Origin: Straminergon stramineum
Taxonomy: Eukaryota; Streptophyta; Bryopsida; Hypnales; Calliergonaceae
Assembly (NCBI GenBank): GCA_963920665.1
Contig: OY987273.1
Location: 15,936,501-16,000,500 of the forward strand
Direction of reading: 5' to 3'
DNA: 64,000 nt
This document shows positions 1-64,000 of the stretch, in pieces; position 1 is the first letter of the stretch; each line of letters opens with the position of its first letter. Under the pieces are notes generated by a model that had not been told where the DNA came from, did no database searches, and saw only the letters and a list, made by a program, of their open reading frames with translations. A program made the position numbers and the translations under genes.

Positions 1-690
1 AAGGTTGTTGTTTTTGATTTTAAGAAGTTCCTCTGCTTTCGTACTTGCTTCACGCAAAACTACTATTGCAGTATCTATTTTAGCAACCAACACATCTACA
101 TCATCTTCGGAATCACTACCACTTCCTTTTCATCCACTTCTTGTATACCTTGTTTGTAGAGGTTTAGCAATGATTCAGGCTCCTCAACCTTTTCTTTCCC
201 CTTCTGTTGAACTTCCGCCTCCAAGGCTATTCTTTGCTCCTCCATGACAACATCTTCATCGTTGCTCGTGAAACAATACCCATCATATTCATGGGTGTGC
301 TCATTTGAGCTAGAATTAGGGAACCACACTACCTCTTCATCAAGAACAACTAACTTTCCTAGCTTCACAGGTGCCAACATCTTCTTGACATCAATTGGTG
401 CTTCTTCATTCATAATTGATGCTTGATTAGGATGGTCTCCAACAAGGAGCTCCTTCAAGGTTGACCAATCCACATGCTTCTTCAATACAAGTTCAGCGTA
501 TACGATTTGGACGAGGTAGAAACAAAAATTGTCGTTTTGATAAGGCTTGGGCTCCAAACATAGCTTCATTCACACATGTAAGCATCTTTGGATGAAGGAC
601 TCATTCTTGTAGTATCCAAGATTTGACTTGTTTTTCTCCAAGTGAATCTTGTAACGCCATAGTGTGGCGATGTGAAACTTTAATTTTTTT
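1..690 (-). pseudogene. CHI-KLFP-module protein, fragment (copy P1)
   Basis: This is a decayed fragment of the CHI-KLFP family, an unrecognised plant transposon-borne family. On the minus strand from about 680 it shows the second half of the module: a His-Ile-Ala-Thr-Leu-Trp segment, an Asn-Leu-Gly-Tyr stretch, Phe-Ile-Gln-Arg-Cys, then Val-Tyr-Ala-Glu-Leu and the hallmark Val-Asp-Trp-Ser-Thr-Leu-Lys. An acidic linker follows (codons around 250-350) and then a Lys/Glu-rich tail. A stop lies at 570-572, and a frameshift near 96-100 separates the main frame from the tail, which runs off the window at base 1. The first half of the module is absent because element D begins at about 691. The layout matches the better preserved copy at 47760-49241. 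The domain function is unknown. Confidence 0.6.
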
Positions 691-923
691 GGCTTACCTA
701 GTAAAACTAACCAGAAACCCAGAAGTAGGTATCTGGATCTAGCTAAGGAACCATAGATAGCTAAAATAGAGAAGGAAAATGAAATAGTGGAGGGATTTAC
801 TTGAATCCGGTCCTAGTAGAAGAATGGATGAGAACGGATGTCCAACTGGATAGGGAATGGACCGGATATCGTGGAGGAACCCGATCCGGAGTAGGTCATG
901 ATGAGGTGACAGGGGTCCAATGA

Positions 924-931
924 CTATATAA
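924..931 (+). promoter_or_regulatory. TATA box of element D
   Basis: A CTATATAAGGG stretch lies about 300 bp upstream of the first credible codons of the D frame. It is followed by a pyrimidine-rich leader, as expected of a transposon promoter. Confidence 0.45.
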
Positions 932-1224
932 GGGCTAGCCTACCCAATTGAACCTCTTCTACATTTTTCGCTTGTCTTAGCGCTCTCCATGCTCTAAGCT
1001 CCCTACTCTCATCAAAGACTTAGCTTTCCGTGTTGGGTCTGCGTGAGAGTGTTTTTATTCGAGAGTTGTGTTGTTATTGTCTTGATTTTCGGTTGAGATC
1101 GGAGAGAGAAAGTAAGGAACAAGACGTGCAGCTAGGAGAGAGTGAGGTAGAATTAGAAAAGGGTTCTGAGTGCGCATCCATGTCGATGCTGCAGCTTAGG
1201 AGAAGTAGAGGCAGACACGCTAGT

Positions 1225-2671
1225 ATGTCCTCGATGGAGGTGAAGCTTTGGAAGGTGATTCCGGTTATTCCCTCTACCGAACTAGCCTAGTTCCAACTCA
1301 TGGAGGATTTGACTTCCATGGGTTGCTTGGGGTTTGCAGAAAAACACTAAGGCTTCAAAGAGGAAGTTATGGTGAGGGAACGAGTTCCAGGGTGCTGTCA
1401 ACCCAAAGGATGGCTACACTGTAGAGGATTGCATAGATGAGCGCCACTATTGACTTCTGCAATTCCTCGTCCCGATCTTGCACCCGGAAAAACCATCGAG
1501 GGTGACAATCTCCTTTGCAAATACCATCTTCAACGCCTTGAGAGGAGACCGGAGAGTCGACTAGGCCCGGATCATTTCCGATCTGGTCACCCAACTCGTA
1601 GGTAGAGTTGGAAAGAATAGGGCCACTCTCGTGTGTCCCTACCTCATCCATCTCTACCATTCCCATCAGCTCCTAAGCGTTGGAGAGGAGAAGGTGTGGA
1701 GGGCTCAGGAAGTCCTCTTGAAGTATGGAGAATTGGAAACGAATGACAAAGTTTAATCTGGTTCCGATTCTAGGGAGGATAGTGAGTCAAAGGAGGACGA
1801 GCCGGTGATGCCATTGATCAAGCAACAAAAGATGACACCTCACAAGCGAGGGACGCCACCCAATTATGATACCTTGGCCTTGAACAAGAGACCGAAGGTT
1901 GAGAAGACCGTGTTAGAGGAATCGGATCCCGATGATCTGTTCAATCCTCTTGTCAAAATCTTATGCGACGTGAGAGCGGATTGGGAACTAAAGAGAAGGA
2001 CCCTGCTCACAATCGGAAAGTTGGTGGGAGCGCCGCCAAACAGAGAGCTACCGGAGAAGGTAGCGAGCTGCATCTCTGATCCGGTCGAGACCCGGAAACA
2101 GAAAGGAGAGATCTAGAGGATGTAGGAGGAGGTGGATCGAGTGAAGGCAGAACTCCTTGTACTTAAGGAGAACTTTGTAGCCGCTCGATTGATGGCAGAT
2201 GAAGCTCAAAAGATGGTGGAGCAGGTGAAGGCCACGTTCGAGGAGACTGGAATGGCTGTCGCCAAGGCTAAACTATTTGATGAGAAGGTGCACGATGAGA
2301 AGAAGCCATCCAGGTCCCGAATGGTCAGCATTCTCATAGACTTTGTCAAGTAGGTTGAAGCGGCAATGAAGGAAGCGTAGAAGGCGGCAGACCAGATGGA
2401 GGAGAGTAGCTGGTTAGTATTGAGAGCTACTTGCTCTCGGGGGATTTGACTCTCGGATATATCTCTTCTGGATTCATTCATGGATGCAACGGCAAGAGAG
2501 GGAAAAGATGCCACTCCCAAGTCCAAGAGATCGGAAGCGAAGGCGAATCTGGCCAGTACGCCCGGATTTGCCATTGACTTGGACTCAACCTCTGGATCCC
2601 TAGATGACGACCCGGTTCTTAAACTGCAGGAGGGGGAACGGAATCAAAACTTGAACAAGATCTTCGAGTAA
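1225..2671 (+). pseudogene. gag-like protein of element D, decayed
   Basis: This frame resembles the protein in copies A, B and C. The N-terminal piece around 1225-1330 (VIPVIPSTEL, then LMEDLTSMGCLGF) aligns with VCPTIPERL and LEDNFSTIGCVGLF of copy C. After a shift or deletion, the conserved core appears at about 1400-1680: a DGYTVEDCID segment, LHPEKPSRVTI, SFANTIF, and CPYLIHLYH. The downstream frame (1805-2671) is rich in Lys, Glu and Asp and looks like a coiled-coil or linker region. Stops interrupt it at 1757, 2114 and 2351, among others. It could be a retrotransposon gag or a plant-mobile-domain-like protein. I cannot name the family. Confidence 0.55.
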
Positions 2672-3870
2672 ATGGAGCTAGAAGCGGATAGTGCCACCAT
2701 TGGATCTCGAGTGGGTACTTAGTGTGTAAATAATAGGAATGTTAGGAATAGATTCGGATCCTATTCCGATCCGGTTAGAAGTAGGTAGGACTGAAATGTA
2801 CGGCCCCAGTGGCGGTGGAACTTTTGGAGGCCTTTTTGCCTGCTTGTACTTTTTGATTGTATTTAAGTCAATCACTACAGAGGGTACTATGGTGTTTTCT
2901 TTTTGCAAAATTCTTGTACCTTTGTATGCACTCTTGTGTTGTGTGTGTATCTCCCAAGTTTGGTAGGGTTGCATGGCGCGGAGTTAAGAAGGTATAGGAC
3001 TGAGTTATGAATTGATTTCTCCCCTTGGTGTGTAAGATTCCAATCCTTAGTGTATGTGAGCGGGTTGTGGAAGTGTTGGGAGTGAACTTCAATGCCTCAA
3101 CAGATCTAGAGTTTTGAGTTCTGGGTGAGATAGCCGTTATTAGGCTAGGCGGATAGGGAGGGTATCCTTAGTCATGCTAGAACTTTTGGGTGGGAAATCC
3201 GGTTGAGTGTCCAATCTTCTGAGAGGTCTCACAACCTTAGTTAGTAAACAGAATAACTCTAGTAAGTGTTGGAACGGATGAGTACACTTGTGACCACCTA
3301 GTTGTGCACGGGTAGGAACTAGCATCAAGGTCGTTGTAGTAAAAAAGGATTGTACGAGGGGTCTCTATGTGACCTTCAAACCGGATTGTTGTCTGGGTTG
3401 TTGTGAGGGATCAAACCGGATTTGAGTTAATTTAGGGGAGAAGGAGATAGGACAGTGGGCCTTCAACTACTACAATCTAAGGAAGGAGTGGTGGGCCTAC
3501 CACTCACAAAATCAAGTAGCGACCCCTTTGATGGTCCAACTAAGGCAAAACTAAACCGGAATAGGGGTGAGGAGACATAGAGACAATCTTGAATGGATTG
3601 GTCCAGAGGAGTACGAGGACCGGAAGTGGTGCAGTCCTGGGATTGGGTTAAATTGGGCCAACCAGTGATTTAGGGAATCAGAAGAGGATGAATCCGGTCT
3701 GATACTATCTGGTGGTTGGTTATTTCCGGGTTTAGATCTAGGACCGAAAGAAAGGTTTAGAGGTTAATAAGGCTTACTCGCTTAATAAAGTTAAATACTT
3801 CACAAAATCTCTTGGGTTTGATATTTAGAGTCACTTTGTTATGCTCTAGAGTGATTTTTGTGAGTATAAT
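2672..3870 (+). other. Non-coding 3' region of element D
   Basis: I see no gene here. Several segments, for example around 3480-3560 and 3810-3850, resemble the 3' region of copy A at about 7690-7740 and 7920-7960, so I assign the stretch to the element. Confidence 0.4.
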
Positions 3871-4015
3871 AGGGAATTGACTTGCTCTGTGCTACGACAT
3901 AACCCCTGCCACTCCCATTTTTTTTTTCTTCTATAATGATATTGCATTCATATAGTTGAGTGAAAGAGTGGTGAGTTAGCAATCGTTTCAACAGTTCAAT
4001 TAGTTCCATTTTACG

Positions 4016-5980
4016 ATGGCGGAGGGAGATATCCATAAACCATTAGTTATGGCACGAATGGTTTGTCCGACCATTTTGAAAAGACTAAGGGATCGGTCGT
4101 AGTTAGAAGACAACTTGAGCACAATAGGGTGGGTTGGTTTGTTCCTTACGTTATAGACTATAAAGAATGATTGGATGATTTAGGAGCTCGTCATAGGAGC
4201 TCCAAATCAATATGAGCTGACAATGAAGGGGCGACCCAAAACCTGGACGGAGGAGGTTTGGGCAAAGGAATACGGATTCCCTAGGAAGGGATCCGGATTA
4301 GCCCCTCAAACGGATAAGTTTGCATTAGGGAAGTTCAGGAATATAGCCCATTCTAAGGAAGGATATGCCATTAGTGACTGTCTAGATGGCAAGCAGAAGC
4401 AGGTCTTAGAGTTCCTTATCCCAATCTTGTATCCAGAAAAGTCTACCCGGTTTACAATTACGGTAGCCAATACCATTTTCGATGCAATGGAGGGTAGACC
4501 GGTCAACTGGGGCAAAGTCATTGGAGCAGTAGTTTCCAAGCTTGCCACCAATGTAGGAAAGGCAAAGACTAGCCCAATTGGTCCTTATCTGTTCCACTTC
4601 TATCATCATGCGGAACTTTTGAGTGATGTAGAAATGATAGAATACAGCACTAGATCCACAATCTTGCATTATGGCTTCATGAACAAAGTGGAGGCATAGG
4701 AGCTGGCATTCGAAGAAGAGGAAGAGCCGAAAGAGGAGGAGTAGCTCATAGATCGGAGACGAAGGAAATCCACCGATCCAGCTTCATGAGGGAAACTCCC
4801 TGTTCTAGAGGAGGTTCTGGAAAAGCTAGAGAAAGACATTTCCAAGTTCTTCAAAACGGGATTCGACTGGATGCTGCAAGCATAGGAGTACCACGAGACC
4901 TTGGCAGACCTTCTCTAAAGGATCAACAAGGAGTTGAAGGTCAAGCCAAAGGATATACTCGACACCGTGAAGAAACTTCCGAATCCGGAAAAGTAGGGAC
5001 GGAAGGAGAAGACTAACCTTCAAGCCAAGTTGAGTTGGGCAAAAGGAGAGTTCGCCACAACGAAGTGGAGGGAGAAGGAAGCTCTGTAGCTTGTTAAGAA
5101 CCTATCCAGTTTGGTGGATAGACCCGCGAAGCTTGTCGTCAAAGCCTCTCTCATCCAAAACCAGCTAATAGAGGAAGGACATCTAACTGGATCCAAGATA
5201 GTCCAGATCTTGGTCGACTTTCCATCAAAGATGAATGTAGTATTGAAGGAGATGCGCCAACTCGTAGGACAGATTGATCCGGATCGTGTCATGGATTTTT
5301 CCCACTTTCCAAAAATCCATTTTGACACAGAAACTCTAGTGAAGTTAATGACATCACTACCACTTCTGTCAAGACCGGAAGTTCCTAGGAAGACTCTTCG
5401 GCATTCAACCGAACCCTTCTCAACTCAGTTGGAGAAGACCATTCGGAGAAGCGTGAAGATAGTTTAGGAGCCAGCCAAGCAGCCAAACGAACCACAAGAG
5501 TTGGCGCTACCAAAAGTAACCTTCTCACCATTGATTCCGATGATCAATATTTCGGAGAAGGAACCCCTTCAAACACCTAGGTTGCTTATACGGAGTGACC
5601 TAGCAGACCAAATTGGAGGATTGATGAATTCAGCCCGAACTCATCCGGAAAGCTTCGAGCACATGCAGCAACCTCAACCAAGGCAGGAGAGGACCACCAT
5701 CGTTCTAGATGAGACCTCTCCAAGAATAGAAGACAAGAGGGAGGTTACACAGATAGAGAAATCTAAAGAAAAGGAGTACCAAACTAGATCAGAGGAGGAA
5801 GAAGCGGAAGAAGACATGACAGAGGAAGACTTACCTCCGGAAATCCGGAAGATCTAGACTCGGGCAGCATTGAGGACGACTCCGGTGAAGGCAACTCTGA
5901 AAGTGACTCCAAGGGCATCCATCTGGGCACCATCAAGTCAAGGTAGGAGTAGTCAGAAGAAGGTGCGAAAGGCAAAGTAG
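4016..5980 (+). pseudogene. gag-like protein of element A
   Basis: One frame of 655 codons starts at ATG 4016 (MAEGDIHKP). The same start context and first residues occur in copies B and C, which decides the start. Residues 1-100 form a conserved N-terminal region, followed by a core at about residues 95-220 (GYAISDCLDG, VLEFLIPILYP, TVANTIFDAM, PYLFHFYHHAELL). The middle third is Lys/Glu/Leu-rich with likely coiled coil, residues around 580-615 are very acidic, and the last 35 residues are basic and Ser/Thr-rich. About ten in-frame stops occur (for example 4697, 5465 and 5855) but no frameshift. The organisation suggests a gag-like or nucleic-acid-binding structural protein. No protease or polymerase follows. 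Confidence 0.6.
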
Positions 5981-7990
5981 TTAGGGTTCTAGTTAGTTAG
6001 GATTTGAATTTGAATCTGATCTAGGTTTCCAAGGATGGACTCGGGTTCCAGATTTCTAGGATCTGACTTTCCAGGTTTCTCGGGAGGTCTGTGATTGGTC
6101 ACCTGGATTTCCGAGTAGCTTTCTGGCTTTGGGGTTTTGAGTTTTGAAGGGAGGGCAGGCTTGTTGACCTCTCATTCCATCGTGATGCTTATACTTGATA
6201 TCTTGTCATCCTTTCTTTAATTTGAGCCACCAAGTGGACATTCACGAATTGATCTATCATATATCCAGCTTTCTTGTGTTTGTGTATGAGAGCGTTGAAG
6301 TGTAAGAGAGAGGAGGAGGTGAGGAGGAATCTGGCTCTGAGGTGACTGGATCTAATTTGGGAGGGAATGTTTGTGACGTAGTTTAGGCTTGTGAATATGG
6401 TCTTGTGCGCAGTGCCTTTAAAACACTAGAACGGAAATCTGGCAAGGAGTGGTGTGGGTGCAAGTCTAGAATACCAAGAAGGGTTCCATGCGGAGATAAG
6501 CAACCACCAACAGAAAAATCTCCATCCTATTCTCCGAAAGCTCTACCAAACCCTAGGATCAGTCTAATGAACAACTAACAATCCCCTATCGGTTGCAATT
6601 TTTGTTGATCTGTCGTTGTAGTGGAGAAGACTGGTTACGGCTTTGAATGACCTGCCTTCTAGATTGGCCATTCGGGAAGTTGTGAGAGTATTTCTTGGTC
6701 TGATCTAGTGCAACATTTGGTCTAAGTGTGTTTTGTATAGTTTAGAGAGAGAAAAGAGGTGAAAAGAGTGCTTAAGTTGGTAATACGGATAATCTTGGCT
6801 TGTAGCAACATTCTAGAATCCTGTGGGACAATATTTCAAGTCATTTTACGACGTTTTGGTGTTGTAATGGTACTTACACTCCACTACACATACGATAAAG
6901 GCGAAGTAGTTAATTGATTTCAGTTGGTCAGGGTTCGAATGTTAGTTCCAAAATGGGTTTCCAAGCATGGGCTTGTTTCCAGATTTTTAGGATCCACTTG
7001 CACTTTCCAGATTTCTTGGGAGGTCATTGAGTGGCCGCCCTGATTTTGGGGTGGCTTTTTGCTTTTGCTTTTGGTTTTTAAGGGTGGGCAAGTCTATTGC
7101 CCTCTCATTCCATCCTAACACTTTCAATTGTTATTTTGTTCTGTTGTCCTTAATCTGAGCCACCAAGTGGACATTCGAAATTGAACTATGTGTACCTAGC
7201 TTTGTTGTTTGTTTGCATGATTGTTGAGGTGTAAGAGAGAGTGAGAAAGGAGGAATATGGATCTTGGGTAACTGGATCAGATTGGGAGGGAACGTTTGTG
7301 ATGTACTTTAGGCTTGTGACTAAGGACTTGTGCGTGGTGCCTTGGGATGATTGGAACGGTAATCTGGTAAAGAGTGGTGTGGATGTGGGTCTAGAATCTG
7401 GTGTGGTTCTGTGCGGAGATAAGCAACTGCCATTAGGAAAATCCTCGCTCACCCAAAAGGTTTGCGAACCATAGGATTAGTCTAGCAAATGACAAACAAA
7501 CCCTTATCGATTCTGGGTGTCTTGGATTTGTTATTGTAGTGGAAGAGGCTGGAAACAGCCTTAGGTGACCTGCTTTTTGGATTGGCTAGCTGGGAAGTTG
7601 TGAAGGTATTTTCGTGAATACATCTATTGCAACCTTTGGTTATGAGAGTTTGTATAGTTAGAGAGAGAAGAGAGTGTGAGGAATACGAGTGGTGAGTCCC
7701 TACCCCCTTACAAGATCAAAAGCAGACCCTCTAAAGGTAAAACAAAGGAATAGAAAAATAGAGTTTTAGAGAAGACGTAACTGGAATCTAGAAAAGCTAG
7801 ATCTATATTGAATTCTGGGTTGACATAACTCATGGAAAAGAGAGTAAGGAGTTGGACAAAGTGAGTAAGGAGAAAATACGGATATCCTTAGCATATAGCA
7901 ACATATTGGACTCCCCTAGGACGATATTTTGAGTCATTTTACAACATTCTGGTGTTGTAAGGGTACTTACGCCTAGACCGTGCATATGAC
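5981..7990 (+). repeat. Tandemly duplicated 3' region of element A
   Basis: Two diverged copies of a unit of roughly 930-1090 bp lie head to tail (about 5967-6896 and 6897-7990). Both begin near a GGC(A/G)AAGTAGTTA segment, share a GTTTCCAAG(G/C)ATGG segment and a 'gagccaccaagtggacattc' segment, and end with TCATTTTAC followed by GGTACTTAC. A single copy is present in element C at about 26797-27895. I see no coding content. Confidence 0.6.
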
Positions 7991-8179
7991 ACCTAGACCA
8001 TAGGTTCTCCCTATCTAGATTTCTAGATTCCAGATTTGACTCTAATTTGTTTACGGAATATCCTATATATTTCTATAAACTAGTTACAATATTTATGATT
8101 AGTTGACTCTACTTACGTTTGCTTAACCAAAAAACAAAAAAAATTCAACTTTGTAATAGTTTTATTTTAAACTAACTCG
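7991..8179 (-). repeat. Inverted left-end fragment of the gag-like family
   Basis: Read on the minus strand, this matches the left ends of copies B (24397 onward) and C (25856 onward) in order: GAGTTAGTTTAAAATAAAAC, then a TTCCGTAA(A/C)C segment, TCTAGAAATCTAG, and CCTATGGTCTAG. It abuts the right end of copy A. It is therefore a truncated, oppositely oriented copy, or part of a fold-back arrangement. Confidence 0.45.
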
Positions 8180-9124
8180 CCCCATTCAAAGTTTCTATCT
8201 TTCTACACCACCAATACAGGTTGAAGAGAATCTTTCATTGAAAAATTCGTAGTGATTACATTTTGTGTAATAAAATTTTAGAAAAATATGCAATCCTACT
8301 AAACTCTATTTTTTCACATGGAAAAAATGTTGCATTCACTAAACCTCTACTCCAAATATGCATAATTGTTGAAGTGATTGAAAATGGGTTGGCTACCTTT
8401 ATGTTCATATCATAAAAGGAAGAGAAGTCCTAGAATTATAAGTTTGTGCCAACTAGTCTCATTGTCCATATTGAAGATAAAGTTCCTGACACATCTTACG
8501 GATGGGCACTTGGATTTCTAGGTGATTCTTCCAACAACGGAAGTGTTGAAGACAAGGCGCATGCTGTTGATCTAAGTAGAGTCACAAGACTGGTTGTCAA
8601 AACATCCTCATGGACTTGCTTTAGTTTCCGAGATGGACCTTTCAAAATTGGCATACCTGCTTACTTTTTCACAAGGACCGTCCATGTTCTTGCCTGCTCT
8701 CTCCCTCGCCCTCTGTCACACGTCTTCATGTTGGTTTGTCGCCAGGTTCTTCTTGAATTAGATTCTATCGACCTTGACGGCCATCCCTTTCTAGGCAATG
8801 ATGGCTCGACTAGTGTAGTTGCTACTTACACAGCAATCCTCAAATGGAACTGAAATTCATTCCTCCATATCATTGAAATTCTCCATAAAATCTTAAAGCT
8901 TACTTGTAGGAATATGTGTTGGAGCATTATTTTGAGAAAGCACTAAATAAGTGCAAAATGTCAAGACAAGTCCTCCTTGTATGAGGGCAAGAAACATGAA
9001 TTGACTTTCAAGGTTTTAGAGATGTCCCTAGAGACCAAATTTCAATTCCACAAGCACACCAAGTACATCTCCGAAACCTTGAAAGGCAACTTATGTTTTT
9101 TGCTCCATAGAATATAGAAATGAC
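8180..9124. other. No recognisable gene
   Basis: This is AT-rich sequence. A frame of 135 codons at 8446-8853 (+) has no motif I recognise, no upstream signal and no relative elsewhere in the window. I do not call it a gene. Confidence 0.3.
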
Positions 9125-9240
9125 TTGACGTTTTTTTTCTAATTTTTTTAAGGTGGTTGGCTACCGAGACCAAGCCATAGGAGGAATCAAGCTCAAGACC
9201 TCTAAGAACCCAAGTGAGTTCATAGACATTAACAATGTCT
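9125..9240 (-). repeat. Candidate tRNA-derived SINE, copy 1
   Basis: On the minus strand an A-box-like CTCACTTGGG is followed after about 25 bp by a B-box-like GAGCTTGATTCC. Then come GGTAGCCAACCACC and an A-rich tail (AAAAAAATTAGAAAAAAAA). The same order recurs at 53300-53450 (-). Confidence 0.35.
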
Positions 9241-9489
9241 ATGCTTAGTGACAACTCTAATGCCTTCTCTAATATAGTTTCCATTTTTTGGAACTTTGAG
9301 GGCCATTCAATTCCCGACACCCATTCTGACCATAACCTCTATTGTGACCTTGATTTCTTCCTCCACAACGTAGTTGAGGGGGGCCGAGAAGGAGATTACT
9401 TTGTCCTCTGGCCAAGGTTGCGAACCTGGTAAGTTTGTCAAAGGGAATAATTTTACCTCCCCTTCGTGGAGACACCATCCCTTAGCGCC

Positions 9490-9867
9490 TTAACCTTAGA
9501 ATGGATGGGTAGAGGATGTATAGTCCATCCATGGTCCATCTCTTTGATAGAAGGGCCGTCTCAAGGCAGAGGATGTATAGTCTATCCATAGTCTATCCTT
9601 TTGACGAAAAGGCCATCTGAAGGCAAAAGACGAGGTCGTCTGTCGAAACATTGGGTAGTGGATAGCCCTTCTGTCACTATAGTAGACCTTAGTGCCATCC
9701 ATCAAAGGGATAGACTTCTGTCAATTCCCTCTACCATCTACAAATTACCCTAAATCCTAGTCCTCAATCTACTTGGCAGTTCGTTGGCAATGTTCTTGTC
9801 GCCTTCATGGTCTTTCATCGAGGGGACAGTGTCAATAGTTGACCTGTCTCCAATGATTGTATATAAA
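9490..9867 (+). promoter_or_regulatory. Promoter region of kinase-like gene 1: motif array plus TATA box
   Basis: A GC-richer array of (T/A)GTCCATCC and GGCC(G/A)TCT motifs spans about 9500-9720. A TATAAAT box lies at 9862-9868, 200 bp before the start codon at 10062. The architecture, motif array then TATA then about 200 bp of leader, recurs before the other cargo genes, with a different motif in the 43-63 kb element. Confidence 0.5.
9511..9625 (+). repeat. Two-copy 57-bp tandem repeat
   Basis: An AGAGGATGTATAGT(C)... unit starts at 9511 and again at 9568. The copies differ at several transition sites and form part of the promoter array of kinase-like gene 1. Confidence 0.6.
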
Positions 9868-10061
9868 TGGCAAAAACCTTGTATTTATTGTTTGATTCTC
9901 TCTTGTGCTAATGGTGCTCCATTGTCCTAGACTATAGACAATGCTTGGAGAGGGACTCGTATTTGCAAGGGACAGGGGCGATTTTTCCTCCGTCAATCCT
10001 AAAACCTTGATCCTAAACCCTCACTATAAATGATGACTGTGGTAGTGGGGTTTATAGTTGG

Positions 10062-11743
10062 ATGGTGTTGACAATGGCAGGTGGTTCCTCAACTACAAGG
10101 AAGGTGGTTGAGTGGTTGGATGAAAGTGTTGAGCCTGAGTCGGGATTGTCACCCAAACCAAGACAGGGCGCATCAAAGGCGTTGGCTATAGATGAGACCA
10201 ACCCTCTAGGCTTTCGGGAGTCATCGACTAGGAAGAGGAAGCCAAAGCTGAAGCATATTTCCAAAATTTAATGGGTTGAGAAGTGGCAACAACAAGAAGC
10301 CATTGCAGAGGTATATGAAATGGCACTAGATTTTTTTGATCAATTTTTGATAGAGCAATTGAATGCAATGTATGTCTCGCATAGGGAGACCCATGTTGAA
10401 TGAATTAAGGGCAAGTTGGTATACATATTCACTCAAAGAATGCTGGAGGACAAATGGCACAAGGATCGCATAACCCCAGGCTTTCATAAGTGGCTAGATG
10501 ACCAAGTCCAAGCATGTGTCTTCAACCTCATCCATATCACTTCAAAATTGAAGGGCTTTGATCCAAACAAAAACCTTAAACATGGACCTAAGATGGTGTG
10601 GCACAAGAAGGTGGAGTGGTGGTGCCATGCAATACATCCATTTTCTAAAAGCAACGTGAACAAGTCTCCATGGTTTCAACTAAGGCAATCTAAGTCCATT
10701 GGATACGGGGGAGCTGACGCCATATTATTCTTGGATCGAGACATGGTTGTGGTTCCCTTGTTGGGTCACAATGACCAAGGGGGCATGGAAGGGTGTATAA
10801 AGTCATACTCAAGAATTGTCAACCCATTCCATAGTCAATTGAATAAGATGGGAAGTTGGCCTTGGACATACACCAATTGAAGAAAAAATGGGAGAAGTTG
10901 TCCATCGAGGCCCTAGTTTGTCCTTGTGATCACCCCAGGGTCATCAAATTTTTTGCAATAAACAACCAAACCATGGAGTGTTATTTGCATTGGTGGAATG
11001 GTGGGACTTGTGGTGCCATGCTTTCAACAGTTGAGAAAAACACGGACTATTCCAAGATTGGAGAGCTTGCGTACCATGTCCACGAACAAAATGAACAGGC
11101 CAAGCAATAGGCCAAACGACTCATAGCGTATAGACATAATCGCATTGAGCTAGCGTAGGCACTGATTTGCATTGTGGACACCGTACAATAGTCTTCATGC
11201 CTCCATAATGACATCACACTCGTGAATGTCATGCTTCACTTCCCGGATGATGATGGACGAATTGTGTGGATTGGGCTATGTGATTAGGGCATGGCTAGCC
11301 ACATAGACGACGAAACTCCTTCCTTGCATGGCCACCCAAGTCAATTTGCATTGAAGGCCATGCATACAAAATGTTGGTGGTTGGATCCCGAATTATTTTA
11401 CGTTGTAGGCAGTCATGGCACTAATTTTTCTCCCACTTGTGCACATAGACAATATACTATTAATATACACACGAATGGATATGCTGTGGGAAAACTTGCA
11501 CAAAAGATATGGAAGAAGGACCGGGGCAATGTAGAAATGATTCTAGATCACACGACATTGGGGACATTTGAAGCGAAATTGGGAGAGTTGTGCAAGGAAG
11601 ATCCCCGAGAAAGGTGTTCATTGGCCCATGCAATGAAATGACTTGGTGGTCCTCCAACATTTTGGCCACCTCCCATTGGTTGCTTCCACAATCCCCGACG
11701 TGAGCAGGAGCTGAGGGCAAAAAATCAAAACAAGGAAGATTAG
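10062..11743 (+). pseudogene. Kinase-like protein gene 1, decayed
   Basis: This is a transposon-borne protein-kinase-like gene. The start is ATG 10062, or 10074 (MAGGSSTT). The N-terminal 200 codons are a family-specific region. The kinase-like part follows a one-base shift near 10856: an EALVCPCDHPRVIKF stretch, then CLHNDITLVNVMLHF (equivalent to the catalytic loop HxD...N), then a CD-stop-GMA equivalent of DFG (the stop at 11284-11286 replaces the Trp of the family motif CDWG), then DPELFYVVG (equivalent to APE). The frame ends at TAG 11741-11743. There are about seven in-frame stops. Its relatives are the genes at 36430 and 50070. If once active it presumably phosphorylated a protein, but the lysine that would bind ATP cannot be placed with confidence. 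Confidence 0.6.
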
Positions 11744-11934
11744 ACAATGATGCAATTTAGTGTACAGGTGTAGTACTAGGACTTCTTATAGTGCAAGAAA
11801 AGTATTTTCCCAGCTCAAATACTACTTAACTATCTAGATGTTTTGACTTTTTTTTCCTTTGCAAATATAAATAAATATTTTCTCATTCATTTGAACTCGA
11901 GCAATATTGCATGCAGTGGCTTTGTTCTCAAGTG

Positions 11935-12401
11935 TAAGGTCCATCCATGTGGTTCCCCTCCAATCACCACAATCTCTAATTAGGTAGTCCGTCCACCCAC
12001 TATGGACAAACTGCCTGTTTGGCCCAGATCGTCACTATGGTCATTGCCTGAGGTGTCCGAGGATGTTGCCTCACAAAGATCCACCTTGTCGCACAATGAT
12101 CACCTTAATGGAGTGAGTTCGTCTAGGTTGTCCGTCCCAACATTGCCTTGATTGGATTTGTCCCCGCAAGCCGTCCACTATGGGTTGTTGGTGTTATTTG
12201 GATGGTTTCCGTTCGCCCTTAATCCTAGAAGCCTATAGCCATGGAGTACGTTTATCCTTGATTGTTTGCATGGGTAGTCCAAGTAGTTTGTCCGCGGAGA
12301 TGGCAAATCTAAGTCCATCGATAGTGGTTCATCCCTATTGTCAACCAAATCCGCAAGATACAAAGACGAAGTGGATCGTGTATCAATTTGCTACTATATA
12401 A
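11935..12401 (+). promoter_or_regulatory. Promoter region of transposase gene 1: motif array plus TATA box
   Basis: An array of GTCCATCC, GTCCGTCC and CCGTCCACTATGG motifs spans about 11940-12310. A TATATAAGG box lies at 12395-12403, about 204 bp before a candidate ATG at 12599. The motif type matches the array upstream of kinase-like gene 1, so the two genes may have shared control within one element. Confidence 0.45.
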
Positions 12402-12598
12402 GGTTGTCTGCGGGTTATCAAGAATACCTTTTCCTGTTGCTCCTTATTCTTTTGACCTAGTTGGAATACAACCATTGTGTTAGAACTAAGTGCAAGAAGA
12501 GCTACTTGGAAAAGCACAAGCTCTGTAAGCAGTACACACTTCTTCCACAATACGCTACATACATTCACAATACTAATCTTGTGGTTGCTTGTGTCATC

Positions 12599-15103
12599 AT
12601 GTTGAAGCTTGAAAACATAAGTACTTGTAGTGGGAGGGTCCTAAAGGAACTGGGAAGCATAGTACACTGAAGCACCGGATGGCAAAATGGCATACAAGGC
12701 TTGCGGATGCACGATAAGTTACCAAAAGGATCAATTGCTATTCCATTGGGGGTTTAAACAAAATCATAGTAGTAAAATCCTACAAGTGAGATCCTATTCA
12801 AAAGTAAGTCTAATAGTGAAAACAATTTTTTTAAATTCTGGAGGGCATGTGCCAATAGCCCCCGTGCTTGGAAGTGAACGGGAGCAAGAAGTTACATCAC
12901 CTTCAATAGTGCCACCAAATTTAGCCTTGAACGAATGACAATTCAATACCTCAATTTCAACATGAAAAGGGGGGACCAATGCAAGTGGGCAAGGCTCTTA
13001 CATACATTCCTTAGAGGCACCTAGACCAATCTTGACTCGCAATTGGCCAATGCGGGAATTATTTGTGAAGGAAGGCATGAATACACTGAAGAAGCAATTG
13101 CTAGATAAGAAGTGGACTACATTTCTTTATAAAGCCAACATACAACCCCACTTTTTTGGATGTTGTGAAATCCACGTCTAAGCCAAGAGTCCCTTATAAG
13201 CCATCGTCATATCATGCGGTGTGTACAAAGTTGTTGAAATTTGCAAGAGAGGAGGTGGCAACAATGGTAAATGAGAAGACAAAGGGTTCAATCCACAAAT
13301 ATGGAGTGACAATTTGCTCAGATGAATGGGACAATGTGACACACTGACCCTTGATGAATGTTATGTTGTTATGTACAAGTGGAGAGGTATTTCTTCAATC
13401 CATTGATGCAATGGGGGAATACAAAGACGCACCTCACGTTGCTAGCAACATGATAAAATACATTGATGCGATGGGCCCCCATAATGTTGTGAAAGTTTGC
13501 ACAAACAATGGCCCCAACATGTGTGCGGCCAAGAATTTGATAATTGATCACTTCCTGCATATGTATTTTTAGGGTTGTTTTGCTCATGCATTGGATCTTT
13601 TACTAGAAGATTGGGGTCAGGAAGATTGGGTGATGAAGATGGTGAAACGTGCAAAGAAGATAGTGAAATTCATTCGCACACACTACATGCCTTTAGCCAT
13701 TTTTTGTTGCCATTCGCCAGACTTGGCATTGAAAAATCTGAACAAGACACGATTCGCTACCATGTTTCTGATGATCGAGCAATTGGTGGAGGTTTGACAA
13801 GTAGTGGAGATGACAATCGTTGACGTAGATTAGAATAAATATGTCACCAAATTGACTAAAGCATTAACAAAGGCTACAACACTTTTTGTAAGAAGGAAAG
13901 TGCAAAGAAATGCCTTCTAGAGGACATGCCAAAACTTCATGTTCATGGTGGAGCCCGTACTATTCGCCCTCCATGAGTTCGACAATAAGCGGCCATGTGT
14001 TGGTAAAGTGTGGCTAGTCATGAAGAACGTGGAGAAGCATGTGAAGTCTTTGAGGCATCCACCATTCTCACTCCAATTTGACTATATTGCACATGCCCTA
14101 AATGCGTTTTATGCTTGTTGGGACATGTTGGCTACTGATTTACACTATGCAAGAGGTCTTTTAAACCCTTTCTTATTAGATGAAAAGTTCTTAATAGATG
14201 ACCTTGAGGTGAAAGATGCCATATTGAGAGTCCTGCAAAAACTCACGGTGGGGGCCTCTGCATATGCATTAGCATTGTCAGACTCTCAAGCCTTCCAAGA
14301 TTGTTGAGGCATATTCAATGGCCTTCCATATGTCAAGACATTGAATTTGGAGCCCCATGAATGGTGGGACCTTTTAGGTGCAAGGGCCCATACCCTTGTA
14401 CCAATTGCAAGGCGGATCTTGGCACAAGTATGTTCCGCATCGTAGTGCAAAAGCAACTGGAGCATGTACTCATTTGTCCACAGCAAAATCTACAATAGAT
14501 TGACAACAAAGCATGATAAGGAGTTGGTGAACATATACACCAATTTGAAGACTCTAAGAGATTGTGTGGGTGCAAATGCTACAAAGTGGTATATAGAGAA
14601 CGTGTTGTCTAAAGACTCTATGATAGAGCTAGAGGAGTCGAACGGTTGGGATAGGGGGTTTGTATTCTTAGACCTTGACCATGATGATTTAGACAACTCT
14701 AATGGCCCGTTTCGTAGAATTCCACGAAGAGGACCAAGATGTGAGAATTTGATCCTAAACCTTGACGTGGATAATGACCATAGTGACTATGATGAAGCCA
14801 AAGGAAGTGCTCCAAATAATCCACAAATGTCATTTGCAGTTGGAGCAAGAGGTGGTATATTTGCGCAAACCATAGAGTTGGGGAGAATGGAGAATATGGA
14901 ACAAAAGACTCATGTAGAGGAGGTGGTTTGAACAGGATATCCAAAGACAAATTGAGGAGGAGCTAGTTGAAAGGGACATTGAGATGGGGAATGAATTGAA
15001 CAAAAAAGACATAGTTGAAAGGGATGTCGAAATCATGAACAAAATAGAGACAACCCCAACAAAACAAGATCCTACTTTGAGGGAGACTCGTAGAAGAAGA
15101 TGA
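12599..15103 (+). pseudogene. hAT transposase 1, decayed
   Basis: From about 13156 to 14931 a single frame with scattered stops shows a plant hAT transposase. It has the DUF659-like core (PSSYHAVCTKLL, then TICSDEWDN with the first acidic catalytic residue), CTNNGPN in place of the usual CTDNA, the central FMVEPVLFALHEFD, and DLHYARGLLNPFLL. The C-terminal dimerisation region has EWWDLLGA followed by SNWSMYSFVHSKIYNRLT. The Asn in CTNN, replacing Asp, would abolish catalysis. An acidic tail continues and shifts frame near 14925 to end at 15103. The N-terminal zinc-finger part (12599-13150) is too damaged to read. An hAT transposase would cut and paste its element in the nucleus. Confidence 0.7.
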
Positions 15104-17735
15104 TCTTCTGGTGGCTTACTCCATGATGAATTAGGCCTCTAGGATTTGCATGTAGGCTCAACCAACCTTCCTAGATTGTTACAAGGTTTGAGTATTGTGA
15201 GCTTCCAATTCGTCACTTGGACCTCATATTTTTCTTTCCACTTTGCGTAGTTTAATAGGTAATTAGGTGTAAAAAGCCCAAAAAATAGCCTTAAGCCAAA
15301 ATAGGTTGTGATGTGCTAAATGAGGTATTTGGCCTTTTTTAGGCCTCGTTTAGGATTTTAGGTCTAGTTACCCCTTGGATGCCCTCTCACGCCCCTATCT
15401 CCTTGGGGTGCCTGAAGTGCCTTAGTAAGCAAGGGGACCTTGGGGGTGACTTCCCAAGCCTTGCAATAGGCTAAGAAGGGAAAAATGAGAGACCCCCGAG
15501 AAAACAGAGTGCAATAGCACCTTGGTTATGAAGGGTATTGTGGCATATCATACATTCTTGGAAAGCTCTAGAGAATAAGCTTCTATCCATCCAAAGAACG
15601 CATGATTTAGACTCGTAGGCTAAAAATTATGGCCATTCGAAGTTGAGGGTGTCCCGGTGGCTCCGGGACACTCAAAGCCTAGGTGGGAGGGGTTCTTAAG
15701 GAATCACTCAACCAAACATGGCATGTAGCATATCATTGGAAACTTACAAAGACAAGGAACCTAGAATGCCAAGCATTACAAGGTTCCAAGCCATGAGCCT
15801 AAAGTTATGGCCAAGAGAAGGGTTGTGGTGAAGGCGTGATGCCACTCCCGGTGAACCCGATTCTTTGGAGGGCCATAACTTTGTGAGAACTTGTCCAAAT
15901 GGGACAAGTGAGAAGTCCATCGACATCAATTCGTTGCATAGATATCCTAAATGGGCTCACATGTGGGATTTGAAGCCTTGACAATAAAGTCACGCTATTT
16001 GAAAGTTCGGGAGTTCAAACGGAGTAGGAACTTGGGGATTTCAGTTGGAAACGGGTGGTCTTCCAAAACCCAAGGGGGTTTGGGAAGTCCCTCTGATCCA
16101 CAAGGGGGGGGCACTACCGAAGACTATAGAGAGAACTATAGGAGGGGTTGGTCTCCCTCTTCACTCCCTCTTGGAGCCATGGTGAGTCCCGGTGACTCAT
16201 AGTTGGTGATGTAACTTCACCACCAGCTTCAAGGTTTCTTGGGACATTTGTGTGTGTGTCTTGGGGCACCGGTTGGTTGGAGTTCCACTCCTTGATAGGC
16301 CTTTGGTCATGTGTTCCGAGTTGTGAGTCCCGATTAGTGTTGGTGTGAAAGTAACAAATGCACAATAAGCCTAGTATGAAGTGGGGTGACAACCAAGGGC
16401 ATTTTGGACCGTGGTGAGTAGCACCACCATGAGTCCTAGCACAGTAAGATGGAAGTATCTACCCCATATCACCAAGTGACATGCCAAGTGCCACGAGTGG
16501 GGTGTATACTAGAAGTCCCGGGCACTAGGACTTAACAATGTGAATTGGAAATGGGAACTAATGCTGTGACTGTGTGGCATGTGCAATGTTAGTTAGTTGG
16601 GCCTAAGTGATACTGATATTGGAGCGTGGTGAGTCCTGAAAGTTGTGAAGGGCTCTTGAAGTTTGGTTGGAGCTATAAGGTATTACTAGGGCCATGTCAT
16701 GCCCCCTTGTACATAAGTTAGAATCACAAACAATGGAAGTTCATAGATTTGAGTGTAGTTGCCAAACTATGCCCCAACCTGCTAAATAGCATCCCCAACT
16801 AGCTAAGAATTGCACTGAGAAAAGCCTCGTGAGGTCCCTAGATAGATTCCTATTTCCCCATCCCACCGTTAAAATTGTAGAATCTAATTGTTAGTATTAT
16901 AGGAGTTACGATACCCTAACTGGATTGTAGAGAAATACACAAGTACTGAATGTGGATTTGGGGTCTAAAATGTGCTTGGGGATTAGAAGCAAAATCCATC
17001 TGCCAAGATTCCCTCATATACAAAAAATTCCTTATTTTCCATGTAATTAATGAAGGGTAGGATTTATCATCCCTGTCTTTACATGATCAAAATAAAAATA
17101 TGAGCTTGCACGGCCATTGTAGGACTTCCTAAGAGGTCCCACAAAAAATCTCGAAATTTTCTAACTTGTAGAAATATTATTTCTAGATGGTCAACTACCA
17201 AAACCCACTATGGGAAGTTTGTAGAAATTCCACGGAGGGTGGTAAAATCTCACTAAAAATTAGGTTAGGTTATTTTATGTTAATAAGGCTCTCCAAGAAG
17301 TTTTGGGATTTTTTAATAGTGGGAGGTGCTTGAACCAGAAAATTCCCTCCAAATTTAACGATATGGCGATACGGGTGAGGAATTGACTGAGGTCTCGAGA
17401 ACATACGAATTCGGAAGGAAGTCAATGAAAAGTCTTTTTTTACCCCCTTGGACCTTCCAAATCACCTTGGTCGATCACCTTGCTCTAAAAAGGCAACACC
17501 GATAAGTTAGATCTTTCACCATTTTTTAAGGAGGGATGGCGCTAGGTTTCAATGGAATTTTTGAGAAGGGAAAAGGAAGGACGATTCCCCTAGAGCAAAA
17601 ATGGCCTTCTGGAGCCAACGACACAATCCATTTGCTAATCAGAGTTAAACTTCAAAAGTTAGAAGTAGACAGTAGAAAACCATAGAAGTCAACACTCATT
17701 TAAAGCTCTAGATCTTGGAGGACTAGGATTAGGAC
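15104..17735. other. No recognisable gene; small inverted repeats
   Basis: No credible frame is seen. Two short fold-backs are present: GTGTCCCGG and its complement at 15649-15671 with a 5-base loop, and ACTTGTCC with its complement at 15889-15909. Recurrent 'ttatggcca' phrases around 15620-15880 give it the look of a retrotransposon terminal region, but no pair of long terminal repeats was found. Confidence 0.3.
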
Positions 17736-17738
17736 GTT

Positions 17739-18060
17739 TCCATGCTCACGAATGAGGTTTCTAATATATGTGAGATGGGGGCTTAGTTGTCAATATCATC
17801 GCACATGGGAAAATCCCGACACAATTCAAGGATAGTCAACATTTTACGTAGGTTCAAATCTTGTAAGAGATCTAGATTCATTTAGGGTTTCCATGCTTGG
17901 GAACAAAGTCCTTGACATGTTTGAAATGGGGACTTGGTTGTCAACACCTTTGTATGTGGGAAAACCCTAACACAATCCCAAGATTGTCAACATCTTACGT
18001 AGGGTCAAATCTTGTAGGAAATCTAAATTTTGAGAGTTTCCATCTTTGGGAATGAAGTTC
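17739..18060 (+). repeat. ~150-bp tandem repeat, 2+ copies
   Basis: GTTTCCATGCT-type unit starts occur at about 17739, 17889 and 18038. Each of the first two full units continues with a '(c)ttagttgtcaa' or '(c)ttggttgtcaa' segment and a 'caacat(t/c)ttacgtagg' segment. Confidence 0.6.
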
Positions 18061-18101
18061 CCATCTTGTAACCTTGAGGGGAGTGAAGGTGTCCATTTTT
18101 C

Positions 18102-18108
18102 TATAAAA
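18102..18108 (+). promoter_or_regulatory. TATA-like box
   Basis: CTATAAAAGGAGG lies directly after the 150-bp repeats and before a T-rich leader and the 55-bp repeats. It could be a transposon promoter, but no gene immediately downstream confirms it. Confidence 0.35.
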
Positions 18109-18348
18109 GGAGGTGCCAATCTCCTCTCAAACACCCTTATTTTACATCCTCATTTTGTATTTGGATCCGTTGGGTCAACTTTGTTGGAACTTTTCGCATT
18201 TTGTCAAAAATCTTGGGGGTGGTTGTCTTTTTTGCTTTCTTTGTTCATTTCTTGCTCTCTTTTGGTGGTCTCTTACCCTCTTGTCCTATTTTGCTAGTCT
18301 CTTCGTCTCTCTTGGTTAGTTTTGTTGTAAGTGATAGACGTCTCTTTG

Positions 18349-18672
18349 TGCCATTTGGAAAAGTTTTAGTTGGAACAAAACTCTTATAGTCTAGTTTTTG
18401 TTAGTGTCATTTGGAGAGGTTTTGGTTGGAACAAAACTCTCATAGTCTAGTTTTTGTTAGTGTCATTTGGAGAAGTTTTGGTGGGAACAAAACTCTCATA
18501 GTCTAGTTCTGTTAGTGTCATATGGAGAGGTTTTGGTGGGAACAAAACTCTCATAGTCTAATTCTGTTAGTGTCATATGGAGAGGTTTTGGTTGGAATAA
18601 AACTCTCATAGTCTAGTTCTGTCAATATCATTTGGAGAAGTTTTGGTGGGAACAAAACTCTCATAGTCCAAC
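18349..18672 (+). repeat. 55-56-bp tandem repeat, six copies
   Basis: Six consecutive units start with TGTCAT(T/A)TGGAGAGGTTTT and contain GGAACAAAACTCTCATAGTC. They differ by a few substitutions and a 1-base length change. No coding sense is seen. Confidence 0.8.
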
Positions 18673-18859
18673 TATAAACTAGTTTGTTGGTTGTGTCTCA
18701 AAATGGGGGATTAATTCCTGAATACGGCAAAGCTTTGAATTCGAGTCTTGAATAGTTAGGACACTTAGGACACGTAGAAAGATCCATTGCTTGGAGGGTA
18801 CAATGGACCGACATTAGGCACCCATTAGAATAGATTTCATCTCCAAACACAAGAATCTA

Positions 18860-19495
18860 GTTGTACTCGTATATTTGTCAAGGGTGGGCAAATATCCACT
18901 CACAAGTATGCTCCAAACTCAAGCCTCAAAAAGGCTCCCCTCTTCCGAGACCCTAAACCATGGAGCACATCAATTTGTCAGTTCACAATTGGTACCTGTA
19001 GCCCTATACCAAATATGTCTCTATGCAACCGCCCTATAGGAAAGCATGGTGCAAAACCTAGGAGTGGATGTAAGTGCTTACGGGATGAAGGTACCCCTAT
19101 CCAACGTTTTAGAAGGTGTCAACGAAAACATTAAATGCATAACGAGGCGGCTACCCAAAGATTTGTTGGAGTTGATGACAAAGTTATCATAGGAGGGCCA
19201 AGCATGGATGGAGTTGTAGACGTAGCAAGTCGACCTCCTCTAAAAACAATCTCCTCTCTTGAACCTTGTATTAGAAATAGTGGCAACTATGCATCTGATG
19301 GGAGTGCCAAGTCAACGTCAAATGAAGACGAATCCAATGATGACATTGTAGCTGAAGATGGTGAGATTCCCAAAGATAGTGATTTTAGAATGCTGCAATA
19401 AGTCCCACCACAAAGACTAGAAGTTGATCGATCAAGCATAGGAGAGCTTAATGTAGTCAGTCTTGCTCAAGTAACTAGGGGTGCAAGATGCTAAA
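18860..19495 (+). pseudogene. Decayed gene of unknown type
   Basis: A frame from about 18860 reads NLVVLVYLSRVGKYP and then more than 80 codons with one TAG. It includes LVPVALYQICLYATAL and NVLEGVNENIKCI. Past 19150 this frame fills with stops, while the +1 frame (ATG 19135 to 19401) is open for 88 codons and is Ser/Asp/Glu-rich, so a frameshift near 19140 is plausible. The segment just upstream (about 18810-18880) encodes WTDIRHPLE and SSP. The same order, QWIDVRHPLK...SSPKHKNLVVLIYLPKV, occurs on the minus strand at 23190-23330. I do not recognise the family. Confidence 0.4.
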
Positions 19496-19879
19496 AAGTT
19501 GAAGGTGGCAAGTGTGTCATCATATTTTCTTATAGAGTTATAGCCTATATATTACATCTCCATATATAGATTGTTGTCTATACATCTCTATTTTTCTATA
19601 TCTATGTATGTAATATGTCCCTTATGTAGGATCTACCATTTTATGTTGTTGACTACAATTATATGATAATATGACAAGCAAAACAATTTTTGAACATGGT
19701 AAAATCTTCTCTTGAAACGACAATTAGCTAGTTTTTTATTGTTTGTACAACCATCTTCCACTTCAAATCATCTTGTTGCCAACTAAGTGTTCAAAGTTTT
19801 AGGTTTCCATAGTAAACACAGTCATGATTCATTGGAGAAACTAATACTTGGCACAATTAGGAATGACAAAGTAGATGAC

Positions 19880-20225
19880 AACTTGGATGTCCAACAAACG
19901 ATGCGATCTACCAGGGGACGGCCTTTCCATCTAGATCGTCTAATACATAGTCATTCTAAGCAATGAACAAACTATCCATCGGTTGTTACTCAACCGAAAG
20001 GGTCCGGGTATTGAAGGCCAAATATATAGGTCCTCCAGTCGCCGAAGCTTCCATCCCTTCAACAATCCATCCATTCCAAGAATGGACCATTCGTCGCATG
20101 GACGGACCATTTGTGTAGTATACAAACTATCTATCCAATGGATGGATCATTTGCCTAGTCAACAAATTTTCTATCCAATTGACATCTATCTGTCGATTGG
20201 CCAAATAAGAGGATGGACCTAACGA
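19880..20225 (+). promoter_or_regulatory. GC-richer motif array, ATGGACCAT / TCCATCC type
   Basis: Repeated ATGGACCAT, ATGGACGGACCAT and CTATCCA(A)TGG motifs, with small internal duplications, resemble the arrays at 9500-9720 and 11940-12310. No gene follows directly. It may be an orphan promoter array or an element end. Confidence 0.35.
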
Positions 20226-20328
20226 ACTCTGTCAGCCTTTTTTACCTTGGGGTAAACTAAAATTATCATGTAATAAAAAAATTCATAATTTTTTTTCTAG
20301 CCGTCAACATTTGGTTGCGATCCGGACA

Positions 20329-20348
20329 TGTCAGGACTTGTCCTGACA
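20329..20348. repeat. Short perfect palindrome
   Basis: TGTCAGGAC, a 2-base spacer, then GTCCTGACA. It lies 80 bp before the 95-bp repeat array. Confidence 0.6.
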
Positions 20349-20426
20349 GACATTGACGGACATCCCGACATGAAATGCCAATGTCATGTCAAGATGGAAA
20401 ACCCTGTTCAAAGGGAAAAAATTCTT

Positions 20427-21110
20427 GGTTCCCAAAATGACCTTTCCTCTACCTTGAAATTGTTCTTTCGACTTGAAGTTGCCCTTGTATGTGCATGCAC
20501 CCCTCAAAGGACCTAAATTGTTGGTTCCTAAAATGACCTTTTCTGGGACCTGAAGTTGTCTCTTGGACCCAAGATTGCCTTTGTATGTATATGCACCTTT
20601 CAAAGGTTCTAAACAATTTGTTCCATAAATTACCTTTCTTTGGACTTGAGGTCATCCTAGACCCGAGGTTGCCCTTGTATGTGCATGTGCCCCTCAAAAG
20701 ACCTAAATTATTGGTTCCAAATATGACCTTACCTTGGACCCGTGGTCTCCCCAAACCCGCAATTGCCCTTGTTTGTGCATGCGTCCCTTAAAGGACCTAA
20801 ACTGTTGGTTCCAAAAATGACCTTTCCTTGGACCTGAAGTCGCCCCTTAGACTCGAGGTCTTCTCATACTCGTGGTTGCATTTGTTTGTACATGCACCCC
20901 TCAAAGGACCTAAACTATTGATTCCAAAAATGACCTTTTCTGAGACCTGAAGTTGTCTCTTGGACCTGAGGTCACCCTTGTATGTATATGCACCTTTCAA
21001 AGGTTCTAAACAATTTGTTCCATAAATGACCTTTCCTTGGACCCGAGGTCATCCTAAACCCAAGGTTGCCCTTGTATGTGCATGTTGGTTCCAAAAATGA
21101 CTTTTCTTCC
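20427..21110 (+). repeat. ~95-bp tandem repeat array containing the ACCCG(A/C)GGTYGCCC motif
   Basis: About eight units have GGTTCC(N)AAAATGACC-like starts at 20427, 20523, 20619, 20713, 20807, 20919, 21016 and 21087, so spacing is mostly 94-96 bp. Each full unit holds two copies of a motif such as ACCCGAGGTTGCCC, akin to the motif arrays inside the element at 43222-63524 and here in plus orientation. Confidence 0.7.
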
Positions 21111-21121
21111 ATATTAAATTT

Positions 21122-23160
21122 CTAAAGGTGGTAATCACTATCTCCTTTCACCTCTGCCCCACTACTGTAGACTCTTGATTGGAATCCGTCGTCATCATCT
21201 ATTAACATGTTCTCCTCATTGTCCAATGAAGGTGATTCATTTCCCCCTCCTTTTTCTTGTACTTTTCTAGTTAAAGAAGCTTTCGACTTAGGCTTGTCCT
21301 TTTTTTGCTCCCTCTTTGCTTGCAACAAAGTTTTCCCTATGCATTCTCGAAGGCAATCAACCACTTTTCCTTTTCTGAAGGGATGTACCAAAATAGGCAT
21401 ACGCTTATCAAGTAGAGGTCTTCCTACATTTACTTTCTTGTTTGGGGAGATAACAAATGGCTCCATTACTCGTTTGTTCTTAGGTTTAGAGGTTTCTTTA
21501 TCATTGTTTTTCTTGCCTGTCACCCCTCTATGGAAAATGCCTCTATTGCATTCGAGGATTGCAATTGAGGGTTAGATGGCCTAATAGAAGATTGTGGTCG
21601 ACAACCTTTTTGCTTCTTCAACATTGATGCCAATGTCTCATCTTCCTCGCTATTAGTGAATGAAGTAATGTTTAATCTTAAATTCTCTGTACGTCCTATT
21701 TTTTTCGAAATGTTGACAACCTATGGTTGACATTGAGAATTTCCTAAACCCAACAAAGTCATATCCTATTCTTAAATAAGGAGCATGGAGCTATTTGAGG
21801 ACCGTTGCATGTTGGATGTTGCAAACTTGGCATGCTTTCCTTTGTCCCTTGGTCTTTGTGGAGCAAGTTTGGGCTTCTGCATTCTATGGAATGAGAACCT
21901 ACATTGTTCCCTATAACATTTGTTTGAGAGTTTTAGGTATTTGGTTCCCAACTACTTTTGCTCCCCAATCCTCCTCCAAACTCCACGCTTGTCTTGTCTA
22001 CATTCATTTACTCCCAGTCATTTAGTTCGTCATTCTTTTCTACTTGGGCCATTGCCATGGATAGAGACTTGTCACTTCCAATCACTTTGTTTGCTTCCAA
22101 AGTTCTACAATAGGTAGTTGTAGTTCCAATAGGAGTTACTCTTTGGACATTTGTATCCTCCTCATTTATGTTTAGGACCTTATTGTTGCTCAGAAATCCA
22201 CTTCCATCTACAAATCTTGCTATGGAAGGTACACCTTTATTGTTTCCACAATGGTCATTGTTAGGTGGAAAGTCATACTCCCCTCGGTCATTGTTGCCCA
22301 CGTCATCATTGTACAAATTTCTTCTCTCAAACGATTCACCTTCAAAACTATACATGTCACCATCCATATCCTCTTCTTCATCAAAGATCAAGTCATCTCT
22401 ACTTGCTTTGTATGCATGCTCCTCATTTCCGTCAATATCAACACCTTCTTCATCTTCATCGTCTTCGCTACTCTTGTCTACTGCCTTAGACCCCTTGGGT
22501 TCTTGTAATTCTACATTTTCAAGTGGTGCATTTTAAAGGGACCACTTCTTTTCATCCTTCTCCTTTGATGTGGCCAAGACTCTTGAATTCGTGTACACAT
22601 ACACCAAATTCATGGCTCTTTTTGTTTTTAACTTGTTTTGAGATTTGTTGTGAATGAAAGAATAGTTACTTCAATTTCATTCACATGAAGATGAGGATAC
22701 CAGTTGGCCGAATATTCTCCTTGCAATTGGAGCAATTAGCTTCCCACACATGTCTTCAAAATCCTACCAAGTGTGTGCCAATAATATTTGTTCACTTGGA
22801 TCCAACATGTTGTGGAAAGGAGGCTCCCTAAGTTGAAAAGCCATGAACTCCTTCACAACATGTGCATAGTCCCCATGTTTACAAATTTGCATGAGAACAT
22901 GCTTGTATACATTGGTTGCCTCAAGATCGTCGACTAGTTTTTTATCTTCAAGTAGGTAGGGGTTTAGAAGAGCTCCTGCATAATGGAGATAGGTCTCCAC
23001 CATTTTCCATCAGACTTGGAACGCCTCTCTAAGTGGTTTGGCAAGTTTGGGGCTTAATTGAAAAGGTGCATTTTCTAAATAAGCCATATGTTTTTGTATT
23101 TTTCTCATAATATGTAAAACTTTGCCTGTACATGGCATCTACGCATTTAAATCAAGTAGG
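21122..23160 (-). pseudogene. hAT transposase 2, C-terminal half plus tail
   Basis: On the minus strand from about 23160 the order is CTGKVLHIMRKIQKHM, then ETYLHYAGALLNPYLLED, then the dimerisation region at about 22560-22760 (KLIAPIARRIFGQL, CE-stop-N-stop-SNYSFIHNK, where two TGA codons replace conserved Trp). A very acidic tail follows (22008-22520), then after a frameshift a basic tail ending in an acidic stretch at 21122. The tail of about 450 residues is long for an hAT transposase and resembles in style the tail at 61080-62216. The N-terminal catalytic part is missing. Upstream, at 23190-23330, the sequence belongs to a different family. Confidence 0.6.
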
Positions 23161-23189
23161 CCTGTGCGTAGATATTTGTGCACCTTTGG

Positions 23190-23330
23190 CAAATATATGA
23201 GCACAACTAAGTTCTTGTGTTTGGGGGGTGAACTCTCTTTTAATGGATGTCTAACGTCAATCCACTGTGCCTTGCAAGCAATGAATCTTTTCTAAGCCTC
23301 CTCAATCCTATAATTCATTGTAAACCACCA
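23190..23330 (-). pseudogene. Fragment related to the unknown gene at 18.9 kb
   Basis: The minus strand reads EEA, a stop, KRFIACKAQWIDVRHPLK, then SSPPKHKNLVVLIYLPKV. It matches the start of the decayed gene near 18810-18920 (WTDIRHPLE, NLVVLVYLSRV) and joins transposase 2 sequence at about 23160. The family is unknown. Confidence 0.4.
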
Positions 23331-23696
23331 AACTATCCTAATGTAGTGTTATTACCTTGATCCCTTGAGTGCTATGGCCTTCTAGTAAAGCTAAATCTAG
23401 GCTAAATCTACTATTGTTAGCCTATAAATCAATTCATGCCATTTTTGAAAACCTAAATTTCTTGGGAATCAAATGTTCCTACAAGGAGTTATGGCTGGAT
23501 GAAGTTTAGCCCTTGAAGAAACAACCTAAACTTCATCCATCTTTTGAGACCCTCTCGTCAACTTGGATGACTCTGATTTTTGGACTCTAATCCTATTCTA
23601 TGAACTAGTATGTAAGTTCTAAGTTTGGCGTAGATGGATGAATTTCAACCTACTTCATCTGTATTGGACCCTAAACTTCATTTACTCATAACTTTC
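23331..23696. other. No recognisable gene
   Basis: Non-coding sequence with short imperfect repeats of CTAAACTTCATC-like words. Nothing else is seen. Confidence 0.3.
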
Positions 23697-24396
23697 TACA
23701 CATGGTAGAGCCTGTGCTCATTGCTTTATGACACTTTGATGGGAAAATCCCAACAATGCCAAAAGCTTGGATAATAATGAAGGCCTTCAGAGAACATGTA
23801 TATTCTATTAAAAAGCCTCCATTTTTCTTGGCTGAAGTGGTTGCGGAGCGTTATGAGAGTTAGTTTGTTGCTCATTGGAAGTTGATGCTAACAAACCTCC
23901 ACTATGCCAAGGCACTTTTGAACCTATTTCTAATGGACATAGCAGACATTCAAAATGATGGTGTACTTTGAATTGAGTCATACGACAAATGGCTCCACCA
24001 TTAGGAGTTTCAATATTTGAGGCAATGCAAGAATTGACACAGTTTGAAGAGAAGACAGTTCCATTTGACCCCTTACATGAGGCTCCCAATATTACTCAAT
24101 GTAAGTTATTGCCTCATTAGTGGTGGAATTGCCTAGGTGGTGCTGCTCTTCCAAAAAATGAGAAGAGAATTTTAGAATTGATGTGCTCCGCATCTTCATG
24201 TGAAAGAAGTTGGAGTATGTATTTGATTCTGCATAATAAAGTGCAAAACCACCTAGCTACATCCAAGGTAGAGCATTTGATGTATATGTACGCAAATAGA
24301 AAATTGGATCTTGAGAAATGTGGACACAATCTTGCCGTCTTCTACAAGAAGGTCCTTGTGGATGAATGTCGCAAGACGGAAATTTGGAACAAATTG
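23697..24396 (+). pseudogene. hAT transposase 3, internal fragment
   Basis: From 23697 the sequence reads HMVEPVLIAL, FDGK, PKAWIIMK, then HWKLMLTNLHYAKALLNLFL and, after frame changes, CSASSCERSWSMYLILHNKV. This is closely parallel to the transposase at 60325-60960 in the 20-kb element. It is cut at the left by unrelated sequence and at the right by the gag-like element B at about 24397. Multiple stops and frame changes show it is dead. Confidence 0.6.
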
Positions 24397-25855
24397 AGTT
24401 AATATAAAATAGAACTATTATAGTATTGAATTTCTGAAATTTTTGATGAAACAAACGAAATTAGAATCCACTTAGCTTAAGCATTACACTTAGGCTGAAA
24501 AGATGATCAAAGCGTTCCGTAACCAAATCCAAGACAGAGCCAGAATCCGGAAACCTGAAAAGATAAAGCCTATATCCTGGAGTTTCGGTCTAGAAATCTA
24601 GGGAACCGTTACGGCAAACAGTCTGCTACCAGAAAATGTTGGTAGGTTGACGAATACTTAAACCCCGCCACCTCCATTTCTCCTTCCTCTTTCTTCTGCG
24701 GATGTTTGCACTTGTGTAGTTGAGTGAAAGAGTGGTGAATTGGGGATCGTTTCAAGAAGAGAGAAATAAGGACGATGCTGTCCACACTAAATCTGTACTT
24801 AGGGACAGGTTTTGATGGCAGAGGGAAGTATCTATAAGCCTACGGTTATTGCCCGAATGGTCTATCCTACCATCCCCATTAATCCGGACGACCAAAAAAA
24901 GTTAGAGGAGGATTTGCTATACATAGGATGTGTTAGATTAATATATAGGCCTTGGACCCTCAAAAATGAGGAAATGATTCAAGAGCTCATTGTAGGAGCT
25001 TTGAATCAGTACGAGTTGACGGTAAGAGGTCAACCTGTAACTTGGATGGAAAATATTTGGGCGGATGTCTATAGTTTTTAGAAGAAAGGGTTTGGATTCG
25101 CCTCTCGGACAAATAAATTTATAGTTAGGAAGTTTAGAAGTCTGGCCCACGCAAAGGAGGGATATGCTATCAGTGATTGTAAGGACGAGAGGCATAGACA
25201 GGTGTTAGAATTTCTCATTCCAATCATGTATCCAAAAAAGCCTACCCAGATTACAATCACGATGGCCAACACCATCTTTGGGGAAATGGAAAGTAGACTA
25301 GTACATTGGAGGAAAGTTATAGCAAGCATAGTATCCAAACTCACAAATCATGTGGGAAAAACCAAGCTTAGTCCCATCAGTCCTTACATGTTCCATCTCT
25401 ACCACCAGGCAGAACTCTTGAGTAGTGCGGAGATGATAGAATAAAATATTGGATCCACTTACTTATAGTATGGCCTCACAAAAAAAGTGGAAGCAGGGTA
25501 GCTAAAAATCAAGGAAATGGAAAAAGAACCGGAAGAGGAGGAGGCACTTGTTGACCACTGGGAGAGAAGGAGGAAGTCCACTAACCCGACCTCAAGGGGA
25601 AAGCTTCTTGTTCCGAAGAGGACGGCCAGAAGTGTTTCAGCTTTCTACCAGACTCAAATTGATTGGGTACTACAAGTGTAGGAGTACCATGACAACTTGA
25701 CGGAACTCTTGAGGGCAATCAACAAAGAGCTTAAGGTCAAGCCGGAAGATGTCTTGGACACAGTAAAGCGACTACCAAATCCGAATGGGCTAAGAGGGAA
25801 AAAAGAGCAAATTCGGGACCTCGAAAAGGAGCAGGTGTTGTGAGACGTAATTTTG
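24397..25855 (+). mobile_element. gag-like element copy B, 3'-truncated
   Basis: The left end begins near TTAATATAAAATAG, shares about 400 bp of leader with copy C (for example TCTAGGGAACCGTTAC), and has the GAGTGAAAGAGTGGTGA element before its start codon. It ends within the coding region where copy C begins, so B and C form a head-to-tail pair. Confidence 0.5.
24815..25843 (+). pseudogene. gag-like protein of element B, truncated
   Basis: ATG 24815 opens MAEGSIYKP. The frame of 343 codons follows copy A through the N-terminal region (YIGCVRLIYRPWTLKN), the core (GYAISDC, VLEFLIPIMYP, MANTIFGEME, PYMFHLYHQAELL) and the first coiled-coil part, then stops at 25841-25843. The second half of the protein is missing. 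Stops at 25079, 25442, 25466 and elsewhere interrupt the frame, without indels. Confidence 0.55.
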
Positions 25856-27895
25856 GAATCCACCTAGTTAAAATAAAATAGGTCTATAATAGTATAGAAT
25901 TTTTCAAAATTTCTTATAGGAGAACAAAATAAGACTCCTCTTAGCCTAAACATTGCATTAAGGTTGAGAGGATGATCCAGGTATTCTGTAAAAGGATCCA
26001 AGAAGGATCTGGATTCCGAAAACCTGGATAGCAATAGCCTATGGTCTAGAGTTCCAGTCTAGGAATCTAGGGAACCGTTACAGGTAAACGATCCGCTTCT
26101 AGAATGGTTAGTAGGATGATTGGTACTTTACCCCCACTACTCCCATTTTTTCTTCTTCTTTGTTTCGTAGTAATTTTGCACTCGTATAGTTGAGTGAAAG
26201 AGTGGTGAGTTAGCGATCATTTCAACAATTCAGTTAGTTCCGATTTACTATGGCGGAGGGAGATATTCGTAAACCATTAGTTACAGCATGGATGGTTTGT
26301 CCGACCATTCCGGAAAGACTGAGGGATCGATTGCAGTTAGAAGACAACTTCAGCACAATAGGGTGTGTTGGTTTGTTCCTTAGGTTATGGACTATAAAGA
26401 ATGATTGGATGATTCAAGAGCTCGTCATAGGAGCTATGGATCAATATGAGATGACAATGAGGGGGCGAACCGGAACTTGGATGGAGGAGGTTTGGGCAAA
26501 GGTATAAGGATTCCCTAGGAAGGGATCCGGATTAGCCTCCGGAATGGATAAGTTCGCAGTAGGGAAGTTCAGGAATACAACCCATTCTAAGGAAGGGTAT
26601 ACCATTTGTGATTGTTTAGATGGGAGGCAAAAGCAGGTCTTAGAGTTCCTTATCTAAATCTTGAATCCGGAAGTTCTAGACTCGGGTAGCATTGAGGACA
26701 ACCTCGGTGAAGGCAACTCCAAAAACGACTCCAAGGGCATCCATCCGGGCACTATCAAGTCAAGGCAGGAGTAGTCAAAAGAAGGCGCAAAAGGCGAAGT
26801 AGTTAGGGTTCTAGTTAGTTAGGATTTGAATTTGAATCTGAACTAGGTTTCCAGGCATGGGCCCGGGTTCCGAATTTCTAGGATCTAACTTTCCAGGTTT
26901 CTCGGGAGGTCTGTGATTGGTCACCTGGATTTCCGGGTGGCTTTTTGGCTTTGGAGTTTTGAGTTTTAAAGGGAGGCAAGTTTGTTGACCTCTCATTCCA
27001 TCCTAGTGCATATAGTTGGTATCTTGTCATCCTTTCTTCAATTTGAGCCACTAAGTGGACATTCAAGAATTGATCTATTGTATATCCAGCTTTCCTTTGT
27101 TTATTTGTGAGAGTGTTGAAGTATAAGAGAGAGGAGGAGGAAAGGAGGAATCCGGATTTGAGGTGACTGGATCTGATTTGGGAGGGAACTTTTGTGACGT
27201 AGTTTAGGCTTGTGAATACGGTCTTGTGCACGGTGCCTTTAAAACACTAGAATGGAAATCCGGCAAGGAGTGGCGTGAGTGCGAGTTCGGAATACCAAGG
27301 AGGGTTCCATATGTAGATAAGCAACCGCTAGCAAAAAAATCCCCATCCTACTCTCCGGAAGGCCTGCCAAACTCTAGGATCAATCTAGTGAATGACTAAC
27401 AATCCCCCATCAGTTCTGGTTTCTATTGATTTGTCATTGTAGTGGAGAAGATTGGTTACGGCTTTGAATGACCTGCCTTCCGGATTGGCCCTCCGAGAAG
27501 TTGTGAGAGTGTTTCTTGGTCTAATCTAATGCAACATTTGGTCTAAGGTTGTTTTGTGTAGTTTAGAGAGAGAAGAAAGTGTGAGGAATACGAGTGGTGA
27601 GTCCCTACCCCTCTACAAGATCAAAGGCGGACCCTTTGATTGTAAAATAGAGGCAACATAAACTAGTGTGTGTGAGAAGTAACGGATCCGAAATCCGGAA
27701 AGGAGTGGATCCAGATTGGATTTTGGAAAGGTAGTGATTTGAAAAAGAGAGAAAAGAGGTGAAGAGAGTGCTTAAGTTGGTAATACGGATAATCTCGGCT
27801 TGCAACAACATTCTAGAATCCCTTGGGACGATATTTTGAATCATTTTACGACATTTTGGTGTTGTAATGGTACTTATACTCCACTCCGCGTATGA
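25856..27895 (+). mobile_element. gag-like element copy C, internally deleted
   Basis: This copy has the full left leader, the first ~135 codons, and then a direct join at about 26663 to the last ~40 codons and a single copy of the 3' region. The right end (GGTACTTATACTCCACT, then CGTATGAC) falls inside a CHI-KLFP gene on the minus strand. Confidence 0.55.
26250..26805 (+). pseudogene. gag-like protein of element C, deleted
   Basis: ATG 26250 opens MAEGDIRKP, nearly identical to copy A. The frame has a stop at 26505-26507 and continues through KFAVGKFRNTTHSKEGY and VLEFLI to about 26660. About 1.4 kb present in copy A (about 4437-5845) is missing. An ATCCGGA word lies at the deletion edges, so microhomology may have mediated the loss. 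The remaining tail is out of frame with the start. Confidence 0.55.
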
Positions 27896-29293
27896 CAGTA
27901 GGTGTCAATATAGCCACAATTCTAGCAAAACATGATAGAGGATAAGCCGTTCCAAACATCTCACCAAATCCCATTGTTGCCTTGCTTGAAGTAGAATTAT
28001 GCCCTTCATTTGTAGTATTTCCTTCATTACTCGTGCCACCTTCATTTCCATTGGCAGTTGCACCTTGCCCAATTTCAAATTGGTTCCATCGGAGGGGACA
28101 TTGCAACAAATTCTCCAACTCTTCCAATGGAGGCATCTTCTGCAATGACTCTAAATCCTTTGGACCCAACAACGCTAGCAATCATGGTCTTCCAAATTCG
28201 ACATCTCTTCGTTGTTGTGGACAACAGCCTCGTTCTCCAAGTCCATCTATATACCTGTTAGTTCACTAGGGTGTTCTTCATTCTTGTTTGGTTATGTTGG
28301 CACTTCATTTGTTGAGCTCTGAATTGGGCTTGGTCTTCTCGTTGAGTGAACAGGTGAAGGAACATTGAACATGATGTCTTTGGCATTGTTGTTCAAAAAC
28401 CTATCAATACAAACGTGTGCTTTAACAATTTCTTCTATAGAAACCTCTTCATTCTACTTACATGGCTTTGACGTTGATCCATGTTTTGTAGGATAAGGTG
28501 GCTTTTTTGGAGGGTTCTCCACCCGCAACCCTTTTGTCACATTAGGTGTAGGATTCAAATCTTTTGATGGAGTCCTAAACCCCTCTCCCTCCACACCTAC
28601 TAAAGAAGAAGTACTCCTTGCTTTGGTATTACATGTAGCACTCAGCTCTACTACCTTCTTTTTTGTATGCACAACTTCTGCACTATGCACTTTGGATTAA
28701 AAAGGGATGTGAATCTGGCCTGCAATATCCTTTGATGCAACATTTGCTTCATATGCTCTAGGGAATAGTGCCTTTGGATTGAACATATCAGGAATGTTTT
28801 TCTGATGTTGACCAATTGAAAGTGGAATTGATGCTACCGTAGGGTACATGCTCCAATCCACCTTGCAAGCCAAAATTTGTTCTATATAAACCATGCTTGC
28901 CAAGCTGTAGTTAATTTTGCCCTTGCTCATAGCCTTGTTTGGAAAAAGGATTTGCCACACCTCTGTTGAGCAATGGACAAAATGATTACTAAGACAATTT
29001 GTCGATTTGAAACAATATTCACAAGTGTGAAGAGTGTAACAATCTTGAGGCCACAACTTCCTAATGTGATACATTTTTACATATGTATTGCACAATTTGA
29101 AGGTCTAGTACTCCACGTCCTCTGTCTCCCAATCGGTCTCTACCTTGATGTTGATGTCATCCAAAATGTCAAAATGCAATTGTTGTCCTGCCCCCTTTGG
29201 TTTAGATCTTTTGTTGCTTTCAACTACAGCACTATCCGCATCTGTCATGACTGCTTGATTGTTAAGCGTCCCCTTGGAACTAGAAGTTTCCAT
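27896..29293 (-). pseudogene. CHI-KLFP-module protein (copy P2), 3' end replaced by element C
   Basis: ATG 29293 opens METSSSKGT. The module follows an acidic stretch: after a stop replacing Trp at about 29103 (Y-stop-TFKLCNTYV), MYHIRKLWPQD matches CHIxKLFP. Then come CLSNHFVHCSTEVWQILF, an unusual replacement of the RC-x-W segment, and VYIEQILACKVDWSMYP. The C-terminal part is Pro/Ser/Lys-rich with frameshifts between 28450 and 28180, and a Gly/Asn-rich piece (GNEGGTSNEGNTTNEG) lies near 28020. The gene is lost at 27895 where element C abuts it. No enzymatic motif is seen. Confidence 0.55.
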
Positions 29294-29479
29294 TTTCCAA
29301 CGTCACACCCCTTGACCAATTCTTTAGAAATAAAAAATGAATCTCATGTTTGCGTGTCCATACATAACCAAGGTAGTGAATCCAATGTGTAATGAAAGAT
29401 ATTTGACCCCCACTCTCTACCACATAGGAGCAACTAGCACATGAAGCAATAGCAGCACATCCAACATGGCAATGATGCC

Positions 29480-29725
29480 CAAATGGGAGAATGAAAGTGA
29501 GGAGAAAGCCCTTGGCCGTCCGCCAATATACCTGACCACTCCTAGACCTAGAGTAGATCCGGGAGTGGACTTGTCCCGAACCACGCAAATGTGGCCCGAG
29601 CCAATGGACGGCCTGACTGCAACAGACGACCCAACCGGCGGACTAGTGGATGGACCTCAGCCATCTGCTTCCACAACCGATGAGCAGACAACCAACAGCT
29701 TCCGACGAACAAGCGATCCTTCCCA
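29480..29725 (-). promoter_or_regulatory. Motif array upstream of CHI-KLFP gene P2
   Basis: GC-richer sequence with GTCCGCC, GTCGTCTG, GGCCGTCC and GGACTTGTCC-like words starts about 190 bp upstream of ATG 29293 on the minus strand. It resembles the arrays at 32755-32990 and 36105-36240. I see no clear TATA box. Confidence 0.35.
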
Positions 29726-29879
29726 CCAAATTTTTCAAATTTGGGGGATTTCGAAGGCCATCAGGCATAGGATTCTCTCAAATACATTTTTACAGCTAGT
29801 CAAATTCTTCTTAATACCCTACAATTACAAAGTTTCAGTATCCAATGTTTTAGCCTTTAATCAAGCAAATCTGAAATAG

Positions 29880-32750
29880 AAATAGATAAGTTATTACAAG
29901 AATCCAAGTATGTATTTAGAGAGCTTGAAGTTTACTAGTTTAGGGTGAAACCCTTAACCCTACTAACGGACTAACCCTTAAACCCTTACCTACTCCATTT
30001 TAGCAAATGCCATCATTTTTAGAAGATTGCAAATTTGGGTTCAAAATTATTAGATTTATTTTGTATAAATTCAAACTAAACATGTTAGACAATATAGATT
30101 GCAAAGGTCATAAAATCAAAAAAGCCACAATATCATTGATGAATGATGAAGTGAAAGATTATAAGGTTTAAGGGTGAGATTGACTTAAGTATTTTGAATT
30201 CTTAAAGTTCCATTGTTTCGTCATTTAGCAAAATGGATTTCAGCCATGTTTTAATGAATTTATTGTTTGATAGGATTTGATTAAAGTTCCTTTTAAACCC
30301 TAAATGCCCGAAACAAAATTCAGGTGTTCCGAAAACTTTGAAGTTAAATAAAATCGAACCAAAATACCAAATTGCTATTATTAGTAGTTTATATTTTAAT
30401 TATTTGTGGAAAATTATTTTTGGAGTCTCGTTTTAGGATCAACAAGGTGAACAAGCCAATCTTATTATCTTAAAAATGAATGATTTTGTTTTTTCTACTG
30501 AAGACTTTGTACAAGGATGCCCATTGCAATCTTCACTTCCCGTAGTGTAGAGGGTTCTTGGAAATGAGCTTCAAATACTCTAGATCTAAAGTCTTTGAGG
30601 AAAAATCACAATAGAAATTCATTTAAAAAAATCAAAGAAGAGATTTTGAAAAAACATAAGTTCATTGGGTTTGTGCTTGCTAAGCCCTATAATTTTTTTA
30701 GTGACAAACATCTAAGAATTTACATGCAAATAGAGAAATGAAAAAATTTCATATTTTTTACACCCTCATGATCAAACATTCAAATCTTTCATTCTGAAAA
30801 TGATATTGTTATGGGTTTTTTTCCTATGTAATCTCTAACATGTCTAGTTTGAATATGTATCGTTACAATTCAAAAGGAATTGGTATAATTTATTAAAATG
30901 TTGAGTTTGTGTTCAATTTAGAGCAAATTTCAATTAGCTCTACACAAGCCTTGGGCATGTAGGGGCTAACATAGAATGATAGATAAACAAATCACCTTTC
31001 CTAAAAATCTAAAAATCTAAAATGTTATTGTTCTTTCAATCCTTATACGAGAGAGAAAGTTATAACACATTGACCCACCTACACAACACCTAAAGAAGAC
31101 TTGGTTTTTAACTTTTAGTTTGGCATTCACAAAAACAATCCGTAAAGGACCTTAGATTTAAACCAAAAGATTTCAAAGAAGACATATTTTTATATACATA
31201 AAATGCTTTAAATCATTCTATCTTAGATTTGTTTTGTATAACTTAGAGAGAACCTTAATTTCTAAGCAATTAGAGCATGTTCTAAATTAAATAATCCGTA
31301 GAATTCATTAGTTAACCCCTAAAGGACCTAGGCCATTTTTTTGTGAAAAAACACTCAAAACCATCATTTCTATTGTGTTCATCCTAGAGACCTAAAATAT
31401 ACTTTTATTAGAATCTAATGGTAGGATCTTGTACTTTACTTGTCTCAAACCAAGTGGTAAGAATTTCATGAAGTTTGATCATGCAGATTGAAATATATTA
31501 GCATTCAAAGTTATTTTTTCAAGGAAATGCTTATATTGCCCAGAAAACAAGATTGTTCATAACTTTCACATCACCAATGTACATGGAATGAATCAAAGCT
31601 TCACATGTAGACAAGAATATAATTTCTAAGAGCAAAAAATTTGAAAAATGTAATTTCAAATTTTTGTGAATTTATTTTTTTGCCCTTTGATATGAAAGTT
31701 ACGTTTAAGATGGTATAACTTTTGCTCCTAGGCAGCGATTGAAAGAAAAATTATATTCCCACAAAGGCACAAACCTAATCATTTTTTCTATCTTATAAGA
31801 AAGTTTTAAGAAGTTTCACTAAAAATTGAGGTCCTAGGAACTTGCCCAAAAATCCATTTTGTCCCCTGAGGGGACAATGGTCCTTTAGGGGTAAACTCCA
31901 TTTCAGAATGAACGATTTTTCGTCCTCACGCTCCCCCAAAAGACCACATTCATTGGCATAACAATCTCATAGTTCACATTAGCGTGTATTAATTAGTTAG
32001 AATGTCCTAGAATCTTTAACCTACGTGTAGTGAACAAATTTTCTAAGAGTAAAACTTTGAGTGTCTTTATTGATATATTTAATTTACACTTTGAACTCAA
32101 TGTTTGATCATGCATTCATGTAGAGTTAGTAATTCTAAGCCCTTCAGTAAAAAAAGAATAAATTTCAAGCCTTCCATTATAATAAATAAAAATTGAAGTG
32201 AAAAGGGCTCAAAGTCTGAATAATTAATAAATATAATAGTAAAATATGCAAAAATGGAAAACCATGTTTCATTCACTTTACATATCATAATGTTGCAATC
32301 TACATTGTCGAAGGCTTTAAAGATTCTTCCACACATTGTCATTTTCAGTTTGTCACAGTACTTTAATATAAGATGTAAATAGTGAAACATTTCCTTGCCT
32401 CTAAATTTTAAAAATAATTCTTTGGCTCTTCACTATTATTATTTATTAATGCTATGTAACTAATGTAAGTGTCAATTTTGAGTGGTTTCTTATGAAACAA
32501 TGGGTTGGGAACTAAAAGGATTATATGTTACAAATAGAATCATACTTCGTTTTTGGTGTTATGGACCTCAATGTTTGTGGGAAAAAATGATTTACAAGGA
32601 AGATGCACTTTAGATTTCCAATGAAAAAATTTGAAATGGGATTTGTAAAATTTAATTTGGATTCGTCAAGTCTCTATTGAATTTGCTTTCCATCTTTCAT
32701 TCCGTAGTTTGATTTTTTGAACTTTGAAGATTCACGAACTATACATTAGA
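29880..32750. other. AT-rich spacer without recognisable genes
   Basis: Only short frames occur here. It contains one copy of a ~640-bp repeat (listed separately). It lies between the divergent genes P2 (-) and P3 (+). Confidence 0.4.
30290..30935 (+). repeat. ~640-bp AT-rich direct repeat, copy 1
   Basis: This matches 38870-39485 in order: AAACTTTGAAGTT(T)AA, 'ccaaattgctattatta', CGTTTTAGGATCAA / AGTTTTAGGATCAA, TTTTTACACCCTCATGATCA, TCTAACATGTCTAGTT, and GTTCAATTTAGAGCAAATTT. Confidence 0.65.
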
Positions 32751-32754
32751 AATG

Positions 32755-32993
32755 AAAGCCCCGTCCGCTTGTCTGCCTATTAGTCTGTCTGCTGACCGCT
32801 TGTCCGCTAACCACTCGTTGATCGTCCGCTAGTGGGCCGTCTACCAGGCAGACGGACCTCCTGTTCGCTCCATTTGTCCGAATTGTGTGATGTAACAGGT
32901 TGAGACATTCTAGCTGTTGGATCTTCCCATCCACCGTTTGCCGTCTACCCGTCTAATTTGAATAGCAACTTCGGCCTAGGCGGATGATATAAA
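32755..32993 (+). promoter_or_regulatory. Promoter region of CHI-KLFP gene P3: motif array plus TATA box
   Basis: An array of GTCCGCTAG, GTCTGC and GGCCGTCTACC words lies at 32760-32960 and ends in GGCGGATGATATAAAGGG. The TATA box is at 32988-32993, 205 bp before ATG 33193. GGCCGTCTACC and GGCGGATG are shared with the promoter at 36105-36244. Confidence 0.55.
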
Positions 32994-33192
32994 GGGAGGC
33001 GCGGACATCATAGTCCGCACAGTTGTTTGCCTTCTAGAGTGGGTTGATCCAACATTAATTGGTATCTACACACACCTTTCAACTTGGAGTGTGATCAATT
33101 GTAAAGGAATTAACTTAATTTACTCATAATTTTTTCATCATCTTCTAAATTTTATAATTTATAAACTTTTCATTTGAACTTTGGATTAAGAG

Positions 33193-34383
33193 ATGACAAG
33201 ATGGGTTACCATGCCTTCTAAAGGAATTCCCAATCCTTTCAAAAAAAGTACAAAGGGGAAATCACAAGGCATGGATGGGGATGCTTTTTTCGACGAATTC
33301 AAGAGAGCTAAAGAGGGTTGGCAATATGAGCCCCAAAAGGTATGGTCTTGCACAATATGCAAGCAATATGTGAAAATGTCACACATTGCAAAACTATGGC
33401 CAACAAATAACATGCAAGCATTAGAGCGACAAGTGAGACATTGGGAAGGCCCCATGAATACTTGCAAGAGTGTACATTTTGTGCAAAGGTACAAGGAGAT
33501 TTGGGTAGCTTGCAATTTAGGTGCCTCTAAACCAAATATCATGAACTATTCCACCATGGCCATAGAATGGGTAGAGATTGTATTCCAAAGAGATGTTGAT
33601 TGGCATACAGTTATAGGAGAGTCCAAAAAGTCCAAAATGACTTGTGATATGGCCATGATAGACACCAATTGGGTTGGTCCATGCGATTGCTTACCGGCTT
33701 GGTCTAATTGTGGTCAGTTTGGATTTCCACCAGACCAATGCCAGATGTAGAGGATGATGATGATGACAATGATGAAGAAGACTTGCCACCTCCACCTCCA
33801 TTTCCAGAGGCACAAACACCTAGATGAACGTGAAGACATCGACTTCCACAATCAAATGCAAGAGGCAATAGAAAATAGTGTGGTGGATCAAGGTCAACCA
33901 CATCAGCCATCATCACCACCCCTTCATTATTGTGATGCACGTCACCTCCAATATGGAGGAGGAAGTTCATGATTTAGCAATGATCCTCGCGATGATTTTT
34001 GAAACATAGGAGGCTATGGAAGCACAAGGTACACGGATTGTGGTGGTTCTCAATACGGCAGCTCGTAGTATTATCCATGGACAGGGGGGGTAAGATTCAT
34101 ATGGGCCTTCCGAAGCTCGTACTACAGTGGTTCAAGTCAACAAGGGACTAGAGGATCAAAGGAGAATGCACCACCTCCTCCACCATTTGGAGGTTCATTC
34201 TATGGAAATTATGCACAAGGAGGAGGTTCACATGAGAATAAACCACCTCCTCCTCCAACATTTGGTGGTCCATACTTGGGAAATTATGGACAAGGAAGGA
34301 GGTCAAGTGGATATGGGCTATATGGTGGCTTTGGTTCCACGCCTCATGATCAGAACAATGATAGTAGTTCTGATTCAGAATAA
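33193..34383 (+). pseudogene. CHI-KLFP-module protein with Pro/Gly/Tyr-rich tail (copy P3)
   Basis: A single frame of 397 codons runs from ATG 33193 to TAA 34381-34383, with in-frame stops at 33748, 33970, 34003 and 34066 but no frameshift. Residues 30-150 carry the module: AKEGWQYEPQKVWSCTICK, then MSHIAKLWP (the CHIxKLFP equivalent), FVQRYKEIW, and FQRDVDWHTVIGE. After an acidic linker, residues 270-397 are low-complexity, with APPPPPFGGSFYGNYAQGGG and a second PPPPPTFGGPYLGNYGQG block, ending in SSSDSE. Such tails are typical of intrinsically disordered, condensation-prone proteins. The function is unknown. It is likely cargo of the same element as the kinase gene at 36430. Confidence 0.6.
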
Positions 34384-35072
34384 AATAGAGTGTAGTTTTG
34401 TTACTTTGGTAGAACAATATAAGATGTTTTTTGATGTAGAGGTAGGTTACAAATTTTCTAATATTGTTCAAGTGTAAATAGTGACAATCATAGGACTATG
34501 ATGTCACTATCTAATGATGTCATTGTCTGCAAATACAAATCTTGCATGCATGTTAGATTTTAAATTGTATAGTTTTCTCATTCAAAGGTGAATGCTCAAA
34601 TGGATCTCATGAAATTCATGATAAATGGATGAAATGCAAGTAATTAGATGAACTTTTCAGCTTTTTCACTTAACTACATTTCTAGAAGTCCATGAAGAAC
34701 CACAACTTCATCAATTTATGAAGTAATTGAATGATGTGATAAGGACATTGAACTTTTGTAGAGTATAATTGTAGAGGCGATACTATAGAAGTATCCAATT
34801 TATTTTCTAAATGATAAGATATTAACCCCTAATTGCCCAATCGACTGTATATGGTCGATCTAAAATCTAGGCCCATTTCTGTGTGGGTAGTTAAATTCCT
34901 GTGATCGATTTAAAAATTTTTTTGGGTAGTTCTAAGGGATAATTATGGAAAACTTTCATTTTTCATTGAGAAAAGTACATTTTCAATTATTGAGAGGTCT
35001 TCAAAGCCATATGTGTACTGAAAGTGGAGTGTAAAGCTTACTAATTTTACTTCATTTCCTAGCTTTATGCAA
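34384..35072. other. Spacer; small hairpin at 34480-34507
   Basis: AT-rich 3' flank of P3. AGTGACAATCATAG and CTATGATGTCACT form a hairpin with a 2-base loop and one bulge, about 100 bp after the stop codon. It could be a processing or 3'-end structure. Nothing else is seen. Confidence 0.35.
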
Positions 35073-35080
35073 AGCTTGGC

Positions 35081-35444
35081 TATGGTTGTTCAATCGAATG
35101 ACTTGACAACATGACGAGCACGATGTCCAACACATGTAATAGACCCCCTTGTTCATCTAATAAAGTCAACTTTAAGGTTGACTTTCAAATAAAGCACTTT
35201 CTATTTTCCAATCATGACATATTTGAGTTTCATTTTATTGAAGTGTCTCAATTTAATAATCACTTATTACATTCTAAATTATGGATCATAAATAAAGGGA
35301 GATTTCAAATTGTCTTTGCTGCTAGGAGAAGGCCTTATGCAACAAAATTGTCTAGGGTATGTGACACTCATCTTATACGACATGCGATGTCAGACAAACA
35401 ACTCAACATCTGAACCCCAAAATGCGTTTGACAAAACAACCCTA
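35081..35444 (+). mobile_element. hAT-type MITE, copy 1 (364 bp)
   Basis: The termini are TATGGTTGTTCAATCGAA at the left and, reversed, TAGGGTTGTTTTGTCAAAC at the right. Perfect 8-bp direct repeats AGCTTGGC flank it at 35073-35080 and 35445-35452. The 8-bp duplication and (C/T)ANGG start are classic for hAT. About 100 bp at each end match the ends of the 20-kb element at 43222-63524, and the whole length matches the MITE at 58781-59142 in the opposite orientation. It is non-coding. Confidence 0.9.
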
Positions 35445-35452
35445 AGCTTGGC

Positions 35453-36100
35453 AATTTCATTTGATTTGAAATTTAAGAAATTTTACTTATCCATTTGCTT
35501 TGAGAATTGTCCTAATGAAAAGCTTAAAGTCTTTTCATGATTTTCACCATTGAAAATTTCAACATGTAAGTATTTATTTGAAGTTATTTGCAATATCTAC
35601 TTATAAACAACAATTACATTTCAACAATTGCAAGGTAGATGGTGTTATGAGTTTTATTTTTTTTTATGTGAAATTAATTTTTTTGGAAGTGCATCTTAGT
35701 GTTCTAACACTCTTTGAAGTTGGTTATGTTACCTCCAATTCCCAAAAACATATATATGAAAATTTTTGAAACATTATGTACAAAGATAATTTACTAAAAA
35801 TAAGAAATGTATATTTCCCTTTGTATAATCTCACAACTCCTAGGAGATTTTGCACTCAAAATTGGTGTGCATACTAATAAATAAGCTTTATTAACATCTA
35901 TACAGTTAGATTTGGAAAAAAATATAATTTGCTTCATTGAGGATAACTACAAGCCAATGCTCTTTTTTCATAGTCAAAACACACTTGAAAAGGCTTGGAC
36001 ATTTAAAGGTTAACTTCTTTAAATACAAAAGAGAAAATATTCACTACATTGTCTATAGAATTCCCAATGAAATGATCCCAATGTGTTGAGGTGACCATCT
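35453..36100. other. AT-rich spacer, nothing recognised
   Basis: Only short frames and no signals. Confidence 0.35.
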
Positions 36101-36104
36101 GATC

Positions 36105-36244
36105 GAATAGACCGGTATTAGCAGACGGGCTAGCCATCCAATCAAACTAACCTAACGAGGCGGATGATTGGCCATCCACCTGATCAGACAGGCTCTGTTT
36201 GTTTGATGATGCAGACGGGAGGAGGCCGTCTACCTCATATAAAA
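36105..36244 (+). promoter_or_regulatory. Promoter region of kinase-like gene 2: motif array plus TATA box
   Basis: GCAGACGGG, GGCGGATG and GGCCGTCTACC words lead into CATATAAAAGGGG, with the TATA box at 36238-36244, 192 bp before ATG 36430. A further GGCCGTCTGCC follows the TATA box. This is the same motif set as at 32755-32993. Confidence 0.55.
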
Positions 36245-36429
36245 GGGGCGGATGGGCCGTCTGCCCCTCACTTTTGCCGTCTTCCTTGCTTGCAAATGAG
36301 AGTGGAGAGCTTGGTGGCTTGACCTCCATTGCTTCCTCTCTTCAAGACGGTGAGAGTCTAATTTTTGGGGTAATTATTATTGTTTTTTTCTAAAAATTGT
36401 GACATTAATGACATTATCAGTTCATCACG

Positions 36430-37809
36430 ATGCCGAGGGTCAAGAAGGTTGCGAAGGGAAAACAAGTGGTGCCTTCTAGTCAATACACTAGGGACAATCC
36501 CTCGGAGAGTTGCAAAGCATTCTTGATGAAATGCATTGTGGCGTTCTACGAGATAGAGACTACAATGTCCCTTGACACTAAATATGTGCGATATCAAGAG
36601 GATTGCATTGATAAATTCAAGACGGACATGAAGCAAAGGATGTTGGATGCCTTGAATGTGCCGCAATGGCCTCATAAAACAGAAAAGAAGAATTTTCTTC
36701 AATTCTTGGAGAAAAGGGTACATGATGCATTATTGAATGCCAAAGTTATGATAGAGAAGTAGAGGAAGGAGCATTGTGCAAATGATGAAGCTTTTGAGCA
36801 TGTCATTATGAAAGTCGACATGTTTACAAAGAGGTGCAAACCATTTGGTAGAGAACAGAATAGAATAGGGTCGATGGGTTGATAGAACAACATGGATGGA
36901 ATTGCACAAGTACAAAATACAGGTCACCTTCTAGTAGTGCTTCCAGAAACAGCCATGATCATGGCCCAAGATAACAAAGTCATGCGAGGTGGCTATGCAA
37001 CAATTTGGAGCGTCCAAATTGAAGGATGCGCTCAAATTCATCCATCATGGGAGTTTGTAGCGAAAACGTCTCTCTAGGAAGGTCGATGTTCGGAACTTGC
37101 CAAGTAAGAATACAATACTGAGTCCATGGTTTTGAAGATTCCGCATGATGGAGTGATACGCTTCTTTATAGTCCATGCAAGAAAGAATGAAGGGTACTCA
37201 TTTTGGTGGTACAACGGTACTTAGCGTGAAATGTTGAGAACGGATAATGATTATCTTGACAACATATCCATTCGACTATTATATAACCCCCGTATAGCAG
37301 AAGAAGAAATCCTTGCCGTTGGACGTCTCAAGCGATGGAGAGACAAACGTACAGAGCTTACTTGGGCATTGTTGAACATCATGAGTATGGTGCATGTTGT
37401 TGGACATCTACACAATGACATTTCTCCAAACAACATTATGTTTCATTTTTCCAAAGATGAGTCATGGATTTACATAGGAGTTTGTGATTGAGGGATGACT
37501 ACAGTTAGTACTGATTCGAAGAAGTTGTTGTTTACATTTACTTCAACAAACGAGCAGGACAAAGCTTTGTAGAGGAGGTGGTGGGTGGATCTCAACATTA
37601 CATATCTGCATAAAAGAGATGCAGATGTGGAGAATATACCAATCCTTTCCAAGAAATCCGAAGAGTTTTCAGTTGGTCAACTAGCGCAAAAGATCAACAA
37701 GGAATGCATGTCTAAGGCGTACCACAAGTTGCAACTCAAATCCAATGGTTTACATGTGATGTACGCCCATAAAGATTTTGCACTTGTGTTTCAGAGGTAT
37801 TTGGAGTGA
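36430..37809 (+). pseudogene. Kinase-like protein gene 2, decayed without frameshift
   Basis: ATG 36430 opens MPRVKKVAKGKQ. One frame of 460 codons runs to 37809. Residues 1-150 are a basic N-terminal region with no known domain. A glycine-loop-like MRGGYATIWSV lies at about residue 180, the hinge-side FWWYNGT near residue 260, and HLHNDISPNNIMFHF near residue 325 (catalytic loop with Asp and Asn present). GVCD-stop-GM sits at 37480-37497, where TGA replaces the Trp of CDWG. The C-lobe is shortened, with no clear APE motif. About nine in-frame stops but no indels are seen. Relatives lie at 10062 and 50070. Confidence 0.6.
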
Positions 37810-40259
37810 ATTTCAAAAAGCAAGAGTAGTTTGTCGCAAATCATCTCCCAATTTACTTCTTCATTCAATTGGCCGATACCGGATGAACACTTCCACAATT
37901 CATATTGAACTTCAACCATGTGTCCATATCTCATATAACTCATGTTTTTGTATTTTTTGTAGAGGCAAAGTAGTACGTATGTAGATTATACAGTTACATA
38001 GCATGTATACTCTACTTTCATTATGAATGAATGTCAATGTTATTTGAATTGGAAGTGTGCTTGTAATTGATGAGCATGTTGTAAACTTCAAATTGGTAAT
38101 GATTTTGGAACTATTAGAATCCTCCACATTGTTTGGTAGTATTGGCTTGCATGAAAAGTACTAAATCAGGACATTATGAGAAGTGCAATTCTTTGAGTTG
38201 ATGGTTGTTGGATTGACAAGTTTTTGTTTTAAATTGTATGGTTTGTCAGTTGATCATGTATGGTTGAAGATATTGAAGAAGGCAATGTAAATGGAATCCT
38301 TAAACTTTTGTAAGTTTATCACTTCAATAGTTGAATTCAAATTAGCCTTTGAAGAACTATGGTCCCCGCGGTGTTAAAATGAGCTTTGGTGAATTGGGGT
38401 GGTTTCCATGACCTCAATTAAGTCCATTTTTTGTTATAATTTGTGGAAGTTGTGCTTCAAATAGAATTATGAAATTCTATGTAGGCATGTAGATACGTAC
38501 AAGATGAATTTTCATTTTCCATTTTTTATTGTAAATTTCTATTAATTTTGTAAAGATAGAAAAATTCATAAGCTTTGTGGGAATATAATTTTTGCCACAA
38601 TCAATGCCTTGAACCAAAAGTTATGACGAAAGTGGCCAAGAAGCTCCAAAAAGGGGACAAGAGCAAGAAAAAACTCTTTGAAAATCTTTGAAGTGGGAAA
38701 ATACAATCTTTTTTTGTAGAGAATATACTTTTGTTGATTTGAAAAGCTTTCATTCATTTAATTTAGACTCCTTATGAGGAAGTTATAGGCATTTTGAGGA
38801 CTTATAGCATCTTCATGAAAGATGATTTTTTAATTTTTTTTGTAGACCCTCAGGTCAAATGGTCAATTCTCCTCTTTAACCCCTAAATACTCAAGGGACT
38901 AGATTATGGTGTTTTGAAAACTTTGAAGTTTAATAAAACCCAACCAAATTGCTATTATTATTAGTTTATATTTTTGGAGAACTCTTTTTGAAGTCTAGTT
39001 TTAGGATCAAAAAGTTGATCTTAAAAATAAAAGATTATGATTTTTCTATTGAAGATTTTGTGCAATGATGCCCATTTCAATTTTGACTTCCCGTAGTGTT
39101 GAAGGCTCTTGGAAAAGAGCCTCAAATACAGTTGATCTTGGAGGCAAAATCAATAAATTACATTAGAAATTCATTTAAATAAATTGTAGAATAGATTTTG
39201 AAAAAATGTAAATTGATTGGGGTTGTACATGCCAGGCCCTATAACCTCATATTCTTTTAGTGAGCAACTTTTTAGAGTTCACATGCAAAAAGTGAATTGA
39301 AAAATTTTCATAGTTTTTACACCCTCATGATCAAATATTATAATCTTTCAATTTGTAAGTGATATTATTATGTTTTCTTTTCCTATGTGATTTCTAACAT
39401 GTCTAGTTAGAATTTCGACAGTTACAATTCAACCAAAATTGGTACAACTTATGAAAATATTGACTTCTTGTTCAATTTAGAGCAAATTTTATCGTGTTAG
39501 CCTTGTCAGCCAGTCTGCCCATCAAGTGGACAGGGTCCAACTTTCAGTTTCTATATCCCCGGACGTTTGGGAAGCGGTGGATGCAGACGTTGGATGTCTG
39601 GGTATCCTTGCAACCCTATACTGCATGGTTGACAAATGTTGAATGTAGACATTGCAATCTTGCCAACAATGCTTAGAAATCTTGCCCATTTGTGTCAACA
39701 TGCTTATTTAATGTGTGAGGTATGAAACGATCATGAAAGCATTCATACAATACTAATCCACACTACTTTTGGTCCAAGTACACGCTTTGCGATAAGTTAT
39801 TGATTTTTTATTCCTTCGGCCAAGTTCCAGACTTTGGAAGAGTTACTAATCCACGCTATAGTCCCATGTCTTTTCCTAGATGCTCGCAAGGGAAAGTCTT
39901 TTTTTTAAATGTGACAAAGAAGATTCAATTTGAGTATTATTAATTCGTATTTGCAATCAGAGCCCCCCAATTTGCTTAGATATTTACAGTTAATTAGAGT
40001 CAATATACTTTTGTTTAAGGAAGTGCTTCTAGAATGAATCAAGGGTAGCTAGGGTGAATTGACCTCACTCGTCCCGAAGGGAACCTTGAAACTTTTTATT
40101 TTGCACGCATGACTAAATTATCAAATTCTGAATTCTTATTTGCAATCGCAAGCCCCAAATTAGGTAGTTGAGGTTCAAAAGATAAATTATTAAAGCCCCA
40201 AATTCAGGCTCTCTTTATTTACATGCACCCTTGGATTGACTAAAGGAGGACTAGTGAGG
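37810..40259. other. AT-rich spacer with one repeat copy
   Basis: No gene is recognised. It holds repeat copy 2 (38870-39485). Around 39494-39610 a short GC-richer piece with CCAGTCTGCCC and GGATGTCTGGG could be the remains of another motif array or element end. Two loosely similar TATTTGCAATC(A/G) segments lie about 185 bp apart near 39950 and 40135. Confidence 0.35.
38870..39485 (+). repeat. ~620-bp AT-rich direct repeat, copy 2
   Basis: This is the diverged partner of 30290-30935 in the same orientation, about 8.5 kb apart, with genes P3 and kinase 2 between them. It could be duplicated spacer of a multi-gene element. Typical long-terminal-repeat ends were not found. Confidence 0.65.
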
Positions 40260-40267
40260 GTGTTAAT

Positions 40268-40627
40268 CAAGGTTGTCTTGTCGAATATATTTTGGGGTTT
40301 TGGTGTCATATAGGACGTTTGACGTAATGTGTCATATTAGACAAACTGTCGATACCCCGTCACAACCCGTTGTGTAAGTCCATTGTTGACAACTTAGAAA
40401 AATTAAAATCTCACCATAATTATGAACCTAAATTTAGAATGTAATATTTATTCATTAAATTGAGACACTTCATCGAAAGAAAACTTAAATATATCAAAAT
40501 TATAAATTTTTGATGATTTTTTTAAAGTCAACTAGACGTTTGGTCAACTAGACATCTGAAGGGCTATACTAGCTGTCATGTGACGTCTCTTTGTCACAAT
40601 GTCGTGTTGTCCGGGTAGAAAACCATA
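40268..40627 (+). mobile_element. hAT-type MITE, copy 2 (360 bp, diverged)
   Basis: The left end CAAGGTTGTCTTGTCGAATA and, reversed, the right end TATGGTTTTCTACCCGG are family-like. The flanks GTGTTAAT (40260-40267) and GTGTCAAT (40628-40635) are a 7/8 target duplication. The internal order ('ttttggggtt', 'gtgtcatat', 'aaattgagacacttcat', 'aaagtcaac') matches MITE 3 in the same orientation. Confidence 0.8.
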
Positions 40628-40635
40628 GTGTCAAT

Positions 40636-43213
40636 TCCCCCCGGCTTGGGAAATGAGAGATGGTGTTAGTTCATACGAGATTGATTAACTAATGCTATTC
40701 ACCCTAACCGTTGCAACATCATTTTTAGGGATGATGAAAAGATAGAACCTCAAGCTTCATCCTTGGAAATACTTGGCTGAAAATTATTTTAATCTGTGGA
40801 CATATGTTATCAAGTTCTTGTTCTATCTAAGTGTCGGATTGGGTGTTACTATCTAGAGTACATATTTTTCTAAAATTACAAATGTACAAATATGTGAAGT
40901 GGTTGAAGTACATTGACTTTACTTCAAAACTGGATTTGCCAAAAAGAGGTCATAGGTTTGAAAAACCCTAAAATTTGCAAAAATCACCATGTAAAGAGAA
41001 CTTCACTTCAAATCCATTGCAACAAATTATACTGAAAAAAAAGACAATATTTTGCTTGTAATTGAATTTTGAAGGAATTTTTGAATTTTTCATTAAAAAT
41101 TCAAAAATAACAAATAATGATAGCATTGTAGAATCTAATTTTATAGATGGAATCTATAAATCAAAATCTACAACTTTTATTTGTTTACAAATTCCAGAGT
41201 ATACTTCCAAATGGCACTTTATAGTGATTATTCTTAAATTGTCAATTTTGGAGATTAATTTGGATGTCTATGGGTTAACAACCACCATCTCAAGGTTGAG
41301 ACACGTACTATATTGGCTTTAATGGATTTGACTCCCTTGTTCTTCAAAGAGTTCAAACAACATTGTTTATTCAATTTGTTGTATTAATGTATTTCATCTA
41401 CATGGAGGCATTGATATCTCACAAGTTCTCTAAGAAGAAATGATATGTCTCATGTAATGAAATGTGACATTCAACTCCTACAGTATTCAATCATTCTAAG
41501 GAGCACTATAAGGAATAGATGCTCTAGGTGATGAGTTTAAATTTCTTTAAGAGGATTGTAGGTGACATGTAATGCCAGAAGTCTAAAACTCTTGTTTCAT
41601 ATCAAATAGAGTCCCAACATAAGATACAGATGTTATGTTGTAGGTTGATGTAGACATAAAAATAGCGATGTTCCTTTAGATGTCACCTAGAATCTATCAC
41701 ATAAAACTTAAGTTTCTTATAGTAGAGAGAATAATTCCTTTCATTCGTGCATAGCTAAGAAGGCATTATCACTCATCCAGAATGGAAAGCACTCACATCA
41801 AATGCAATGACAAAGAACAAACTAAAGAGAAGGAAAAAATTTGCTAGGTTCTTATAGTAGTAGTGACATCTTGTGGTCTTTCATTTTGTCTACGTATTGT
41901 ATCCTCCAACATCTTTTGCGGTACCTCTAAGTTTTTTGCTCCAACATTTTCTTCCATACTCCCATTGTCAATAAAGAAGCAAAGTGCTTTGTGAAGGTCG
42001 CCCAATGTGGATTGACCTATTTTTGACATGACTTTTTTCCCTTAGGTCATTCTAGATCTTCGCAGCTCCTTGGAAGATGAGAAATACAAAGACCTACACC
42101 TACTCTTTCTCCTTCTTGATAATGTACTTGAAATGGATGTGCCTAAGGTCTCTACAAGAATGAGAAAGGTGACTACATGGAATCTAACACTCCGAACTCC
42201 GGCAAGCACTTGGAACTAAAAGTAGGCAATGGGTTAAGTCTACAGAAATGCCTGGTATTTAAGAAGTTCAAAGGAATGGTCTAGAAGCATGCAATGCCAC
42301 ATTGAAAAGTACAATGATGACAAAGGGTTTGTATTGGTAGTGGCCTAGTGGTATGTCAGAGTTGACTTCATGCACCATAAACATTCATAATTGAAGGCAA
42401 GCAAATTTGTATAAAAATCTGACACATTCCATGAATGATGTCCAAGGGGCAGTTGCCATGCATTTAAGAATTTTCTAAAGAAGGGTACTCTAAAGTCCGT
42501 AGAAGGTGGCAGAGGACAAGGTTGAAATTGAAATTGACAGACTTTGCAGTAGATGATGGTTAGTGTAAAAAACGATTTAATGGTTTGGGGGGTAGTAGAG
42601 ATTGGATGTGGCTGGCGGCTATTGACAGAAATTCAATAGCCATTCATTTCCCTACTTGTTAGTAGGTACTTATTGTAGACGGTGATACTTGATGGTACTA
42701 CAATAGAAGTGGATGGTAGCAGTGGGCTTGGCAAAAGTAGATTTCAAAGATCTATTTTTAAAGAGGACAACAAATGCTTAGCCAACAACTAGTACTATTT
42801 CATAGTCTTGTACAATTGACGGTGATGAACCATTTGAGCTCTTTCAAATTCTCCTGAACCCCATTCCATGCTTAAGATTATGAGTCTTCATTTCCATTAC
42901 TCTATATATGAGTTCTCAACATGGCTTGCATTTGACTAGATGGTCATGAGGTACCTCTTATGTTTCTTGTAGAGGATGGAAAATGTACTAGAGTTCTCAG
43001 TCACCTTCTACACTTATGATTTAGATTTGTAGAGTCCTCCATCTACGTTGAAGAAGAAAGAATGTCGGAGTTAGGTAAGATGTCAGAATTTGTCCTTGTT
43101 GTGAAATCCACAGAAGATGAAGGACATTACTAGTACCTTTACCTTGAGAACTATAGAGCATATAGGCTTCCTCTTTCCATTTTAGGTTTTTCCATTAAGA
43201 TTTTGAGTCACTA
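40636..43213. other. No recognisable gene
   Basis: Frames at 41062-41322 (+) and 41844-42029 (-) show no motif or relative. The last bases before the 20-kb element (about 43170-43213) may join in sense to the open frame right of the element, see the entry at 63538. Confidence 0.3.
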
Positions 43214-43221
43214 GTTAGATA
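43214..43221 (+). repeat. Left target-site duplication of the 20-kb element
   Basis: GTTAGATA here is identical to 63525-63532. The identity extends to CTAGTTAGATAC in the wider context, partly by chance overlap with the element ends. Confidence 0.8.
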
Positions 43222-43322
43222 CAAGGTTGTTCCGACGGACAACTCGACAAACATGACGTCCAACACGTCAAGTAGACCCTCTTGTTTGTCTAATAGAGTC
43301 AAACTTAGCTTTGACTTTTAAA
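43222..43322 (+). repeat. Left terminal region of the giant element
   Basis: It aligns with MITE 1 from 35081 and, reversed, MITE 3 from 59142 down: GACGTCCAACAC, AAGTAGACCC(T/C)CTTGT, GTCTAATA(G/A)AGTCAA, TTTGACTTT. Only the first dozen or so bases are mirrored at the right end, as usual for hAT. Confidence 0.8.
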
Positions 43323-43384
43323 AAAATTTCACTGTGCCCGTGAGGCCACCTGGATGCCATGTGGCAGACATGTGTCTTCCACGT

Positions 43385-43837
43385 AGCATCCTAAAGGGGC
43401 GCATGCATGTGTGGGCGACCTCACATTTGGGCAACTACGGGTAGGGCAACTTCGGGTTTAGGCTAGTGGGCTACCGCAGGTGTGGAGTACGTAGCAAGCT
43501 GTGAAGCAAAGAGACAAAGTGAGAACCCGAAGAGAAGTAACACCCCACAATTACCCGTGGTCACCCCCAAAGACTCGTAGTTGCCTCCCAAGGCACCTGC
43601 ACATGCCCCAAAAGACCTGCAGTCCCCCCCCCAAAGGACCTGCACGCGCCCCTGAAACTGCAATCGCCTCGTCTAGGACCCCCAGTCGCCTCCTAAGACC
43701 CAAATGTGCCCTACTAGACCCGTGGTCACTCCTTGAGATCCATGCGCGCCCCTTGGAGACCGCGGGTTCAACCGGTGGTCACCCACTCGCACGCACCCCA
43801 TAACCAACTCTCTCCTGCGCTCGCCCCACCTATTTAT
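43385..43837 (+). promoter_or_regulatory. Motif array and TATA-like box: left end and promoter of the RING gene
   Basis: From 43410 to 43480 the motif faces left (GGCAACTACGGGT, GGCAACTTCGGGT). From 43540 to 43760 it faces right (ACCCGTGGTCACCC, ACTCGTAGTTGCC, ACCCGTGGTCACT). A TATTTAT box lies at 43831-43837, about 192 bp before ATG 44023. The left-facing part may be subterminal transposase-binding sequence and the right-facing part the promoter. Confidence 0.55.
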
Positions 43838-44022
43838 CCACTCGCCCAAGACTTTTTGGGCACCTTTCATTGAGGCTTCTTGTCTTGTATCCTTTAGTGG
43901 CTACATGCGTGAACCTTGAGTATTTACTATTTATTACATTCATCCACCCTTCTTACCTTAGTAGTTGTGGACCACCTAAACTCCCAAACGAGTTTTTTGA
44001 GCCTTACACACGACAATCATTG

Positions 44023-46515
44023 ATGGCCACTGGAGTTAACAATGCTAGGGCATTACCTATCTCTGTTGCTGCACAGACCGCTAGGGCATTACGGAAGGCT
44101 GCCAAAGACAAACATCGCAAGCGTAGGGGCACTATTCATCGGAAGCAATTGCATGTGCTCAATAGTGAAGCCCACCTTGCTTTTAAGGGTTGGAATGAAG
44201 AACCAGAGCCTTGGACAATACAAACCTGCGAAGACTACATCGAGTGGTGCCACATCGGCAAGTTCTTTCCTTTATGGCGTCATCATGATAATCGGCACAC
44301 CAATAAGGCCAACTTGAAGGATTGTGAGAATCCAACATTCCTTCAAAGATGCATTGAATTGTGGCAAGTCCTCTACAAAACCACCTTTGTAGATAGGAAC
44401 GAGGTCCTCCTCTTCCTTGCTAGAGGAGCGTATGCTGAGGTCGCTCTAAACAAAGAGGTTGATTGGAGCACAATCAAGGGAAGCATGTATGTCACTTGTC
44501 CAGAGAGTGGTTTCATCCCAAGAGGAGTTCTAGCCTTTCCCGAGGGGGGACTTGGTCCTATTCAAAGTGCATACAAAATGCAAACCCCTACCACTGAGGT
44601 TGACACTGAGGAGTCTAAAGAAGATGATGACTCTGATGGTACGTGCGTCCATAGGGTCATATGAATCGTGGAGCAATCTATTTGCCCTAGTGAGGTTCAA
44701 AATGAAATTGTAGAAGGACCTGCAACATCCACGGGACAACAACTAAAGCAACCATCTAGAGTACGGCGTTCAACAACACGAGTGGGACCTACATCAATTC
44801 CAACTATAGTTCCTAATCCATCGTTGCCAATATAGCGCAAAAAGGACGTCTTCGACTTCGGGCCCGATGAGGACACAACTATGGAAGAAACTGGCCGTGT
44901 TCCCATTTCTCCATCAACAATGGGCTCGAGCCATGACATTATGACTTTGGCAAAAGCTCTGGACCTCCTCAAGACCAAAGATGTTGAAATTTCTTCACTA
45001 TAGAATGAAATGAGGAAATTGCGATGTGAGTGTGAACACAAAAGTACACTCATCTCTCAACAAACTACAGAACTGCAACGCCTCTATGAGAAAGACCATG
45101 ACACTTTCACTTTGTCGGATATGGATGATGCCTTTGTTGAGCAAAACCTCCAAAATGTGGACAAGGTTGTAGGGGACCTTACCAACCATATCCTTCAACA
45201 TTCTCCTTTTGCCAAGTGCACTAGACGCTCCCCCATCATTCCGAATACACTTCCTACTATTGTCATAAGATATACTACCAATGACACAATTGAACTCAAT
45301 GGGACCCAAGACTCTCTTTCGTTTGCTACGGTTCCATCAATTATTCAATTGGAGAAAGACCATGGACTTCAAGAAGAAAATAAGATGCTTTGAAGAAAGT
45401 TGGCTGAGTTGACTACCACATACTATCATTGGAAGGTCGCTTGCATTCTCTCCATGGATAGATCCCAACAAGTTGTGAAGGAGCTAGAGAAAGTTTCTAG
45501 AAACTTTGTTGCAAATGCTCCTCAATGTGAGAATGGACTAACGTCATGGGCATTGTTAGAGGGCATGTTTCCCAATAACATGTGCATGGTGGAATTGCCA
45601 CAAAAGGAGGTCATAGATTGGAGCAAAAATGGTTGGGACCACGAAAACCAAATGTCTAGCCACATAGAAGAGAAGAAACAAATGCTCTTGTGGCCCAAGC
45701 CTGCACCTTTTGTTTTGGACCATACCAAATGTCCCATATGTCTTGAACAATTTGGCCTCGAAGCAGGTTGGGCACTAGGATCTTGTGCACATGTATACCA
45801 CCCCCAATGTCTCATCGCGCAATACTTGATTAGACAATGTTGTGTGATTTGTTCAGCACCATTCCACGATCGCCTATATACCATGTTCAACTTGACGACC
45901 TACATGCCTCCTTCTTGGGAACACACACATGATACTACGGCTGACACAACCTTGTGGGGCCGAAATTTAGTTTGTAGTTGGCGAGAAGGAAAACATGATC
46001 AAGAAAAAGGACCTGCTAGTTCATAATTGAATTGGGAAACAAACCCAAACGAAATTGCCAGAGTTGCACCGAGGCTCATGGGAAAGGGGCCACAAAACGA
46101 AGGGAGGAGGGCATTCTTCTTCCAATGCCTTGGTGGATATTGGGACAAGACCTCCTCAACCTTCAAGTGGGGTCCTCATCTGCAACAACACTGTTGGAAT
46201 TTAGAAGGACAAAGGGTGGCTAATCAAGATGATAGTGCCTCCCTAGAAGACTTGACTAGTATGGCTTACCTGGACTCTACGTACGGACCATATTACCAAA
46301 GTCAAGCACTTGACTACTTATTGGAAGCACATTCTCCGCAAACAACAAGGATCCTCCAAGCTCTACAGGACTCCAACGTGTTGCAATCAATTTTGAAGGC
46401 AGACAGACCAGCTTCACCAACCCGTGCAAAGCAAAAGCTTGGGGTTGGGGAAGCATCGATCTATGAACAAGGTGAAGGAAGAGGCTCTCAAAACAACCCA
46501 AATGTAATTGACTAG
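44023..46515 (+). pseudogene. CHI-KLFP-module protein with RING-H2 finger (copy P4)
   Basis: This is one frame of 831 codons with five stops (44662, 44833, 45001, 45391 and 46024) and no indel. I chose ATG 44023 (MATGVNNARA) over 43870 because of the ~192-bp TATA spacing. Residues 50-155 carry the module: AFKGWNEEPEPW, CHIGKFFPLWRH, FLQRCIELWQVLY, NKEVDWSTIKG. An acidic linker and a coiled-coil region around 45010-45560 follow. Residues 570-610 (45730-45852) form a RING-H2 finger with CPIC, C-A-H-VY-H-PQ-C and C-VI-C, so all eight zinc ligands are present. RING-H2 proteins usually act as ubiquitin ligases. The last 160 residues are Gln/Ser-rich. It is the first gene of the giant element and convergent with P5. 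Confidence 0.65.
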
Positions 46516-47759
46516 ACATTCGTAGGAATCATGCAATTTAGCCTTACTTCCCATCATAATAGATGAGAAGTAAGGGTTAGGTTTTAGTTACACTATGTTT
46601 CTAGTTGTTTTGGCAAGTATGATGGAGTGGTTTAGGGTTTGCTTTTTTTATTCCACTTCTACGACTTCCCAGCATACCTATGTACGGCAATTCCAAATGG
46701 TATTGACTTTTATTTAATACTACCTTTTTTTCCTCTCTACCAAAGTACCAATTTCTGAAATCATATCGAGAATGATCTTTTCCAGTTCTTCCAAAAATAG
46801 TTTGTATGAATCAAATCAACAAAGCTCCAAAAAGTTGAACTTTCCAAATTAATTTCACTTGCATTGAAAAGAAAACTAGGTCACTACTCACTAGAGTGGA
46901 GCATCATTGTCCAATTGGATATTTCCTTTCATATTCTTTAAAATTGTGAGGTTCTAATTATAGGAAGCTTTTCCTCTAAGCTTTCAAGATACTTGGCCAA
47001 AGAAGGAATAAAAGGCGTTCAAATACAACATGCCCCTTTTCGTGGATGTTGACTTGTTGACTTCACATTACCATACCTTCAAATGGTTCACCCTATCCTT
47101 GGGGGTCAAAATTTTAATTCATAAAAAACATGAGTAGGCCAACTTACATATAAAACCTACTTAATTCCTCAGTATCCATTGTAATTTTCTTCAAATTACG
47201 CTAAAGCTAGAATTCTAAAAAATCCTATATACAAGGAGGAACAATGAAGCAAATCACCTGAGACAAATAAGCCCAATAAATTTCCTCGATTAATATGGTA
47301 TTTTGGGCACAATCGGTTTTAGTTCTCCACTATTCATATGAAAATCATAAATACAAGTTGTACTGTAGATTTCACGAGGATATTCTCACAAAATACTATG
47401 TTGACTTTTATAGTCAAGAATCAAGAATTTCCCATCAATCCCATGTTCCTATTCGATTGTAATTATGTGCGAGAATCCCATTCCATTCATCATACCATCA
47501 CCTTCTCCCAAAACATGAGAAAGACATATTCATCCATATAGAAAAGTTGTAAGATCCCAAAATGGTGTGGCATTTTCTCCCTTCCATGCACGCCACTCGT
47601 GTGCCCACACCAATTTAACTATTCTAGTACACACATTGCTTCAAGACACCATATACATTGTTTTATCTCAAAACATTGCATTTCTTTATAACACCACGAT
47701 AGGCAAAATACAAAATAATCATGGTGAAAGTATTTATCCTCATTGTATTCTTAGGTATT
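46516..47759. other. Spacer between convergent genes P4 and P5
   Basis: AT-rich sequence without recognised genes. It should hold both 3' untranslated regions. Confidence 0.4.
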
Positions 47760-49241
47760 TTATTCTGTGTTGAGGTAGTCCTTCAAAATAGGCTCCGGAC
47801 CCATTTGCTGTAATTCTGCATCAGACTTCCCTATGCTAGTTCTATTCCACTTATACCAATCCAAAGAAAAACGACTTTCTACCCTCAGAGCTTTCAACTC
47901 CGATACCATCAATGGTAATCTTTGCTCATGGAACTTCACCAACTTCTCAAGTGTTGCTACTTCTCCAGCAACACTACCATATGCTAAGGAAAAAGCCAAA
48001 AGCTCTACTTTTGGAACGTGCTGGACAACGGCCTCGTAATATTCTTTTTTCTTCTCCATTATTTGAAGTTCTAGGCTTTGCCTTTCATTTTGTACCTCTT
48101 GACGTTTGCGGACAAGGGTTTCGAGTTTTGATTCCCATATGTAATAATGGTCCATTTTATGCACCTTCCCACTCTTCATTTCCTTCAAATAAAAATCGCG
48201 ATTTCTTTTGAAGGAATGGAAGCCCTTGTCATTCTCTTTGATGACGTTTGTTATGGCCTTCAACTATTGCTTCAACACCTCTACGAAAGTGGGATTCACT
48301 TCTTGCTCCTTCAAATTTTGCAATTGCTCGTTCTTTGCACACAATGCTAATTTTGCACTTTCTATTTTGGCAAGCAACATTGCCTCTTCATGTTCTGAAT
48401 CGCTTCCTCCACCACTCCCATCACCCTCTTGCAAAACAGGGTCCACTTTCCTAGCCACCCCATCATCCATGCCTTCTTCGTTTGTGTCTTGTACTATGAT
48501 GGGCTCTTGGGCTGATTGTCCACTTTGGGCGACTCCCACATCCATAGCTGGCCTAGATTCTTGTATGGCAACCTCCTCGTCATCATTGTGGAATGAATAT
48601 CCATTGTATTCATATGTGTGTTGATCAAAGCTAGAAGTCTCTGACCAAACCACGCTTTCATCACGAACAACTGACTTCCCATGCTTCACCTTGGATAAAA
48701 TCTTCTTTACATCCATAGGTTCATCTGGTGGTAAATTTTTTGTAGTCTCTAGAATGATCACAATAGGGACCTCCTTCAATGTTGACCAATCCACCTCCTT
48801 CTTCAACACATATTCAACATACACCATTCTCACAAGAAAGAAATAGAAATTGTCGTTTCAGTAAGTTGAGTCCTCCAAATACAAGTGCTTCCAAACCTTA
48901 CAACATCTAAGTATGAAGCCCTCGTCTTTGGAGTATGCAAGATTTACTTTGTTTTGCTTTAGATGTTCTTTGTGCCGACACAAGGGAAATAACTTGTTGA
49001 TGTGGCACCAATCTATGTATTTGCAAACTGTTTTGTAACTCCAAGGCTCAGGTTCATTTCTCCAACCTTTAAATGCCTTAATCTTTAGATGGATCAAAAT
49101 GGCCACACGTTTCTTGTGAATTTTACCGCACCGTTTCCGACCCTTATCACAGATGAGCTTCATCTCTTGTCGTGTAAGGTGTTTGATTGTGGCAAGCATC
49201 AATGGTGGAGGCTCATTCTCTATAGTGCTCAATCTATACAA
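47760..49241 (-). pseudogene. CHI-KLFP-module protein with coiled-coil tail (copy P5)
   Basis: A single frame of 494 codons is read from ATG 49241 (MYRLSTIENE), with stops at 48858 and 48264 and no frameshift. Residues 50-145 carry the module: AFKGWRNEPEPW, YIDWCHINKLFPLCRH, RCCKVWKHLYLEDS, VYVEYVLKKEVDWSTLKE. An acidic region follows (residues 190-290), then a Lys/Glu/Leu-rich C-terminal region (LETLVRKRQEVQNERQ and following) that predicts long coiled coil. It is the best-preserved simple member and resembles P1 closely. The module's conserved Trp, Cys, His and Lys residues suggest a folded domain, but I know no matching family and assign no function. Confidence 0.65.
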
Positions 49242-49488
49242 TCAATTGTACTCAGATAATATGCCAAATACACCAAGCCTAAAACCTTGTTGTACAAACT
49301 TAAATCTATTACCTCGTGGTAATTCACATTTACAAATACATCAATATAAACATTTACAATCACAATCAAGTTTCAAACAATTCTGCGTGATTTACAATCA
49401 ATGGATGAAAGTGACATGAGGAGAGATAGAATATCCTCCTCACAACACCCACCTCCCCTCTCAAGCCTACAATTAGCAACTTCTAGGT

Positions 49489-49810
49489 GGATAAAAGACA
49501 AGGCGCAAAAGGGAAAGACGGGAGACTACGGGTTTAGGCTCTGATTTTGTACCTGCAGTTGCCTTAGGGCGAGCGTGGCTCTAGATGGGGCACGTGCGGG
49601 TCCACAGGGGGGGGCTCATGCGAGTCGGGAAGGCAACCGCGGGTCTAGGACCACCGTCAACGACCGCGGGTGATGGCAACTGTGGATCTGGGGCGACCGT
49701 GAGTGAGGGGAATCCCAATTGGGGGCACATGTGGGTTTGGGGCAACCGTGACTCAGGGGAGCGTGCGGGTCTGGGGCAACCACGGGTCCCAAATCCCCAA
49801 CCGTGACGGC
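49489..49810 (-). promoter_or_regulatory. Motif array upstream of P5, minus orientation
   Basis: On the minus strand the array reads ACCCGTGGTTGCC, AGTCACGGTTGCC, ACTCACGGTCGCC and ACCCGCGGTTGCC, that is, toward P5. A TTTTATCC TATA-like word lies at 49489-49496, about 248 bp before ATG 49241. One motif near 49551 faces the other way. Confidence 0.55.
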
Positions 49811-50069
49811 ACATACCTTCACTGAATAGTGAAATTAGATTGCCTTAACAATTAGATTGACTTACCCCCAAATGAACTATGCAAAGAATTCATATTCAAA
49901 CCCAAATGCATGCAAGTAGGTGATGTGTATGTACAATACTCAATATTTTGGGTCCAAACATGCACTTCACATTAAAAATAGTTTATACACTTGCATTGCT
50001 TTTCCAAAATGAGATGCACAAAAGGTGGCCAGCGTTACTATTCCCGCTAGAAAACTATTACATCAAATC

Positions 50070-51767
50070 CTATAAGAAGACAGAGTCCCGAAAGACGAAT
50101 TCGGGTGGTTTCATGAACCATGGTTTACCCATGAGGAGGTCCACCACTTATGCACATGTTGGTCTTCTATTAACATTAGGATCACCTACTTCATGTAACT
50201 TCATGGCAAAGTACCTTGATGACTCATGATTTCTAAATAAGTCCTTGTTGTATTCAACCATGTGTTCTATGTTCATGCGTTGGGTCAACTTTCCAATCGA
50301 ATAAGAATTGGATTTCACCAAATATTTGTAGGTCACTTTCATCACATCTAGACTCGTATCTGAACCCTCTGGCCCAAACAAATAGAACAACTTTGGAGCT
50401 GCCCACCAATGGCCCATCTTCTCAACATCAAGTTTTTCTTGTTTTTCATATCCAAAATGCGAGGGAGATCTTTCTTGAATACGACTTGCAATTCCCCAAT
50501 CACAAATCTCAATGTTGATCTCTTCGTCTGAGAAGGGGGGATAATGCAACAATATGTTCACAGGTAACAATTCACTATGCAACACCTCTGTATTGTGCAC
50601 GAGACTTGTCACATAAACCAGGGCCCACGCCAAATTCGCCTTGTGTCTTCGAAAGAGGCTAATTTCTTTTTGTTGTTGGCCTGTAAGTTGCTTGACCAAC
50701 TTGATTTCATGCCATTCTGCATGTGGCACCACCTTCTCATTCAAATGAAGCAACTCTTTGAAATTACCACCATTCCACCACAAAGTGTATGCTTCCATTG
50801 TTTGGTCATGGAAAACTAGGAATTTAATAATGGCCGGATGATTCAACGGGCATACCAAAGCCTCCACTAACCATTCCACCCTCGCATCGCATTTGTTCCT
50901 TTGCTTTGACAATTTCCCCAGAAAATGTACATGTGCTGGGATCGTGGACATTCCTTCAATGCATACCTTGCGCACCTTTGCATATTCTCCTTGACAGTCA
51001 AATCCAGTAAGTGGGACCACCTTGGCCTTTGAGTGGACCCACATGATACATGAACCACTATCTCTTGTAAATGCAACCTTGAATGCATCCGTCTGCCACC
51101 CCATACCCCTAGCTTCAGACCTTGACAATCTTTTTGCTGCAATTTGCCACCAATCCATCTTCTCACGGAACTCCTAGGCCCTATCCGTTTCTCCAAATCC
51201 AGGCACTATAGGTCACAACTCAAGCATCAACTTGTTGGTGTTGAATATACCAGTTTGTAGGCAATTGCCAATCCACGTTTGCCATTGGTTGAAATACACT
51301 TCATCCACATCTGCATAGTCCGAAGATTCCTTGCATTTCCTTGTAATACATTCGTCCAACTCATCCTTCAAGGATTGGATGCCTGCCTCTTTATTTCTCA
51401 AGTATTTCCTCTCCAAATATTGTACACTTTTTTCCTCATACCATTGGAGACAAGCCTCATGCGCATAGGTCCTATATCGTGTTGGAGGATAGGTAGGGTC
51501 CTTATCGTGTGCTGTCTTGGACTTCTTTGTCTTGGATGGTCTAGCACCCCCAATTACCTCCTTGGTAGTTATATCTACAACAAATGCTACAGGATTATCA
51601 AGGTCCTTGTCCCAAGCCGATATCCAACGTGTACTACTTCCTTCCTTTGAAATAGACATGGTCCTCTTTTGAAAAACAAGGTGTTCTTGACTTGAACTTG
51701 GAGAGAAAAATGGGCAAAAACTTCCCCTTCTGAAATCACCTTGGCCCACGAGCACGCATTTAGCCAC
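50070..51767 (-). pseudogene. Kinase-like protein gene 3 (cargo of the giant element)
   Basis: A single frame of 566 codons with only three or four stops (51213, 51165 and 50148 are clear) and no frameshift. The start is ATG 51767 or the in-frame ATG 51659 (MSISKEGSS), which better fits the array position. The first 200 residues are a family-specific region (WISAWDKDLD, then EKSVQYLERKYL). A glycine-rich-loop equivalent GFDCQGEYAKV is followed by EALVCPLNHPAIIKFL, then LHSELLPVNILLHYP as the catalytic loop, then ICDWGIAS as the DFG equivalent and WAAPKLFYLFGPEGSD as the APE region. Here HSE replaces HxD and APK replaces APE, so this copy may be a pseudokinase even without the stops. The substrate is unknown. 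Confidence 0.65.
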
Positions 51768-51779
51768 TTAAAGGTGGAT

Positions 51780-52060
51780 GTAAGCCAATGCGCAAGACCA
51801 AGAATGGCGACCGCGGGTCTGGGTGACCGCTTAAGTACTCGAGGTCGCCTTGGGGCGCGTGCAGGTCTAGCACATGCGAAACGGGCGACCGCGAGTATGG
51901 GGCGACCACGGGTATGGAGGCGACCGCGGGAGGGGGTGACTACAGGAGGGGGTGACTACGGGTTCCAAAGGTGCTCGCAGATGTAGGCGACCACGGGTTT
52001 TGGGGCGATCGTTGGTGTAGAGGGCGCCCATTGGTGTGGGGGCGACCACGGGTCCAAAAA
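51780..52060 (-). promoter_or_regulatory. Motif array upstream of kinase-like gene 3, minus orientation
   Basis: On the minus strand it reads ACCCGCGGTCGCC, ACTCGCGGTCGCC, and ACCCGTGGTCGCC at least three times, facing the kinase gene. One opposite copy lies at about 51838. Confidence 0.55.
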
Positions 52061-53150
52061 GGATGGACCACCATAAATAATAGCAAAAAGAAACCTTGAT
52101 ATGGGGTAGAAACATTGGCATCACAACTTCCCACTTCTATTTCGCTTGTTTTCAAATAAAATCATAAGACCACTATGATATGGTCTAGAATGTGGAATTA
52201 GATTTTGAGTTGTTCCTTTATGGTTCCAAAAATATGTCTACAATGTTCACAAAGAGAAAAAAAGGAATGGGCCAAAAGGGAAAAAGAGAATCAGAAATAC
52301 AAAAGTACTTGATGTGATTGACTACTATTGAAACAAAAAGGGAGAACTTGAAATACCTACATTCTACCATTGCATAATAATATTATAGAGGTTACTTTAG
52401 AAGTGTCTAAAGTCTTCTTCTAATTTCTTCAAGTTTGCTCTACATTGAACATGAATTCGGCTTTTTCACACAACCCTAAACCCTTTTGGGGTGGAAAAGG
52501 TCATAAATGCAAACATACATGTTGCAGAGCACATTGAAATGAACAACAAATTAAGCGTAAGCACATCAAGTCAAAAGATTGTTGTCTTTGATGAAGACAT
52601 TGTTCAAACCATCAAGGGTGTTTGAATGCTATCATTTCTTTTTTTTGCATGCCAATCCTTCAAAATTGGTCACCCACAACATACAAGAAATTTCTAAATG
52701 GACAAGTGGGACACCCTCGAAATCATCTTTCTTAGACGTTGTAAATTGTTAAGTTACAAATTATAGATGCGGTCTTCGAAAGTAAACTTTCCAAGGAAGA
52801 CCACCCCTTCTTACACTACAAAATTTACAAGATGAAGAGATGCTCTTCTATCCTGTATAGAGAGTTTCTATCATTTATGGACTCAAAATTAGCCACCTGA
52901 TCGTTTAAAGATGAAGAAGCCTCACATGCAAATCCTTATACAATGTACGATTTCTTTGGCTAAGTACTCTATAGAGGACATTCAATATGTTCTTGTAAAA
53001 GCTATCCAAGGTTTACTTAAACTTTTGTATACAAAAAATAATCTCTCTCCAAACAAACAAAATGTCAAGTTCGGTTACTCCGATAGGTGAGCGGGAAACA
53101 TCATTTAATTCCCAAGGTTTCGGAGATGTACTAAGAGGGTTTAGACGGTC
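52061..53150. other. Spacer, nothing recognised
   Basis: AT-rich, short frames only. Confidence 0.35.
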
Positions 53151-53224
53151 AGTACTGAGTTTAGAACGGAGATGTATGAGGTGCAATGTTGCACCACACA
53201 CATCTCCGTTCTAAACTCAATACT
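53151..53224. repeat. 36-bp near-perfect inverted repeat with 2-base loop
   Basis: The arms at 53151-53186 and 53189-53224 match at 33 of 36 positions around a TG loop, and share GAGTTTAGAACGGAGATGT. A transcript would fold into one long hairpin. Confidence 0.85.
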
Positions 53225-53299
53225 AATTTCTTATAACTCTCATAGACCATCCCCTAGACCTTGAGAATGAAATCACCTTCCCTCCCACATACCACATGG

Positions 53300-53450
53300 A
53301 ATTTGCTTGACGTCTTTTTTTTTCTTTTGGTAGGTTGGCTACAAGAACCAAACCAAATTGATCTCATTGGGGATCAAACCCAAGACCTCCACAAGAACAA
53401 TGACTTCCAGGAAGCCAATAACTTCCATGCATCACCCGAAGATGTCTTGA
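53300..53450 (-). repeat. Candidate tRNA-derived SINE, copy 2
   Basis: On the minus strand, TTGGCTTCCTGGAAG (A-box-like) is followed about 36 bp on by GGGTTTGATCCCC (B-box-like). Then comes TTGTAGCCAACCTACC and an A-rich tail (AAAAGAAAAAAAAAG). It shares order and sequence with 9125-9240. Confidence 0.4.
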
Positions 53451-53539
53451 AGACCCCAAGATCCTAATGAAGTGACTTGTTCTTGGATGTTAAAAGTTGA
53501 ACTCATTATATTTATTAAAACTTCTTTGGATTGGAAGGC

Positions 53540-53918
53540 ACCCCCCCACCCGCGGTCGCCCCCTATTCCACCAAATTGGGCTCCACACCACCAAGACAGA
53601 AGACCGTGGCCCCACTTGCGGTTGCCCAAGACCTGAAGTCGCATCCCACCTACAGTCGCCCCCCATTCTACCAAATTGGGCTCGACAACACTAGGACCTA
53701 AAGTTTCCCCCACTCACGGTCGCCCAAATTTCAACTTGCACCCCACCAGTAACTGCCTCTATCATAAAGACACATCAGTTGAGAAACCAATGTAGCAGAA
53801 GTAGTGAGCCACCTCCACCACAAATGAAGTTAGACTTAATAGCGTCATATATACACTAAAACAGACCTATCCTTCAATGTTGGTAGCTAGTTAATACTCT
53901 ACAATCAATCTATAAATA
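53540..53918 (+). promoter_or_regulatory. Orphan motif array with TATA box
   Basis: ACCCGCGGTCGCCCC, ACTTGCGGTTGCCC, ACCTACAGTCGCCCC and ACTCACGGTCGCCC lie in plus orientation at 53546-53730, and a TATAAATA box lies at 53911-53918. No protein gene of the cargo type follows. A 37-codon frame at 53997 is too short to call. The array may belong to a lost gene or a non-coding transcript. Confidence 0.4.
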
Positions 53919-53963
53919 CAGAATTATAGTAAGTCTAATTAGACAAATTGAAGAGGGTTTTCC

Positions 53964-53984
53964 AAACCCTAAACCCTAAACCCT
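53964..53984 (+). repeat. Interstitial telomere-type repeat, three units
   Basis: AAACCCT occurs three times in a row, the plant telomere unit. A telo-box-like AAACCCTAAACCCTAA also lies at about 63405, near the right end of the element. Confidence 0.7.
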
Positions 53985-54277
53985 ATAGAAAAACCATGGA
54001 CCTTCTCCATGTATGCCACCCCAAAAGTAATGTACTTCTATTTTTTAGGGTGGATAAAATGATAAACACATGTGATTTGCTTTTCATTATATGTCATAAA
54101 AAAGTTTGAACTCCTAAACCTTGCACTTGTAAGATATAAACCATTGAAGTTGTCATTTCCTAACTTGTTAATCTTCAATAAATTCAATATTCATTCACCC
54201 CTTCAAATGTGTTTTAAATCCCCTTAATGTATCAAGGGGAAGACTATATTGAAATTCCTATGTTCGAGGATGGAAAA

Positions 54278-54758
54278 TGAAATGATGAGGAGAAGGGCTT
54301 CCCCAAGTCTCCATTTCGTAAACCACTTCTTATGTAGATAAAAAGATTTCTCTTCATGCATCCCACGATTTCAGTATTTTATTTGTACATCGTTTCCCCC
54401 AAAGGGAAGGTCTCCTCCAAATGTACTCCCTCTAAAAATTAAAATAGGAAATGGTCATGTTGAATTTTACATGAGCACGAGGAAAAAAAAATGTCAAGGA
54501 GAAGAGCTTCCCCAAATCTCCATTTTTTAAAACCACTTCTTATGTAGATAAAAAGATTTCTCTTCATGCATCCCACAGTTTCAGTATTTTATTTGTACAT
54601 CATTTCCCCCTACAAAGAAAGGTCTCCTCTAAATGTACTCCCTCCAAAAATTAAAATAGGAAATGGTTACGTTGAATTTTACATGACCACATGGATGGAT
54701 GAAGAAGAAATAAAATGTTAGGAAGAAGGGCTTTTCCAAATCTACACTTCCTAAACCA
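54278..54758 (+). repeat. ~210-bp tandem duplication plus partial third copy
   Basis: TATGTAGATAAAAAGATTTC occurs at 54331 and 54541. Both units include GCTTCCCCAA, GTACTCCCTC and GTTGAATTTTACATGA. A third partial unit starts near 54720. Confidence 0.75.
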
Positions 54759-54924
54759 ATTTTCTTTCTTTCTTACTTAATTAACTTTTGATGACTTAGT
54801 ATTGAATGCCTCAGTCTTAGGATTTTCTGGAGTTAATCCTTAGAAAAGGGGGGAGCAGTATTTGAAATGTTTGAACACCTTCCCTTCAATTTGTAAGGGG
54901 GGAAACTCAAACTCATGTTTTTTG

Positions 54925-55373
54925 GCGCCCCTGACCCGTGGTCGCCCCATACGCAACCGCCCCCATCGTCATGAACTGGAAGACCTTTCTAAATCTGAGA
55001 CTTGCGGTGGCCCCATTACCCACAATCGCCCAAGAAATGACTTGTGGTCGCCCTATATGTAGCTGCCCCTATACCCGCGATCGCCCCATTACCTGTGATC
55101 ACCCAAGAAATGACCTGTGGCCGCCTTATATGCAGCTGCCCCTATACCCGCGGTCGCCCCATTACCTGCGATCACCCAAGAAATGACCTATGGTCGCCCT
55201 ATATGTAGCCACCCCCCTATACCCACGGTCACCTAGCACTTGAGGTCTCCTTCCAGAAACTCTAATTTTTCCTGAATGGTAGTTTTTGGACAGTGGGACC
55301 TAGACCCGTGGTCACCTAAGACCCGCACACCCCCTCTTCTCGTATGCGCCCTAGGCAACTTCGGGTACTTAAG
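54925..55373 (+). promoter_or_regulatory. Motif array upstream of P6, plus orientation
   Basis: More than ten copies of the motif all face P6 (ACCCGTGGTCGCCCC, ACCTGTGATCACCC, ACCCGCGGTCGCCCC, ACCTGCGATCACCC). Part of the array is a local duplication around ACCC(A)AGAAATGACCT. A weak TACTTAAG lies 198-205 bp before ATG 55571. Confidence 0.55.
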
Positions 55374-55570
55374 GGGATACTGGATTCCCAAGTTGCCACT
55401 TCCTTCGTTGCACCGCGCCTTTCATCCGCCTTGAAGCATCTAACTATCGGTTCGTTGGTTGGAAGTTTGGGCACCTACACGTGCTGTGGCTTTCACGTTT
55501 ACGAATTCATTTCTTCGATTATCTTATCGACAAAAGTCTAGTTCTCTTTACGCTAGAGTGACATGACAAG

Positions 55571-57130
55571 ATGACAAAGAAGAAAGGAGATCGCCATAGC
55601 AAGCAACAACGTGACCTTCTTGACCCAGTGGCTAAGGCATATCGGGGATGGCATCATGTAAATTCCGATTGGACCTTGACAACTTGCAAGTTATTTGTGG
55701 ATTGGTGCCATATCGACAAGCTATTCCCTTCCCATCAACTCATTCACCATGTGAAGCAAAACCAAGCAAATTTTCATTACTGCAAGGATGATGCATTTGT
55801 CCAAAGATGTATTGAAGTGTACTGAGCATTGTACAGAAAGCGAAAAATTCCACGGAGCGAAGTTTCAATGGGCATATGCCAAATGGTATATGCAGAGTTA
55901 CAATTGGGGAACATGGTAGATTGAATGACCTTCAAGACATCAAAGAATGTCACGCTTCCAACTACAAAAGACATTCCAAGAGCGGGTCCTTCAAATAATC
56001 CTCGGGATGGGATAGGGCCCAAAAAGAACATTATAGAAGGAGTGGCAGATGAGGATTATGTTTGGTCAACGTCGACTGGAGAATCGGACTCCGATGAAGA
56101 GCCATTGCCTAAACCTAGGGATAGGATGGAAGATACATCAATGGAAGAAAACTTATCGTTGGTGGTATCAAAAGAAGGCAACATGCAACAGACCACACCA
56201 ATGTATGGAGAACCTTTTATGTTTGTGGAACCAATAGGGGTCCGTCATCCTGAAGATGACGAAGTGTTCCATTATGTGCAAGCTCGCTTTTAGGAAATTA
56301 ATGAAGATAGGTTGGATGGGGAGAGTGAAGCCGAAGAAGAGATTCCTTTGACCTTGATGAATTTGCCTTCCATGGAAGGATTGTGTGAAATGGAACAAGA
56401 ACATCAAGGTGTACTTGGAGAAGACAATAATCGGTGAATGAAAGAATCCTATAAAGTGGAGTTGGAGATGCTTTTAAAGGATCTCGAAGAAAAAGAAAAA
56501 GAGTGTGAGATCATCGAGAAGTGGAGCACACAAGAGATTCAAGTTGAGGATGTGGGCACCCTCAAAGAACTAATTCAAGCTGGACAAACTCGTTTTGCAG
56601 CCCAACAAAGAGAAATGGAACAACTGGAACAATTTTACCTCAAGTTCAATAAGGGAGAAGATAGAGGATCCAATTCAAATGTCAATCATGTTATGGATGA
56701 ACGGCTTCAAACAATAATGGAAAAATGTAGGATGGAAGAAAACAACCTTGCCATTGAAAAAGGAGGTGTGAAAAAGGCAAGATCGACATTGAACTACTTG
56801 AAGGAGATGAAGGATGCAGATCCTATTGACTGTTCGTTGCAGTTGGATTCATTGTCTGTGGATGTTGAAGATTTGTCATCCACTACGGAAATAAAGAAGT
56901 TGAAGATGAAGTTAGCTTCTGTGAAAAGATTGGAACAGAAGTTGGAGGAAAAGTTGTCATGGCCAAAGGCACACATCAAGTTCATGTCATTGTTCAAGAA
57001 GTGGTGGATCCAAAATAAGATGTGGAACCATGACTTGACTCTTTTGAAGAGAGAAGAGAGAGTGGCAAGAGCCCAAATAGAACTAGAAAAGAAGGAAAGG
57101 GAAGAACAAGGGGAAATGGATGGAGTATAA
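55571..57130 (+). pseudogene. CHI-KLFP-module protein with long coiled coil (copy P6)
   Basis: ATG 55571 opens MTKKKGDRHS. The upstream ATG 55563 meets a stop at once. One frame of 520 codons with stops at 55823, 55920, 56291 and 56435, without frameshift. Two of the stops fall where paralogues have Trp: the RCIEVY-stop site and the DW of VDWST. The module is at residues 20-120 (AYRGWHHVNSDW, VDWCHIDKLFPSHQ, FVQRCIEVY). An acidic region follows (residues 160-280), then about 220 residues of Glu/Lys/Leu-rich sequence (56438-57130) that predicts coiled coil. It is upstream of and co-oriented with the transposase. The function is unknown; a structural or oligomerising role is possible. Confidence 0.6.
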
Positions 57131-58010
57131 ATTAGGTGGCTCTTGTTTCTTTTATGACTATGTACTTCTTCCAAGATATATGAAGAAAAAGGTTTTGTCC
57201 TTATTTTTGTTGAAATACAAGAATGTTTATTTTTATTTTTTGTGTATGAAAATGTGATTGCATTTGGATCCAAAGTTTCAAACATTTGAATTTTTGACAA
57301 ATTTTGATGATTTCAAGGTATGTGAATGTTAATTTCTTGCAAAATTTGTGTAGTGTTTTAAAAAAAAAAAAGAATTCTAGTAACTTTGAGTCTACACAAA
57401 GAACCCTCAATAAATTTAAGTTTCATCATCGATGAGAGTTTCAATATAAGTTCATATGGTTGTATTTTTCTATATTTTAACATATGGTTTAAACATATCG
57501 TAAATGACAACATCCCCATGCCCTTCAACCCGTGAATGTATGGACTCTTCTTGAGATTTATAATTTGGGAAAAAACATCATAAAAAGGTACTCAAAAGAA
57601 TACTTTTGGAATTGATAGAGAAATGGAAGTTATACATTTTGAGTTGTGGATTCCATGTATATGGTTTGATCAACCAATGTTGTCCCCCATTTTTCTTTTT
57701 AATTTGAAAAAGAAAGTTCTTAATTTTTTCCAAATTTGAGTACAAGATAATTCTATTTATTTTTTATTAAGTTTGTTGGAATGGATTTGAAATGAGTTTC
57801 CCTTCATGTGGTAGTTTAAAAGAAATTGTATTCTTTAAGTCTATGACCATTTTCCATAAAATCTTTTTTTGAAGTATCTATAAATACCACGTCAAACCCT
57901 TGGAGAGCGTTTAGGGTTTAATAAAATATCTATCTAGACTAGGATGACTTTCATCTAGAAACTTAGCGATGGAACACTAATGGGATAACAAAAATGGCCT
58001 TGGATTCTAA
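57131..58010. other. AT-rich spacer between P6 and the transposase promoter
   Basis: It holds a 12-base A run at about 57360 and no gene. Confidence 0.4.
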
Positions 58011-58014
58011 GCGT

Positions 58015-58343
58015 AAGCGTGGTCACCCTTCAAGTACCCGAAGTCGCCTCCTAAGACCTGCAGTCGCCCTTCAAGTACTTGAAGTTGCCTCCTGAGACCT
58101 GCGGTCACCCCCCCTTCTACTCGAAGGCCCCCCCCCTAGACCTACAGTCGTCCTACCGTGGACCCACAGTCGCCCCCCTTGGACCTGCAATGGCCCTTTG
58201 ATCCGCATGCGCGCTCCTAGTGCAAACCGTCGACCCGCATTCGCCCACGGGGCGAGTGCGCCTATTACGAGGTCACCTGTTTCCTGCACCCATTCTCGCT
58301 CTCAATGGGCGACTTGTGGTGCTAGCAAGATTGCAGTATAAAG
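58015..58343 (+). promoter_or_regulatory. Motif array and TATA box of the transposase gene
   Basis: ACCCGAAGTCGCC, ACCTGCAGTCGCCC, ACCTGCGGTCACCC and ACCCACAGTCGCCCC face the transposase. A TATAAAG box lies at 58337-58343, 231 bp before ATG 58568. Confidence 0.55.
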
Positions 58344-58567
58344 TTGAAGGCCCAAACTTTGGTTTTCACCTTGCTTCGGGGATGAACTCATGGCTTGAAT
58401 CTTTGAAAGAGGCTTCTTGCGGATGTTTGGTTCTTTGGAGGGCAACGACTTGGTTTGAGTGGTTTAAAAGACCGTTCAAAGCAAGTGGCTTTGCCATTCT
58501 TTTTTCTAAATCAAGGCTCTGATTCATATGATAATATGGTTTGAAGAACAAATAGGCGAGGAACAAT

Positions 58568-61500
58568 ATGGCTGGTCAGGGTGAGGGGAGGAGGACTACC
58601 ATTAACGATACAAGGAGAGCCACGAAGGAGTGGGACCCTTGGTTGGTTATAGATATTGACTGTCAATTTGCGGGAAACACACGATTATGTGTTTTCTATG
58701 GGTGGACCTCTGTGTTTGTATGAAAGCAGGCATTCTGTCACTTTGGATTTGGCGGCAGGAATGCATCAGAGCGATGTAAGCAGGGTTGTTCTGTCGAACA
58801 CATTTTGGGGTTGGGTGTCGAGTTGTTCGTCTGATATCACGTGTCATACAAGACGAGTGTCGTGTATATATGACAATTTTGACGAATAAAGCCTTATCCT
58901 AACAGCAGAGATAATTTGAAATCTCATTTTATTTATGATCCATAATTAAGAATGGAATAAGTGATTATTAAATTGAGACACTTCAATAAAATGAAACTCA
59001 AATATGTCAAGATTGGAAATAGAAAGTGTTTTATTTGAAAGTCAACCTTAAAGTTGACTTTATTAGACGGACAAGGGGGTCTACTTGATGTGTTGGACGT
59101 CGTGTTCGTCGTGTTGTCGAGTTGTTCGGCCGAACAACCATGGATGTAAGAAAATCCCATGGGTAGTATTGGAAAAGTTTAGGACTTGTCGTCGAGTTGT
59201 TCCGAAGGAAATGAGCTTTGAACAAATGCATGAGGAGGTTCCAAAATTTGATGTTGTAGATGAGATTGTGGTAGAGCCTATGTTAGAGGGGGGTAGGGAG
59301 AGGTCAGAGGAGCCTAGTGCTACGAATGAACCAATGCTCCCTATTACCGATTCAATAGATTCTACTTCTCAAACAATTTTGAGAAGGAGGAATAACCCTT
59401 CCATTTCTAGGCAAACTAGCATGGATGAGGCATCACAAAGTAGCACGAGAGCAAAGTTGGATACCATGTGGGCTTCCTTTTTTTATGAGGCTAGCATCGC
59501 GTTCAATGTTGCAAGCCATCCTGCCTTTGTGAAAGTAGTGAAAGAGACAGCGGCATCAGGACTACGATACCAACCGCCCTCATACAATGCTTTGTGTACA
59601 AGAATGATAGAGCCAAAGAAGGAAAGTGTTTCTAAAATGGTCACTGAGTGGACAAAGCACTGTATTGAAGTTTACGGAGCGACTATTTGTTTGGATGGTT
59701 GGTCTGATACTAATAGCCGTCCATTATTGAATTTAATCCTTGTATGTCCTACGGAGGATGTGTTTCTTAGATCGGTGGACACTACGGGGGAGAAGAAGGA
59801 CATTGCATACACAACCAATATGATGGTGCAATACATAGAAGAGGTTGGCCCCAAAAACATTGTCCAACTATGTACGGACAATGCCGCTATCATGATGGGG
59901 ACTTTGAAGGCGTTATAAGAGAAATATCCTCACATGTATACCCAAGGATGCGCAGCACACATTTTGGACTTGCTTTTGGAAGAGTGGGCAAAGGATGTCA
60001 AGGTGAAGAGAATAGTACAATGTTGTACGTAGATAGTAAAGTACATCAAGAGGTACCATTCCACATTGGCTCTCTTCCGAAAGTACTCCCCGGACAAGGC
60101 ATTGCAAATGCCTTCTCAAACACGCTTTGCAGTGAACTTCCTCATGATATCACGTGTGGTGGAGTGCAAGTCAACATTGATTCAAGTGATAATGGATGAG
60201 ACATATGTGCAATTTGAGGCTAGTTTGGAATGTTGCCAAAATGGAGATATATTGGAAGCGCGAGCCACTATAGCGCGGAATGACATTCATGTGAAATCTT
60301 TTTAGGTGGAGTGTGATAATTTTTTGCACATGGTGGAGCCCGTCCTTATTGCTCTCCAAGTGTTTGATGGGAAAGCCTAGGGAGTGCCTAAAGCTTGGTT
60401 GGTTATGAAGACTCTTCAAGAGCATGTGTGAAGCTTGAGAAACGAACCTTTTTTTCTAAATGATGAAACTGCGATAAACTTTGAGAAGCATCTCGAGACT
60501 CATTGGAAATTGATGCTCACAGACCTTCACTATGCAGGGGCACTCGTAAATCCTTTCTTGATTGAAGTAGGAACCCTTCATAACGACGGTGTAGCCAAAA
60601 GAGCCTTAAATCCGGTGCTTCGAAAAATGAGCGAGTCATTGGGATTATCATACATGGAGGCATTGTAGGAGCTCACATAGTTCAAAGAGAAGATAGGCCC
60701 TTTTGACCCCTTAGAAGAGGCTCTTGATATTACACAATGTAAACTAATGCCTCACCAATGGTAGAATCTTGTGGGTGCTAATGTTCTTCCAAAAATTGCA
60801 ATGAGAGTTCTATCTTTGACATGTTCAGCATCATCATGTGAAAGGAATTGGAGCATGTATTCGTTTGTGCACAATGAAGTGCAAAATTGCCTAACCACAT
60901 CCAAGGCGGAAGCATTGGTGTATATCTACACCAACAATAAACTTGAACGTGAGAAACGTGGACGCAATCCTTCAATGTTCTACGAAAAGTACCTTGAAGA
61001 TGGAAATACCTTGGAAGAGAATGAGGAGCCATTAGGTACAGGATCATCAGGGGATGGCGACCTAGCCAGAATGGCTTAAGCTAATGAGAATGTTAGGTTG
61101 GCAGAAGAGCGCCTACGTGAAAATATTTGGGCAGAATTGATTCATAGAGAAAAGAGTCCTCTACGGAGACACAACTATGGAAATACATTTACAACTGAGA
61201 ATAATATGTACTACTTTGAGGAGGAGGAGGTTCAACGTGCACCGCGAAGGCCCTCGCAACCCTATGTCTCTGCTAGGGATAGGAATGTACCTCCTCCAAT
61301 AAATTCATCGCCGACAAGGGCAAGTAGTCTCGACAACCCCAATGAAGGCATAAATAGTCCAATGCCCACAAGAGCTGAGGAAACAAGATCTCCAAATGTT
61401 GTAGATCAGGGTTCTACAAGGATAATGAACCTATAAAGTGCAACTCGAGTTGCTGAGGTAAATGAAAGGCAAGCGGAGGCAACACCGCCAACACACGTCG

Positions 61501-62216
61501 AAAATGTTGTGCATACAAGCGTTCCACTTTCTCCATTATGGAGCCCCTTAAGAACAAAAAATGTGGAATATGATTTAGACTTGCCTTTGCAAGCTGTTTT
61601 GAATCAGAATCGTACGGTGCCCTTAAGTGGAGGAAGAAACACAAACAATGCTAGGGCAACTAGGTCTATACCAACCCGTGCAACTAGGCCACCCTTGCAT
61701 AATAGTCCTCTTAGGGCAGTTGATAATAAAGTCCATGCCTCAATTCCGCAACCCACTCAACCCTCCTCAATTTTTGGCCCTGGAGAATCATCCTTGCTTG
61801 TGTGTGAAGGCACAAGAAGACAGAAAAAGCGATTGAAGAAGACGTAGGAGAGGCTGCAAAGAAATCCCAAATGACAAAACCATGTTGTCCAAAGATTCAT
61901 CATGGGTGAAGCCAATTCCAATCGAAACATCGAGCAATCTAGTAGAGGCGGACGACACCCTGCATCCAACCTTGATGGAACAAGAGATGCATTGAGGTTG
62001 ACTAAACGATTGGTGCAAACTAGCAGCGATGGCGTCGTGGATAGTGAAGTGCGGAACGTGAACTCAGAGGTAGAACATGAAGTGCAAAATGAACGAGTAC
62101 AAAGGGAGGACAACGAGAATGATAACTGTGATGATAATGAAAGGGTCGAGGAGTCGGATGATGATTTTGACCCTGACGCTGATGAGGTGCCAAGTGATTA
62201 CACATTTTCATCGTAA
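58568..62216 (+). pseudogene. hAT transposase of the giant element, split by a nested MITE
   Basis: After removing the MITE and one 8-bp duplication (370 bp), ATG 58568 to the stop at 62216 is one frame of 1,093 codons without indels. Residues 20-80 form a BED-like finger region (EWDPW, CVFY with Tyr for the second Cys, then CKKIPW across the insertion). The DUF659-like core follows: PSYNALCTRM, TICLDGWSD (first Asp), LCTDNAA (second Asp). The middle has MVEPVLIALQVFDGK and THWKLMLTDLHYAGALVNPFL. The dimerisation region at 60770-60960 has LTCSASSCERNWSMYSFVHNEV. A tail of about 380 residues, disordered and Ser/Pro/Arg then Asp/Glu-rich, ends in DADEVPSDYTFSS. Around a dozen stops (58721, 59916 and 60303 among them) inactivate it. 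It would have moved the element and its MITEs. Confidence 0.8.
58781..59142 (-). mobile_element. hAT-type MITE, copy 3, nested in the transposase (362 bp)
   Basis: The ends are CAGGGTTGTTCTGTCGAAC and, reversed, CATGGTTGTTCGGCCGAAC. Perfect 8-bp repeats GATGTAAG lie at 58773-58780 and 59143-59150. It is opposite in orientation to MITE 1. It interrupts the zinc-finger region, and excision in silico restores the frame. Confidence 0.92.
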
Positions 62217-63075
62217 TTTTATAAATATAGATTTAGAGGTAGTGAAGTGGTAATGTAATGCTTTTGCATAATTTTGGTGTGTTGAAGTTTTCTAGCTTAA
62301 GTTCATAGGCAAATAGCTTATAGATGAGTTTTGTGTAGTATCTACTTTAGTATGAAAGCATGATAGTGTTAGAATTACAAAGTTTTGTTCATTGTCTTTA
62401 GTATAGACTTCTACAGGTATAGACGTGGAGATCTTAACAAAGTTCATGGAAGTACAATTGAAGTAGAAGTTCATTTATAAGATTGGGTCACTACTCTATT
62501 AGTGTATATAACTTATAATTACAGTAATACTAATTATCCTTACTTTTTTCTTGTTTTTGTATCTATTTTTGGTGTAATTATTATATCCAATTGTGATATT
62601 GGCTTCTACACTTCAATAGGAGTAGAAAATTTGAATTAGAAATTCCCAACCATATGTAATAAAAAAATGTAGAACTCGGAGGCTCCTATGAATGAGTGAA
62701 TGACCACAGAATGTGAAGTACTTAATTTAAGGCTTAGGAGAATGCAATGGCACATGGAAACTGAAGGATCCTAAATCGTGAGCAAGATTGAAATGGTCGT
62801 TATATCCATGTTTGCAATTGCAACGGCACACAAGGTTGCTCTTAACCTTTTACGGATGGACTAGTAAGTATGAAAATCATCTCCAATGGAACTATGTGAT
62901 GTGATGTACTTGCCTTTCCCCTCACAAAAATACTCATTTCCGGTATGAGGACTCAATAAGATCTCTCTTTTGGGACCCAATTTTCAAAGATGGACAATTG
63001 CATTTATGTCGTATATTAGAAGTTCTTATCATCTACGAAACAAAAGAAATTCCTTGCGTGTGGGATAAAGCGAAG
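62217..63075. other. AT-rich 3' flank of the transposase
   Basis: No gene recognised. Confidence 0.4.
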
Positions 63076-63079
63076 ATCG

Positions 63080-63325
63080 CCCTTTTCCTTACACCTGCGG
63101 TCACCTTTATACCCTTAGTCGCCCTAGGTTGGACCCGTAGTTGCCCTAGATTTTGGACCCATACTTGCCCTCATTCTAGGACCCACGATCACCCCACCGT
63201 ACTTGCAGTCGCCTTGGGTTGGTCGCAGTCGCCCTAGGTTGGATCCACAGTTGCCCTCATTCTAGGACCCGCGGTCGCCCCACCTTACCTACACACACCC
63301 CACCCACAGTCGCCCATAGTGACGT
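63080..63325 (+). promoter_or_regulatory. Right subterminal motif array, facing outward
   Basis: About nine motif copies (ACCTGCGGTCACC, ACCCGTAGTTGCCC, ACCCGCGGTCGCCCC and others) spaced roughly 20-25 bp apart point toward the right end. No gene follows inside the element. With the left-facing copies at 43410-43480 they form an inverted pair at the two ends, as expected of subterminal transposase-binding arrays. Confidence 0.5.
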
Positions 63326-63412
63326 GGTCAAAGCTTTCTACGTCACTGTTGACAACCCGCCACGTAAGATAAAAATTTTGGCTGCCTTGCTCAAAAACCC
63401 TAAACCCTAATT

Positions 63413-63524
63413 TTGCGCTCGTCAAATTTGTCTCATATATGTGACACTCATCTTATTCGACATGCAACATCAGACGAACAACTCGACACCCAAACCCCAA
63501 AACATGTTCGACAAAACAGCCCTA
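63413..63524 (-). repeat. Right terminal region of the giant element
   Basis: Reversed, it aligns with the right end of MITE 1 and the left end of MITE 3: TTTTGGGGTTTGGGTGTCGAG, GTTGTTCGTCTGAT, AAGATGAGTGTCACATA. Confidence 0.8.
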
Positions 63525-63532
63525 GTTAGATA
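63525..63532 (+). repeat. Right target-site duplication of the 20-kb element
   Basis: GTTAGATA, identical to 43214-43221. Confidence 0.8.
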
Positions 63533-63537
63533 CTTCA

Positions 63538-64000
63538 ATGGTAGATATGTCGTATGCAGTACATAGTGTTTCACCTAGTGTAAGTCCTCAAGTTTCTCTA
63601 GTCCCTCTAAAGCTTTCATTATTTCATGTTTTGAAGGTAGAGAAATTAGATCCAATCATAGAACTATCTAGTGAATCAGAAGGAGAGTCTCTAGAGTTGG
63701 ACTTCAAAAATCTTGGATGTTCTATTGGAACTACAACCAACAAAAGGGCCATGTTGAGCTCTACATTTAGAAGTCCATCAAATAGTCAATTACAGTCGTC
63801 ATTGTCTTGTCCTTTGCTGCATCCATATCTAAGTAGTAGAGTAAATATAATGGATTGTTTGAAGAAACTAGCCAATGTGCATCAACCTCAAAACAAATTG
63901 TCTACGATGGATTTGAGCATCGTAAAGCACCACTATGTTGCTTGTCTTTCATCAATATTTGATGGAGATATCATTTTCAAAATACCGCTATGTTGCTCTA
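63538..64000 (+). CDS. Open frame running off the window, possible host gene
   Basis: From ATG 63538 (MVDMSYAVHS) the frame is open for 154 codons to the window end, in contrast to the stop-ridden frames around it. It is Ser/Leu-rich with an acidic patch (ELSSESEGESLELDF) and no domain I recognise. It begins 6 bp after the right target duplication. The sequence left of the giant element reads into the duplicated site in the same frame except for a TAG, and a TTTCCATTTTAG splice-acceptor-like string lies there at about 43173-43184. It may be an exon of a gene the element entered, or chance. The true start is uncertain. Confidence 0.35.
   Translation, partial: MVDMSYAVHSVSPSVSPQVSLVPLKLSLFHVLKVEKLDPIIELSSESEGESLELDFKNLGCSIGTTTNKRAMLSSTFRSPSNSQLQSSLSCPLLHPYLSSRVNIMDCLKKLANVHQPQNKLSTMDLSIVKHHYVACLSSIFDGDIIFKIPLCCS

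Follow-up and report, generated by a model that had tools for sequence, protein, structure and literature searches.

The window, the whole 64-kb stretch of DNA analysed here, contains a 20,303-bp block with five genes, seven GC-rich tracts and ends homologous to those of three MITEs, one of which lies inside the block. The features are as follows, with positions counted from the first letter of the window.

35081–35444, + strand: MITE1, same end family, outside the element; target-site duplication AGCTTGGC (tips and duplication read by hand)
40268–40627, − strand: MITE2, same end family, outside the element; target-site duplication GTGTTAAT/GTGTCAAT (tips and duplication read by hand)
43214–43221, no strand: left target-site duplication, GTTAGATA
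43222–63524: giant hAT element, window copy, 20,303 bp, flanked by perfect 8-bp duplications
43222–43330, + strand: left end (CAAGGTTGTT...), homologous to MITE left ends
43429–43830, + strand: GC-rich tract (CCCGCGGTCGCCCC-like repeats) inside the left end, upstream of gene 1
44023–46512, + strand: gene 1, with W domain, coiled coil and RING finger; 830 codons, five in-frame stops
47763–49199, − strand: gene 2, with W domain and coiled coil; two in-frame stops in 491 codons counted from 49235
49400–49800, − strand: GC-rich tract upstream of gene 2
50076–51659, − strand: gene 3, protein-kinase-like; 528 codons, three in-frame stops
51800–52066, − strand: GC-rich tract upstream of gene 3
53545–53750, + strand: additional GC-rich tract not immediately followed by a gene
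54930–55340, + strand: GC-rich tract upstream of gene 4
55568–57127, + strand: gene 4, with W domain and coiled coil; five in-frame stops in 523 codons counted from 55559
58020–58300, + strand: GC-rich tract upstream of the transposase gene
58568–62213, + strand: gene 5, hAT transposase with DUF659, Dimer_Tnp_hAT and a long C-terminal tail; interrupted by MITE3
58781–59142, − strand: MITE3, a further member of the end family, inserted into the 5′ part of gene 5; target-site duplication GATGTAAG at 58773–58780 and 59143–59150
63065–63330, + strand: GC-rich tract just inside the right end
63417–63524, + strand: right end (...AACAGCCCTA), homologous to MITE right ends
63525–63532, no strand: right target-site duplication, GTTAGATA

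Genes, tracts and ends of the window copy

Each of the five genes occupies one continuous frame. The original prediction, made from the sequence alone, had placed a hAT transposase near the right end together with four extra genes, and these are the genes found: gene 5 contains DUF659 (3.2e-25) and Dimer_Tnp_hAT (3.6e-7) domains, and the remaining four comprise a W/RING gene, two W genes and a kinase-like gene. The W domain had no Pfam, PDB-sequence or PDB-fold match and appears to be an undescribed conserved domain. Relatives of genes 1 and 3, at 33–92% identity, are predicted as uninterrupted proteins, and one gene 1 relative, from a soil-crust contig, has an open frame of 814 codons.

The window copy itself is dead, through nonsense codons and the MITE insertion. 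The catalytic-loop Asp of gene 3 is replaced, and gene 5 carries 12 in-frame stops in 1,013 codons from 59175, plus one more before MITE3; its 5′ coding part, where a hAT transposase would have its N-terminal BED-type zinc finger, is split by MITE3 and one stop when read by eye. Stop density is alike across the five genes (27 in 3,385 codons, chi-square p 0.44), as expected if they arrived together. In-frame stops differ only weakly between copies inside and outside (kinase p 0.06, hAT p 0.44).

Matches to a GC-rich tract motif number 39 within the element versus 2 elsewhere in the window, and 8 in the 200 kb flanking the window. Sense-strand matches lie 158–630 bp upstream of every one of the five genes, with one antisense match each before genes 1 and 2. 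Two other copies, C10 and C2, have 26 and 44 matches inside versus 1 and 0 in about 9.6 and 9.8 kb of flank. This enrichment is post hoc, because the motif was composed by eye from the element's own tracts. An unbiased 8-mer ranking placed GGGCGACC and AAAAGAAA, with their complements, jointly first (12 versus 2).

The identical 8-bp flanks that had been predicted are present at 43214–43221 and 63525–63532; the wider flank identity, CTAGTTAGATAC, takes in bases of the element itself, CTA being its right tip and C its left tip. Had it come from a blind scan, such a match would be weak evidence, because the window holds 35,431 identical 8-mer pairs 10–40 kb apart. The GTTAGATA duplication is compelling because homology to the MITEs had fixed both tips. 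Over 89 bp, the left end is 83% identical to MITE3 and 76% to MITE1; the right end gave matches of 82% identity across 98 bp and 81% across 94 bp, and these left and right matches have E values of 7e-16 to 2e-21. MITE2 gave a BLAST match at the right end only (72% over 64 bp, E 5e-7). All are correctly oriented, which bears out the predicted kinship with a local hAT MITE family. The terminal inverted repeat of the window copy is imperfect (8/14, hand count); among the complete copies the left tips read CA(A/T/G)GGTTGTT and the inverted right tips TAGGG or CAGGG, forming short terminal inverted repeats.

A high-copy family in the genome

The genome searched comprises 326 Mb. Three further copies, picked by similarity rather than at random, were read end to end, and their ends, at lengths of 21,137, 20,887 and 22,351 bp, lie 20.9–22.4 kb apart. 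Perfect 8-bp duplications, as hAT elements make, bound all four complete copies (GTTAGATA, TAAGTATT, TTGATCAC and TTCTCAAC). Three of the four, the window copy included, and hence two of the three further copies, carry genes 1–5 with order and orientation unchanged; the third has an internal deletion that removed gene 2 and most of gene 3. In C10 and C2 the same genes occupy the same places between different flanks. The family is known from sequence copies, and one of the four complete ones either arrived at its site lacking genes 2 and 3 or persists there without them.

Counts across the genome are minimum values, as scoring covered the best 40 of 666, 40 of 225 and 79 of 811 candidates. The 40 scored left ends (best of 666, window copy included) are those most like that of the window element, and the remaining 626 may mostly be MITEs. 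Twenty left ends were chosen, mostly the closest and not at random, from the 39 further scored ones. None of the 20 has a right end within about 640 bp, 19 match the element interior beyond the end, and the flanking 8-mers, readable at 18, are all different. A kinase copy lies 8.0–9.0 kb inside, oriented oppositely to the left end as in the window copy, at no fewer than 13 of the 40 best left ends (at least 12 of 39 without the window copy), a lower bound because 79 of 811 kinase candidates were scored. On the outer side, a kinase copy lies within 30 kb at 1 of the 40, among scored kinase copies. The pairing set consisted of these 79 copies and two places from the 225-candidate list (the window's own and one on C5), leaving out a third place, on C10, whose strand is incompatible with pair formation.

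The element thus has defined ends, 8-bp duplications, a common gene content and order, and many copies with different flanks. The recurring gene set, the same ends and the 8-bp duplications in further copies support the original prediction of a giant hAT with four extra genes, and we are confident that the block belongs to a high-copy family of giant multi-gene hAT DNA transposons about 20–22 kb long.

The moving unit would run from the left end through the W/RING gene, a W gene, the kinase-like gene, a second W gene and the hAT transposase gene to the right end. The transposase would bind terminal and subterminal repeats and mobilise the entire unit by cut-and-paste. The small MITEs that share its ends would be its non-autonomous derivatives, and the GC-rich tracts may be common promoter or enhancer DNA. 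The W/RING, W and kinase-like proteins may be the element's own accessory proteins, with the transposase or host silencing as their most likely targets, via ubiquitination and phosphorylation; this is the least certain step, which we put forward tentatively as possible but rather doubtful.

Alternative readings: passengers, composites and nested insertions

The extra genes might instead be passengers of host origin that contribute nothing to the life of the element, a reading we consider unlikely but far from negligible. It gains from dN/dS values between copies, which fit neutral decay, ranging from 0.37 to 0.69 around a simulated neutral expectation of about 0.6 that rests on noncoding columns filtered against poor alignment, a step that lowered their divergence. 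In the ten comparisons dN/dS was not clearly below neutral and revealed no selection on the extra genes during spread: one value was reached by 2 of 200 neutral simulations, one by 12 of 200 and the other eight by at least 30 of 200. The complete copy lacking gene 2 and most of gene 3 also suits passengers. Against this reading stand the uninterrupted predicted relatives of genes 1 and 3, the soil-crust open frame, and the 24 of 79 scored kinase copies (best 79 of 811) with no stop in the aligned stretch. So does a second, older cluster 46–60 kb before the window, where hAT, RING, W and kinase pieces share about 14 kb.

Another possibility is a macrotransposon, in which host genes lying between two separate hAT elements moved jointly with them, as happens with maize Ac/Ds pairs, and the composite multiplied afterwards. 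Ac/Ds macrotransposons measuring 28 kb and as much as 100 kb are mobile and can leave an 8-bp footprint, so that hAT cargo of tens of kilobases is already known (PMC9910405, PMC3260210). The giant element resembles them in its 8-bp duplications and, as its copies suggest, in hAT-driven movement of tens of kilobases, and a composite of two hATs could be the family's first origin. Ac/Ds macrotransposons, however, are two-element composites. Profiles made from four left and four right ends (the element and the three MITEs, whose own eight ends match by construction) found no further family ends in the window at E < 0.01 and, inside the element, no inner left or right ends at that threshold except those of MITE3. 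The same upstream tract is common to all five genes, and other copies contain the five-gene unit as a whole; it is therefore one element today, whatever its birth, and we consider a macrotransposon very improbable.

MITE3, missing from all three other copies read end to end, is the sole nested insertion found with its own ends and duplication. A structural scan for nested elements was weak, as it required an exact 6-base tip and missed MITE3 itself; it yielded no more than seven chance-like pairs, whose duplications measured 5–7 bp. Despite that genuine insertion, the weak scan and surroundings full of decayed W, kinase and hAT relics, stepwise nesting, in which unrelated transposons brought the other genes into an ordinary one-gene hAT, is refuted as an account of the family by C10 and C2, and with uniform stop density and no LTR-like pairs of long direct repeats seen inside the element it is almost certainly wrong. 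The pattern that the original prediction had named as fatal to it, short elements and stepwise nesting, was not what the copies revealed.

Relation to known elements and implications

hAT elements are small cut-and-paste transposons that make 8-bp duplications and are usually a few kilobases long with one gene. The giant element resembles the superfamily (Ac/Ds, Tam3 and Tol2 type) in its 8-bp duplications, short imperfect inverted tips, DUF659 and hAT dimerisation domains and end-sharing MITEs, but differs in its 20.3–22.4 kb length and in the five genes of three of four complete copies. Gulliver of Chlamydomonas, about 12 kb, is likewise a long element with 8-bp duplications. Mavericks/Polintons, Starships, Teratorn and Terminons are similarly large, multi-gene and mobile, but use transposition enzymes other than a hAT transposase; Pfam scans of 12 element ORFs found none of the domains of these four groups and no integrase, recombinase or polymerase genes of Maverick/Polinton or Starship type. 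The whole word hAT does not occur in the available text of a 2019 giant-transposon review (PMC6431247). Tol1 and Tol2 measure 4.4 and 4.7 kb (PMC10175614), and Ac 4.6 kb (PMC3260210). Pack-TYPE elements (PMC8903248) and gene-carrying Ds elements (PMC3260210) are non-autonomous and contain captured gene fragments. The giant element shares with Pack-TYPE hATs and gene-carrying Ds the presence of non-transposase coding DNA between hAT ends; unlike Pack-TYPE elements, it has full-length extra genes with uninterrupted relatives, beside a transposase gene that is broken in the window copy.

It is quite conceivable, if somewhat short of probable, that the element is a well-preserved member of an old complex hAT lineage. 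Its W/RING, W and kinase-like genes would then be core genes, passed down together with the transposase in many plant (probably moss) species and serving against host silencing or for transposition control, in a virus-like multi-gene lifestyle.

A high-copy family moving 20–22 kb with four further full-length genes shows that hAT machinery is able to drive large elements with several genes, for which Starships and Mavericks rely on other enzymes, and that hATs, as a rule small and with a single gene, can give rise to large multi-gene forms. The family also matters for genome annotation, in which its RING and kinase genes will probably be taken for genes of the host. As the kinase gene, at least, still has stop-free copies, a role of such genes in silencing escape becomes testable. 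If the core-gene lineage is real, hATs would have evolved a virus-like multi-gene lifestyle.

Ends, genes and state of the window copy

The element is bounded by identical 8-bp flanks, as the original prediction had claimed, and its MITE-like ends also stand: over some 90–100 bp, each end matches its counterpart in the MITEs of the window, oriented as expected of a single element. A search of the window with profiles made from these ends (E < 0.01) found no left or right ends beyond MITE1, MITE2, MITE3 and the element tips. The duplication is perfect in MITE3 and, by hand reading, in MITE1, and matches at seven of eight bases in MITE2 (hand reading). A blind scan of the window for 8-mer pairs would not have picked out the element; the strength of the assignment lies in the tips being fixed by homology, not by 8-mer pairing.

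Features of the element and its surroundings
43222–63524, element, 20,303 bp between 8-bp duplications
43214–43221 (left) and 63525–63532 (right), target duplication GTTAGATA
35081–35444, MITE1, end profile match
40268–40627, MITE2, end profile match
58781–59142, MITE3, end profile match, nested in the 5′ coding portion of gene 5
Gene 1, plus strand, N-terminal W domain, coiled coil, RING finger
Gene 2, minus strand, W domain and long tail, probably coiled-coil (by eye)
Gene 3, minus strand, protein-kinase-like (Pkinase, 7.4e-8)
Gene 4, plus strand, W domain and long tail, probably coiled-coil (by eye)
Gene 5, plus strand, transposase (DUF659, 3.2e-25; Dimer_Tnp_hAT, 3.6e-7)
53545–53750, GC-rich tract with no gene directly behind it
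10185–11701 and 36427–37905, older kinase copies
138–674, 28745–29293 and 33241–33618, older W copies
13144–14646, 22578–23111 and 23690–24363, older hAT copies

A 12-bp subterminal motif common to the element ends and MITE3, GTCGAGTTGTTC, occurs exactly at 59191–59202 in the transposase coding region, approximately 40 bp from the MITE3 insertion; allowing up to one mismatch, it matches at five places in the window, against 0.15 expected.

The longest open reading frames of the window lie within the five element frames, which are unbroken except for nonsense codons and, in gene 5, MITE3. The predicted hAT transposase is present as gene 5. The name W domain is given here to the conserved N-terminal region of gene 1, whose RING finger (best 4.8e-6) falls slightly below the Pfam curated cut-off. 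In-frame stops in genes 1–5 number 5 in 830 codons, 2 in 491, 3 in 528, 5 in 523 and 12 in 1,013, where a random frame would be expected to hold 35 to 64, and their densities are alike across the five genes (chi-square 3.7, p 0.44). The usual catalytic aspartate of gene 3 is gone (HSELLPVN, versus HNDLSPVN in relatives). Given the nonsense codons, the loss of this aspartate and the insertion of MITE3 in gene 5, the window copy is dead.

Recurrence of the five-gene unit

The host assembly (326 Mb, 59 contigs; the window is C11:15936501–16000500) was searched for other copies, and three full copies, picked by similarity, each proved to be flanked by identical 8-bp repeats.

Full copies on other contigs
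C10, from 13223192, 21,137 bp, TAAGTATT on both sides
C2, minus strand, 20,887 bp, TTGATCAC on both sides
C1, 22,351 bp, TTCTCAAC on both sides

The same genes recur between these ends: C10 and C2 carry genes 1–5 in the order and orientation of the window copy, and in C1 gene 2 and the greater part of gene 3 are missing, and some 5.6 kb of other DNA, tract-like in part, lies between gene 3 and gene 4. MITE3 is absent from all three, which thus display its empty site. With 11, 4, 4, 5 and 13 stops in genes 1–5 of C10, and 3, 2, 2, 3 and 5 in those of C2, these copies are broken too. The region separating gene 3 from gene 4 in the window copy holds two repeats (53052–53323 and 54272–54762), one inverted and one a tandem duplication of a roughly 210-bp unit, the number of which seems variable among copies.

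For the left end there are 666 candidate places genome-wide, and the best 40 of these were scored. Twenty were picked from the 39 other than the window copy, mostly those closest to it; none has a right end within approximately 640 bp, and therefore none looks MITE-like. The element interior is matched beyond the left end at 19 of the 20, the exception (L027) having a match limited to the end and a second, MITE-like left end. Flanking 8-mers, readable at 18 of these places, differ at all 18. The 626 lower-ranked candidates may be mostly MITEs. For 13 of the 40 left ends scored (or 12 of 39, leaving out the window copy), a kinase copy in opposite orientation lies 8.0–9.0 kb inward; for 16 of the 40 such a copy lies inward within 30 kb, and one of the 40 has any kinase copy within 30 kb on the outer side. 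Gene 3 DNA has 225 candidate places; the 40 scored, among them the window copy, are all full length with at least 95% identity. When a related kinase protein served as query, nearly all of the 79 copies scored among 811 candidates are near full length, 24 of the 79 having a stop-free aligned stretch.

Older and more diverged copies of the element gene types also occur elsewhere in the window, and 100 kb was scanned on either side. Decayed pieces of hAT, RING, W and kinase genes are clustered in about 14 kb, 46–60 kb before the window, and may be an older giant element from a related family. Beyond the window, at 15–18 kb, there are a right end with no left-end partner found, a tract match and the inverted C terminus of a related hAT transposase, perhaps a truncated second giant element. 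These surroundings suggest older related giant elements, the ends of which were not found. Several blocks of DNA, up to 86–88% identical, are common to the stretches 3919–7991 and 24799–27897; an open reading frame within one of these stretches (4184–4696) has no Pfam match.

GC-rich tracts, relatives of the extra genes and selection

The motif CYYRYRRTYRCC, which was derived by eye from the element's GC-rich tracts, occurs 39 times inside the element (0.4 expected) and two times elsewhere in the window. Sense-strand matches lie 158–630 bp upstream of each of genes 1–5, with one antisense match each upstream of genes 1 and 2, and tracts also stand immediately inside both tips. C10 contains 26 matches and C2 44, with one and none, respectively, in their flanks. 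The tracts may represent shared regulatory DNA.

Among about 5.8 billion proteins, 54 relatives of the kinase, 15 of the W domain and 16 of the C-terminal part of gene 1 were found; of these 16, 12 match a W-domain profile (one partially) and 12 contain a RING pattern. One of the 16, P0070, shares 92% identity with gene 1. The W domain matched no Pfam family, PDB sequence (best E 1.7) or PDB fold. A 4.9-kb contig of a soil-crust cyanobacterial assembly (CADCWO010000051.1, labelled uncultured Synechococcales cyanobacterium) bears a gene 1 relative, an 814-codon W/RING open frame (1879–4320) just downstream of a GC-rich tandem repeat (1434–1750). Its repeat motif differs from that of the element tracts, and neither the latter motif nor the element ends were found on the contig, which, as it carries a frame of a plant W/RING family, is probably plant contamination. 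Together with plant-type telomere-like repeats, this soil-crust relative points weakly to a moss as the probable host.

Among the window copy, C10 and C2, NG86 dN/dS is 0.37–0.69, against about 0.6 in neutral simulations using the observed substitution spectrum. Two of 200 simulations reached the observed value in one of the ten comparisons, 12 did so in another and at least 30 in each of the remaining eight; the copies have thus mainly been decaying.

A giant hAT family

Size alone does not stop hATs, since maize macrotransposons spanning 28 kb, and as much as 100 kb, are described as mobile in passages of PMC9910405 and PMC3260210; the latter terms gene capture rare in hATs, and Pack-TYPE elements are non-autonomous according to an excerpt of PMC8903248. 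The whole word hAT is absent from the available text of a 2019 giant-transposon review (PMC6431247), and a literature search found no multi-gene hAT family like the five-gene element.

The extra genes might be accessory factors of the element, a tentative reading that draws on their recurrence, the shared tracts and the uninterrupted relatives, and not on the dN/dS test. The inference of a 20.3-kb hAT with four extra genes is borne out by the ends, duplications, genes 1–5 and recurring copies: the element belongs to a genuine family of giant, five-gene hAT transposons present in high copy number, of whose structure and mobility as a unit we are highly confident.
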